Position numbers and translations under genes: made by a program. A model generated the notes under the pieces. It was not told the DNA's origin and searched no databases. It saw nothing but the letters and a program-made list of their open reading frames with translations. From positions 47,006,059 to 47,070,058 of the forward strand of contig OZ021732.1 of the NCBI GenBank assembly GCA_963978545.1: a DNA stretch of 64,000 nt, read 5' to 3'. The DNA comes from Linyphia triangularis. Its lineage: Eukaryota; Arthropoda; Arachnida; Araneae; Linyphiidae. This document shows positions 1-64,000 of this stretch, in pieces; positions within the stretch are counted from its first letter, which is position 1, and every line of letters starts with the position of its first letter.

Positions 1-872
1 TATTTCAAAGCGGTAAGTAAAAAAAAGATAGGGTCAATGACCACTTTACCAAATCGAGGAAAAAAAAAATTATGGAAAATTTTTGTGAGGCAAACAAAAG
101 ATAGTTTAATGTACAAATATGTAGCATAGATGGATGCGTTCATCGGATAACGTAATCTAAAGACAAAAGAGAGGCCAATTTTGCTTCTTTTTACACGGAT
201 TTTATGCATGAATATTCAAAATTCATAAATTCCTTTTTTCTATATTGTTATATATATATTTTTTTTTTTTTTTCATATTAAACATCTGATTGGATGCGTG
301 TGTACAATATGAGTTCTTTGTTTACTTCAATGGGTAGGAAGTAAACACAGGAAAAAATGAGTAGAGGCACGACAGAGAGAAATGGATAAATGCTAGAATG
401 TTATTATGAGTTATTCATTAATTTCTTTATCTCACTCATTACAATTTAACAGTTTATGCTTCGAATTACTGAAGATAACATGTAATGCAAACAAGCAGAC
501 CGAGAAATAAATGATTTGAATTTCTTTTATTACTATGCAATTGTTTTTTTTAAGTAATGCATGACCAGTTTACTCAGTAATAATAATTACTGTTGTAAAT
601 AGCATAAGGATTGTTTTTTTTTTCTTCAAGCACCTTAGTTTATTTCGCCAAATATAGTATGGCATTATAATTTTATTGTAGGGAATATTATAAGCGTGAT
701 GAATTTTTTTTTTTATGTATATAGAGAGGGATTTTTTTTTCTTTCTTTTGTCTTAAAAGTAATTAACAATTATAGTGGTTAATTAACAGCAAAAGCAAAT
801 TCTTTTGATTATAATTTTTTTTTTTATTTAAAAAGAAAAAAGCTGGGAGATTGAAGTGTGAATTTAATTGAC
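1..872 (+). other. AT-rich non-coding stretch upstream of env copy A
   Basis: There is no gene here. The stretch is rich in T runs on the plus strand and is repeated at 14957-15827 with only T-run length changes and a few substitutions. In a retroelement reading it is the internal region, or giant-LTR DNA, that precedes env. A splice acceptor for a subgenomic env RNA would be expected in or near it, but I could not single one out. Confidence 0.6.
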
Positions 873-3536
873 ATGCACATATGTTACCTTGCAGTTTGTA
901 CGCCATGGACGAGAACACTCATTTGCATAATAATATGCACAATAATTCCAGCATCTCATCATCCGCAGATCTGCACGTTTAAAGATAGTAATTTTCAATG
1001 TCAATCAATTGCAAAACACGCTCTCCAGATATATAACTTACCACCTCAGACTTGCGGAGTTCACAGTTGCCGAAATTGCATCATTGGCAAACAAACGTTC
1101 ATAATTACACCCGAAGCAGAACTAGTCGAACCAAGCAGATTTTTACTGCAAACTAATAACTCTGCTAGATATACTACAAGCACATTTTACCAGTGCGCAC
1201 AACCAGACTGTGATTGCACGCAAGGAACTTGCAATGGCGATAAAGTATTTTGTGGCATGTATGGATGTGCAGAAAAAAGTCAGTGTTCCTGTGAATTAAC
1301 ACGCGAAACACCTATACTCTTGCACATTACAGATTCGCAGACAATTGTCAACCCTCAGTTACTGACATTGTTTCTATGTTTGTTTGAAAAACAAACACTA
1401 CACTCCAGACGACTGCACGAGTTTGAAACGGCTCATTTTATGCAAAATAACATTACAATGGAATTCCTTGATCCAGTACTTACATTGCCATCTTCCGGAC
1501 GTGTCGTTCTGCGCACTAATACCTATGAGATGTTACTTACAGTTCCGGGGGATAGAGAACTAACGATACCTTTCGAGCTTCTAGCGTATAAAACTACGCT
1601 TACGATTATTTTTGTCAGTGACGACGGACATTCCATTTCTGCAAAAATACAACTGTCCGGCAAAAGTTACTGTAGACTGAACACATGTGTTTTTTGTTTC
1701 GAAAATTTCAAAACAGTTAGATGTTGGAGTTTATTTGCAAGAAACCTACTTTATTGCTTCTTTTTGTTTCTTTTCATGTTAACACTAATAATGATTAAGA
1801 CGATCATCAAAACACTAATTTATACAGTAAAACTTTTAATTTTACCAGTTCGAATAGTAGTGCGAGTGCTCAAAATGACTTTACGATTCTTCCTAATATT
1901 AGGAACATATCTTGGAAAGACGGTCAGACACACTGGAGAAACCGTTATGCACCGCATTGAGAGACGTGCTCTCAATAACGATTTTTATAGAGTCGCAACG
2001 ATCGCCGTCATCGCATGTCTTGTAGTAGGCGAGGCTCAGGCTGAATGTTCGAACACTAACATAATCCATTCTAATATAGAAAGGTGTGAAGTTTCCACTG
2101 ATCCATTAGTGCAGAACTGTATATTACAGAATACTGCCGAATTGACTCCCAGGGGTATACAGCATTCTTCGTGTCTATGGTTCAAATCGAAAGAAGGTAA
2201 ACAATTGTTTCATTTAGAGGTGCGACTGGACGCTGTCCACTGCAAATTTTCGACAGCTCGTCAATATTTCACTTTCGCGGTTACAGCTAAGCATATCTCG
2301 CAATTATCATGCAGCCAAAACCGGTTTTGCAGTTGGGGTTTACACTGTAAGAGAGCATCGTATTCAGGATTGCATTTTGAAGCAGAAACGGAGGCATCAC
2401 GAGACTACCCTGGCTTATCAACGTGTCAAGCAAGCACGCAAGGATCCGGCTGTGCGATCGTACACAGATCAGGCTGCAGTTTTCGTCGAACCTACTACAT
2501 CCCAGACCTCACACAGGCGTATGAGGTATTAAACATCACAGGCTTCACATGTTCTTATCACATTGGAGTCACACATTCGGAAAATGGGACGATCTCAAGA
2601 GTACAACTACAAGACAAGGCAACGCTTCCAGGAGGCATACAAATACATCTCATTGGCAGTTACAACCAACCTCAACTCCTGATGTCAGAGTCTTTGGTCC
2701 AGAGTGTCAGAGATCCTTCCGAAGGTCACCTCCTAAAGACAGCAGACAGAAATTCACCGTTTGCAAACATGGTCGGAGCAGTACAAGCAAACACCAGTTA
2801 CACCAAGCATTTTATCTTCGCTGAAGATATGACGACCTGTGATTTCTACGAAGATCAACTGCGTTGTACGGAGATGCCCCAGGCCATTCGAAGGATGCAA
2901 GAGAAACAACATCATAGGTTACCATTGACAAGAGATCTGCATACATTACATCTACAACAAGGGAAGCTCACGTCAACATTGCTCACCTCAGCAGCCATCA
3001 AAATACAGCTTCTTTTCGCAGACTACAAGATATCAGTCCAGAGATCATCGGTTTGCCCACTTTTCCATGATTCCGAGTTTCAAATCAAAGGGTGTTACAG
3101 ATGCTCCATTTTCGCAGAACTATCATTTCAAGCCTTATCTTCCTGCAACAACGGACTTGCCGAGGTTACTTTGCAACGACTCACCACATACACAAGGGCT
3201 GTTGACCTTACTCAGCAATTTACAACACATCAAGTTCGTTTTCTGGCAGACCAACAATGTTACGAAGAAAAACTTTGTCTTCAGGCACATACCAACATAC
3301 AGTGCAAACAATTTTCATTCTGTCTCGATGAACCATCGGTCCAACTCATGAAACTTTTACATAACCACACAACGACGCAAGCGCAGGACTCACCGGGTGG
3401 TATTTTCGATTGGAAGTTTTTTCCAACATTAAATTCCGCGTTCTTTTTCTTAAAAATGGGGGGTGCATTGGCCTTGTTTGTGGGACTCATGGTGACACTG
3501 TTTTCAACACTAGTGACATGCTGTGCCCGGAGATAA
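873..3536 (+). CDS. env: Envelope-like polyprotein, phlebovirus Gn/Gc type (copy A, open)
   Basis: An open frame of about 887 codons from the first ATG; the frame is open a little further upstream, but only from a GTG. The layout is that of a phenuivirus-like glycoprotein precursor. A hydrophobic N-terminal leader is followed by a Cys-rich Gn-like ectodomain (to about residue 280). A long hydrophobic block follows (about 290-350). A second signal-like stretch then ends in an Ala-rich cleavage context (about 375-390), directly before a Cys-rich Gc-like ectodomain. A C-terminal membrane anchor and a very short Cys/Arg tail close the protein. Several N-glycosylation sequons are present. Ty3/gypsy and BEL elements are known to have captured class II fusion glycoproteins of this kind. 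The membrane-fusion role is inferred from family resemblance. This copy has no stop or frameshift, unlike the neighbouring pol and env copy B. Confidence 0.8.
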   Translation: MHICYLAVCTPWTRTLICIIICTIIPASHHPQICTFKDSNFQCQSIAKHALQIYNLPPQTCGVHSCRNCIIGKQTFIITPEAELVEPSRFLLQTNNSARYTTSTFYQCAQPDCDCTQGTCNGDKVFCGMYGCAEKSQCSCELTRETPILLHITDSQTIVNPQLLTLFLCLFEKQTLHSRRLHEFETAHFMQNNITMEFLDPVLTLPSSGRVVLRTNTYEMLLTVPGDRELTIPFELLAYKTTLTIIFVSDDGHSISAKIQLSGKSYCRLNTCVFCFENFKTVRCWSLFARNLLYCFFLFLFMLTLIMIKTIIKTLIYTVKLLILPVRIVVRVLKMTLRFFLILGTYLGKTVRHTGETVMHRIERRALNNDFYRVATIAVIACLVVGEAQAECSNTNIIHSNIERCEVSTDPLVQNCILQNTAELTPRGIQHSSCLWFKSKEGKQLFHLEVRLDAVHCKFSTARQYFTFAVTAKHISQLSCSQNRFCSWGLHCKRASYSGLHFEAETEASRDYPGLSTCQASTQGSGCAIVHRSGCSFRRTYYIPDLTQAYEVLNITGFTCSYHIGVTHSENGTISRVQLQDKATLPGGIQIHLIGSYNQPQLLMSESLVQSVRDPSEGHLLKTADRNSPFANMVGAVQANTSYTKHFIFAEDMTTCDFYEDQLRCTEMPQAIRRMQEKQHHRLPLTRDLHTLHLQQGKLTSTLLTSAAIKIQLLFADYKISVQRSSVCPLFHDSEFQIKGCYRCSIFAELSFQALSSCNNGLAEVTLQRLTTYTRAVDLTQQFTTHQVRFLADQQCYEEKLCLQAHTNIQCKQFSFCLDEPSVQLMKLLHNHTTTQAQDSPGGIFDWKFFPTLNSAFFFLKMGGALALFVGLMVTLFSTLVTCCARR

Positions 3537-5454
3537 ACTAACACTTATGCTTCTTTTGAACTATTGCAAGAATGAAGAAAACACACTTCAAATTTTGAAC
3601 ATTTCTTTTATACTTTTATTCTAATTATGTTCTTGCATACTTACATATTTACTGCACTCATTTATGATATTCTTTTCTAGATTCAACATAATATGTATTT
3701 TAAGTGCATTACAGAGTGCATCTCGTTGTACAGTGTGGTAATACCACTAAACAGAGAGCAATTAAGGAAGCTGAAGCATAGAGCTCGACAAAACGTTGCA
3801 AAATTTCTTTTCTTTTGCATCTATTTGACAGACGTCCTAGACATTGGACACATACAAAACACTTATACAGGGAGATGGACTCTGAATTTTTTTTTATTAT
3901 CTTTCTAATTTTTAGTACTATTTCTATTATTCACCTTTATGATTTTAGGTCATACATTACTTGTATTGACCAGTATTTAACCTTATATTTGTATTTATCT
4001 TGTATAACAATGCAATTCTTTTGGTTAGGTGTTCAGCTGCCTTAGATAAACACATACGCTCACTTTGGGATTTTCTGGATTTCGATCTACTTACACGACC
4101 TCATCTTTTAGACGCAAAAGGTTTAGTTTAATTTTTTTTTTTTTTTTTTTTTTTTGAAAAATAATTTTGACCAGGGCCAAAAAATTTTTTAGCGGAAGGC
4201 GGGTGAATGAGATGTTAGTCCGCTGAACTGAACATCAGGAATTTCGGAAAGTCCAGAAAAAAGCAAAGAAGTCATTTAGCCCTTTTACAAAGGCTAGGCC
4301 GATAGAAGGTACTTTTGGAACATATGTTGGCGGGTTACTTTCAAAAGCCCGGGATTACAGGGAATGTTAGGAGTCAAAAGGTCAGTTGTGTATGAAAAGT
4401 CGGGAGATCTTGAAAAGGGGGTTTACATTCACTATTTCGTGTGAAGGCAGAATCGAGCAGGAGCCAGACGTCATAAATACTCGGGGGCTTTTCAATTTTA
4501 GGTGAGGTTTACAAAGGCTGGCGCCAACTTGACGTTAGTTTGACAGCAAGATGGGATTCAAAATTATTGGGGTCCAGCTGCATTGCAGCTGTGAAAAAGA
4601 GGGGATCGGAAATTTCTAGGCGATACACGGAATTGACGTCAGAAGGTCCGAGTCCAGTCTCTGACGCTTGTGGATCAGAGGCGGGATCTCAGTGATGTTA
4701 GGGTTCACGATTGGCTATAGTTCAAAACCAGAGATTCGAACCTACGGATCCTGGGACTGGCTGGAGGTGAATTTGACCCCGCCTTGGTCTTGACGTAAAA
4801 GGGGGGGACACGAGAGCCCGAGGAGACATTCGGAGTTTTTTGCTAAAAGTTGAGTGTGGGAGTTAATCGGCGAACGCCGCAGGCCCGTTTGGATTATAGG
4901 TTTTCCCGAGGATGGCAGAATACGCCATGACGAGTATGGCCCCAGGTACCGTGTTGTCATTTATTCACATTTTAAGCTAATCTTCCAGCTTTCTGACTTT
5001 AACTTTTGAGAATTTTTAATATTAAATCTTAACCACAAAGTAGCGAGGGCAACTGAATTCTAACCAAAATGACTATTTAAATGAAATGTGTTTGAATATG
5101 TGTAAACAGTACCCGATTTTGGGTGTTTTAATATAAACTTGATAGGATTGGTAATTTAAGATCGACTTCGTAAAGTAGATTCAATGTTTAAAATTGGTAA
5201 AAGAGAAGCAATCATTAATTGTTAAACGTAACCTTCTATTCTGTAAAGTAAACCTAGTATTTAATAAATTTGTTTGTTATCACTTTGGTTATGTTTATTG
5301 AACAGCTTTTTCAAACCACACTCATCAAAGGAGTTCCACTATGCGATCTTTCGGCAATGTTTATTACTAAACATTTCACCCTTTAAGGAGTTTTAATCTT
5401 ATCTATGTAAGAACCTGAGGTCTGTCTGCAGTTTAATTAACACAGACGGCACCA
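3537..5454 (+). repeat. Post-env DNA and probable LTR, copy A
   Basis: This is non-coding DNA between env and the abrupt end of the direct repeat. A T run lies near 4131-4155, followed by a G-rich portion at 4190-4960. Toward the end a TATAAA (5132-5137), an AATAAA (5263-5268) and a GT-rich stretch just after it are spaced like the promoter and poly(A) signals of an LTR. The 3' edge ends in CA at 5454. The 5' edge of the LTR is not defined: no clear polypurine tract followed by TG could be fixed, because both copies include the same upstream DNA. Confidence 0.6.
5132..5268 (+). promoter_or_regulatory. Candidate LTR TATA box and poly(A) signal
   Basis: TATAAA at 5132-5137 is followed 126 bp later by AATAAA at 5263-5268 and a GT-rich run. 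This order fits U3-R-U5 signals of a retroelement. The same motifs recur in copy B near 20092 and 20221. The assignment is by motif and spacing only. Confidence 0.4.
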
Positions 5455-5708
5455 CACCAGTAAGTGGTACCGTGACCATGCCTTTGATAAGTGAATGGAA
5501 GAGCTGTTTAATTAAAATATGCATTTATTTATTATGAGTAATTTAAATTTTGAATTCGGTAATTGTATTTTAATTTGATTTGACATGTCGCGTTTTAGCT
5601 TGTATTTTACTAGCGCCACCAATCAGTTTAATTTATTACACATAATTACACAAAAGTTACGATTTTAGGAATTGAAAGTTTGTAACGTAACCTCTTTCTC
5701 GGAAAATT
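5455..5708 (+). other. Leader between LTR end and gag, with possible primer-binding site
   Basis: This untranslated stretch starts right after the end of the direct repeat and runs to the gag ATG. A TGG-initiated motif, TGGTACCGTGACC (5465-5477), lies ten bases inside it and could be the tRNA primer-binding site. The cognate tRNA is not identified. The rest is AT-rich with no gene. Confidence 0.45.
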
Positions 5709-6920
5709 ATGGCAACACAGAACGGCGCGAGTACGACCACCACACATGGTCAATATTCTTCGAATTTACCGGGAGTCGCAATGCTCCAAAATCTTATCTC
5801 TGTTTTCGATAGCACATCGCCAGTAACAGCTTCATACTTCTTAGACACTATTGCCAAACTAATTGATGGTAATAATTTATCTGAATCACAACAAATTCTT
5901 CTCATAAAATCTAAATTAAAAGGTGTAGCATTGTCCTCACTAATAAATAATGAAGAATTATCATTCGAAACAAGCATAGATGAATTCAAGAAGAAGTTCT
6001 TACATTTCTTTCAGGATGACCAGTCCTTATGTTTACGACAGCAAAATTTAAATTCGTGTCGGCAACTACCTGATGAGAACGTTAAAACTTATGGTTCCCG
6101 AGTTACTCAGGCGACTAGACAATTTCTGGGTAAAGTAAATTTTGAGGCACCGGAAATGAAGCAAGTTTACGATCAGATTCGTCTTGCAAAATTAATCGAG
6201 GGTATTTTGCCCATCTATAGGAGTCAGTTGCTCACAAAAGATGTCACCAGTTTCGAAGAGGCGATCAAATACGTCCAGTTATTGCTAGCAAATCAAACAT
6301 TAATTCATTCACAAAGCATTGCAGTCATCACAGGGCAAAATCAGGACACAAACATTTCGGCTTCTAGCGAAAAACTTACACAAGACATAATACAAACGTT
6401 GACGGAAGAAGTTGCTAATCTTAAACTACGGGCTTTTGAGACGCAGAGAGAACGAGGCCGGGATGAATCGAGAGATACAAGTTGTAGGCATAATTGCCAA
6501 AACGGGTTTGATAGGCACCATTCCAGTCGAGAACATTCAAGGAATAGGGAATTTAGGCAGCAACCGGCATATCGACAGGACAGGTCTTTTGAACGAAGAG
6601 GTTCACCGGTCCAGTACAACTCAAATAGGGACATGGAGAGGCCACAATACAGACAGAGGGACTATAGAAGGGAAAATTACCCTAGATCACGAGGGTTTAA
6701 CAATTATAATAGGGGTAGATTTCCTAGTGGTTTCAACAACAATCAGAGAACGGTATCTTGGGGAGACGGTTACGATAGCAAGAGAAATTCGTTTGGAAAT
6801 GATAGAGGACAGGGCAATTTCGCCAATCGTAGGGGAAGCAATTATTCAGACAGAAGAGGGAGCAGTGGTTTTAAACCACAATATAATAGGTATGATACCA
6901 GAGATAATCGTTTAAACTAA
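5709..6920 (+). CDS. gag: Gag polyprotein of a Ty3/gypsy-type element
   Basis: An intact frame of 403 codons starting with ATG right after the leader. The N-terminal two thirds show a capsid-like retrotransposon gag region with the typical spacing of a Leu-Arg-Gln-Gln-Asn-Leu segment followed by an Asn-Val-Lys-Thr-Tyr motif (about residues 105-140). From about residue 245 the protein turns into an Arg/Gly/Asn/Tyr-rich tail with RGG-like and RGR motifs. No CCHC zinc knuckle is seen, so RNA binding is likely done by this basic tail, as in some errantivirus gags. The stop codon directly follows a slippery heptamer, so pol is likely made by -1 frameshifting. Gag is the only undamaged frame of the gag-pol unit. 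Confidence 0.82.
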   Translation: MATQNGASTTTTHGQYSSNLPGVAMLQNLISVFDSTSPVTASYFLDTIAKLIDGNNLSESQQILLIKSKLKGVALSSLINNEELSFETSIDEFKKKFLHFFQDDQSLCLRQQNLNSCRQLPDENVKTYGSRVTQATRQFLGKVNFEAPEMKQVYDQIRLAKLIEGILPIYRSQLLTKDVTSFEEAIKYVQLLLANQTLIHSQSIAVITGQNQDTNISASSEKLTQDIIQTLTEEVANLKLRAFETQRERGRDESRDTSCRHNCQNGFDRHHSSREHSRNREFRQQPAYRQDRSFERRGSPVQYNSNRDMERPQYRQRDYRRENYPRSRGFNNYNRGRFPSGFNNNQRTVSWGDGYDSKRNSFGNDRGQGNFANRRGSNYSDRRGSSGFKPQYNRYDTRDNRLN

Positions 6921-6955
6921 ATGGGGGTTTGTCAACACGTCATGCACCAAACCCC
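6911..6955 (+). promoter_or_regulatory. Programmed -1 ribosomal frameshift signal at gag/pol junction
   Basis: The heptamer T TTA AAC (6911-6917) sits in the correct gag phase and is followed at once by the gag stop TAA (6918-6920). Six bases after the heptamer an eight-pair stem begins: GGGGTTTG (6924-6931) pairs exactly with CAAACCCC (6948-6955) around a 16-base loop. A slip of one base back enters the frame that encodes the protease. Heptamer type, phase, spacer length and stem all match known -1 frameshift sites. A pseudoknot partner for the loop was not established. Confidence 0.8.
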
Positions 6956-7375
6956 ACACATGATAATTACATAAGAGCAGACAGACATGGCGAATATGGG
7001 AGAGAGTTAGAAAGGGATCGTAGAATCACAAATGACATTCAAAGAAGCGAACACGAAAACACAGTACAAAGTACACAGCATCAGGTTACTTATATTGATA
7101 CAGAGGGTACCAGTGAAAGGACAGATACTTATTTACCAGTAATTAAAATGTTTATTGGAACTGTACCAATAGTGGCACTTCTTGACAGCGGTGCCAGCGT
7201 TACGTTAATAGGTGTAAATACGTTTAATTTATTTAAAGATACGGTTAAATTGCGCAAGAGACAAGTGAATGCAACAATTTTGTCTGTGAGTAATCAGCCA
7301 CTACAAGTTATAGGGTGTTATGAAGTACCAATACAACTCGCTAATAAGGAGTACACACATCCAGTTTTGTCATAA
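6911..7375 (+). pseudogene. pol: pol, aspartic protease segment
   Basis: This reads in the -1 frame relative to gag from the slippery site on. The first roughly 80 codons are polar and without clear domain. A retropepsin signature follows: hydrophobic residues, then Asp-Ser-Gly-Ala-Ser with the catalytic Asp at 7184-7186, then a downstream strand. The frame stops at 7373-7375. Protease-like sequence resumes in another frame at once (ILGFDFL, about 7405-7425), so a single-base indel near 7368-7372 breaks the protease in its second half. Confidence 0.75.
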
Positions 7376-8913
7376 ATGACACTTTAGGTCCAAAATATAC
7401 TGCAATACTTGGATTTGACTTCTTAAGGCAAAAGCAATTAACATTAAATTTTGAGGAGGACTTGTTAGTAGGGAAACATTTTCGTTTAAAAATCCAAGAT
7501 GCAAATTCTAACCACATAAACACAACACAAATAGCAAATATTGCTAAGTTGCTGAATAACTGTGTAATACCACCAAATGAATCAAAATTACTAACTTTAC
7601 AACTAAGAGGAGGCGTTGAAAGGGGACAACATATTATGTTAGAACCGATTTTCAAACATGAAGGATTAGACTTTGAAAATGCTATTTGTCAGGTGGATAA
7701 AAACTTCACCACACAAATTTTGGTTAATAACGTTACAAGTGAGACTATTAATTTGCAAAAGCATACAAATATGGCAACGGTGGAAACAGATATTACTGAG
7801 CAACAATTGCAGGATGTTAGAGAAAGAAGGAGGCAAAATTTAAAACAAACAGATTTTAAATTGCAACATTTAGATAGGAAAACAAAATCAAAGCTATGGG
7901 AACTTTTATAAAGGTATGCTGATGTTTTTAACACAACGGTTGATACATTAGGGAGTACTAATGCAGTGGAGCCACATTTTACAGTAGATACTGAAAACTT
8001 AACAAAAGCAAAACACTTCCCAGTTCCACAGGCACTGAAGCCAATTTTACAACAACAACTAGATAACATGTTACAAGCAAATATTATTGAACCTTCAAAT
8101 AGCTATTTAACATTTCCTTTACTATTAGTAAAGAAGAAAAATCCTTCCCAATTACCAGAAAACCAAGAGTATCGAATCTGTGTTGATTTTCGTCAGTTAA
8201 ACAAATACATGACTTTCGTAGATCACCCACTACCAGTCATTCACGAGGAATTAGAGAAATTAAAAGGGGAAAATTTTTTCGCAATGCTTGATTTTTCACA
8301 AAGCTTTTATCAGTTACAAATCAGACCAGAGGATAGGCAGTACATGTCATTTTCAAGCGCTTTAGGACAATATCAATTTTGTAGCTATGCTTTGGGTGGA
8401 AAAACAAAGGAGGAACTACTGTTTAAGTTGGAAAAACTCTTTCAGCAATTAAGAAATTACAATTTAACTTTAAATCCACAAAAATGTGAGTTTTTTATGC
8501 AGGAAATTACATTCTTGGGACACCGCGTCACAGAGCATAACACTCAACCTTCAATAGCTAATTTAGTTAAAATCAAAAACTTTGCTGTTCCTAATACACT
8601 AAAAAAATTGAGAGGTTTTATAGGTCTAATCAATTATTATAGGAAGTACATTCCTAACTTTTCTCATAAAACTACACCGTTAACAGATTTAACTAAAAAT
8701 AAGGGAAAATTTCAATGGAATGGCCAAGCACAACAAGCGTTTGATATGCTCAAGGAATGTTTGAATACACAACCCATTCTTATACATCCAGATTACAATA
8801 AGATGTTTATTTTAAGCTCAGATGCTTCAACTAGTTCGATCGGAGGTTGTTTGAGCCAAATTGATGAAACAACGGGTGTTAAATTACCCATAGGATACTT
8901 TTCTAAAAACTAA
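7376..8913 (+). pseudogene. pol: pol, protease end, reverse transcriptase and RNase H start (broken)
   Basis: One frame covers this part, with an in-frame TAA at 7909-7911. After the protease tail and connection comes a Ty3/gypsy reverse transcriptase: the YRICVDFRQLN block (about 8170-8200), motif A with LDFSQSFYQ (about 8287-8315) carrying a catalytic Asp, then a jump. Right after YALGG (near 8400) the frame continues with KTKEELLFKLEKLF, a region that normally lies some 40 codons further on. The palm segment with the YXDD box is therefore missing through an in-frame deletion. The LNPQKCEFF and FLGH motifs and a GLINYYRKYIPNF block follow, then the RNase H start with SDAST. The frame ends at 8911-8913 through a single-base loss. 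The copy cannot encode an active reverse transcriptase. Confidence 0.82.
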
Positions 8914-9240
8914 CTGACACACAGAAAAAGTACCCTATTTTCGAGATTGAATTGTTAGCGTTAGTTGAGAATATTAGAGCATTCAAATGTTATGTTTATG
9001 GTCGAGAATTTCTGGTGGAAATTGATAACAAAACTATGAGCCAATTGAAACAATTGAAAAATCCAGCCAATAGAGTTGCAAGGCAATTTTAAGAGTTGTC
9101 TGAATACCACATACAGTACAAATTAATAGGAAGTAAGGATAACATTGTACCAGACATACTTTCTCGACATTATTTTGCAAACAATATTTTGGGCAACATC
9201 CATCCCATACCAATTGAGGTACCTTCTATTAGCCGATACA
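8914..9240 (+). pseudogene. pol: pol, RNase H remainder and tether (frame-shifted)
   Basis: After the break at 8911 the coding sense continues in another frame. It shows the RNase H stretch (KKYPIFEIELLALVENI, then FKCYVYGREFLVEIDNK) and the LIGSKDNIVPDILSR tether typical before integrase. There is an in-frame TAA at 9090-9092 where a conserved residue would be expected. Another frame change near 9230-9240 links it to the integrase segment. It has no start codon of its own and is part of the decayed pol. Confidence 0.7.
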
Positions 9241-10893
9241 AAATCAGAACAGCACGTTGACTTACAAACAAAAGCAATCATTGACAAAATATTACACAAT
9301 CCCACAGCGTTGAAAAAGTCAGAGAAATTTTTGTGTTTGGAGGATGATTTGTTAATACACAAAACACCAACAGGGAAGAACTTTGGTCTCAAATTTAAGA
9401 AACGTGTATTTATTCCAAAGAAATTTAGGCCAAACATTTTGCATTTAACTCATGCAATGCATGTAAATTACAAGAAAACTTACGACAACGCAGCACTTTA
9501 TTATTTTTGGCCAAATATGTATAAGGATTGCACAGATTTTGTCGCTTCATGTAAAAACTGTGCGGCTTACAGGTCAACTAACTGATACGCTAAAATACCT
9601 ATTCAAGATAACATTTTGGCTACACGCCCAATGCAATACTTAAGCGCCCATTTTATAGGTGTTCTTCCAACGACTTCTAAGGGAAACAGATACATCCTAC
9701 AATTAACAGACTATTACACGAGGTTTACGGTGTTGTATCCAATGCGTACAATTAAAGCTACAGAGACAGCTGACAGACTTTTCGAATTTATGGCAAATTT
9801 TGGGATGTTTGAACATTTGCTCACAGATCAAGGTGCAGCCTTTAAAAGCGAAATTTTTCGTATTTTGGCACAGAAATTTGGAGTACACCAACTATTCTCT
9901 ACTCCTTATCACCCTGCCTGTAACGCAGTCAATGAGACATTACACCGAAACTTAAAACTTAACTTGGCTATCTATGCCAGAAACAATTATTGTTGGGATG
10001 ACGGACTCACATTTTATCAGCATGCTTACAACGCTCAAAAACACACTACGACCAAATATTCACCTTTCTTTCTGATGTTCGGTTACGAACCAAAAACACC
10101 ATATTCATTAGACATAAACACTAATAGCAATGAACAAAACACTATCCCATCTTATATGCAAGAAAAACTGCGAATTTTCAAGGAGATACAGAAAGAATTA
10201 AACCAAAATTTCAAACTAGCAAGGAAAATACAGCAAGAATACAGATTGACTCAGGGTGCGAAGTACAGACACTTTGAGATAAATGACTTGGTCTTTTTAC
10301 ACAGACTTACATTGGGTAGACATCAGGGATTACCAAAGAGACCTTTAATGGAAGGGCCATATGTAATTCTTGAGAAAAACTCTCCAGTTAATTACACAAT
10401 TCCAATAAAGGACATTCCAAATGGTCGACAAACAAGGGTTAATGTTGAGCGATTATTACCATACAAGGAACATAGAGAGGAGTTACGGTTGCAAACACAA
10501 CATCAAACAGTACCAAAACAACTTTACATGTCGGATATCGAAGCACAAGTACAGGATAGTGACGAAGAATTAGAAGATATTTTGCCATTGATTTATTTCA
10601 AAACGTTAGGCAACAATTCACAAACACACAGTCAAACAAATGCAGAAACGCAAAATCGTGAACATGAAATAAACATGGATAACCAAAGACGTGACTCAAC
10701 AGATTCACAAGAGACCATAGTCTATGAATTTCCGATTGAGGGAACACAACAACCTAATATCACGCATCGTTACAATTTGAGATCTGTAAACCAAAATCAG
10801 GAAGAATCAACTAATCACGAGAGGAATATTGAAACAAGGGAAGAATCATTGCCAGAAAGATTATTAGACTGGGCTTACAAATTTACTGAATAG
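9230..10893 (+). pseudogene. pol: pol, integrase (stop codon; first catalytic Asp replaced)
   Basis: The zinc-binding HHCC region spans about 9437-9570 and ends in CKNC. An in-frame TGA at 9583-9585 then separates it from the catalytic core. In the core, the first of the three catalytic acids is replaced: the codon at 9649-9651 gives His in the SAHFIG context where Asp is expected. The second Asp (LLTDQGAAF) and the Glu (NAVNETLHR) are present. After the core come a basic GPY-like region (MEGPYVILEK, about 10349-10378) and a long Gln/Asn/Glu-rich C-terminal tail up to the stop at 10893. The stop and the lost Asp both disable the enzyme. Confidence 0.8.
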
Positions 10894-13800
10894 TTTTAAT
10901 GAACAATCAGATCATACATTCATGTAAGGAAATAACAAGCATAAGAATTTAAACTAAAGTTTGTTTCATGTAATACATTAACAGCTAAACAACAGTCATG
11001 CACATGTCAGAAGAAAAAAATAATGTGTGTGGTGTACATAAAATTTATGGTTTTAATATATGTAATTAAGACAATTGGTGTTTATTTATGTAATTAAGAC
11101 AATTTGTGAATGCACAAGGTTACAATATTTATAAAGTAGTACTACAATACTAAATAAGAATTATGGTAATAGAAAAAAGAAAAGAAAAAAAAGATGAAAA
11201 GAATTCATTTCAACTAGTCAACTACATACCAACGACAAATCTGATTTCTTTAGAGAAAAGAAATAACATAAATAAAGCAACCACGAAAAGTTTATATTCC
11301 ACGTATTCAAATAATTTCTATTTGTAACTAATTCAAAAGAAATTTTCTTTTAAATAGGTAAATAAATGAATAAATAAATAAACCATTTCAAATATTTTTT
11401 TTTAAAGTTTTAAAATCAATTTCATTTAGTTCTATCATATTTATCGAAAAATTTTGAGAAAATTATTTCAAAACACTAACACATCTAGGAAAAGAAGAAA
11501 AATACATAAAATTTCTCAAATATTCAAAACGATTTAGACAACAAATCACGAAATTCTCTCTTTTGCCTTGCGAAAAGCTAACTACAAATTTAAAGTATTC
11601 ATAGGTACTCAATTAACGTTGCTATTTTCGTTTATTAGCACGCGGGGAAAAAAAAAGAGGAAAATTACTTAATTAAAATTTCATCGAGATATTTCACATT
11701 ACAGCATGTTCTAGAACACGATTGTTGGCAAACAAACGTTTCTTCAAAACACACTTCCACAACATGGCAGCGAACAATTTCGCAGACGGAGCATATTCCG
11801 TACGAGGGGAAGAAAAAAAAAAAAAAACGTCAGCAAACAGCGCACTACAAGTTTTAGGGTTGCCTCAACACAACATTTGGCAGAGATTCGCCCAATCGAC
11901 GCAACACTTCACTTCGAATTTCTTAAAGCACAACCGTTCGAATCCACACTCAAGGTTTTCGTGGGTTCAAATTTATTTAGACACGATAGCGCGAATTGTT
12001 TTATAATCATTTTGCACATTATGGTTAAATGATTAAATTCTAAATTAATCAATTTTATGCAATTAAATTTTTTTACTATCCATTTTTATTTAAAAATTGG
12101 TTTTCTTTAAATAAAATTCCAAAATGCACAGTGGTACATAAACACATTTACATTCGCAAAGAAGTAATCAATGTAATTTCATTAGTTAAATTAACTTGAT
12201 CACTACGACATTTAATACTTAAATTCACTAATTTGCATTTGCGTACCGCACGTGAGAAATTCGGTTAACATTTTTACATTACGATTTCTAATCATTTTTC
12301 TTAAAATTATTTAGTCTAGAAAAAAAATAAACACAAGCAAATCCAACAAAGAGCTCGATACCTAGAGGAGAAAAAGAAAGAAAAGAAAAATAATTAAAAG
12401 CTTACCTTCAAAGTCAAAAACAACCGCAGACAAAATCCAATTTCAGAAGTCAAGGATAACATTCCAAAGAGACATTAATTCACGTCCAAAATGGATGATT
12501 TTGAAAAAGAGATAAAAGTCATTTTAGCATTTAATTTACAATTAAACATCACATATAAGCATTAACTTTAAAAAAAAAAAATAACATTTCTACACAATTT
12601 ACAATTTAAAGTCATTTCATTTCAAAAATACATTACGCTTCTTTTAGACACAAGCATCCAGTCTGAAAAATAACTGTAATTACACTTTAATTATTAAGTA
12701 ATTTTTTTTTACTAAGCTACAAAATTCTAAAATTTTATTCTTAGCATAGCACAGAAATTTCCGATTTCTAAAATAAAAGCTGAAAGGCAAACTAATTAAT
12801 TTCCTTCCTAAGAGAAACAAACTAGTCTGTTCTTGCAATCGAAAATCTGAAAGGAGGAGTTATTAAGCTGAAAGTAAATTATTAAAATTACTCAAATTTA
12901 TAATACAAACACCAGGGATATTAATTAATCCTAGAAAAAAAAAGCGGTCAACAGCACTACATAAAGAAATATACACTGATGCATTTCCTAAGAAAACACA
13001 CAGCATCACACAACAGAAGCAAATAACTGAAAATTATCCGTTTTCTACACAAATACACAATCTGGACATTGCTTTCAAATTACCCAGGTGGTGTTACGAC
13101 AAGGAACGCACACCCTTATTTGACTTTCCCACATAAGAAGGTAAAACTTCGTTTCTTTTTACGGGTTCTTACGAGAAAGGGGGCAGCAGACCCCATACAC
13201 AGCCAATCAGGGCAATTTTTTTTTTGTATACGACCACTTTCGGACAGCCGAAAGCATTCCTTCTACGTCACACTTACTTAACAATGACACGGCGGGAAAA
13301 AGGAAAAAAAACGACACTTTGTTTAATAAAACATAAATTCTCGATTTCAGTTAGTACTAATTAATTCACAATTCTAAAATAAACGGCATAATGTACCTTG
13401 CAAGAATACGAAAATTATAAGTATAAATGATACACCCATTTTTTTTTTACATTAGCTAGGCAAGTATTTCAATTAAAAGGGGGGGGGGAAAAGTCAGTAG
13501 GTGAAAACACAATTTAAATACAAGTTATTGTAATTCTACAAATAACAGAAAATTTTAAATACTAACATACAACATACTTATATATGATTTACGATTTCAA
13601 ATTTTGTTATTTCCTATTAATACAACACTATTTAATCATGATTAAGATTTGAGTTTTATTTCAGTGCACGGGAATTGAACTTAACATCCAATCGTCAATT
13701 ATTTTATTTAAGTCCTAAATATATCAATGAATATTACTTACAACGCACAACAAAAAAATAAAATCTAATCCATTTTCAAGACTACGATAACTACAGAACA

Positions 13801-14956
13801 ATTTTGTCTACAGGTAGAATTAAAACGAGGAATTCTATTCATCCCTTGCAAGACAGAAAAAAAAAGCAACACATTGCACGGGCTTTAATTTAAAGTGCCG
13901 AAGAAATAGTTTTCAATTCTTCTATTGCCAACTAACTTTTGAAAATTATATTTTCAATTAACCTTCCACACCATTCTAAAACTATAGACATTGGGGTATG
14001 ACGTTTGACAGAATACTATTTTCCGAAACAAGGAGGGTTCCAGAAATTAATCATTGTAATTTAACCAATACTGCACAAATCATTTTGGCGAGAGACACGG
14101 ATAGTGGTCGCCAAAGAGAAAACTCGTTTTGGCGACAGAGGAACGCGAGGTCTTGGTGAAGAGGGGAATTATTTTTTTTTTCTTCTGGGGTGCAGCACAT
14201 CGGTAGAAGGGAAGAAAAAAAAACTGGTTTATTTTTAGTGGTTCCGTGGCATTTTCTATATGCTACACGAATGATTTCTTGAAGTCAGAATTTAAACAGA
14301 GGATTAATTACGGATGACATTTTATTGTTGAGAAAGAAAAAAGGGGTTGAAGGATCGTCAACTTTGTTTTTTTTCCGGGTGTTATTAAATGTATTGATTA
14401 GCGAAATAACATCAAATGAGTTAAAGATGGGTTTATAGAGAGAAAAGAAATAATAGGGGAAATTGGTAATTTATTTTCCGATTCAACTTGGTAGAAGAGA
14501 AAAGGGAAAGGAAGGGATGCCAACATAATTTTTTTTTATTAGTTAGAAGTACGAACCAAGGATAGATCGGTGTACTTGAAGGGGTGATGCAGACAGGAGA
14601 TTGAGGGTATTTTTGCACGATTAAATGGCTATGTTAAATACTCAGAAAGGGAAAGAAAGCGAAGGAGTTAAGGGGTTATATAATTATAACAAGTTTTTTT
14701 GGGGATAATGCAAATGAATTATGCATGGTAAGTGAATTACTATAACTTGAAATGGACTATTGGTTAGTCAGGTCTCAAAGGGTAAATTGTGTGATCACAA
14801 ACAAGAGTTTATCCGGTCAGTTACGAATAGCAAGGAAAGAGAAGGGAAAAAAAACGCTTTGCAAGATCAAATGTTACGAAAGCAGCATTCACTAAATTTA
14901 TTTTAGTTAAGAGAAAAAATCATTCGAGAGAAAAGGGGAAGCTAATTATATTCACA
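10894..14956. other. 4-kb AT-rich, gene-less stretch between pol and second env block
   Basis: No supported gene. The plus strand is strongly A-rich from about 10900 to 14000 and purine-rich (G/A) from about 14040 to 14950. Short open frames such as 11722-12006 have no recognisable motif. A small hairpin with TTGGCGA/TCGCCAA arms lies around 14085-14115, with a third TTGGCGA copy just after it. Elements of this class usually have env close behind pol, so this insert of unknown role is unusual. It could be part of an oversized LTR or internal region. Confidence 0.6.
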
Positions 14957-15827
14957 TATTTCAAAGCGGTAAGTAAAAAAAAGATAGGGTCAATGACCAC
15001 TTTACCAAATCGAGGAAAAAAAAAATTATGGAAAATTTTTGTGAGGCAAACAAAAGATAGTTTAATGTACAAATATGTAGCATAGATGGATGCGTTCATC
15101 GGATAACGTAATCTAAAGACAAAAGAGAGGCCAATTTAGCTTCTTTTTACACGGATTTTATGCATGAATATTCAAAATTCATAAATTCCTTTTTTCTATA
15201 TTGTTATATATATTTTTTTTTTTTTTTTCATATTAAACATCTGATTGGATGCGTGTGTACAATATGAGTTCTTTGTTTACTTCAATGGGTAAGAAGTAAA
15301 CACAGGAAAAAATTAGTAGAGGCACGACAGAGAGAAATGGATAAATGCTAGAATGTTATTATGAGTTATTCATTAATTTCTTTATCTCACTCATTACAAT
15401 TTAACAGTTTATGCTTCGAATTACTGAAGATAACATGTAATGCAAACAAGCAGACCGAGAAATAAATGATTTGAATTTCTTTTATTACTATGCAATTGTT
15501 TTTTTTAAGTAATGCATGACCAGTTTACTCAGTAATAATAATTACTGTTGTAAATAGCATAAGGATTGTTTTTTTTTTCTTCAAGCACCTTAGTTTATTT
15601 CGCCAAATATAGTATGGCATTATAATTTTATTGTAGGGAATATTATAAGCGTGATGAATTTTTTTTTTTATGTATATAGAGAGGGATTTTTTTTTCTTTC
15701 TTTTGTCTTAAAAGTAATTAACAATTATAGTGGTTAATTAACAGCAAAAGCAAATTCTTTTGATTATAATTTTTTTTTTTATTTAAAAAGAAAAAAGCTG
15801 GGAGATTGAAGTGTGAATTTAATTGAC
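14957..15827 (+). other. AT-rich non-coding stretch upstream of env copy B
   Basis: This is the counterpart of 1-872, with T-run length differences and a few substitutions. I see no gene. Confidence 0.6.
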
Positions 15828-18490
15828 ATGCACATATGTTACCTTGCAGTTTGTACGCCATGGACGAGAACACTCATTTGCATAATAATATGCACAATAA
15901 TTCCAGCATCTCATCATCCGCAGATCTGCACGTTTAAAGATAGTAATTTTCAATGTCAATCAATTGCAAAACACGCTCTCCAGATATATAACTTACCACC
16001 TCAGACTTGCGGAGTTCACAGTTGCCGAAATTGCATCATTGGCAAACAAACGTTCATAATTACACCCGAAGCAGAACTAGTCGAACCAAGCAGATTTTTA
16101 CTGCAAACTAATAACTCTGCTAGATATACTACAAGCACATTTTACCAGTGCGCACAACCAGACTGTGATTGCACGCAAGGAACTTGCAATGGCGATAAAG
16201 TATTTTGTGGCATGTATGGATGTGCAGAAAAAAGTCAGTGTTCCTGTGAATTAACACGCGAAACACCTATACTCTTGCACATTACAGATTCGCAGACAAT
16301 TGTCAACCCTCAGTTACTGACATTGTTTCTATGTTTGTTTGAAAAACAAACACTACACTCCAGACGACTGCACGAGTTTGAAACGGCTCATTTTATGCAA
16401 AATAACATTACAATGGAATTCCTTGATCCAGTACTTACATTGCCATCTTCCGGACGTGTCGTTCTGCGCACTAATACCTATGAGATGTTACTTACAGTTC
16501 CGGGGGATAGAGAACTAACGATACCTTTCGAGCTTCTAGCGTATAAAACTACGCTTACGATTATTTTTGTCAGTGACGAGGACATTCCATTTCTGCAAAA
16601 ATACAACTGTCCGGCAAAAGTTACTGTAGACTGAACACATGTGTTTTTTGTTTCGAAAATTTCAAAACAGTTAGATGTTGGAGTTTATTTGCAAGAAACC
16701 TACTTTATTGCTTCTTTTTGTTTCTTTTCATGTTAACACTAATAATGATTAAGACGATCATCAAAACACTAATTTATACAGTAAAACTTTTAATTTTACC
16801 AGTTCGAATAGTAGTGCGAGTGCTCAAAATGACTTTACGATTCTTCCTAATATTAGGAACATATCTTGGAAAGACGGTCAGACACACTGGAGAAACCGTT
16901 ATGCACCGCATTGAGAGACGTGCTCTCAATAACGATTTTTATAGAGTCGCAACGATCGCCGTCATCGCATGTCTTGTAGTAGGCGAGGCTCAGGCTGAAT
17001 GTTCGAACACTAACATAATCCATTCTAATATAGAAAGGTGTGAAGTTTCCACTGATCCATTAGTGCAGAACTGTATATTACAGAATACTGCCGAATTGAC
17101 TCCCAGGGGTATACAGCATTCTTCGTGTCTATGGTTCAAATCGAAAGAAGGTAAACAATTGTTTCATTTAGAGGTGCGACTGGACGCTGTCCACTGCAAA
17201 TTTTCGACAGCTCGTCAATATTTCACTTTCGCGGTTACAGCTAAGCATATCTCGCAATTATCATGCAGCCAAAACCGGTTTTGCAGTTGGGGTTTACACT
17301 GTAAGAGAGCATCGTATTCAGGATTGCATTTTGAAGCAGAAACGGAGGCATCACGAGACTACCCTGGCTTATCAACGTGTCAAGCAAGCACGCAAGGATC
17401 CGGCTGTGCGATCGTACACAGATCAGGCTGCAGTTTTCGTCGAACCTACTACATCCCAGACCTCACACAGGCATATGAGGTATTAAACATCACAGGCTTC
17501 ACATGTTCTTATCACATTGGAGTCACACATTCGGAAAATGGGACGATCTCAAGAGTACAACTACAAGACAAGGCAACGCTTCCAGGAGGCATACAAATAC
17601 ATCTCATTGGCAGTTACAACCAACCTCAACTCCTGATGTCAGAGTCTTTGGTCCAGAGTGTCAGAGATCCTTCCGAAGGTCACCTCCTAAAGACAGCAGA
17701 CAGAAATTCACCGTTTGCAAACATGGTCGGAGCAGTACAAGCAAACACCAGTTACACCAAGCATTTTATCTTCGCTGAAAATATGACGACCTGTGATTTC
17801 TACGAAGATCAACTGCGTTGTACGGAGATGCCCCAGGCCATTCGAAGGATGCAAGAGAAACAACATCATAGGTTACCATTGACAAGAGATCTGCATACAT
17901 TACATCTACAACAAGGGAAGCTCACGTCAACATTGCTCACCTCAGCAGCCATCAAAATACAGCTTCTTTTCGCAGACTACAAGATATCAGTCCAGAGATC
18001 ATCGGTTTGCCCACTTTTCCATGATTCCGAGTTTCAAATCAAAGGGTGTTACAGATGCTCCATTTTCGCAGAACTATCATTTCAAGCCTTATCTTCCTGC
18101 AACAACGGACTTGCCGAGGTTACTTTGCAACGACTCACCACATACACAAGGGCTGTTGACCTTACTCAGCAATTTACAACACATCAAGTTCGTTTTCTGG
18201 CAGACCAACAATGTTACGAAGAAAAACTTTGTCTTCAGGCACATACCAACATACAGTGCAAACAATTTTCATTCTGTCTCGATGAACCATCGGTCCAACT
18301 CATGAAACTTTTACATAACCACACAACGACGCAAGCGCAGGACTCACCGGGTGGTATTTTCGATTGGAAGTTTTTTCCAACATTAAATTCCGCGTTCTTT
18401 TTCTTAAAAATGGGGGGTGCATTGGCCTTGTTTGTGGGACTCATGGTGACACTGTTTTCAACACTAGTGACATGCTGTGCCCGGAGATAA
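15828..18490 (+). pseudogene. env: Envelope-like polyprotein, copy B (one-base frameshift)
   Basis: The same gene as at 873-3536, but one base is missing near 16579-16580. The first frame then closes at 16634, within the Gn-like part. The second part of the protein stays open from about 16718 to 18490 and covers the hydrophobic block, the Gc-like ectodomain and the membrane anchor. Other differences from copy A are few, for example one Asp-to-Asn change near 17781. The break sits upstream of the second internal signal-like stretch, so the intact polyprotein cannot be made from this copy by normal translation. Confidence 0.85.
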
Positions 18491-19081
18491 ACTAACACTT
18501 ATGCTTCTTTTGAACTATTGCAAGAATGAAGAAAACACACTTCAAATTTTGAACATTTCTTTTATACTTTTATTCTAATTATGTTCTTGCATACTTACAT
18601 ATTTACTGCACTCATTTATGATATTCTTTTCTAGATTCAACATAATATGTATTTTAAGTGCATTACAGAGTGCATCTCGTTGTACAGTGTGGTAATACCA
18701 CTAAACAGAGAGCAATTAAGGAAGCTGAAGCATAGAGCTCGACAAAACGTTGCAAAATTTCTTTTCTTTTGCATCTATTTGACAGACGTCCTAGACATTG
18801 GACACATACAAAACACTTATACAGGGAGATGGACTCTGAATTTTTTTTTATTATCTTTCTAATTTTTAGTACTATTTCTATTATTCACCTTTATGATTTT
18901 AGGTCATACATTACTTGTATTGACCAGTATTTAACCTTATATTTGTATTTATCTTGTATAACAATGCAATTCTTTTGGTTAGGTGTTCAGCTGCCTTAGA
19001 TAAACACATACGCTCACTTTGGGATTTTCTGGATTTCGATCTACTTACACGACCTCATCTTTTAGACGCAAGGTTTAGTTT

Positions 19082-19112
<31 letters not shown>

Positions 19113-20411
19113 GAAAAATAATTTTGACCAGGGCCAAAAAATTTTTTAGCGGAAGGCGGGTGAATGAGATGTTAGTCCGCTGAACTGAACATCAGGAATT
19201 TCGGAAAGTCCAGAAAAAAGCAAAGAAGTCATTTAGCCCTTTTACAAAGGCTAGGCCGATAGAAGGTACTTTTGGAACATATGTTGGCGGGTTACTTTCA
19301 AAAGCCCGGGATTACAGGGAATGTTAGGAGTCAAAAGGTCAGTTGTGTATGAAAAGTCGGGAGATCTTGAAAAGGGGGTTTACATTCACTATTTCGTGTG
19401 AAGGCAGAATCGAGCAGGAGCCAGACGTCATAAATACTCGGGGGCTTTTCAATTTTAGGTGAGGTTTACAAAGGCTGGCGCCAACTTGACGTTAGTTTGA
19501 CAGCAAGATGGGATTCAAAATTATTGGGGTCCAGCTGCATTGCAGCTGTGAAAAAGAGGGGATCGGAAATTTCTAGGCGATACACGGAATTGACGTCAGA
19601 AGGTCCGAGTCCAGTCTCTGACGCTTGTGGATCAGAGGCGGGATCTCAGTGATGTTAGGGTTCACGATTGGCTATAGTTCAAAACCAGAGATTCGAACCT
19701 ACGGATCCTGGGACTGGCTGGAGGTGAATTTGACCCCGCCTTGGTCTTGACGTAAAAGGGGGGGACACGAGAGCACGAGGAGACATTCGGAGTTTTTTGC
19801 TAAAAGTTGAGTGTGGGAGTTAATCGGCGAACGCCGCAGGCCCGTTTGGATTATAGGTTTTCCCGAGGATGGCAGAATACGCCATGACGAGTATGGCCCC
19901 AGGTACCGTGTTGTCATTTATTCACATTTTAAGCTAATCTTCCAGCTTTCTGACTTTAACTTTTGAGAATTTTTAATATTAAATCTTAACCACAAAGTAG
20001 CGAGGGCAACTGAATTCTAACCAAAATGACTATTTAAATGAAATGTGTTTGAATATGTGTAAACAGTACCCGATTTTGGGTGTTTTAATATAAACTTGAT
20101 AGGATTGGTAATTTAAGATCGACTTCGTAAAGTAGATTCAATGTTTAAAATTGGTAAAAGAGAAGCAATCATTAATTGTTAAACTTAACCTTCTATTCTG
20201 TAAAGTAAACCTAGTATTTAATAAATTTGTTTGTTATCACTTCGGTTATGTTTATTGAACAGCTTTTTCAAACCACACTCATCAAAGGAGTTCCACTATG
20301 CGATCTTTCGGCAATGTTTATTACTAAACATTTCACCCTTTAAGGAGTTTTAATCTTATCTATGTAAGAACCTGAGGTATGTCTGCAGTTTAATTAACAC
20401 AGACGGCACCA
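18491..20411 (+). repeat. Post-env DNA and probable LTR, copy B
   Basis: The counterpart of 3537-5454, with the same TATA and AATAAA motifs and the same CA end. It differs from copy A by T-run length near 19085-19112 and a few single-base changes. The unique flank starts at 20412. Confidence 0.6.
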
Positions 20412-21119
20412 GCCCAGTGCGTGGTATCACCAGCCATTTAAAGACTTCAGTCAGTCACTACTCTGTGAACATGAATGCGCATGCGTAATTGGTGATTTTA
20501 AGGGGGTGATCACATTCCGTATATAGCATTCCGTTGGAAAATAAACGAAAATTTTGCACTTTTTCAAAAAAGGACGCTATTTTCAAAGAAAAAGGGCAGG
20601 GAGGTAGCTCCCTCCCTTCGAAATACGGCTAGGATGGTCTCTGATTTTATAAAATGGTGGATTATTTTTTTTAAATTTAACCATGATGTGCCCACCCTTG
20701 AAATCATGCATGAGGTTAATTCAGTGGGGCGCAATTGATTTTCATTGCGTGTTTACGCAGATTTCACTCATTTTGGCGAACTCAGCTTCCAATAATCTCA
20801 ATTTAGTTTATTGTGTACAAGTAAACTAAAGAACTTTTATGCAGATACGTTAGTTTCCTAACACTTGTTAAGTGTAAAAAATGTGAATGAAATTAAAAAG
20901 TTTCGGAAAAATTTTCCAATATATACTAGTATTGAAACTTTTTTCCAAGAACATAACATCGGCTTTGTGGGAAAAGGTCCAAATTCCACTTTAAGTTTCA
21001 AACCACTTTTCGGTATTTTGGAAACAGGAAGAGAATCCCACATTGGTAAGTAAAAGCTGCTGACTATATATTAATACTGCTGTTCAGTACTGGTATTATC
21101 TTAGCTGTTTGTTCAACTA

Positions 21120-21742
21120 CAATGCCGGCCTAAGAGTAAAATGCTGTGTGTGCAAGAATGAGTTTAGGCTCCTCTTACAATGAAAATGGGTATAGAAAAA
21201 CCCGTCCGAAAATGGTATGGGTACTCTATCACTAAAATTTGCAGGAACTTAATAATAAATTTGGCATTTTAAAGGGATTAAAAATTAAAACTAATAAGTA
21301 GTAATAAATTGTAAAGTATTTAGTATCTTTTCGTTATTTTTATTTTTTTAACTGATTTCTTCTATTACTAATTCTTTTAAAGGACTTTTACAAACTTCAA
21401 TAGGCATGGTGTACTGTACTTCTGTAAAGAGCAAGCTCCTAAATTCTTTTATTCTGTTTAAAGTTTTGTCAAAAAATAAGACAAATTTTTGTTATTACAA
21501 GAAAAGTTTTGATTTAATATTCATGGGAAAAAAATCTAAAAATATAATTACACAAAATTGATTAAAATAACCTGTATTATTTCACTTAGCAGTGGACCTT
21601 CCAAGCTTTAGTAGAGGAAAAGGTTTTTATTAGTTTACATTTTTACAATAATATCATATTATTTTTGTTTGATAATTTTTCTCATTTCGGCAACCCTCTC
21701 AAAATCACTGTGTGTGATCGTACACGCCTTAGGCCGGCCCTG
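21120..21742. mobile_element. hAT-type MITE with GCCGGCCTAAG-like inverted ends
   Basis: The left end CAATGCCGGCCTAAG and the right end CTTAGGCCGGCCCTG are inverted copies of each other with few mismatches. CAGGGCCGGCC-type ends are common in hAT-derived MITEs. The inside is AT-rich and non-coding. No convincing 8-bp target duplication is seen, so boundaries are approximate. Confidence 0.5.
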
Positions 21743-23093
21743 ATTAATAGGATGATCCAACAAACGCCTATCTCTCATTTTCCTTCTAGAATAAAGGAAA
21801 TAACCTTCTTTTATACAAACTTAAGTTTTACACTTATATTATAAAGTAAAACTTCAAAAATAACTCATTACTTTTAATCAACGCTTATTTAAATACCTCA
21901 TTCACTGAGTGAAAATAATTATTAAACTCTTCAAAGATGCGAGTGGAACGTCCGCAGATACGGGCTTGAATGAAAAGGCATGTGTTTGCAGGCCCGCTTC
22001 CGCACCGTGTGAAAGAGGCCTTAGGATACTTCTTCATCGATATTTTTATCGTGGAATATAGGGATTTTATCAAATTAAAATCATTATAAGGTGATTTTTG
22101 AGGTGAAGAAGCTGTCACCCAAGTCTTTATGTATACTTGTACAGAAATTATTCATATCCTTTGAAGTCCCTTTTCATCTCTTGGACTAATTGTGAGCTGA
22201 CAACTAAACATCTATATTTTAAGAGTACAATATATTTTGTTATCCCTCAGAACATAGTGCATTGCTGCAGGTGCCATAAAACTTATTCCAAAAAATGGGA
22301 CTTTACCTAGAAATATTAAAATCATTTGAGAAATTCTTGGCAATCATCTTTTGATTGAATTACATTTAATAATTTTTCATCAAATCAAATTATATTAACC
22401 TTTACATGAGGCACTTGAGTCAAAATTTCCTTATTATCAATTACTGTCTTATATGTTTCTTTATCAACGAGCTCCCAGTAGGCATGGAAGCATTTTAAAA
22501 GAGGTACCTCTGATTCGGAAGAGAATCCAGTGCACTTATTAAAATCTTTGTCAATAGTCAACTCCATAATATAGTGTCAACAAACCAAATAAAGTAGCTT
22601 CTTATTCATTTTTTATTCAAGTAAGAGACAGGCACCATTCCTTTGGTCCGTATTAACATTTGTTGTGCCAATACACATATTTTGTCAATGATGGCTACGT
22701 CCCAATCCTGCAACTATGCATAAACAACAGTTAGCTACTTGTTTGACTTTCTCCAGTTGCTAATAGCAATTTTCCACTGAAAGTAATTGATGGACTCTTT
22801 CTAAATACGATCAACAGGGACTTTTTCTTTTCCAGTTAAGTCTTTTGTAACAGTTTAGTGTCCTGTTAATTTAGCATCATGTTCTTGGAATTCAGTTTTG
22901 AGCTACTCAAACATATTAGATCGGTGTTTAATTTTTTTCTCGACGAATAGAATGTCTAATTCTTAGGGACAACCTACAACATCCAACAATCAAGTGCCTC
23001 ACTACCTGAAAAGAGTTATTATAAAGTCTATGAAAGAAGTAAGTGTGAAGAAACAATCCTGCAAAGCGTTCTGACACTAAGCGCAAAACATTT

Positions 23094-23361
23094 ATGGACA
23101 TGAAATTTGAGGACTTTGTGACAAAACAATTCACTTTGTTATTTGAAAGAATTAGCCTACCAGATACATTTCTTCAAGAAGATACAGAAATCTGGGAGGT
23201 TCAGGAGGGTTACAGTAAAGTATTAAAAATTGTGCAAACCATTAAAATCAATGGTCAGACTGAAAGAGGTTTAGCATTCAATAAAGGGAATTAATGGGAA
23301 GCATTCATTAGTGAGAAAATAACACACAATGAAAACCAACTACGATTTTGGATTTTTTGTG
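23094..23361 (+). pseudogene. Fragment of a transposase-like protein (C-terminal part)
   Basis: A frame of 66 codons followed, after one in-frame stop, by more sense in the same frame. The order of a KFEDFV block, an EIWE block, a Tyr-rich helix, a TERGLAF motif and an ENQLRF motif reminds me of the C-terminal end of a dispersed arthropod protein family with an AERGV motif, probably TE-encoded. The match is from memory and weak. It ends about 200 bp before the left target duplication of the palindrome. Confidence 0.35.
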
Positions 23362-23560
23362 GTGGAACATCTGCTGTTATTTAAATGTCCCTGTTGTATT
23401 ATAATTATTATTATATTGTTTTATAACTATTTTTATCTCACAAAATGCTAGAAACAAAATTAAATTTAGGTAATTTTGCTCCACAAAATAAAATTTAATA
23501 TTTTCCTGAATATTCTTACTTTATGCAGTATAAAATGCCTAAACACAAAAGTTTTAGGGT

Positions 23561-23566
23561 GTTGAT
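23561..23566 (+). repeat. Target site duplication GTTGAT (left)
   Basis: GTTGAT directly precedes the AGTAGTTAG end of the palindrome and is repeated in the same orientation right after the other end (38426-38431). Six-base duplications are characteristic of few transposon classes, among them Polinton/Maverick. Confidence 0.8.
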
Positions 23567-23589
23567 AGTAGTTAGAAAATGCCGATCCT

Positions 23590-23725
23590 GAGCCATGGCG
23601 CAATGCGCAAGGGACGGGGGACGATGACGTCACCGGAAGGGGGCGTGACCGGATATGACGTCACAGGAAGTGACATCACCGGATATGCCGTCACCGGAAA
23701 TCATGTGACCGGAAGTGGAGTGGAG
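23590..23725 (+). promoter_or_regulatory. Left tip with NRF1-, CRE- and ETS-like motif cluster
   Basis: Within 130 bp there are GCGCAATGCGC (one base off an NRF1 palindrome), several TGACGTCA or near-CRE sites and repeated ACCGGAA cores, often joined as GTCACCGGAA. The mirrored right tip (38275-38395) has a perfect GCGCATGCGC at 38385-38394. Such clusters are typical of animal Pol II promoters or of protein-bound transposon ends. Function is inferred. Confidence 0.5.
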
Positions 23726-23797
23726 TTGTTTCCTTCCTGCTGCTGTTTTAGTTTCGGTTTCATTATAAGCTGTTTGTGTATGACGCCACAGTGTGAA

Positions 23798-24415
23798 TGA
23801 CGTCATAATGTGTTTTATATCAAAGTTTTGAGTGGTGGCAACACTTTTTAGTTTCAGTTTATCTAACAGACGGAGTTGAGTTGTTCTAGGACTGCTTCTT
23901 AGTGAATAAGTTAGAGTGATAGGCTTTTATTGCGTGACGTCACAGTAGATATGACGTCATAATGTGTTTTATATCAAAGTTTTGAGCGGTGGCAACACTT
24001 TTTAGTTTCGATTTACCTTTAAGATAGAGTTGAGTTGTTCTAGGACTGCTTGTAAATGAATAAGTTAGAGTGATAGGTTTTTATTGCGTGACGTCACAGT
24101 AGATATGACGTCATAATTTGTTTTATATCAAAGTTTTGAGCGGTGGCAACACTTTTTAGTTTCGATTTACATTTAAGATGGAGCTGAGTTGTTCTAGGAC
24201 TGCTTGTAAACGAATAAGTTAGAGTGATAGGTTTTTATTGCATGACGTCACAGTAGGTATGACGTCATAATGTGTTTTATATCAAAGTTTAGAGCGATGG
24301 CAACACTTTTTAGTTTCAATTTACCTTTAAGATGGAGCTGAATTGTTCTAGGGCTGCTTCTAAACGAATAAGGTAGAGTGATATGTATTTTTACTAATGA
24401 CGTCACAGTGGGTAT
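23798..24415 (+). repeat. Four 154-bp tandem repeats with CRE palindromes (left arm)
   Basis: Units begin at TGACGTCAT at 23798, 23952, 24106 and 24260, with the next boundary at 24415. Each carries TGACGTCAC shortly before the boundary and a conserved GGTGGCAACACTTTTTAGTTT core. Units are similar but not identical. Confidence 0.85.
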
Positions 24416-25406
24416 GACGTCATTCTATGTTAAGATTTACGTTTTAAGTGGTGATAACATTGGATATATACCAAATTTAGTTTTCAGGTGTTGGCAACGA
24501 GTTCTGATCGGTCAGCTAAATGCTCGCTTGTGACTGATAAGTTTTAAACATGTGACCAAAAGTTAACTCCTGATTGACTGTTTGGTTTTCTAGCGAGTTA
24601 CTTACATATCCTTTAGCCAAGTTAAAATACCTGCAACAAAGTTACACAAAAAAAAATGTTAAATTTGAAAAGTTAATAAAAGGAAGGCCATTTGCTAAGG
24701 GTCTAAAGAACCCTAACCCCGAGCTACACGTGACATTTCAATATTCTACCAAACAATTGTTAAAATATCGACTATCGGACGTTGCCTTCTTGGTAACTCA
24801 TCTACCCACCCCCCTTCCCTAACTAATTTTGAATAAGTTAAGACCTTAGAAAATGTTAATTATTTTGAAGTTAAATTTTAAAAGTGAGGACCCACCTCCA
24901 GCCCAATACCTCTTTTAGGAAGAATTGGTACCGCCTCACTCCACCCTATCAACAAAAAAACAAAAAACACAAAAAAAAAACTTATTTCAAAGAACGTATA
25001 TTTCCTTGAAATATGAGGTCACTAACCAACCATCCAATAATATCTTTTAAGAAGACATCATTACCTTAAATCCTAAACAATTTTAAATTTTAAAAAATCT
25101 GAAAAGAAGACTTGTGAGAACGTATATTTCTCTCATGAATTAAATTTAATGATCACATACAAAATCCTGAAAAAAAATTAACGTTAAATAAGTTTTTAAA
25201 AATTTAGTTAAAGTAATATTTTAGTTAAATTAAGGCTTAAAGAGATAAAAAAATAAAAAAAATTTAAGGATTAAATGAATGATTTAAGGAATTTTGAAGT
25301 GACCATAGGCATAGCTGGTTATGCCATCTTCCAGCAGATACCGCTTGTCGTCATAGGCCGACAAGGCTCTCTTGGTTTGTTGGAGTGAGAAGATGTTTAA
25401 AAATTC

Positions 25407-25593
25407 ACTTACCGAATAATCGAAACGAAATCTGCGAAGCTAAAATAACCGTGAATAACTACACAAGTACGAACAAAATCGCGATGAGAAAAAAAAAACA
25501 CGAAGTATTAAACACGTCTTTCACACTCAGGTATCTAAGTAGAAATGGCGAGACGGCAACCGGTAGCGTCTATATATGAAGGGTGATCACGTG
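25407..25593 (-). promoter_or_regulatory. Promoter-like cassette with TATA box and splice donor (left arm)
   Basis: On the minus strand a CACGTG (25588-25593) is followed by TATATA (25571-25576) and, about 160 bases on, by a strong donor GTAAGT (25407-25412). It faces the left tip. It is the mirror copy of the right-arm cassette at 36553-36739, so it is conserved in both arms. Confidence 0.4.
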
Positions 25594-28500
25594 ACTTCAC
25601 CGACCAATCAGGTTTCACGGTAGAGGGTGCTACTGACTATCGACCCGTCAGAAGGGAGGGGAGCGAGACTAGGGATGTTTCAACACGCTTCAACGCGTTT
25701 GCGAGTTGAGTTGTTGTGTAACGATCTTGCTTGAAACAGTTAAAGTGATAGATAATTTGTTCGTGACGTCATAGTGTAGCGAATGGGTTTTTAGCGTAGA
25801 CAGTTGTTGCAATTGGAGTAATTATGAAATTTATTAAATATAAAGATAATATTTAGTAATAATTATCAGATTTTATTATTATTATTATAAAAAATAAACT
25901 TATAAAAAAAATGAACGTGAAAATTTACTTTACGAATAAAAATCATGTCTTTAAAATGTGTACGAATATCACTAAATAAGAGAAAAAAGTAACATACTTA
26001 AACTCTTTAAAATAAATAACTTTAACATTAACGTAAAAAATTTACTTTTCACATAAAAATCACTTTAAAATGAGTAAAAATATCGCTAAATAAGAGAAAA
26101 AAAAGTAACTTACTTAAAATTTCTAAGATAAATATTTAACCTTTACTCGAAAATTCCCTTCATATATAAAAATCACGACTTTAAAATATGACATGCAAGA
26201 GAAAAGTAACGTACTTAAACTTTCTACGACAAATAACTTTAACATTAACGTAACATTTTACTTTACACATAAAAATCCCGACTTTAAAATGTGACGTGTA
26301 AGAAGAACTAGCATACTTAAAATTTCTACGACAAATAAATTTAACCTTTACGCTAAAATTTACTATATACATAAAAATCATGTCTTTAAAATATGTAAAA
26401 ATATTGCTAAATAAAAGAAGAAAAAAAAACTAACATACTTAAACTTTGCACGACAAATAACTTTAGCATTAACGTAAAAACTTACTTCACATATAAAAAT
26501 CACGACATTAAAATGTGACATGTAAGAAGAATTAGCATACTTAAAATTTCTACGATAAATAATTTTAACATTTGAGTGAAAATTTACTACATATATAAAA
26601 ATCATGTATTTCAAATGTGTAAGAATAACGCTAAATTAGAGAAAAAGAAATACTAAAAATTTATAAGGTAAGGAATTGAAACAATATGCGAAAATTTATT
26701 TCACGCATAAAATTTTTATCTTTAAAATGTGTAAGAATAATGCTAAATTAGAGAGAAAAAAAATAACATACTTAAACTTTCTTCGACAACAATTTAAACA
26801 ATACGCGACATTTTCATACACAATTATTTTCTTAGGTTAATGTTAAATAATGGGAAATTTAACAGAATAAAAATTTCAAAGATAAAGAATTTTAACCTTT
26901 ACACGAAAATTTACCTCACAAAAATATCATATCCTTAAACTTTAACGTGACAATTTACTCTTCATATACAATTAAACTCTTAGGTTAATGTTAAATAAGA
27001 AAAAAAATAATATACTTAAAATTTCTAAGATAAACATAACGTAAAAATTTCGTATCATGTGTTTAAAATGTAACATATAAGAGAAAAAAACTAACATACT
27101 TGAACTTTCTATAGCAAAGAATTTAAGCATTAGCGTAAAAATTCACTTTAAATATAAAATTCACATCTTTAAATGGGAAGATAAGCAGGTGACGGTAATT
27201 AGCCAATCAGGGTAGCGGTAGGTGATACGCCATTCGCCGGCATTTTTAGATCGGAGGATGAGTCACGCTAAAACTTGTTGGAACAGGTCAAGAGATTTGT
27301 ACAGCAAGAACAACAGCATCGACGCGCAAGCAGCGGGTGATGCTGTGATGTGTCAGCAGGTCTTTGAGATGATCGTTTTCCTACTTTGCCGTTTTCATAA
27401 TGAAATGTTTGTGAAAACTTGGAATGAATAAAGTGGATTTCAAAGACATATTAGTAAGGGAAGGTAGAATTCGCATGGACTTTCTTCCAAAAAGTATGAT
27501 TCACTTGGAGAATTTAAGATCATTTCTACTTGAAAACTTTTCTATTATTTAAAACATTGAATATTGTTCAAACTCAGTGGGATTATATGCTACAATACGG
27601 GTAAAACTTAACAAAATTGTTACATAGAAGAAAAATAGTAAGAGATTTAAAATAAATATTAGTTATAGATACTCCAAAGAAAAAATTTCACCTCTACTTT
27701 TCAATCGGAAAATCAATACAAGTTGGAAATTTATGTTACTTCAAGAAAGACTTAGACAATTTACTTTGTAATAATATACGTTAAGGTGTCGTATTAACTC
27801 GTGCAATACATGCTGACTAAGGTTTATTTTACTTGAAAGGTGAATTGGGGGAAAATATTAAATAAATTGTAGATATTAAATACATTGTAGATATGCATTC
27901 AAGTTTTGAAAATCACCTGCAAGACTTTTAAAACATCTTAAGATAAATTGAAAGAAACTTTTTATACTCTGAAAGGAAATCACAAGTAATTTAGTTAACT
28001 TTTTTCATGGTAACACTCATATTCAACGACATGTTTTTAAAATTTAACCTTCTTTACATGAAAATAGTTATAAATTTTTTCAATCTAAGATGCGATATAC
28101 TATTATTTCTAACATATATGTTACGAATTGTGTAAAGTTTTTAAAAGAGTATATGCAAATCACCAATCAGAAACATAAAAATCTAACATCAATCAAACAC
28201 ACTAAAATAATAAGATATTTTCCTTAGTGGAAATAGTTAACTACTCATGTGATGGAATGTACTTAGAAAATTTAAATACTGAAAAAAGTTTGCTAGGCAA
28301 ACTTAAAGAATATATATTTTTTTTCTTGTGAAAAACTAGCATAAATTTGAGAAATATAGAGTTTGTTACTACGTAAAATTGAACATCATCTGGACAAACT
28401 AAATTATACATGAATTTTTTTTATTTGAGAGGTGCTGACAATATATCATTAATACAGAGATTTTTAACTTCCACCCATAATTTCTAAATAACTTATACAT

Positions 28501-29505
28501 AAATTTCAGAAAACTGAAACGGAATGTGTTTTACAAGACGCTTATTTTGTAAGATGAATATTCAATATTAATATAACTGAGCAAAGTTCATTACGGAAAA
28601 AACTTGTAAAAGATACTTATATTTTGAAAATAGTTTGAAATATCCTTTTAAATTTATGAATGCTCGCTTTCGAAAGACACAAATAAAACTGATATTACAC
28701 ATGATAATTAACACATGCATAACATTAATCAAACAAAGTGGAATTTTTATTGCTTGTGACCGATAACTTTTCAGTGAAGTAGAACTTACATAGGAAATTT
28801 GTGCAAACTTTTTCAACTTTTAAACCAAGTATTATGTAAAATTATAAATTACGATAGGAAATAGCACACTTCAGAATCGGAACAAGTCTTCTAGTTAAGC
28901 TAAATTTATTTCTCAAGGAATTGAAAGCATACCAGACAAGTCCTTATCATTTCGCATCTTTTCTCATGTTGCAAGAAGACATACTTTGTAAAAGATCGTC
29001 GTTGCACTTAACAAAAATCAGTAAAAATAAATGTATTTTCTATGGCAAAGATAAAACTTCACAACTTAATTACTGAAATTTAGCTAAGTTGCATATGGTT
29101 TATTCACATAACTCGCATATGCTTCGAATGTTGAAATATATTTGTCAGTTGAAATCAAACTAATCGAAAATAAATGCTACCTACATTTTCAAGTCGGAAA
29201 TTACTATTAAATAAACTTTACATGTAAAACATTGTCATGTTAAAAAGAAAAATCTACAAAAATGTAAATGATAATTTTACTGTTGGTACATAAATGATGA
29301 ATAATTTATGATTTTATTCTAGGCAAACGTTTTATTGTCTAACAGAGAACTTAAACTTTAGCAGAAAAATAAAAAAATACAATTTTTATATCCTATCATG
29401 CTTGTCGAAAATTGAATTTATTAGCTGTTGTAATAGATTTTTATTGTCCAAATTTCTATAGTTTTTCTTCCCGGTGCAATAAAATTAAGTTCATGTGTAA
29501 TGATT

Positions 29506-29546
<41 letters not shown>

Positions 29547-32500
29547 AATCTTATAAATTTAATGAAATTATTATGACCTAAGAGATTGAGTGAACTGAAT
29601 AAATCAATGATGTAAATTTAAACAGTGACTTGAACTGATACATACTATAACTGTAAAGAAGTATGACAAAGTGATAGATGAAGTAAAAATAGAAGTGAAT
29701 GAAATGTGTTGAAAAAAGTTGAAGACGACAAGAAATTCGTAATTGAGAATTATCATTGACTTATATTAACTTCGTTTTTCTTGCTTATGACAAGAAAATA
29801 CACTCTTTCTTATTAAGAACCAACTTGATATCTTATCATAGAATGACAATGATGAAATATCTATACATTAAAAAAAAAATACCAAACTTAGACATAGCAA
29901 ATTTCTTGAAATTCATGTATAATGTGAGAAGTTTTACTGGAAATATAGAAGATACAACATTGAAAGATGTGAATGTTTCGAAGTACTTTATCAGAAATAA
30001 AAAAAAAATGCGCTGAGATTCGCTATAAAAAATTTTAGGAGAAAGTTTAAACAAAATTTAAAATCAAACATGCTTTTAAATGGGAACACATATATTAAAA
30101 CTATAGCACATTAAACAATTTATATTACGTCATCTCAGTTGTATCAAACTGAATAACATGAAAAACAACCACAAACTGAATAAACATGAAAATTATCAAT
30201 ATATGTGGAAAAGTTTCCTTTTTTCACATATAAAAAAAATAACACATTGACGTACGTTAAGATCACGAAACATGCATAATCATATACCGATAAGAGCAAC
30301 CAATGTTGCGGGGAGATATTCACATGATGGTCAATATCCCATGAATAAATTGATTGATTGAATTTCTAATGCTAATTCCAATAGTATTCCACGTAACTTC
30401 AACTTCATATGTTACACTATAGATATATTTATTTTTCAAATATATTGACTTTCGAAAAATCATCCTTCAATATAAGAATGATCATAGTAAGAATAAAAGA
30501 AAAGATACTAAGCATTGATTTAAAGTGTATTTATTTCAACTTAGCAACAAATCATATGCTTGAAACGAAAATTGCTTCGAACCAAAGTATAACCATCCAA
30601 TTTCATTGATTCCTACAAGGACATTTTTCTCATCTAGTAATTGAATTTTTTTTTTCTCATACACATTATAAGTGATGTCCAATCAGGTGTAGAATAGTTG
30701 AAGATATCCGACCTCTTTCTAAATATTAATAAGTCACTGTTGAAAAACTTATAAAAATTTCAATTTACACTTAAAGTTTTTTTTTTTATATATATATTTC
30801 AAAGAATTTTTTCAAATCAATATGTATATTTAAATACTGAAACTTATTCACTTCAATAAATGTATGTTTAAGTTATAAAACTCTTCGTATGTATTGAAAA
30901 ATTGTAACTTTTCGTCTTCTTCGTATAAATCGATAACTTATACACTAGTTCTTCATCAATTAATCTTCTAAGTAAATATTTCAAAGCTAAAAACATACTT
31001 ATAGCTCTGCATTTGTAACAAGTTAAATTGTACATGTTTCATGTGAAAGTTACAAAATTTCAGATATTTTCATGGAAAACATATAAAATTTTAATTTCAC
31101 GAGAAACATGTACAATTTAACATGTTCAAATGCAAAGCTATAAGTATGTTTTTAGCTTTGAAATATTTACTTAGAAGATTAATTGATAAAGAACTAGTGT
31201 ATAAGTTATCGATTTATACGAAGAAGACGAAAAGTTACAATTTTTCAATACATACGAAGAGTTTTATAACTTAAACATACATTTATTGAAGTGAATAAGT
31301 TTCAGTATTTAAATATACATATTGATTTGAAAAAATTCTTTGAAATATATATATAAAAAAAAAAACTTTAAGTGTAAATTGAAATTTTTATAAGTTTTTC
31401 AACAGTGACTAATTAATATTTAGAAAGAGGTCGGATATCTTCAACTATTCTACACCTGATTGGACATCACTTATAATGTGTATGAGAAAAAAAAAATTCA
31501 ATTACTAGATGAGAAAAATGTCCTTGTAGGAATCAATGAAATTGGATGGTTATACTTTGGTTCGAAGCAATTTTCGTTTCAAGCATATGATTTGTTGCTA
31601 AGTTGAAATAAATACACTTTAAATCAATGCTTAGTATCTTTTCTTTTATTCTTACTATGATCATTCTTATATTGAAGGATGATTTTTCGAAAGTCAATAT
31701 ATTTGAAAAATAAATATATCTATAGTGTAACATATGAAGTTGAAGTTACGTGGAATACTATTGGAATTAGCATTAGAAATTCAATCAATCAATTTATTCA
31801 TGGGATATTGACCATCATGTGAATATCTCCCCGCAACATTGGTTGCTCTTATCGGTATATGATTATGCATGTTTCGTGATCTTAACGTACGTCAATGTGT
31901 TATTTTTTTTATATGTGAAAAAAGGAAACTTTTCCACATATATTGATAATTTTCATGTTTATTCAGTTTGTGGTTGTTTTTCATGTTATTCAGTTTGATA
32001 CAACTGAGATGACGTAATATAAATTGTTTAATGTGCTATAGTTTTAATATATGTGTTCCCATTTAAAAGCATGTTTGATTTTAAATTTTGTTTAAACTTT
32101 CTCCTAAAATTTTTTATAGCGAATCTCAGCGCATTTTTTTTTTTTATTTCTGATAAAGTACTTCGAAACATTCACATCTTTCAATGTTGTATCTTCTATA
32201 TTTCCAGTAAAACTTCTCACATTATACATGAATTTCAAGAAATTTGCTATGTCTAAGTTTGGTATTTTTTTTTTTAATGTATAGATATTTCATCATTGTC
32301 ATTCTATGATAAGATATCAAGTTGGTTCTTAATAAGAAAGAGTGTATTTTCTTGTCATAAGCAAGAAAAACGAAGTTAATATAAGTCAATGATAATTCTC
32401 AATTACGAATTTCTTGTCGTCTTCAACTTTTTTCATCACATTTCATTCACTTCTATTTTTACTTCATCTATCACTTTGTCATACTTCTTTACAGTTATAG

Positions 32501-32598
32501 TATGTATCAGTTCAAGTCACTGTTTAAATTTACATCATTGATTTATTCAGTTCACTCAATCTCTTAGGTCATAATAATTTCATTAAATTTATAAGATT

Positions 32599-32640
<42 letters not shown>

Positions 32641-35600
32641 AATCATTACACATGAACTTAATTTTATTGCACCGGGAAGAAAAACTATAGAAATTTGGAC
32701 AATAAAAATCTATTACAACAGCTAATAAATTCAATTTTCGACAAGCATGATAGGATATAAAAATTGTATTTTTTTATTTTTCTGCTAAAGTTTAAGTTCT
32801 CTGTTAGACAATAAAACGTTTGCCTAGAATAAAATCATAAATTATTCATCATTTATGTACCAACAGTAAAATTATCATTTACATTTTTGTAGATTTTTCT
32901 TTTTAACATGACAATGTTTTACATGTAAAGTTTATTTAATAGTAATTTCCGACTTGAAAATGTAGGTAGCATTTATTTTCGATTAGTTTGATTTCAACTG
33001 ACAAATATATTTCAACATTCGAAGCATATGCGAGTTATGTGAATAAACCATATGCAACTTAGCTAAATTTCAGTAATTAAGTTGTGAAGTTTTATCTTTG
33101 CCATAGAAAATACATTTATTTTTACTGATTTTTGTTAAGTGCAACGACGATCTTTTACAAAGTATGTCTTCTTGCAACATGAGAAAAGATGCGAAATGAT
33201 AAGGACTTGTCTGGTATGCTTTCAATTCCTTGAGAAATAAATTTAGCTTAACTAGAAGACTTGTTCCGATTCTGAAGTGTGCTATTTCCTATCGTAATTT
33301 ATAATTTTACATAATACTTGGTTTAAAAGTTGAAAAAGTTTGCACAAATTTCCTATGTAAGTTCTACTTCACTGAAAAGTTATCGGTCACAAGCAATAAA
33401 AATTCCACTTTGTTTGATTAATGTTATGCATGTGTTAATTATCATGTGTAATATCAGTTTTATTTGTGTCTTTCGAAAGCGAGCATTCATAAATTTAAAA
33501 GGATATTTCAAACTATTTTCAAAATATAAGTATCTTTTACAAGTTTTTTCCGTAATGAACTTTGCTCAGTTATATTAATATTGAATATTCATCTTACAAA
33601 ATAAGCGTCTTGTAAAACACATTCCGTTTCAGTTTTCTGAAATTTATGTATAAGTTATTTAGAAATTATGGGTGGAAGTTAAAAATCTCTGTATTAATGA
33701 TATATTGTCAGCACCTCTCAAATAAAAAAAATTCATGTATAATTTAGTTTGTCCAGATGATGTTCAATTTTACGTAGTAACAAACTCTATATTTCTCAAA
33801 TTTATGCTAGTTTTTCACAAGAAAAAAAATATATATTCTTTAAGTTTGCCTAGCAAACTTTTTTCAGTATTTAAATTTTCTAAGTACATTCCATCACATG
33901 AGTAGTTAACTATTTCCACTAAGGAAAATATCTTATTATTTTAGTGTGTTTGATTGATGTTAGATTTTTATGTTTCTGATTGGTGATTTGCATATACTCT
34001 TTTAAAAACTTTACACAATTCGTAACATATATGTTAGAAATAATAGTATATCGCATCTTAGATTGAAAAAATTTATAACTATTTTCATGTAAAGAAGGTT
34101 AAATTTTAAAAACATGTCGTTGAATATGAGTGTTACCATGAAAAAAGTTAACTAAATTACTTGTGATTTCCTTTCAGAGTATAAAAAGTTTCTTTCAATT
34201 TATCTTAAGATGTTTTAAAAGTCTTGCAGGTGATTTTCAAAACTTGAATGCATATCTACAATGTATTTAATATCTACAATTTATTTAATATTTTCCCCCA
34301 ATTCACCTTTCAAGTAAAATAAACCTTAGTCAGCATGTATTGCACGAGTTAATACGACACCTTAACGTATATTATTACAAAGTAAATTGTCTAAGTCTTT
34401 CTTGAAGTAACATAAATTTCCAACTTGTATTGATTTTCCGATTGAAAAGTAGAGGTGAAATTTTTTCTTTGGAGTATCTATAACTAATATTTATTTTAAA
34501 TCTCTTACTATTTTTCTTCTATGTAACAATTTTGTTAAGTTTTACCCGTATTGTAGCATATAATCCCACTGAGTTTGAACAATATTCAATGTTTTAAATA
34601 ATAGAAAAGTTTTCAAGTAGAAATGATCTTAAATTCTCCAAGTGAATCATACTTTTTGGAAGAAAGTCCATGCGAATTCTACCTTCCCTTACTAATATGT
34701 CTTTGAAATCCACTTTATTCATTCCAAGTTTTCACAAACATTTCATTATGAAAACGGCAAAGTAGGAAAACGATAATCTCAAAGACCTGCTGACACATCA
34801 CAGCATCACCCGCTGCTTGCGCGTCGATGCTGTTGTTCTTGCTGTACAAATCTCCCGACCTGTTCTAACAAGTTTTAGCGTGACTCATCCTCCGATCTAA
34901 AAATGCCGGCGAATGGCGTATCACCTACCGCTACCCTGATTGGCTAATTACCGTCACCTGCTTATCTTCCCATTTAAAGATGTGAATTTTATATGTAAAG
35001 TGAATTTTTACGCTAATGCTTAAATTCTTTGCTATAGAAAGTTCAAGTATGTTAGTTTTTTTCTCTTATATGTTACATTTTAAACACATGATACGAAATT
35101 TTTACGTTATGTTTATCTTAGAAATTTTAAGTATATTATTTTTTTTCTTATTTAACATTAACCTAAGAGTTTAATTGTATATGAAGAGTAAATTGTCACG
35201 TTAAAGTTTAAGGATATGATATTTTTGTGAGGTAAATTTTCGTGTAAAGGTTAAAATTCTTTATCTTTGAAATTTTTATTCTGTTAAATTTCCCATTATT
35301 TAACATTAACCTAAAAAAATAATTGTGTATGAAAATGTCGCGTATTGTTTAAATTGTTGTCGAAGAAAGTTTAAGTATGTTATTTTTTTTCTCTCTAATT
35401 TAGCATTATTCTTACACATTTTAAAGATAAAAATTTTATGCGTGAAATAAATTTTCGCATATTGTTTCAATTCCTTACCTTATAAATTTTTAGTATTTCT
35501 TTTTCTCTAATTTAGCGTTATTCTTACACATTTGAAATACATGATTTTTATATATGTAGTAAATTTTCACTCAAATGTTAAAATTATTTATCGTAGAAAT

Positions 35601-36552
35601 TTTAAGTATGCTAATTCTTCTTACATGTCACATTTTAATGTCGTGATTTTTATATGTGAAGTAAGTTTTTACGTTAATGCTAAAGTTATTTGTCGTGCAA
35701 AGTTTAAGTATTTTAGTTTTTTTTTCTTCTTTTATTTAGCAATATTTTTACATATTTTAAAGACATGATTTTTATGTATATAGTAAATTTTCGCGTAAAG
35801 GTTAAATTTATTTGTCGTAGAAATTTTAAGTATGCTAGTTCTTCTTACACGTCACATTTTAAAGTCGGGATTTTTATGTGTAAAGTAAAATGTTACGTTA
35901 ATGTTAAAGTTATTTGTCGTAGAAAGTTTAAGTACGTTACTTTTCTCTTGCATGTCATATTTTAAAGTCGTGATTTTTATATATGAAGGGAATTTTCGAG
36001 TAAAGGTTAAATATTTATCTTAGAAATTTTAAGTAAGTTACTTTTTTTTCTCTTATTTAGCGATATTTTTACTCATTTTAAAGTGATTTTTATGTGAAAA
36101 GTAAATTTTTTACGTTAATGTTAAAGTTATTTATTTTAAAGAGTTTAAGTATGTTACTTTTTTCTCTTATTTAGTGATATTCGTACACATTTTAAAGACA
36201 TGATTTTTATTCGTAAAGTAAATTTTCACGTTCATTTTTTTTATAAGTTTATTTTTTATAATAATAATAATAAAATCTGATAATTATTACTAAATATTAT
36301 CTTTATATTTAATAAATTTCATAATTACTCCAATTGCAACAACTGTCTACGCTAAAAACCCATTCGCTACACTATGACGTCACGAACAAATTATCTATCA
36401 CTTTAACTGTTTCAAGCAAGATCGTTACACAACAACTCAACTCGCAAACGCGTTGAAGCGTGTTGAAACATCCCTAGTCTCGCTCCCCTCCCTTCTGACG
36501 GGTCGATAGTCAGTAGCACCCTCTACCGTGAAACCTGATTGGTCGGTGAAGT

Positions 36553-36739
36553 CACGTGATCACCCTTCATATATAGACGCTACCGGTTGCCGTCTCGCCA
36601 TTTCTACTTAGATACCTGAGTGTGAAAGACGTGTTTAATACTTCTTGTTTTTTTTTTCTCATCGCGATTTTGTTCGTACTTGTGTAGTTATTCACGGTTA
36701 TTTTAGCTTCGCAGATTTCGTTTCGATTATTCGGTAAGT
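36553..36739 (+). promoter_or_regulatory. Promoter-like cassette with TATA box and splice donor (right arm)
   Basis: CACGTG (36553-36558), TATATA (36570-36575) and a consensus splice donor GTAAGT (36734-36739) follow one another on the plus strand, facing the right tip. The stretch between TATA and donor is less AT-rich than its surroundings. No downstream coding exon was recognised, so it could start a non-coding transcript. Confidence 0.4.
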
Positions 36740-37723
36740 GAATTTTTAAACATCTTCTCACTCCAACAAACCAAGAGAGCCTAGTCGGCCTATGACGACA
36801 AGCGGTATCTGCTGGAAGATGGCATAACCAGCTATGCCTATGGTCACTTCAAAATTCCTTAAATCATTCATTTAATCCTTAAATTTTTTTTATTTTTTTA
36901 TCTCTTTAAGCCTTAATTTAACTAAAATATTACTTTAACTAAATTTTTAAAAACTTGTTTAACGTTAATTTTTTTTCAGGATTTTGTATGTGATCATTAA
37001 ATTTAATTCATGAGAGAAATATACGTTCTCACAAGTCTTCTTTTCAGATTTTTTAAAATTTAAAATTGTTTAGGATTTAAGGTAATGATGTCTTCTTAAA
37101 AGATATTATTGGATGGTTGGTTAGTGACCTCATATTTCAAGGAAATATACGTTCTTTGAAATAAGTTTTTTTTTTTGTGTTTTTTGTTTTTTTGTTGATA
37201 GGGTGGAGTGAGGCGGTACCAATTCTTCCTAAAAGAGGTATTGGGCTGGAGGTGGGTCCTCACTTTTAAAATTTAACTTCAAAATAATTAACATTTTCTA
37301 AGGTCTTAACTTATTCAAAATTAGTTAGGGAAGGGGGGTGGGTAGATGAGTTACCAAGAAGGCAACGTCCGATAGTCGATATTTTAACAATTGTTTGGTA
37401 GAATATTGAAATGTCACGTGTAGCTCGGGGTTAGGGTTCTTTAGACCCTTAGCAAATGGCCTTCCTTTTATTAACTTTTCAAATTTAACATTTTTTTTTG
37501 TGTAACTTTGTTGCAGGTATTTTAACTTGGCTAAAGGATATGTAAGTAACTCGCTAGAAAACCAAACAGTCAATCAGGAGTTAACTTTTGGTCACATGTT
37601 TAAAACTTATCAGTCACAAGCGAGCATTTAGCTGACCGATCAGAACTCGTTGCCAACACCTGAAAACTAAATTTGGTATATATCCAATGTTATCACCACT
37701 TAAAACGTAAATCTTAACATAGA

Positions 37724-38190
37724 ATGACGTCATACCCACTGTGACGTCATTAGTAAAAATACCTATCACTCTACCTTATTCGTTTAGAAGCAGCCCTAGA
37801 ACAATTCAGCTCCATCTTAAAGGTAAATTGAAACTAAAAAGTGTTGCCATCGCTCTAAACTTTGATATAAAACACATTATGACGTCATACCTACTGTGAC
37901 GTCATGCAATAAAAACCTATCACTCTAACTTATTCGTTTACAAGCAGTCCTAGAACAACTCAGCTCCATCTTAAATGTAAATCGAAACTAAAAAGTGTTG
38001 CCACCGCTCAAAACTTTGATATAAAACACATTATGACGTCATATCTACTGTGACGTCACGCAATAAAAGCCTATCACTCTAACTTATTCACTAAGAAGCA
38101 GTCCTAGAACAACTCAACTCCGTCTGTTAGATAAACTGAAACTAAAAAGTGTTGCCACCACTCAAAACTTTGATATAAAACACATTATGA
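37724..38190 (-). repeat. Three 154-bp tandem repeats with CRE palindromes (right arm)
   Basis: TGACGTCAT-type boundaries lie at about 37724, 37879, 38033 and 38188 and enclose three units, the mirror of the four in the left arm. The arms therefore differ by exactly one repeat unit. Confidence 0.85.
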
Positions 38191-38425
38191 CGTCATTCAC
38201 ACTGTGACGTCATACACAAACAGCTTATAATGAAACCGAAACTAAAACAGCAGCAGGAAGGAAACAACTCCACTCCACTTCCGGTCACGTGATTTCCGGT
38301 GACGGCATATCCGGTGATGTCACTTCCTGTGACGTCATATCCGGTCACGCCCCCTTCCGGTGACGTCATCGTCCCCCGTCCCTTGCGCATGCGCCATGGC
38401 TCAGGATCGGCATTTTCTAACTACT

Positions 38426-38431
38426 GTTGAT
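38426..38431 (+). repeat. Target site duplication GTTGAT (right)
   Basis: Direct copy of 23561-23566, immediately outside the CTAACTACT end of the palindrome. Confidence 0.8.
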
Positions 38432-38662
38432 CTATCCCTAAATATTAAAATTAAAAGTCAATTTTTTTTTTCAGTTTTACGAAAATGATATGTATTGTTA
38501 AATCGTAATAATCAAAGATACATATATTGATGTATCCGGCCCACGAAAAGCTCCAATATAAGTCATACGGCCGCCTCTAAAAGTTAGAGGCGAAGGCTGG
38601 TCTAAACAATTTCATTTAATAATGCAGATTTAAACTACTAAGTAAAGCTATGTTTAATTCAT

Positions 38663-39113
38663 ATGTAACACATTTTAGAGTGTCCGCATTCTTTTCCTTG
38701 CAGATTCAAATTGATTTACAGGAAAAGCCACTTCAATCTTTTCCCGATTTCTTAAAATCCTTGATGCGGACAATTTCATACTCGGCCGCAATTTCTGTCT
38801 TTTGCAATTGGATGCAGGAGGGGCCCGTGACGTCGCAAAACAGTTTACGCAGGGATGGCACATAAATTCGCACCGAAGTCAATTAATTTCGCAGCGGAAT
38901 TCGTTGAAATTTGACTACTCGAGCATTTTTCCTGTTTTATAGTTGTTTCAACTTGAGGAATTTACTATACATTTCGTCAGAATACTTTAAATTTCGTCTC
39001 AAATACTAATAAAGATTTCACCTAAAAAAGTGACTTAAATATAGCCAATTATTAATTAATAGTCAATTTTTGTTTGCGTTAAGCGGGATTTTGTGTTAAC
39101 GGGATTTGACTGT
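38663..39113 (-). mobile_element. Tigger/pogo-like remnant with transposase N-terminus
   Basis: On the minus strand the end at about 39113 reads TACAGTCAAATCCCGTTAAC, a typical pogo/Tigger-type terminus. Further in, around 38863-38675, a decayed frame shows the order ILRNREKIE, then a phenylalanine-rich gap, then ARKRMRT, as in the N-terminal HTH region of Tigger-like transposases. The rest of the transposase and the other end are missing. The family call is from memory of the motif order. Confidence 0.5.
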
Positions 39114-39675
39114 ATATGAACAAAGTTTAATGAAGATATAAGTTCATATAAAGGATTCTATAGAGTTTTAAGCAGCGTCAGTTTAAATATGACCAGACCA
39201 CGTCAGCAAATGCGTTTTTGGAAATCTCTTGCTTTTTGAAATCTCCGACAGTATGGAATTAATACCTATTTTTACTTATTTTTTTTTTGTCGACAACATT
39301 GGATGGTTATCTAGATTCTATAAGAGTCATGTAAATAAGGTTTCTATAAGTAAAGTCCCTGGGGTTCCTTTTCTAACATGTCTACATGCCTGATGAAGCT
39401 GTTGGACGAGAACCAAAACACGCAAATGGCTGATTCTGCTATATATCCACAACGTGGAGGCAGGGTGTTTTACACTGAGTTAACTGAATTCGAAAAAAAA
39501 CTGATTTATCATCGAAAAGGGGGCACCTAAAGCCAAAATTTATTATCGAATCCTCTCAAGATAAGAGTAATCTTCCTTCTTCTTGTTCATAACTTGTAAG
39601 GCCTACCTTTGGAAATATTCTTTCATCTGACGATTCTCTTGAGATAACTAGTTGTCAAAAACTGTTTATGTAATT

Positions 39676-39689
39676 TAGAAATACAGTGA
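39676..39689 (+). repeat. 14-bp target site duplication of SINE (left)
   Basis: TAGAAATACAGTGA occurs here and again at 39872-39885, on both sides of the SINE. Confidence 0.85.
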
Positions 39690-39871
39690 TTGGTTGGTTG
39701 TATTCAGATTATCTGGCGCCGTCAGCAACACGAGGGCTATAATGCGCCGAAACATTTCGTCATTTAACAAACCAACATACATTTACAAACACCCATGCCA
39801 AACACGGGACTCGAACCCGCAACCTCGTGGTCTAGAAGCCAGCACGCTAACCACTATAGCGTTTGGTCGGC
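39690..39871 (-). mobile_element. tRNA-derived SINE, 182 bp
   Basis: Read on the minus strand from 39871, a tRNA-like head carries a box A-like TAGTGGTTAGCGTG and a box B GGTTCGAGTCC, followed by a non-tRNA body and a CAACCAACCAAT tail. The anticodon stem-loop is irregular, so it is not a working tRNA gene. Exact 14-bp direct repeats flank it, the hallmark of target-primed retroposition. Confidence 0.8.
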
Positions 39872-39885
39872 TAGAAATACAGTGA
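39872..39885 (+). repeat. 14-bp target site duplication of SINE (right)
   Basis: Second copy of TAGAAATACAGTGA. Confidence 0.85.
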
Positions 39886-39889
39886 CTTA

Positions 39890-40193
39890 CGTCAAATCAG
39901 TGGTGATTAACCACCTAGGGTCTGATCTGACAGGCACACACCATTACGCTTCCACCTCGGAATGCATATGTTCGCTGATGTTCTGGGGCCGATTGTATGT
40001 GCTTTTTTCTTTCCAGACCCTTACAAATTTATCATCTGGCTCCAGGAAAAATCTTTACTCCTCCGTGAACCTAACGTTAGCTCAATAAGAGACAATTAAA
40101 ATTACATGTTGTCTACACCACTTTAATCGTGTCCCTCGGGATTAGACGGATAGAGGAACACAAACTCGTGATACCCACGCTTACAGTCCATTC
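39890..40193 (-). pseudogene. Tc1-like transposase pseudogene, part 2 (catalytic region)
   Basis: The minus strand from 40193 continues the Tc1-like transposase begun at 44632-44486. After the RRRLH block comes RVCVPLSV-like sequence, then RLKWCRQHV, a degenerate FTEE box (normally FTDES), LEPDDK and a PQNISEH block. Internal stops show that it is dead. It is cut from part 1 by the hAT-like element and truncated near the SINE. The two parts join sensibly across the 8-bp target duplication, which shows that the hAT-like element inserted into it. Confidence 0.65.
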
Positions 40194-40201
40194 ATGTGTA
40201 G
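40194..40201 (+). repeat. 8-bp target site duplication ATGTGTAG (left)
   Basis: Directly outside the TAGGGTGGAACG end; repeated at 44478-44485. Confidence 0.85.
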
Positions 40202-40637
40202 TAGGGTGGAACGAAAATGGCCTTTAAATAATTTTTTTTTAATTTTAGTTTAGTAATAGTGGGGAAAAGTTGCCTTTTAATTTCAAAAAGAAGGAAAAAA
40301 AATTTGATTGCAATACTACAACATCTTGAGGTGCCCGCAAAGAGCTTAAAGTTTATAAAAAAAATGAAAAATTATCAACTTTGTTAAATTATTTTTTATG
40401 AATTTCTCGTATATATAATGTTACAAAAGACGGTTTTAAATACATATATAAGCATTAGAGTTGGAAAAAATAATTAATTACAAAATATAATAATAATAAA
40501 AAAATATATTGTTATGTAAAATTTTGTATTTCTTACTTCTGTATCCTTAATGATTACAAATGTTACATTTGCAAAATGTTTGTTTCTACTTCATTGCTAC
40601 ATTAAACTGGTTTTTTGTATTAAATTTTGGTATATTC

Positions 40638-43600
40638 CTACCGTGAGTCAATTTTTGCTCTTATATATCCATCTCTTGCGGTTGAACCACAGACATTTTG
40701 AGCCGATTCGGTCACCAGTTTCACAGTTCTTTCCACTGCTTGCGTGTGACAAGGAAGCCGGGGAAAGTCGATAACCGGGTCTACTTTACTATTTGGTTCA
40801 TCTTCAGATGCCTTCCGTATAAAGTCGTCTTTGAGAGAGTAACTGGAAACATGTTTTAACAAGGGAGGTTCAGTTACGTCATTTTCAGGCCATGAAATCA
40901 TATCAATGTAATCCTTTGCATCGAAGTTTATCTTTGGAACTTTAAACTTCCTGACTCCGCCTCTACTTTCTGTTCTTGCTTTTAAAACACGTCGTAAACC
41001 AAGTTCTCTTTGACAAAAGGAGATTTTCTGGAGCCGCAAAATACCCGTTTCTTTGAATAACCGGATCTATAACGTTCATGAGATCGTCAGAGAGATAGCG
41101 TGAATATGAGATAAGGTTAAACAGATGTTTGGAACCATAAGTACATGAAGGTTTTAACTTAATATTAAACCACACAGGCACATACACTTTCACAATGTAC
41201 TTAGCCAGAGTCTTAAGATTTTGAGTTGGATTTCCAGTTGCCACATACTATCTAAGCAAGCGGTTGGCTAGTGTCAACCACCTGGAGTGAGCAAGCTTTC
41301 CAGGGTTTCGTAAAGATAAATCTAGGGAGCAATTTCCACTTGATACAGCAATACACATATCCAATAAATATTTCTGATCTGTACTTAAATCATTTTTGTC
41401 CGCCAAAAGAGGAAGGTTATTTTCAATTGACAAGAAAGTAACCACAGGAAGATTAGTACAGTTTTCTAGCTGATGAACTATTTCACCTTTAAACTAATTG
41501 GGTCAATTTGTTTTACCATCTAAATGACAAAAAAGATGTCGCAATGGTAGCTCCATTACCATGGAACAAACAAATTAACCACTGTAACGGCCTTCCTATT
41601 TCCCTTTCCATCAAAGAAATCACACCATTATTATGTCCAGTGTTTACAACGGTTCCATCACACCCAATAGAAGTAAAGTTTAAAAGTTGTTTGTTGTGTT
41701 CTCTATCTTCAAGAAACTCCTGTATACTGTCTGCTATGTCTTTTCCAGTGCCAGATTTAGGTGTTACGTGGCCTAAAAACTTTGAGCTTGGTTCCTCTAT
41801 TAGTGAAACGTGCTCTTCTGAAATAACTTTTTTGTATAATTTACTTCCTTTCTTTTCTTGAACAATTGTTTTGTCTTTTCTTCCATCAAAAAACAATCCT
41901 CTATTTTCAGTTATATGGTTATAACGAGTGTCATTAATGAGATATCTTCGATTGGTTGAACTTGCTCGTCTAATTTTCCTCCTGTCTATAACGTTGGTTT
42001 AGTCTTCTGTTATTACACCAAAATCCTGTAAAGCAGCACTAGCTATAGCTGCAGCATTTCTATCTGATATTCCGATACGGTCAGCAATAGAAGCTGCAGA
42101 TGGCAATTTAATGCGCATTTGAGTGATTTTCTCTTCTTTCCGTTTTGAAGGGCCTGGTAGATGCATCTCTTCTTGTATATTTGAAGGACCTGGTTGGTTT
42201 GCATCTTCTGGTATCGAACACTGCTGTTCTTCAGCGCTGTCATTGTCGCCAGTAACCGTTTCTGATACACTAGTATTTTTTGTCCGTTCTTTATTAAACT
42301 TGACTATTCTTTGTAGTTCTTTAATTTTTCTTGCTTCTTTCTTCCTCAAAGCGCTTGTGGTAGCTATATCAACATTACCTATCACCATTTTCCTGTCAGA
42401 ACGTTGATCGCTTAGAAACTTGTGTTCCATAACTGGTACTTTTCTTCCTTTATACAAGTACAAGTATTAAAGGTTACACACTTACATGCAGCAATATGAA
42501 ATAAACCAGGGGCGTAGCCAGGATTTTTTTTCCGGGGGGGGCTGAGAAATTATAAATGTCAACTTCGGAAACAATGATTATCATTCAATAATTTACAAAT
42601 CAAAATTAATCAAACTAAAAAACAAACACTTTTTGGGATTGTAATACTTTTAGCAGATACAGCAGAATTAGTTACTGGAATTTTAAAACTATATGGTAAT
42701 TAATTTAGGTAAACATATTTCAATAAAAATATATTAATTATTAAAATATTATAATTAAATCAATTTATTATTGGAGTTATAATGTTATTGCCAACAATAA
42801 CCATTAACATTTGATTAACAAAGTCCCAATCTAACGCTTTAACGTCCCAATCCGCATGCCCAGCGAAATAGGTCAATAGTTTTAAAAAAAAGCTTTATGA
42901 TCGTAACCATTTATATAAAATAATTTATTTGAATAGTGAAAAATTGCACTTACCTTGAATGGGGTAGAAATAAGAAATTTCTTATATAGAGAATTCTGAA
43001 GTGTTTAACAAAGTGGGATCCGAGCAATGTTGAATATGTATACAATGCTACTCTTGGAGGTTGGAGATGTCTGCTAAGAAAGAGCCGGTTTGTGGCTTTC
43101 TGGAACCCCTTGTCACCTATTGTACTAGTGAACCAGAGTCCCTGGGGGGGGGATCATGGACTAGACAAGTACAAGATCCCCCCCCCCTCCCATCCCCAGG
43201 ACTCTGAAAGCCTTTTGTCGGACGAAAGTCCGCACCAACGAGACTAGACATCGCGTATCACGTCGACTAGTCATCACACCTGAAGTCTGGAGTGCTACAT
43301 TCAGGGCAGATTCAACTTAATTCGATTCGTTAATAATTCCAGTGCTTTGTCTGTCCAATTTCAAAAAATTAGAAAATAACGAAAACTTGTGTTAATTTCA
43401 AATTTTAATTATCCAAGCATAAATAGATCTATTTCTGACTTTCGAGGTTTGAAAATTTCGGAGGGGGCTGCAGCCCCATCAGCCACCCCCTGGCTACGCG
43501 CCTGACATAAACGTTCGACCTCGCCTCTACATTTCGAGAGGTTGCAGTCAAACTTTTCTGACCCTTTTCTGCTTTTTTCATTAGTAAAATTCTTTGGCTA

Positions 43601-43825
43601 GAAACAACGTCATCATATTTGCTCTATTTTGGGAACTAAAGTGTCACATATTTCACGTACAGTAGGATCCTTCTCTGAAGCATTTTTGAGGTTTTGTCTG
43701 ATATAACAGTAGCACTTCATAACAGATTCGTAAGTAGGCAGTTCAACATCAAGCAAATCACTACATTTCCCAAAAATAGGACATTCCGACATTTGTCTTG
43801 TCTTCACTAATTTAGACTGAGTCAT
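40638..43825 (-). pseudogene. Transposase-like gene of the hAT-like element (decayed)
   Basis: Read from 43825 downward: a Cys-containing N-terminal part (43825-43613), a gap holding the MITE, a basic Lys/Arg-rich and Ser/Pro-rich part with an HTH-like SAASIADRIGISDRNAA stretch (42463-41999), then a catalytic-looking CDGTVVNTG block with GRPLQW and FHGN (41896-41513). DQKYLLDMC, PGKLAHSRWL, SRYLSDDL and VIDPVIQRNGYFAAPE follow (41445-40963). The C-terminus has VTEPPLL and LPCHTQAVERTVKLV (to 40638). I recall this order in many uncharacterised arthropod and cnidarian proteins. Breaks include a frameshift near 41560, stops around 41500, a stop at 41245-41247 and a frameshift near 41035. The N-terminal segments may be separate exons. 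Confidence 0.6.
42507..43504. mobile_element. Nested MITE, 998 bp, CAGGGGCGTAGCCAGG ends
   Basis: The left end CAGGGGCGTAGCCAGG matches the inverted right end CCTGGCTACGCGCCTG. It is flanked by AAATAAAC (42499-42506) and ACATAAAC (43505-43512), an 8-bp duplication with one mismatch. The inside is non-coding, and a C-run and G-run pair near 43145-43190 forms a smaller inverted repeat. The ends are of a well-known hAT-derived type. It interrupts the transposase gene of the surrounding element and is therefore younger. Confidence 0.8.
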
Positions 43826-44477
43826 TTTTACTCACAGCAATAGAGTAGAACACATACTAACAAAATATTATGTTAATCTGTAACACATTAGACGTAGCGG
43901 AGGCGCCAACTTAACTGAACTCGGCACAGTTACTGACCTGACACCTGATCTGAGCTTGTCACCGCACGCAGACAAATCTTTGCCCCTCCCCCCACCCACC
44001 CACACACAACATCCGCTCCGGCGATGACTCAGGCTCCTGTATGCCAATGTAATACTAAAACTGCTTTTATCTTTCTATTTATTTTATAACGCATAAATGA
44101 AGCTTTTTATTTCATAATCGAGACACGCAAAAATCTTTGAAAAAGTTCAAAAAGTGTGTTTTTATGAAACTTTAACGTACTTGCGGCACCTCAAGACGTA
44201 TTCTAATATTTTTTATATTTTTAATTTATCTTATCTACACCATAAGGCAACTTTTCCGTGCTATTACAAATTGAAATCAAAAGTTGATTATATCGTCAAA
44301 AAAAATTTAAAATATAGCAAAAATTTCAATTTTTCGAAACTTTAAATGGCTTTGCGGCACCTCAAGACGTACTCCAATATTTTTCATATTTTTAATTTAT
44401 CTTATCTACATCAAAAAGCAACTTTTCCGCACTATTACAAATTAAAAATCAAAAGTTGATTTTTTCGTTCCACCCTA

Positions 44478-44485
44478 ATGTGTAG
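44478..44485 (+). repeat. 8-bp target site duplication ATGTGTAG (right)
   Basis: Second copy, directly after the CACCCTA end of the hAT-like element. Confidence 0.85.
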
Positions 44486-44632
44486 CCTTCGACGCACAGT
44501 AGTGGCAGATATCGTCTTACCAGAATGAGGAACGCCGAAGAAAAGAGCTGCATAAGTGATTGATTGCCCTGCTTCGAGGCGTCCTATTGTAAACCAGCGC
44601 TCGCTATCTGCCATGCGTCTTCTGGAAGCCAT
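44486..44632 (-). pseudogene. Tc1-like transposase pseudogene, part 1 (N-terminus)
   Basis: Starts with an ATG at 44632. The N-terminal HTH of a Tc1-like transposase is clear: MASRRRMADSERW, IGRLEAGQSIT and ALFFGVPHS. It then jumps within the frame to SATTVRRRLH, skipping the second HTH region, so the copy was already internally deleted. At 44485 it runs into the target duplication of the hAT-like element and continues at 40193. Confidence 0.7.
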
Positions 44633-47600
44633 ATAAACACATCTGTCTTAAAAACAAATCGTATTAAAAGTTCTAAACACTTTTTATCAGCACTTACATG
44701 CAACTCCTCTAACCCTTCTCAATGCTGGCTTCTTATACGACTTCCTTTTTGATATATATCTGGACACGAAACCGTGATTGGCTTACATAACATATTTGCG
44801 TACTTTCATTTACTTCTGCAGCAAATTGCAGCCTCTCAAATGCAGATTGGCTTCTGGAAATTAACATTTTCCTCACCGTGCTTAACTTTTGACAGTGAGT
44901 GTAGTTATGAGTTATTTGGAAATCTCTTCTGAAATTTATTTAATTTCGATGCTGACTTTTGGTTGCTACTATTTTGGCATGTCTTTAATCGTTCTTTCGC
45001 GACTACGCTACTTTCAGTACAATATTAAGACAATTCACAAGAACATTTTTACTCAAATTTTTTCCATCATAAAGTACTGAAATAAACCCTTTAGTATATA
45101 TAAAGTATTCAAAATCGTAAAATGTGGGGATTTATTTTGAAATTTGGAAACTTGAAAAGTAAAGTAATAAATACCTTTTACCACTTCTTACTATTTAGAA
45201 TAATAGAGTACTTCAATTTAGAATAGAAAAAATACTTTTGTTTTAATATTTTATTTTCATCAAATATGTTAGTTCTAAGAGGTCGAAGCTAGTTACTTTA
45301 TTAATAAAAGAGTTGGCAGTGTTTGGTTATAGTGGACCTGATCTAGATATTAAAAGGTTCGTTACAATATTTAAACATGAGGAATTCTCAGAAAAGGATC
45401 AGAGTCAACACGATTAATAAGCTAAGCATTTAATTTATTATATCTTTGCATAATTACTACTAATTACTCATTGACACGTATTGATTCTTACAAATGCATT
45501 ACATTATATTCATTCTTAAACGTATTAACTCTTAAGGGTTTTCTTGGTAGAGAGAGACAAGTCGCGTAGAGGACAAAATGACTCTCCATTTCCTTTGTCA
45601 TTCCGAGAGCTCAGATGTGGAGACTTCCACCTATCTTAGGAACAAGCTTGTAATGATTAAACTTGAAATAACTCGTTACAAGAAACTTCGTGTCCTTCTA
45701 TCATAGGATAAAAAACCCTAACAGGTTGAACTAATTCAAACCCTCATCCAATGAAGAACTCTACTTTTAAACCTTCACTGTTGCGGGGTTGTAGAAAGTC
45801 CAAAAAACAGTGACCCTCAAATGCCCTACAGGATCATTTCGTTGGCAAAACAAGAAACCCCTCTTTCAAAAATTAAACAATTTTTTTAGCACCCCTCAAA
45901 GTTCACTTCAAACAATAAAATTCAGTGTTGTGATGTATCAACTTTACAACAATGTTTGCTTAAACAAAATTAAGGAAAATTATTAAACAAAACACATCGA
46001 TGCAAATAACTTTATCCTAAGTTGTTTAAACTGACAATATAACCATAGTACGGATTTCTTTATATACGTTATATGTACGTTTCCAGAACGTTTTATGTAC
46101 ACACTGATACGTTAAAGTGGGCCATTTAAAAAAAAAAATTGGCCTAAATAAAATAAATAATTTCCCACTATTTACAATAAAGTCCATTAAAAAGGTGGGA
46201 AATAACGATTTTTCCCAAATTTCGAGAATTATTTCAATTTATTAAGTGGTCCAGCAGAAATGTGTGTTCGTGCGTCTGTGGTCAGCTATACTTTCAACTG
46301 TGGTCTGTGGTCAGCTATACTTTGGACTGTGGTCTGGTCAGCTATACCCTATGATGGTCAACTTTTGTATGCAGTTTTTTTATGGAAATGCAGTTAGTTT
46401 TAAAAGTAAAGCTATGGATTATTTTCTAATGGTCTTGTTGGATGGAAAATAAAAAACTTTTTTATCAACCAAATTTGCATAGTGAAGTGCTATAAAAGTT
46501 TAAACTGTGTAATTTTTATAAAATTAACATGAAGATATTTTCCTTAACCTAGTCTTCTTTTCTAGTTTATTTTGAGCATTTTTTATATTTACATTGCTCA
46601 GTTATTTCTAACGGATAAAAAATTAAAGCGCGTTGAAATCTTTTTGGAACACTCTGTGTAGCTGTTTAATACAGACAAAACGGTCTGCTTTCGCTAGGCA
46701 AGATTTTTTTTTTTTTTTTTTTTTTTTTTCCTTGATTTGATTATGTTCAATAACATGTGTAACTTTTTGACATTTAACGATTCAAATTATAAATAGATTT
46801 AACATTTATTCACATAACTGCAAATTAGATTTTATTTGATAAATTTAATCGTATTTTGTCTATATGTCTATGTTCTGATCATTTTCAGAATTTATGAATT
46901 TTTTTTAAGTAATTTTTCCAAATAATATGTGAATTGAACAGTTTGGTTATATCATTGCTCTTTAGTTGGATGCGTGAATATTCTTTCTAAAATCAAGAAA
47001 TATGCTTATTTACATTGAAAGTATAATTTTGTGAATAAAGAAACATTTTAAATACTGGACATTTATTTGGGTTAACAAAATCAGCACGATGACAAAGTTG
47101 AACAATAATTTTAATAAAATTGCATTATATTATTAGATATTAGTTACAAAGTTCCTAGGTTTAAATGCTATTTAATCAAGATTTTATTAGTTCATCAGTC
47201 AAAACATAACAGATTCAATTGAACGAGACCATTTTCGTTTGCTGAAAAAAAGTTGAATATAATATGATAAAATACAGAAATTAGATGTATTTTGTTATTT
47301 TTAAAGTGAAAATTCAAACGTAAGATGATTAAAAAGATCTAAATCTTTATTACTCTTCAACTCTGAAAATGTTTATTCGATTACAAATGATATATTTACT
47401 AACTTAAGCCTATTACACACCTGTCAATTGAATGCTGAACAAAAAGTGGAAACAACTTTAAAATGCACAGAAAAAATAGTGCTGTATTATATAGATTTTA
47501 AATTTCTCACTTGAATAGAAAATTAATACAAATAATATAATTAAAGTTTCTTCATTGGGAAAAATCTCGGTTTAAACAAAATCTCTATCTGCTTTACACG

Positions 47601-47688
47601 GATTAGTGAGCGCTTTACAATCGCTCAAACAACTCTGCTGGTGCTAATGTCTGTGGTTATGTTTCAACATAGCAAAATTAAATGTTAA
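44633..47688. other. AT-rich intergenic DNA
   Basis: No gene is supported. A T run lies near 46706-46730 and a short minisatellite near 46272-46352. The short open frames (for example 44889-45080 and 46246-46452) show no recognisable domain and no codon bias. Confidence 0.5.
46272..46352 (+). repeat. Short minisatellite, about 29-bp unit
   Basis: Two full units and one shortened unit of a GTGGTCAGCTATACTTT-containing sequence follow each other, separated by ACTGTGGTCT links. Confidence 0.7.
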
Positions 47689-47942
47689 GGTAAAAGTACA
47701 CTCTCGTCGAGACAAGACGAGCCGCTGCGAGTGTGAGAGTGTACTTGGTGATCTCAGCTTCTTCCGCCCTGACTCGGCCTATCTCACCTCGTCTACGATC
47801 GGGCTCGCCTGTGCTCCGTCTGGAGTAGGTTTGTCTACCCGAGAGGGAGCGAATAAATTTATATCCATTTCGACTGAGGCAAAGGGGAAGAAAAAAAAAC
47901 TCGCACCGGCTCGTCTTGTCTCGGCGAGAGTGTACTGGTACC
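47689..47942. mobile_element. GC-rich 254-bp MITE
   Basis: The left end GGTAAAAGTACACTCTC and the inverted right end GAGAGTGTACTGGTACC match with two mismatches. The match continues inward as GAGACAAGACGAGCC against its reverse complement, to about 45 bp in all. The stretch stands out as GC-rich in an AT-rich setting. No clear target duplication is seen. Confidence 0.65.
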
Positions 47943-48299
47943 ATCAAAGTATAAGTTTCTAAATATAGTTCAATACTATGAAACGGCTAATTCTCAAAGT
48001 TTATTTTTCAAGAGTATTTAACTCAGAACGTACGGTATAAGCCAAACTGGGTTCCATTTTTTAAAACTGTCATAATCTAATGAAAGTTCAAATTATGTTA
48101 GTTCTCTTACCAAATAACATCATTAAACAAATTATTTTCACGCAAGTGTACTTATCATTTAAATTTTTGTCTAGTAATGTTGACCTTATTATAAAGTAGC
48201 CATTGTTCACGTTTTGGATATGACGAAACACATTTTTAACAGTAGTAATTCATGAAATCGTTATGCATTAAGTTTGCAACTTAATTTTGTAATACATCT

Positions 48300-48480
48300 C
48301 ACGTGTAACTCGCGATAACTCGAAGTTCAAGGGACTGACCAAATTCTTCGAGTTATCCGAAATTCGATTTATCGGAAGTTATTTTTGTTACATTAAATTG
48401 TCTTGGGACCTATTGAAGACTTCGAGATAAACAAATATTCGACTAATGAGACTTTGAGTTAACGCGAATATTGACTGTAA
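48300..48480. mobile_element. Tigger/pogo-type MITE fragment
   Basis: Repeated ACTCGAAGTTC, TTCGAGTTATC and GAGTTAACGCG motifs, in both orientations, are typical of the termini of Tigger/pogo-type short elements. The fragment is degenerate and its ends are not exact. Confidence 0.45.
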
Positions 48481-51139
48481 ATATATATCCTCTAGAAATC
48501 GGGCGACCACTTAAATGGACACACTTTTGAATTTTTTGTACAATAATTTATTTTTTTAAGTCAATTATTTTTGTTTTTCGATCCCCAAAAAAGGGAAAAA
48601 CACAAAAAAATCTCCTTGCAAGCTCAGGCTTCTCGAGCATATATATATTTTAAGTATGATAACTCGCCTGCTAAATGGTTTTCGCTAAATACAATCAAAA
48701 GCGCGTTTATGGTTGGTACTAAGTATATCATAAGTGTTTACAAACGTAAAAACTAAAATCTAAATAACATCATGCATAATGTATCTTTTTAATAAATAAT
48801 GGATGCAGGTGCATTTCAAAGAATTTATTAGGTCCCCAGTGGCGCAATAACTTAGGCCAATATCAGCTGACATTGGCTAATCGCGATTGGAATTATGTAA
48901 ATTGGTTGTTGGATAACGATATTGGCCAAACTCGCTCAATACTGCATAAAATATACTGAGAGTTTTGAAATGTTGATGTACAGTTTTAAAATTGAAATAT
49001 TTTATTGATAAGTGTTTGCGCTAATATTTTTATATTTTGTTAATTTTTATCTGTTGGGAACAGAAGGAATAACCTAAGTAACCGAAATAAAAGTGTGTTT
49101 TCAGTCAGACAAGTGTTGTTATTGTAATACATTCTGTTCACGAACAGATAAGAAAAGACAAAGATAAAAAATATGATTTGTGATGTTTTTGACTAATTTT
49201 TTTTTTAAAAATCGTGTATTTTGGAACGATGCTCATGTTTCGACCAGATTTGAAAAATCTTCTTGGATCCTATTTTCAGGGCAATATTGATGAGCTACTT
49301 GGGGTATTATTTACATGTTGAAGTATCCCCTGGTTACAAACACTTTTGAGGAATTTGATAAGTAATTTATGGTAATTAATTATTTAAAATAATTTTTTAA
49401 TTTATTATTAACGATTAATACTGAAATTTGTACAAGTTTTAGAACAGTTTAGAAGAATTCGTATTACGTCATCAAACAAACCCAGAGATTTAAATGTATC
49501 TATATTTTTTAAATACTTTTAGATATTAGCTTTTATCAAATATCCATATACTATAAAGAAATTAATCTGTATATTGCATTAAAAAAAATATGAAATTTTC
49601 GCTTCCTCTCTTCACTAATAATGCGGTAAATTTCTCGAAAACATTTCAATGCGTATGTCTGTTCAGTGTCAATATGTCTGTTAGGCGCCAGAACTAGAAA
49701 TGACAACTACTTTTGCTGTCAAAAATATCACTGTGCTCTCCAACTAAATAAACTCTTATTGTTACACATTATTATCTGTAAAATCAAGTTTTGTAAACTA
49801 AACCTAGGTAGATAATAGAGCCGATTATAAAGTTCAAAACATTGATTTCCATCCAAAACATTTTAGAACATCTACGTAATTATATACATATTTCTATACT
49901 CAGTAAAAAAATTTAATCTGAAGTAATTATTAGGGTGTATACTTACTGCATTGCTTTTCTATAAAGAACAAATAATGATATTAATTTTTAATTGTAAAAA
50001 TATGCAAGTCAAACTAAAATTAATTGCAACAAATAATTAAGTTATTCAATTGCATTTTACATAATTCAAATCCGCTAATTAATTTTTGCAATTTTTTATT
50101 ATGAATTTATTCATGATGCGTTTTAAATTTTAACTGCATGAATTGGTTTATGTACTACTTAAAAAGTAAAGTTCAGTCACAAAGCGAAAATTCACTAAAT
50201 AAAGAAAACTATAGAAAATATCTTAATTTTAACACCATTATTCGTCTAAAAAACATCTTTAAACAAAATTATCTAAAAACCACTGTTGTTTTTATTTTAT
50301 ATTTATATTTATTTTACTTACGAATGCAATGTTACTAGCCAAAAATTAAGTCCAGTTTCCTATATTTTTTACAATTCACGATTAACTTGCATTTTCCAAT
50401 ATTTTCTTATAATACTTCAGACCTTTTAGAATTGTTAGACGTAAATGCTTTCAAAAAACTCATTACACAGAATACAGGCTATCTACTATGCTAAATGCTT
50501 GGTAAAAAAAATCATTTACAAACCTCGTTACCCAAATACACAAGTCCTTAGCGCTATCTGGAATTATTTGCAGTTCTTTGATTGGACTTGCAGTCCTTTA
50601 TTAATTTAACTTATGTAGTTTCTTGTTACTTTTTGGTTAGGAAAGTTTGTTTGTTCAATGTGGAATTTTAAAAAATGAAGTAAGAAAATCTAAAATGCGA
50701 TTGTCACCAAGAAGAAGCGTGGATTTTTAAGCTACATTTCTATGCTGACATTGTTATGGTTCAGAGGGTTTCGTTTCTGGCGGGAGAGAACCACCCAAAT
50801 TAGCTTAATAAAACCAAAAATAATTTCCGATGTCTATAAAGACATTGTTTCCGAAAATCTGGTACCACCGGCTCTATTTATAAAATTCTGGTACTGCATA
50901 TTTCGAAGAGGCAATTCCTGTTTTTAAGTTTCATGGGCAAAAGAATCGTCGTGAAGGATTACAGACAAATGAAAAATGAAGCTTGAGCTTTAAAAGAACG
51001 TAGAAGAATATGACAGAACACCCTTGGAGAATTACACTTTGATGTGTAATAATTTTTAATTCTTTTAAAAATTTAGAACCACTAAACAACATAAGAAAGA
51101 TATGAAAATAACTTATAAAGGTATTAAGAAAGACTTTAT
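48481..51139. other. AT-rich intergenic DNA
   Basis: No gene or mobile element could be supported. The short frames at 48571, 50138 and 50742 look like chance. Confidence 0.5.
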
Positions 51140-52659
51140 ATACTCATGTCCAAATTTATCTTTAAATACCCAAAACTAATGATATTCGATTAAATATCCA
51201 ATCAACGTGATCTTTTTTTGCAGGGAATGTGTGAAAAAGAAGCCTAATTAACATTATCCAATTAAAAGTAATCAAACTGTTTCTGATAAGCAAATCTAAG
51301 CTTAGGTCATCCGACTGTGAATCAAGCGATTTTCGCAAAATGAATATCTGAGTGAATTTCCGCATCACAGAGTTTGATTTCAGAGTGTAAAGACTCAAAA
51401 CTCAAATCGGTTTGTTATAGCTTCGAAGTATCATTTGGAAGAATCTGTGAAGTGGCGACTTCGCGGCCGTTTAGAAGCATAGCGGCCAATCACGGTAACA
51501 GCCAGATGTCTAAATGTTTCAAGACAGACAGTCTATACGTTATGGTATCAATTTCAAAACTATGGAACTATTGTAAGAAGACTTGGACAAGGTAGTAAAC
51601 GAATGACAACTGCTTTTGAAGTTCGATATCTGGCAATAACTGCCCATCGTAATAAGAAGTCTACTGCTCGCCAGTTAAGTTCAGAGCTTGAAAGTCACCA
51701 CTGGAACTGTTGTATCATTGCAAGCGGTATACAGAAAACTTAAAGAAAAAGGCTTTTATGCTAGAAAGCCATAGGGAATGTGTTTCGCCTTCACAAAAAA
51801 AATAGGGATTGCTTTAAGTGGTGCAAAGAACATCAGAGCTGGAGTGAACTCCAATGGTCCCATGTTCTCTTTACTGATGAGTCGAGTTTAAGTTTTACAG
51901 GTGATTATAAACGTGTTGACATCTGGAGGGAATCAGAAACACGAATTTATCCTTCGAACGTTATGGAACGTGACCGTTTCGGTAGTGGAGGTGTGATGGT
52001 ATGGGGAGAAATAGTGATTGATAGAGGTATGCCCTACACGTTTTCAACAGCGGATCTATGACCGACAAGAGATGTCGGGATAAGACTTTTCAGAAGTGCA
52101 TATGAATCTGACTTTTTATTTACGGACGATAATGCTCGTACACAGCGAGCAAAGCTCGTAGACGAATTCCGTTAAAGTGAAGACATTGAGGGAACACTGG
52201 CCAGCAAAGTCTCTTGACCTTAACCCGATAGAATACTTATGGGACAACTTAGGAAGAGCATTTTCACGTAGACATCCTCCTCCGACAGATGTAAATGCTC
52301 TGAAGACGGTATTGTTGTAAAAGTGAAGCTTAATTACTCAAAATATGGTTAACAACGTTATTGTCAGTATGAAAATACGTTGTGATATGTGTGTACAAGT
52401 CAGGGAAGATCACATTCCATATTAAATTTGTAAGGGTTAATTTTTTCTGATTTATTCTTGTTTTTCTTAACTCCTTTTGACACATTTTTATTATTTCATG
52501 GTACAATATGATATCATATGCAGTTCTCTTGATTTTTTTTTATGTATTCATGTGTCATAAAATTATGTATCATTCCTGAAAAATTCATAAAATTATTGCT
52601 CACAGTTTCTGAGAAATCCATAAATTTATACATATAAAGATAATTTTGGACATGAGTAT
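51140..52659 (+). mobile_element. Tc1-like transposon, about 1.5 kb
   Basis: The left end ATACTCATGTCC and the right end GGACATGAGTAT are exact inverted copies. Similarity extends inward (CAAATTTATCTTTA against TAAAGATAATTTTG), and TA dinucleotides flank both sides. A dead transposase gene lies between. The right end is present twice because of a tandem duplication. Confidence 0.75.
51447..52425 (+). pseudogene. Tc1-like transposase (frameshifts and stops)
   Basis: Across frames the order is that of a full-length Tc1-like DDE transposase: N-terminal HTH (ITVTARCLNVSRQTVY), a second HTH part (KKSTARQLSSELES), then WCKEHQSW, the first catalytic Asp in LFTDESS, GGVMVWGEI and the second Asp in DDNARTQRAKLVDEF. 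WPAKSLDLNPIEYLWDNLGR follows with the third position, and a C-terminal IVSMKIRCDMC end. The longest open part is 51780-52061. Several frameshifts and stops inactivate it. Confidence 0.8.
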
Positions 52660-53381
52660 TAAAACTTGTATGCCTGATGACATTAAAATTGATGAAAATA
52701 ATTTTTAAAAGAGTCATCTTCAAATTTAATAAATTATCTTCAACCAAAGTACAGGCTTTCTTAACCTTTTTCCCATCACATATATTACGTATGTAGAGAA
52801 AATCTTAACCTTTGCTATCATATAATATGTATACAGACATTCTTTATATAAAACGAAAATTGATTTATACGTTGTGATATGTTAAAATACGTTGTGATAT
52901 GTGTGTACAAGTCAGGGAAGATCACATTCCATATTAAATTTGTAAGGGTTAATTTTTTCTGATTTATTCTTGTTTTTCTTAACTCCTTTTGACACATTTT
53001 TATTATTTCATGGTACAATATGATATCATATGCAGTTCTCTTGATTTTTTTTTATGTATTCATGTGTCATAAAATTATGTATCATTCCTGAAAAATTCAT
53101 AAAATTATTGCTCACAGTTTCTGAGAAATCCATAAATTTATACATATAAAGATAATTTTGGACATGAGTATTAAAACTTGTATGCCTGATGACATTAAAA
53201 TTGATGAAAATAATTTTTAAAAGAGTCATCTTCAAATTTAATAAATTATCTTCAACCAAAGTACAGGCTTTCTTAACCTTTTTCCCATCACATATATTAC
53301 GTATGTAGAGAAAATCTTAACCTTTGCTATCATATAATATGTATACAGACATTCTTTATATAAAACGAAAATTGATTTATA
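52372..53381 (+). repeat. Tandem duplication, 512-bp period
   Basis: 52372-52869 and 52884-53381 (498 bp each) look identical and are separated by 14 bases, CGTTGTGATATGTT. Most of that spacer repeats the start of the unit. The unit starts inside the last codons of the Tc1-like transposase and runs past the right inverted end of that element. Perfect identity means a very recent event or an assembly artefact. Confidence 0.9.
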
Positions 53382-53844
53382 ATATAACTATTTAAAGCCC
53401 ACTTCTGACGAGTAGTTTAATTACAACTGCACTTTGTATTATTTATTTGAAAATCGAAGTTATTTTTTTTATTTTAGTCTATAAAAAGGCACTCTTATGT
53501 AGAGGGTTAAAAAAAACGTTACTGTATTTATTTAGAGAATCGCGCAAAGTGAATTGACTTTTTGACTACAGGTTCGTTGAGGAGACGATTTGCCATAGAC
53601 TTGTAAGTGAGAAACCACCACGAAGACACGCCTAATTTTCTATTTAATTTTTCTGATTAACTTCAAACGTTATTGTTCTTTCAAAAAAAAATTTAAAAAA
53701 AATAATAATTAAAAAAATCAATATTTTCTCCTCTAATGTGCTCTGGATAAATTTGCATGAGGTATAATTTGGATGTGGACAATAAAACATGATCACTCTT
53801 AAAACACAACAAAGATTATATTCACACACTACTGTCCAAATTGA
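53382..53844. other. AT-rich DNA downstream of the microexon gene
   Basis: AT-rich. If the donor at 53874-53879 is used, a possible last exon begins at 53742 on the minus strand after a TTATCCAG acceptor and stays open for about 16 codons to a TAA. This is weak evidence. Confidence 0.3.
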
Positions 53845-56800
53845 TCATACCCTTAAGTGTTTTAAAAGCTTGTACTTACTATTTGATTGCTCGGGTTTTG
53901 GATGTGGTTTTGGATGTGGTTTTGGATGTGGTTTTGGATGTGGTTTGGGATGTGGTTTGGGATGTACGGGTTCTGGATACACTGGTTCTGGATACACTGG
54001 TTCTGGATACACTGGTTCTGGATCAACGGGTATTGGGTATCCAGGTTCTTCAGGACTTTCAGGTTCCCATGGGAAATTTAGATTTTCTGGGATTATGGGA
54101 CCTAAAGAAACCAATAAGAGACTGATAATGATTTGTTGTTTAATGTTCATGCATTGAATACTTCTTACTAACTACATTCTAAGCACCAAGTTCTTTTGAA
54201 ATTATTCATACAGTTTTATTAAATGAAGCATTGTATGCTTTTAAAGATTTTCAATTTTGAACAGAATAGCTACACGCTATACTCAGCTACAATGAATAAG
54301 AATCGTTTTTTGTTGTTGAAATATGTACTGAAAGATTCAAGTATATATTTAAATTATTTTAAAAAGTATAAATATTTTCTTACAAAGAATTTCAAATGGA
54401 AACTTTTTAAGGAAATCAATAAAAAACTTACAGTTGCATATATCAGGACAATGACCTGAAAATAACAAAAATATTCTAAATTTCAAAATACAAAATTATA
54501 TTACTGGAATACTAATTAGGCCTAAACAACTAGAGAAATTCTAGAAATATTAAAAAGGAATGCTCGTTTAATTAATTATTTTATTTCTAAACGTTTCTCT
54601 CTAGGCTCTCTAATTTACATTGTTTCATATAAAAATCCAGTTTTCTCCGCAAACAGAGAAATAGCACAATTTTTTAAGGCTTCTTTTTTTTTTTTTTTTT
54701 TTTTTATATATATATTTAGAAAATGCCGTTGATCTTTTATTAGTCTAAAGGACCTAATGTAAATAGAATACGGTTAACAATTTTTTTTGTATAACAACGT
54801 GCAAAAAATTAAACTTTTTTTAATCATTTTGCATCAAAAATCGTGGTGAAAGTAGCACTTTTTCGCAAGGAGTGCTGAAGTAACTTTCTTGCACTAGTGT
54901 GAAAAAGTACTTTCTCACACGCCTCGTGCTCAAATATTATATAGTTTTAGCATTGAAGTGACATATTTTCAAAAAACATTCATTGACTGGAGTTTCTAAA
55001 TTTCGAAAAATTCACTTTTAAGCTTTCGTGATTGATGTTTCATATAAATATAAACACTGAAAAGTATAAAAAAAATCATTTCGTTTAATAAATTATACCA
55101 CAATAAAGACTAGATTACCAGGATTTGAATTTAAAAAATCAGAACTCGGATTGTCAAAATAGTGAGGGGATGAACCAGGCTACTTTAATTTAAATTGAAC
55201 AAGTTTTCTTATTTCACAAGTTTATTGTTTTCGCTAGGGAGCTCTGCACTCCGATCGCTAACGCTCGTCAACCCTCGAACACTACAGTACCGTTATATTA
55301 GTCAACTTTTGAAATCCTGACGAAATTTAACCATTTTGCCGAACACCTTAGAATCGCTTGGCAGCATTTTTTGCATGACTATAAAAAATAATCGATAGGA
55401 AAATAATATCGTTTTAAACATTCATATTCTCACTTAATACCCAATATAAGTAGCTCTTAAGTTTAAGTTAAATACGAAGTTTTTAAAAAATGTTCAGATG
55501 TAATTAATGAATATTTTCAGACTAAAATAGTAAGAATGACGAACTTTTTAGTAAAAGTCATCATAAATTTAAAATTGTACGGATTAATGCATCTCCTTAT
55601 TATAAATAAAATTGTGCTTCTCAAATTAAACTAAATGACACTCAACCTCCCAGTAAGAACAAAATTAATTGAAATCAATTAAATGAGTAATTATTAACAA
55701 CTAAAAAAAAATACATGGTCTGAAAATCGTAAACAAAACAAATCCTGTTAAATGTTGCTATTCATTTTATCAGAAACACTTGTAATTAAAAATATTGTAA
55801 TTAAACCAATTAATAAAAAAAAATTTACACTTTTGGAGCGTTTTGGCTCATCTACAGTCCATTCTCTTTTAAATAGCACCTTATTGATAAAAAATGATTG
55901 CGTAGTTTTGGAGGAACACAAAAAACGTCTTGTCCATTAATAAACTAATATATACTAAGAGACTCCACCCTCTGCTCACTAACGCTTGCCAATCCTCTTA
56001 TCAAGTTTGTCCAAAAGCATTTAATCATAATTCACCTTTCTTTCAACAACGTACTGAAACGATAGTTCGTCGTAAAAATGTGAAAACAGTACTCTTCTGT
56101 TAAACGAATCCCGGTTAAAACCAAGCCTAATTATTTACACTTTAAAATGATGCTTAATTGTATCCAAAAGACTAAATGGTTACTGTTTGTTATGGGAATT
56201 ATAACTGATTTAAACGTTGTTAAATTGAATGAGTAAGTCTACAATTTGGTGGTTTTTATCTGGTACCCGACTAATGGAATAGTTCCTAAAAAAGACATGA
56301 ATCAAACTTTATATTTAACATAAATTAATTAGCTGGAGAATTACTCTCTATGGTAATTTTATGCAAGTATTTTTATGAAATTTACTACCTTTTCATTTCT
56401 TAATAAAGGATGATCGTGACAGTAAGTGGAAATATAATATATTTCAGCTCCAAAATAATTACTAAAATGTGTCGCTGTATTTAATGAAAGTATACAAATT
56501 GAAAAAGAAGTGTCACTTCAGAAATTGAATTTTAACAAAGTTTGTCTTTGAGGAATTCAAAAATTGATGGAGTTTCCTATTACTTTGCCAAAAATCGTTT
56601 CCTTAACAAACCTTTAAAATATAAATAAAATGCCCGAATAACATGAGGATGAGGAATGTTGCAGAAACTGCATTGCAATGAATCGTCGGAGATGATATTA
56701 GCAAGATTATAAACCCTACATTCGAATGTAAAACAAAATGACAATCAATATCCGGGTAAGAACAATTATTAGTTTTAAAAATAGAACTTGAAACCATTCG

Positions 56801-59164
56801 GGTTTTTTAAAAAAATGAGTTATTATTCTTATCCTTGGTTTGTAAAAATGCTGTTTACAAAACTATCACAAATGTAAATAAAACACTGTTGCAACTCAGA
56901 TTATCAAAAATCTTTGCCGTAATTAAAGTAATTACAATAATTAGTTATTTTTGCTATTTTTGGAACATTTTGGCAAAGCTACAGTTCAATCTCTAACTAG
57001 CAAGCGTAGCGAACTCGAGTTTTGGCTAGCGTTACTGAGCTGGTGGCTTGATTGCGAAACGATTCCCAGGGTATGGCGAGCATATGATAAAATATTTGCA
57101 CCTTTTGAACTTTAAATCGATATAACAGAAAAATAGCTTATAATACAGGTTCTTATGAAGATTTATTGATAAATGACAGTCTCAATCACTGTTTCAAACA
57201 GAATCGGTATCAAAATGACTACCCTCTATAAATCGTTTCCTTTGTTAAAGAAAATTCTGCTGGTTTAAAAATATACATACCATGATAAGAGTTCAAATCT
57301 GAAAATAGTAAAATATGGTTACATAATAGAATATTTTTCCCATATAGTAGTAAAATATTGTTTTCAAACAACGTACAAAGCTGAAATCTCAAGAAGATCG
57401 TGATCTGAAACAAACAAACAAACAAATAACTAGATTTGTTTTTTAAAAGTAATAGTTTGCCAGTGGAATAAAAGATTGTGCGAGAGAACGCAACTTTTCT
57501 TGCCTTAGAAGAGTTAAGAACTATCTGCGGAGTAGTATTTCTGAAATACGGTTAAACTCACTTTCATTGCTTTGTATTGAGGCAAATACAACAAAAACAC
57601 TTTCATATGCGGACATTATTAACGAGGTTACCATTAAGAAATCTCGAAAGAAAGCTATATAAATTTGAAAATGAAGATTATGTGGGGTGAGTTGTTTTAG
57701 AGAAGTTTGTATATTTTTCAACAAATTAACTAATAATTACCTACATTTTGTATAATTTCATTTCACCGTGTAGCACAACTTTATTCAAATTGAACACAGT
57801 TCTTCAATTACGCAAAAGATAGTCATTAGCATTAAAATATAAAAATATATTTAAAATAGTGATCACTGATCTCCAAGAACAAATTAATTAATTAAGTCCG
57901 AAACTCATTTCATTTTTTAACAAATCTTAAAACAAGCAACAGCAAAAAAAAAGTAGATAACTAATTTAATTATATAATTTATGATGTAAACCATTAAAAT
58001 TGTAGTTTTATCTAAACTAAATGAACTTTATGTTTAAAAAAGAGGAAATACACCAATGAACTCTATCCTTTTGTTGTATAAAACAAATGTATTAAGCAAA
58101 TATGAACTATAGAAAGGGCGGCAAATGAACTTTAGCGAATAGGCGGCATACTCTTAAATCCAGCCCTTTTTTTACGGAATACTAATAAACGAACTTTCCG
58201 TCATCCAATCGAATTAAAATAGCATTGAATCGATCAGTGCTAAAACTCTTTTCTGTTGCCATTTTTTTTTTTTTTTTTTTTTTCAAATAAATAAATAATA
58301 AAATTACTTTAATCAGAATAAATAAATGATAAATGGATGTCAGAGCATAAATTGACTTTCATTTTTAATAAATAATTATTTTAAGTATGCTTTAAAATTT
58401 GTTTTGAATCTGAAAAGAAGTTACTGGTTATAAAAAAATTTAAAACTTACTTTTATAATCATCTATATAGGCATCTGAAAATAAAAAGCAAAACATTTTA
58501 ATAGCACAAACATACCAAAAGAAAAGCAAAACTTTCAAATAATAATTTCATTGCGTGATTTATATCTAAAGATCCTTTGTTTTAAGAATGAAACAGTTTA
58601 AAAATACAAAATACCTACTATTTTCTAAATAAAGATAAAAATTATTTTAATTTTCAAAAATAATAATCATGATAATAATAGTTGAATAAACTATACTATT
58701 TTAAAACAATGGTGTGGAACATCGCACAATTTTCAATGACACTATAACATTTGTCATTGCATTAAAATTTTATACTGTGTTATTTACAGTTTTCATCTTG
58801 TCCCTCATTTAAATAAAAGTGGCCTGTTTGGCGACTTTAATGGCAATAATAATTTATACATGGGCAAAAAAAAAATGTGAAATTGGTGATGTTATTCGAT
58901 AGATCTTATATTGTCCTTTCTTGCGCATGCAACAGAAAAAATTCAATAATTTAGGGGCGATGCTCAAGGGCAGAGACCTCTGTGTTAAAGGCATTTGTAA
59001 TTCAACTTTTTACGCTTTTATCACATTTCAATAGAATTTAGAAGGTGGGGACGATTAGATAGCATTAAAATCCAATAACACAGAGAGGAAAAATCGAATC
59101 ATTAAAAATATAAAACAAAATCATTAGAGCCTCTTTTTTATTATTATTATTATTTTTATTTTTA

Positions 59165-59218
<54 letters not shown>

Positions 59219-62200
59219 GTTATTATTATTATTAATAATAATATCACTTTTCTACGAGAATTTTGAATGGTGGGGATGATTAGAACACCTTACGAAGTAT
59301 TAGCACAGAAATTTTAATCAAAATCGTTTTAGCCATTTTTTAGCAATTGCTGAAAAACATGATTTTTTCAGGATTTTTCATGGTTTCAACCTTTTCATGG
59401 AAGAAAACCTTAGTGGTAGGTCCCATAGCCACCAATAACTCGCACACAAAATTTTAACATCGTTGATCAAATTTTTCTAGACCACTCTTTTGAAATCAGG
59501 GTATTCCAAAACGTGGAGAAGTACAAAATAAATCGATTAAAACGTTCTAAAATGCAATTTAAATCTATTAGTATTATAATGGCTTGAAAATGTCTATTTG
59601 CACTGTATATCATAAGCTTGTTAATTAAATATAAAGTCAATATGATCTAAACTCTAAGGATTTCTTCGTTAAATTATATACAAAATCAAACAGTTTTCTA
59701 TTCCCCAATAAAAATAATTTTAAACCTTTTTATTCAGAAGAGGCTAAAGTTATCTACAAAAAGGTTAAACGAGATTTCATGCTGAGAGCAGAATCAAAAA
59801 TCTTGCAGATACATAAATTACTAATCCAAAGATAATTTTTTGCTCTGGAACCATTAGAAGATAGCTAGAGAAATATCATATAATTCTATGGTGAAGAAAT
59901 GACAAACATTTTCAATGGGTTCTTTACTTACGTTTTTAACAAGAAGTTTTCTTTGAATTCTAGTGATAATATAGATAAAAAGGAAATTCAGGTACTTAGT
60001 TTTAGCAATGAGAAAGTAAAGCTTTGTTTAGAGAGAAATAAAACTTTCAACCCCTTGACATACAAATAAAATTGCCTGGTGCAGAAACATAACTTCAGAT
60101 TAGATCATGATACGACGGGGAAAGCATCTTCAACAGTCTAAACAACACAGCATCAATACATGGCTGAAACAGATAATCTAATAATTGACTGCCCGGTGTT
60201 CACCGAAGACAGTTCTTGACGTCTCGGAGACGTCAAAGTCTACAATGGCATATGAAATGAATGACATCTCCGAGACGTCAATGTATGACAAGGAGTTAAG
60301 ACTCTTATGATAGATAAGGTCCCAAAAATCTCCTTGATTGCACTTAGAGAAATGCTATTCTTTATCTTTGAGACTTATTACAGTTCAGATGTGGTGCCAA
60401 GAGATTGAAAAGCGGGAAATATTACGTCAATTTTTAAAAAACGTCCAAAATGCAAGGCAATAAGTTTCAAACCGATTAGTCTAGTGTCTGTATATTGCTG
60501 AACCTTAATTAAAAATAAAATCATTGACTTTCTTGAGAGAGACTTTTGGATGAACAGTTTTATTTCAAAAAAAGAAAATCGTGTACATTGAACTCTAAGG
60601 AATTAAGAGCTTCGCAACAATATGGATGCTTTTTATATTGATTTTCAGAAGGCTTTTGACAAGGAATAAGTTGAAAAGAACTTGGATTCGCATCAAGGTT
60701 TTAAATTCGAAACTTCTACTTTGGTTCTCAATACTTTTTACAGCCTTAGAACTTGGCGGTTTTTTTTTTTGGTTTTTTTTTCCATAGTTGTTTTTGTTGG
60801 GATTTAATTGTATCCAATGGGTGTTAAAACTATTCGATGATAATGACTCAAAATACTTTTGACAAGTTAAGAAATCACAGGAATATTTTTAAATACTCTA
60901 TAAAGGAAAGGCTCTATGAATATTTTTATGATTGAAATATATGACTTTTAATAAAAAAGTATATTTCAAAATATACGTTAAATTTTATACAGTATTTATC
61001 AACCTTGAAAGACAAAATTTGCGAAAACGGACAGTAAATGGTAATAACATTTCAATATTAATTGTATCGTTTCCAAAAAAATTAATGAGGATAAAACAAT
61101 TCAGATGCATTTCATGTGTCGATGACAACTACTAAAGCCATATAAAAATAATCTTTCTTTAACATGGGTTCTGTAGACATGGAACAGCAAAGTAAACATT
61201 TAGAGATAATACTTCACATGCTGATCTAAACAGATAGGTCATCGTAACGCGGGGTCAATCAGTTAATTTCTAATAAAATAAAATATTCCTTACTTCTGAC
61301 TTTTTTACTGTTGATTGATCTAAAATTCTGAATCAACGCTAACGCACACCTTTTGATTAAGCAGCTTCAAATTTAAATGCTTAAAATATTTCAAACACAC
61401 GGATTAAAATGTCTTAGTCAAGCTTTAGTGTAAGGAAAGAACAATTTTTGATAAATAAAAGAGGGTCTCATTAAAATAATTGTGTTAGCCAAACTTCTGA
61501 GTAAAAAAGAACAATTTTTGACGAGTGAAAAAGATCTTATAGAAATGTACATACTAACTTTGAAATAACGTAACTGAGAAACATTGAGAGACACAAAGAA
61601 GAGACAAGTGAAATGTTGGAAAGACGAAGTTTTCATAATACTGGTTTGCAAAATTATAAAAATGTGGGAACCAATTGTTGTAAAATCTGAATATAGTGGA
61701 ATGTCTTAATCATTTCTCACAAGAAAAAGGGTCCTGAGGGCCCCGCTACCTGGTGGTCAGCGTATCGAGCTTATGATCGGAGAGTTCGATCCTGTGACAG
61801 CCACCGAAGATCGGTGTATACCTAAAGGGGGCTGGTGCACATTAAATCTGTCGTGGCCTCAATGTCCTCTCGTTGGTATGGTGGGTTGGAGAGAGGGGTT
61901 TACACCAGAAGATTTCGATCTCGGATTCTCCTAGATGCTCAAAATTACGAGACGTATTTGCCTGTGTTAAGCAATTAAATGTGGCAGATATACACTGTCC
62001 AAACAAACAAGGGTCCTGTAATGGATGGTGCAGACCGATCTCTCACTTTTGCAGAATGCAATGATTTTGAAAGAAATACAAACGATTTTTCAACACCCCA
62101 TATTCACTAGGTCTGTTTATTGACAGTGTCCAAATGAAAATGGGTCTCTTTGGTAAACAATATGCAGTCAACATCAAATTTACTCCCATAAAATAATTTT

Positions 62201-62496
62201 GCAAACCGGTTTATTCAAAATTCCATACCTGTCTATCCAACATACCACTTGTTTCTCCTTTCTCTCTCCCTCTGTTTCTCCGCTATGTCGTTTCAAAGTT
62301 AGGAACTCCTATCTGAAAGCATGAAAATACACTTACTGCTACTTTTTAAAAAGTAACCCAAAAGAATCACTTACGATTCGAGTTTAAAACTACAAACCAA
62401 TGCTAATAGTTGATAACTTGTATACTCACGAACTACACAAAATAGGGCCGTTATTAAAATAACAAGCAACGGCGCGTTTATGGATGAAGTGAACAT
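53845..62496 (-). CDS. Probable secreted-protein gene made of symmetric microexons (span)
   Basis: A minus-strand gene model over 8.6 kb. A signal-peptide exon (62496-62430) is followed by microexons of 15, 15, 24, 18 and 24 nt, then a 222-nt Pro/His-rich exon. Three microexons (58451-58474, 57281-57298, 54432-54455) have strong ATTTTCAG acceptors and GTAAGT or GTATGT donors. All are multiples of three, and phase 1 is the only reading phase open in all three. The signal-peptide exon and the Pro-rich exon have the same phase. From base composition I estimate far fewer than one such acceptor/donor pair by chance per 10 kb of strand. The product would be a small secreted protein with a short Cys-containing middle and a repeat tail. 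Its function is unknown. The organisation resembles the micro-exon genes known from schistosomes, but no homology is claimed. Extra microexons may have been missed. Confidence 0.6.
53880..54101 (-). CDS. Pro/His-rich repeat exon of the microexon gene
   Basis: 222 nt, phase 1 at both ends, between an acceptor TTTCTTTAG (54102-54110) and a donor GTAAGT (53874-53879). After an acidic, Pro-rich start it encodes three YPEPV repeats (53965-54009) and six HPKP repeats (53893-53964), then EQSN. If the donor is skipped, the frame ends at 53845 after eleven more codons. An alternative model starts translation at an ATG at 54150, where about 20 codons give a convincing signal peptide. In that case this would be a single-exon secreted protein, and the T-rich acceptor would only be a by-product of Leu and Phe codons. 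Low-complexity Pro repeats occur in cuticle, glue and gland secretions, so no function is assigned. Confidence 0.6.
54432..54455 (-). CDS. 24-nt microexon with two Cys
   Basis: On the minus strand TTTTTGTTATTTTCAG precedes and GTAAGT follows. Read in phase 1 it adds HCPDICN plus split codons. Joining to the next exon would create a further Cys codon at the junction (T + GT). Confidence 0.65.
57281..57298 (-). CDS. 18-nt microexon
   Basis: The acceptor TTACTATTTTCAG and donor GTATGT flank 18 nt that encode LNSYH in phase 1. A second strong acceptor (GTTTGTTTCAG) lies about 100 bases upstream on the same strand, at 57403, with no matching symmetric exon. Confidence 0.6.
58451..58474 (-). CDS. 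24-nt microexon
   Basis: The acceptor CTTTTTATTTTCAG and donor GTAAGT flank 24 nt that encode AYIDDYK in phase 1. The other two phases contain stop codons, so only phase 1 can be used. Confidence 0.65.
58707..59410. repeat. Dispersed repeat copy 1 (interrupted by microsatellite)
   Basis: Diverged direct copy of 63711-64000. Shared stretches include GTCATTGCATT, CTCTGTGTTAAAGGCATT, TTTATCACATTTC and AATTGCTGAAAAAC. Copy 1 has extra DNA in the middle, including the ATT microsatellite. It lies in an intron of the microexon gene. Confidence 0.7.
59138..59236. repeat. ATT/TTA microsatellite
   Basis: An almost pure trinucleotide run of TTA units with a TTTTTATT interruption near its start. Confidence 0.9.
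59690..60690 (+). pseudogene. Non-LTR retrotransposon (LINE) ORF2 remnant
   Basis: Plus-strand sense scattered over frames: an FNGFFTYVF stretch (about 59910), a SLIALREML to VVPRDWKSGNIT run (about 60330-60425) and the palm motif DAFYIDFQKAFDK (about 60624-60662). This order is typical of the reverse transcriptase of CR1/Jockey-like LINEs. Many stops and frameshifts; ends undefined. It sits in an intron of the microexon gene. Confidence 0.65.
61559..61573 (-). CDS. Candidate 15-nt microexon
   Basis: The acceptor AATGTTTCTCAG is good. A GTTAGT donor gives a 15-nt phase-1 exon (TLFQ). A GTATGT donor four bases further would give 19 nt and break the phase. Doubtful. Confidence 0.35.
61737..62008 (+). 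mobile_element. tRNA-derived SINE with 10-bp target duplication
   Basis: A tRNA-like head with a box A-like GGTGGTCAGCG and a box B-like GAGTTCGATCC is followed by a body with CTGGTGCACATTAAATCTG and GTCGTGGCC, and a tail AAACAAAC. AAGGGTCCTG flanks it on both sides (61727-61736 and 62009-62018). The body resembles a SINE that I recall from spider genomes, which is one reason to suspect an arachnid. Confidence 0.75.
62375..62389 (-). CDS. Candidate 15-nt microexon
   Basis: TTTGTAG precedes and GTAAGT follows a 15-nt phase-1 exon encoding LNSN, similar to LNSYH of the exon at 57281. The intron before it would be only 40 nt and the acceptor is weak, so it may instead be skipped. Confidence 0.4.
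62430..62496 (-). CDS. Signal-peptide exon of the microexon gene
   Basis: Starts at an ATG (62496) and runs 67 nt to a consensus donor GTGAGT (62424-62429), ending after one base of a codon (phase 1). The 22 codons give a short polar start followed by a hydrophobic core, LLVILITALFCVV, the profile of a secretory signal peptide. The same frame is open further upstream, so an earlier ATG is possible but would spoil the signal-peptide shape. Confidence 0.55.
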
Positions 62497-63710
62497 GCTG
62501 ATGCCAAGCAGGTAAATGAATTCTAAGTAACTTAACAACGATATCCCTCTTAGTAAATGTTTCCAATTAAGTATGTGGTAAGATGTATAAATTTCAAAAC
62601 ATACTGTTATCTGCATCGATATATAATTTTTCATCATCCATTTTTGTGGGCAAATTTAAAGCCAGACGTTTGATTTCGACAAAATCCCTTCTGCAGACAT
62701 AGCGGAAGAATATTTTATGTTCCACTGCCAGCTGCAAGATTAGTGCGTATGATTTTAATGCATTTGCATATGCTTAAATACATAAAATTCCACTTTCGTC
62801 TGAATTCTACGACTTTGTGCTGGAACTCGGTGCCTTATTTTGTTTCGAAAATGGTGCATCAATCCAAATTTATGTGTTTTGTAGCATGTGCTGGTTACGA
62901 CTGTTCCAATTTATTCCTTTTACGGAATTTGAAGTTTTCAAATATGTTCTAAGCAAATACATTTCATTGTTCAATAAAATTTCAATTGCTCACGCAGACT
63001 GAGAAACCAACATAAACGTTAAATTTGAATTTTTCTATGGATTTACATTTCACTGTTCATATGTTTTAAACATCAAAATTCTGTTCATATGCTTATAAAT
63101 CAAAATCAAAATTTGAACAAAAATTCAATATTCTTCCGAGCCTTTTTCTAAATAGTTTATTCCTGCACTCATGATCTTATTGCTGAGCTTCATCACTATA
63201 ATTTCGAAAGGGAAGGCATCTAAAACATATAAAACTTAAAGCACGCATTTTAAAACAATAAAAAACAAACTCTTCAAAATTTGAATTTAAAAAAAATATT
63301 TATGGAAGAACTTCAGGAAACAATTGTAACACTAAGTCACCAATCCAAGTGTTCATTATTTTATTGCTTACGTCAAACCTTGCAAACAAACTATCAAGTT
63401 AAAACATAAAATGCATTGCGACTTTTCAATAATGTCGCAATGAAAAATAAACTTAAATTTTAGCTATATATCTGATTCAATTCAGAAGAAGTTTACTTGA
63501 AATTTGAAACTCTATACCAAAGACACACACTCACACACACAAAAAAAAAGGGGGGGGGGGGGAACGATGAATATATTACATTGTAGGTTGACGTGTTAAG
63601 TTTATAAAATGTTGGAATAAAGTCGTATAAATTTGAGCAAATAGAGATTTTTTTATGTTCTTGAACGTGGTGTTGAAATACCATATTTGCTGTATGCATC
63701 TACAAACACT
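62497..63710. other. AT-rich DNA upstream of the microexon gene
   Basis: Expected to hold its promoter, but no clear TATA/start arrangement was found. A low-complexity A and G run lies near 63540-63562. No gene is seen. Confidence 0.4.
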
Positions 63711-64000
63711 TGGGGTGTGAAACATAGTACAACTTTCAATTACACTAAAATAATGGTCATTGCATTCAAATTTGAAATGCTTACTGATAGAGAGCTCTGT
63801 GTTAAAGGCATTCGTTTTTCAACTTTTTAAGCTTTTATCACATTTCTATGGTAATTTTGATGATAAGGATATTTAGAACATCTTAAGAAGCTTCAGCTCA
63901 ACGATTTTAATCGAAATCGTTAGAAGCGTTTTTCTAACAATTGCTGAAAAACGCGATTTTTTCGTGATTTTTCAAGATTTCAACCTTTTGCGCATGCTCA
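63711..64000. repeat. Dispersed repeat copy 2 (cut by window end)
   Basis: Direct, diverged counterpart of 58707-59410, without the microsatellite insert; it runs off the window. Confidence 0.7.

Follow-up and report, generated by a model that had tools for sequence, protein, structure and literature searches.

A 15-kb palindromic element of the spider Linyphia triangularis with the ends of a Polinton/Maverick transposon

Structure and coding content of the palindrome

Near-perfect palindromes with 7-kb arms are generally thought to be unstable. What, then, is the 14,859-bp element at positions 23567-38425 of the window (the whole 64,000-nucleotide stretch of contig OZ021732.1 that was analysed), and what keeps its two halves alike? 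Minus-strand self-alignment of the element spans both ends in two overlapping pieces; the palindromic structure is real, with chance excluded. The arms diverge at about 0.2% of sites (16 of 7,214 in a trimmed alignment), and direct alignment gives 19 substitutions, a few indels of 1-2 nt and a difference of one 154-bp tandem unit. The near-perfect palindrome of about 15 kb described in the initial annotation is thus borne out. That annotation had assigned about 7.4 kb to each arm, which fits the left arm (7,449 bp), the right one measuring 7,299 bp; its spacer of about 25 bp is in fact an unpaired centre of 111 nt (31016-31126), which includes an asymmetric 60-nt tip typical of the family. The features are as follows.

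23561..23566, no strand: left target-site duplication GTTGAT, from the sequence
23567..31015, plus strand: left arm, 7,449 bp, without recognisable gene
23567..23588, plus strand: terminal 22-mer AGTAGTTAGAAAATGCCGATCC, the family end, from genome-wide matches
23624..23713, plus strand: subterminal 15/30-bp repeats with cores TGACGTCA and CCGGAA, from a repeat search
23780..24423, plus strand: 154-bp tandem repeat of the left arm, 4.2 copies
31042..31101, no strand: 60-nt asymmetric tip, an imperfect palindrome around TTTTCATG; the halves are most unlike each other here
31127..38425, minus strand: right arm, 7,299 bp
37724..38213, minus strand: 154-bp tandem repeat of the right arm, 3.2 copies, one unit less than in the left arm
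38279..38369, minus strand: subterminal 15/30-bp repeats, inverted, from a repeat search
38404..38425, minus strand: terminal 22-mer AGTAGTTAGAAAATGCCGATCC, inverted, from genome-wide matches and the sequence
38426..38431, no strand: right target-site duplication GTTGAT, from the sequence

The element terminates in AGTAGTTAG...CTAACTACT, with 5'-AG in the inverted repeats. GTTGAT stands on both sides as a perfect 6-bp duplication, as had been noticed before, and the left and right flanks are otherwise unlike each other. When the flanks were joined as a check for an empty site, they matched a dispersed repeat, and some matches continue through the junction at equal length and 88-90% identity (C14:78022284-78022390, 107 bp over 107; C9:39625773 and C2:48004868, 109 over 109; C3:47916057, 108 over 109). 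Judged by their alignment spans, these matches fit paralogous sites with a single target.

The earlier remark that no transposition gene is visible agrees with the coding analysis. The longest stop-to-stop ORF of the left arm (98 aa) is of chance length (median 89, 95th percentile 113 in 200 mononucleotide shuffles), and Pfam gave no above-cut-off match for the 20 longest of the element's 22 ORFs of at least 55 aa. By ORF lengths and Pfam, no PolB or rve integrase, the trait of an autonomous Polinton/Maverick, was recognised in the element, nor were capsid, protease or ATPase genes. Scans of the window with Rfam (at the gathering threshold) and for tRNAs returned no match.

Family copies and gene-bearing relatives

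Further copies with the same ends, for which the initial annotation had proposed a search, are abundant: the 22-bp end has 384 forward and 384 reverse matches in the host assembly at up to three mismatches (768 in total; the reversed pattern, used as a control, gave 6 and 5). The duplications are perfect in 36 of 38 family pairs, with a single mismatch in each of the other two; position 3 of the target is Y in 35/38 and position 4 is R in 30/38. The 60-nt centre has 499 matches genome-wide at up to three mismatches. Against these 499 asymmetric centres, fully symmetric versions (YY or XX), searched as exact patterns only, were found nowhere in the genome; the centres of two copies (c1 and c4) are symmetrised in part, and such exact patterns miss them. 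On C1-C3 only 9 of 47 exact centres are enclosed by any of the 44 exact end pairs, so most centres lie in copies with diverged, incomplete or different ends. One copy (s1) has the family centre and is not palindromic, so the 499 centres cannot be equated with as many proven palindromes. The tip occurs in both directions among copies, which is uninformative because insertion of a symmetric element can go in either orientation. Pair length alone was rejected as a sign of palindromy, since an integrase lies within at least three of those 44 pairs (13,987 bp; C3:37587288, 14,476 bp; C3:82956057, 14,772 bp).

The first of these three, d1 (C3:42191831-42205817), has the 22-bp ends of the window element and a perfect 6-bp duplication. 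Its Pfam matches above cut-off are an rve integrase, a chromodomain, Peptidase_C5 (an adenain-like protease) and an Adeno_IVa2/Pox_A32-type ATPase; it also holds ZnF-PolB ORFs and an F54H12.2-like, capsid-like ORF. The last has no sequence match in Pfam, PHROG or PDB, and its named homologues are F54H12.2-like proteins. The predicted structure of a public homologue (mean pLDDT 70.7) resembles the double jelly-roll capsid proteins of Sputnik, mavirus and PBCV-1, with superpositions at a TM of about 0.5-0.6 and an rmsd mostly of 7-13. The other two pairs hold the integrase at 98-99%; across 115 integrase copies scored, identity is 98-100%, and 109 are without stops by our count.

Since a gene-bearing element has the same ends, the palindrome family belongs to a Polinton. 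This comparison within the species upholds the Polinton/Maverick affiliation that the annotation had proposed, together with movement in trans, which would be likely from the shared ends. The family resembles Polintons in its 5'-AG termini and 6-bp duplication, and d1 has the characteristic integrase, PolB, protease, ATPase and capsid-like genes; the window element differs in having no recognisable gene and in consisting almost entirely of two inverted arms. Polinton inverted repeats usually measure some hundred bp, and those of d1 are 358 bp long. The outer ~1.4 kb of the left arm has 78-90% similarity to the PolB-side end of d1; inward from about 1.4 kb, the arm has no counterpart in d1.

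Other relatives join PolB to a fold-back structure. One (a1) reads as the right half of d1, a 10-bp snap-back (AATAATTATA-TTT-TATAATTATT) and the right end of d1 inverted. Its Pfam match to PolB is weak (23.9 bits, cut-off 25.8), and homologues bearing PF03175 also back its identity; a six-frame PolB profile search did not list it, this match being weak, and a protein search recovered it. Inverted duplication of one helper terminus, joined at a fold-back point, is seen in a1 relative to d1, and the window element matches the helper over the outer ~1.4 kb of each arm only. At C3:60358020-60369070 lies an 11,051-bp PolB palindrome with arms 99.63% alike and the duplication AGCATC; C5:61418920-61433665 has family ends, the duplication ACTGTG and PolB copies 3,344 and 3,347 bp from its ends, its interior being unread. 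Repeats of TGACGTCA are also present near the ends of the C5 element, and one at an end of the C3 element. These two structures suggest the same kind of terminal duplication as in a1, and PolB-bearing elements form fold-backs as well.

Concerted arms and variable inverted repeats

Beyond what the annotation had described, the element is one of hundreds, and its arms change together across generations. In eight full copies, 1,100 variable columns are concordant between the arms and 55 are discordant. Each of the 55 is confined to one copy, and 53 are private singletons. The arms of a copy differ by 0.03-0.29% (pooled, 58 of 56,973 sites); divergence between copies is 1.4-12.3% over whole arms and 0.6-4.0% over the inner 3.9 kb. 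The arms of the family evolve in concert, and in the eight full copies a change confined to one arm is never shared between insertions. In a set of 12 copies, 6 of 168 discordant columns are common to two copies; all lie in columns 106-206 and involve the same copy, b1, and may reflect homoplasy, misalignment of the tandem repeat or inherited discordance. Dating by duplications against arms (2/228 and 58/56,973) was abandoned, the events being too few to separate conversion from equalisation at birth.

This copy, b1 (20,323 bp), is a palindrome with a one-sided insertion and arms 1.57% apart (101/6,431), which suggests drift of the arms after insertion. As the only one read among seven pairs of 16-28 kb, it led us to reject the idea that the long pairs are autonomous elements. 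Its insertion holds a 1,335-aa ORF that looks Copia-like by eye.

Inverted-repeat length ranges from 95 bp to 7.4 kb across the family. Four copies (c5, s2, s3 and a2) have centres other than that of the window element, that of s3 lying at ATGCAT, a 6-bp palindrome, with a spacer of 177 nt; two others (s5 and a3) have 2.1-2.3-kb inverted repeats with arm identities of 97.4% and 98.1%. Several centres and snap-back-like junctions suggest repeated fold-back in the family.

Origin of the palindromes and alternative explanations

These results support, with a probability that we put at roughly 70%, a model in which the window element is a palindromic satellite that has no recognisable gene and shares its ends with a Polinton/Maverick. 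In this model the PolB and integrase of that Polinton likely replicate and insert the element in trans, and in every copying round its arms are probably rewritten from one of them through a snap-back hairpin. The family is best read as satellite, defective-interfering-like genomes of a Polinton; from sequence comparison, mobilisation of the palindromes by Polinton enzymes is likely and their replication as hairpins probable. PolB would copy the linear element starting from a terminus. Past the centre, the strand would fold on itself, with the 60-nt tip as the loop and its own first half as the template for finishing; alternatively, mismatch correction of the hairpin stem could do the same work. 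Either route would yield identical arms and leave the loop asymmetric. The integrase would put the product into a 6-bp NNYRNN target, and the arms would then drift apart. The first palindromes may have arisen by snap-back while gene-bearing elements were copied, as a1 and the PolB palindromes on C5 and C3 suggest; the shared size near 14-15 kb may, speculatively, reflect some limit such as packaging.

Alternatively, the arms might stay alike once inserted through gene conversion between chromosomal inverted repeats, as in Y-chromosome palindromes, with no replication step before insertion. Concordant two-arm changes are the expected product of conversion as well, and close inverted repeats favour it. 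We nevertheless regard this as unlikely: the arms of b1 have drifted (though the inserted piece may have prevented the two from pairing), s5 and a3 have diverged despite repeats of more than 2 kb, and a fold-back event is needed for new centres anyway. Moreover, the pooled duplications show only 2 mismatches in 228 bases (a wide 95% interval, 0.1-3.1%), so that the insertions seem to be young and not old ones subject to conversion. Youth by itself, with ordinary double-stranded copying and arms identical merely because every copy is very recent, would account for the few arm differences and the nearly intact duplications. It is a highly improbable explanation, however, because copies differ at the 1,100 columns where both arms agree, and because independent arm evolution predicts inherited discordances, of which the eight full copies share none.

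Perfect inverted duplications are also a known class of assembly artefact. Here, however, the flanks are unlike, the 6-bp duplications lie outside the palindrome, and centres sit at the midpoint in the nine pairs checked (seven within 3 bp, two displaced by 76 and 135 bp). Given the 36/38 perfect external duplications, the private arm differences and the unequal tandem-unit numbers, we attach hardly any weight to inverted reads or misassembly. We also consider it very unlikely that the palindrome is a Foldback/Galileo-type element moved by a P- or Mutator-like transposase: target duplications span 9 bp in FB and 7-8 bp in P-type elements, those here are 6 bp, and the same-ended d1 carries integrase and PolB. 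What speaks for such an element is that the inverted ends are long and repetitive inside and that the repeats vary in length, as in Galileo (PMC3573991).

Several known systems offer partial parallels. In protein-primed linear replicons such as yeast pGKL plasmids and adenovirus, palindromic deletion derivatives arise as inverted duplications of one terminus; those are extrachromosomal, whereas the palindromes here are integrated and inherited. Origin-dependent inverted-repeat amplification (ODIRA) produces inverted copies by template switching at short inverted repeats but is a model of chromosomal amplification, unlike the life cycle of a mobile element. Snap-back defective genomes of adeno-associated virus are described in PMC8235507 as fold-back derivatives of the viral genome made through replication error; the palindromes here are chromosomal, 14-15 kb long, present in hundreds of copies and equipped with transposon ends and duplications. 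Copies of Galileo, a P-superfamily element of Drosophila, differ in the length of their inverted repeats, which take up internal sequence and are longest where the copy has no transposase (PMC3573991); the longest reach 1,260 bp compared to 7.4 kb here, and the enzyme class differs. A search of the open-access literature found no paper on palindromic Polintons. New here are the variable inverted-repeat length with several centres, the concerted arms and the fold-back of PolB-bearing elements.

To our knowledge, replication of Polintons outside the chromosome, its form and their packaging are largely open. A family whose arms are seemingly copied from one template per cycle would offer a sequence-level read-out of that replication, and it points to a defined DNA species to look for, a snap-back molecule of about 14.4 kb. 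More tentatively, and with considerable doubt, Polintons here could be copied as linear molecules, the displaced strand folding back, with satellites arising from this and existing as giant near-perfect hairpins, kept at ~14-15 kb by riding in Polinton capsids, re-palindromised each cycle and reinserted by the hundreds. If true, the concordant arms in the chromosomes would record, on the scale of a genome, a hairpin intermediate in the replication of a eukaryotic transposon. The family also suggests that a eukaryotic genome can keep large numbers of near-perfect palindromes with arms of 7 kb, each of them a possible point of inversion and breakage.

The palindrome and its surroundings

The window element aligned over its full length to its own reverse complement, in agreement with the near-perfect palindrome of ~15 kb described in the initial annotation. 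Direct alignment of the arms revealed 19 substitutions, a few indels of 1-2 nt and one 154-bp tandem unit. While a spacer of ~25 bp had been proposed, the unpaired centre measured 111 nt. The claimed GTTGAT was present at each end, within otherwise dissimilar left and right flanks. The absence of a visible transposition gene was likewise borne out: in the left arm the longest open reading frame (ORF) encodes 98 aa, which is at chance level (shuffles: median 89, 95th percentile 113), and none of the 20 longest among its 22 ORFs of at least 55 aa gave a Pfam match above cut-off.

Features of the window
23567-38425: palindromic element, 14,859 bp
31042-31101: 60-nt family tip, within the unpaired centre
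1-20426: Ty3/gypsy-type element
855-3536: phlebovirus-G2-like envelope ORF (Pfam E 2e-29)
1-5469, recurring at 14957-20426 (99.6%): flanks of gag-pol-like ORFs
40638-42466, minus strand: ORF pieces, by eye like a decayed transposon gene (0 of 3 scanned with a Pfam match)
52372-53381: exact 498-bp direct repeat, copy 2 beginning 512 bp after copy 1
53786-54157: 123-aa ORF with GFGCGFGCG and YTGSG repeats encoded by 12- and 15-bp tandem arrays; Pfam match absent

The Ty3/gypsy-type region looks like two tandem element copies with one LTR in common.

A family with common ends and variable inverted repeats

The search for same-ended copies proposed in the initial annotation was performed in the 1.35-Gb host assembly, which comprises 369 contigs and contains the window at C13:47006059-47070058. 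The terminal 22-mer gave 384 forward and 384 reverse matches with up to three mismatches (control 6/5). Among the first 100 places listed, all with exact ends, 44 end pairs were found, 23 of them 14.2-15.0 kb long. Target-site duplications were checkable in 38 pairs among the 100 places of a second listing (36 perfect, two with one mismatch), and these 38 pairs displayed the target preference NNYRNN. The 60-nt centre matched 242 + 257 times genome-wide at up to three mismatches (control 0/0). On contigs C1-C3, nine of 47 exact centres among the matches listed lay within one of the 44 exact-end pairs, offset from the midpoint by at most 3 bp in seven and by 76 and 135 bp in two; the other 38 fell outside these pairs. 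Since one copy (s1) contains the centre with only one arm, the centre by itself is no proof of a palindrome.

Nineteen same-ended copies were read (W, the window element; c1-c7, s1-s5, a1-a3, b1, d1 and d2), chosen non-randomly from the front of the list, with c1-c7 representing seven of the 23 in the 14.2-15.0-kb class. The duplication was perfect in 18, s1 having one mismatch. Eight were full palindromes of 14,276-14,859 bp; shorter family copies of 7.9-10.2 kb were also present.

Inverted-repeat length in the copies read
s1: 95 bp
s4: 200 bp
d1: 358 bp
d2: 1,527 bp
a3: 2,073 bp
s5: 2,254 bp
a1: 2,488 bp
a2: 4,391 bp
s2, s3, b1 and the eight full palindromes: near-complete

A same-ended 10.2-kb element (L032, C1:74654788-74665024) encodes an AlkB-like 2OG-Fe(II) oxygenase in both arms, at L032:1262-2248 (Pfam E 6e-21) and L032:8337-9362; this ORF is cargo doubled along with the repeat. 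Elsewhere, two family ends lie on the same strand 1.8 kb apart (C3:41268233 and C3:41270059); their flanks, GGTGCC and GGCACC, are reverse complements of each other, which would fit a segment flipped by inverted-end recombination.

A proposed gene-bearing helper

The suggested comparison with a gene-bearing Polinton of the same genome identified d1 (C3:42191831-42205817, 13,987 bp, duplication TACATC), a proposed helper that shares its ends with W.

Genes of d1
Integrase: rve 7e-8, chromodomain 7e-10 (Pfam)
Protease: Peptidase_C5, 1e-7 (Pfam)
ATPase: Adeno_IVa2/Pox_A32-type, 5e-6 (Pfam)
ZnF-PolB ORFs: 94-96% alike to those of a1
438-aa ORF: F54H12.2-like family

The PolB of a1 gave a weak Pfam match (23.9 bits, below the cut-off of 25.8), but its homologues bear PF03175. 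The 438-aa ORF has a public homologue whose predicted structure (pLDDT 70.7) resembles double jelly-roll capsid proteins. The best named matches of the Polinton proteins of this genome were spider proteins, many better matches being nameless, which makes a spider the probable host. Among the best-scoring of more than 3,000 candidates each, the integrase had at least 115 near-identical genomic copies (98-100%; 109 without stops) and PolB at least 66 relatives (92-100%). Another Polinton type was located at C2:49.88-49.90 Mb, with AGTAGTTAG ends absent within the 20 kb read. Integrase copies in opposite orientation 11-16 kb apart (C6:26877561/26893223 and C1:87083125/87094388) are possible palindromes of the integrase half.

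Concerted arms and a fold-back model

Across both arms of the eight full copies, left equalled right in every copy at 1,100 variable columns. Arms disagreed in some copy at 55, of which 53 were private singletons and none was discordant in two copies; the inner-arm alignment gave 221 concordant and 25 discordant columns (24 private singletons, none discordant in two copies). In the full copies, therefore, inherited changes occur in the left and the right arm alike, and those confined to one arm are compatible with mutations acquired once the element had inserted. Pooled arm differences within copies amounted to 58 of 56,973 sites. Copies differed from one another by 0.6-4.0% in the inner 3.9 kb and by 1.4-12.3% over whole arms, the latter possibly inflated by tandem-repeat misalignment. 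With b1, a2, s2 and s3 added, 1,399 columns were concordant versus 168 discordant (147 private); the six discordant columns common to two copies were all subterminal (columns 106-206) and paired b1 with a2 or W. The arms of b1, a palindrome broken by an insertion, are 1.57% apart, indicating that arms drift once inserted. The main rival explanation for this concordance, chromosomal gene conversion, appears unlikely to us.

Among the eight full copies, five (W, c2, c3, c6 and c7) have the asymmetric tip in common; tips of c1 and c4 are partly symmetrised, and c5 has a different centre. Fully symmetric tips (YY, XX) were absent genome-wide (0 and 0 versus 499 asymmetric), in a search blind to partly symmetrised tips such as those of c1 and c4. 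Their absence would be expected for a tip that forms the unpaired loop of an intermediate, or from a loss of perfect symmetry. The fold point of s2 and s3 lies at ~4.2-4.4 kb in window-arm coordinates; in s3 it is the palindromic ATGCAT, and the spacer measures 177 nt. From its sequence, a1 is readable as the d1 right half, a 10-bp snap-back (TTT loop) and the inverted d1 right end.

For this family it is established that copies have their ends and duplications in common, that the inverted repeats vary in length, that more than one centre exists and that the arms evolve in concert. We propose a model in which a linear element would be copied by PolB and a strand passing the tip would fold back, to be completed on its own first half; alternatively, the hairpin stem would be corrected. 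The integrase would then insert the resulting product. Among the papers listed in searches of an open-access PubMed Central library, which lacks most subscription journals, no title or abstract start concerned palindromic or fold-back Polintons, and a term search of PMC11071308 gave no match.

PolB-bearing sequence gives rise to palindromes too. An 11,051-bp palindrome (C3:60358020-60369070, loci L034-L036; arms 99.63% alike, duplication AGCATC) has different ends, AGTAGTATA, and a PolB (E 2e-23) cut at the centre, and represents a second palindromic family. A further, putative palindrome (C5:61418920-61433665, duplication ACTGTG), characterised by its ends and PolB positions, has W-type ends. 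Integrase-bearing end pairs measure 13,987, 14,476 and 14,772 bp, and the size class they have in common with the full palindromes suggests that the family may be subject to a length limit, such as packaging.
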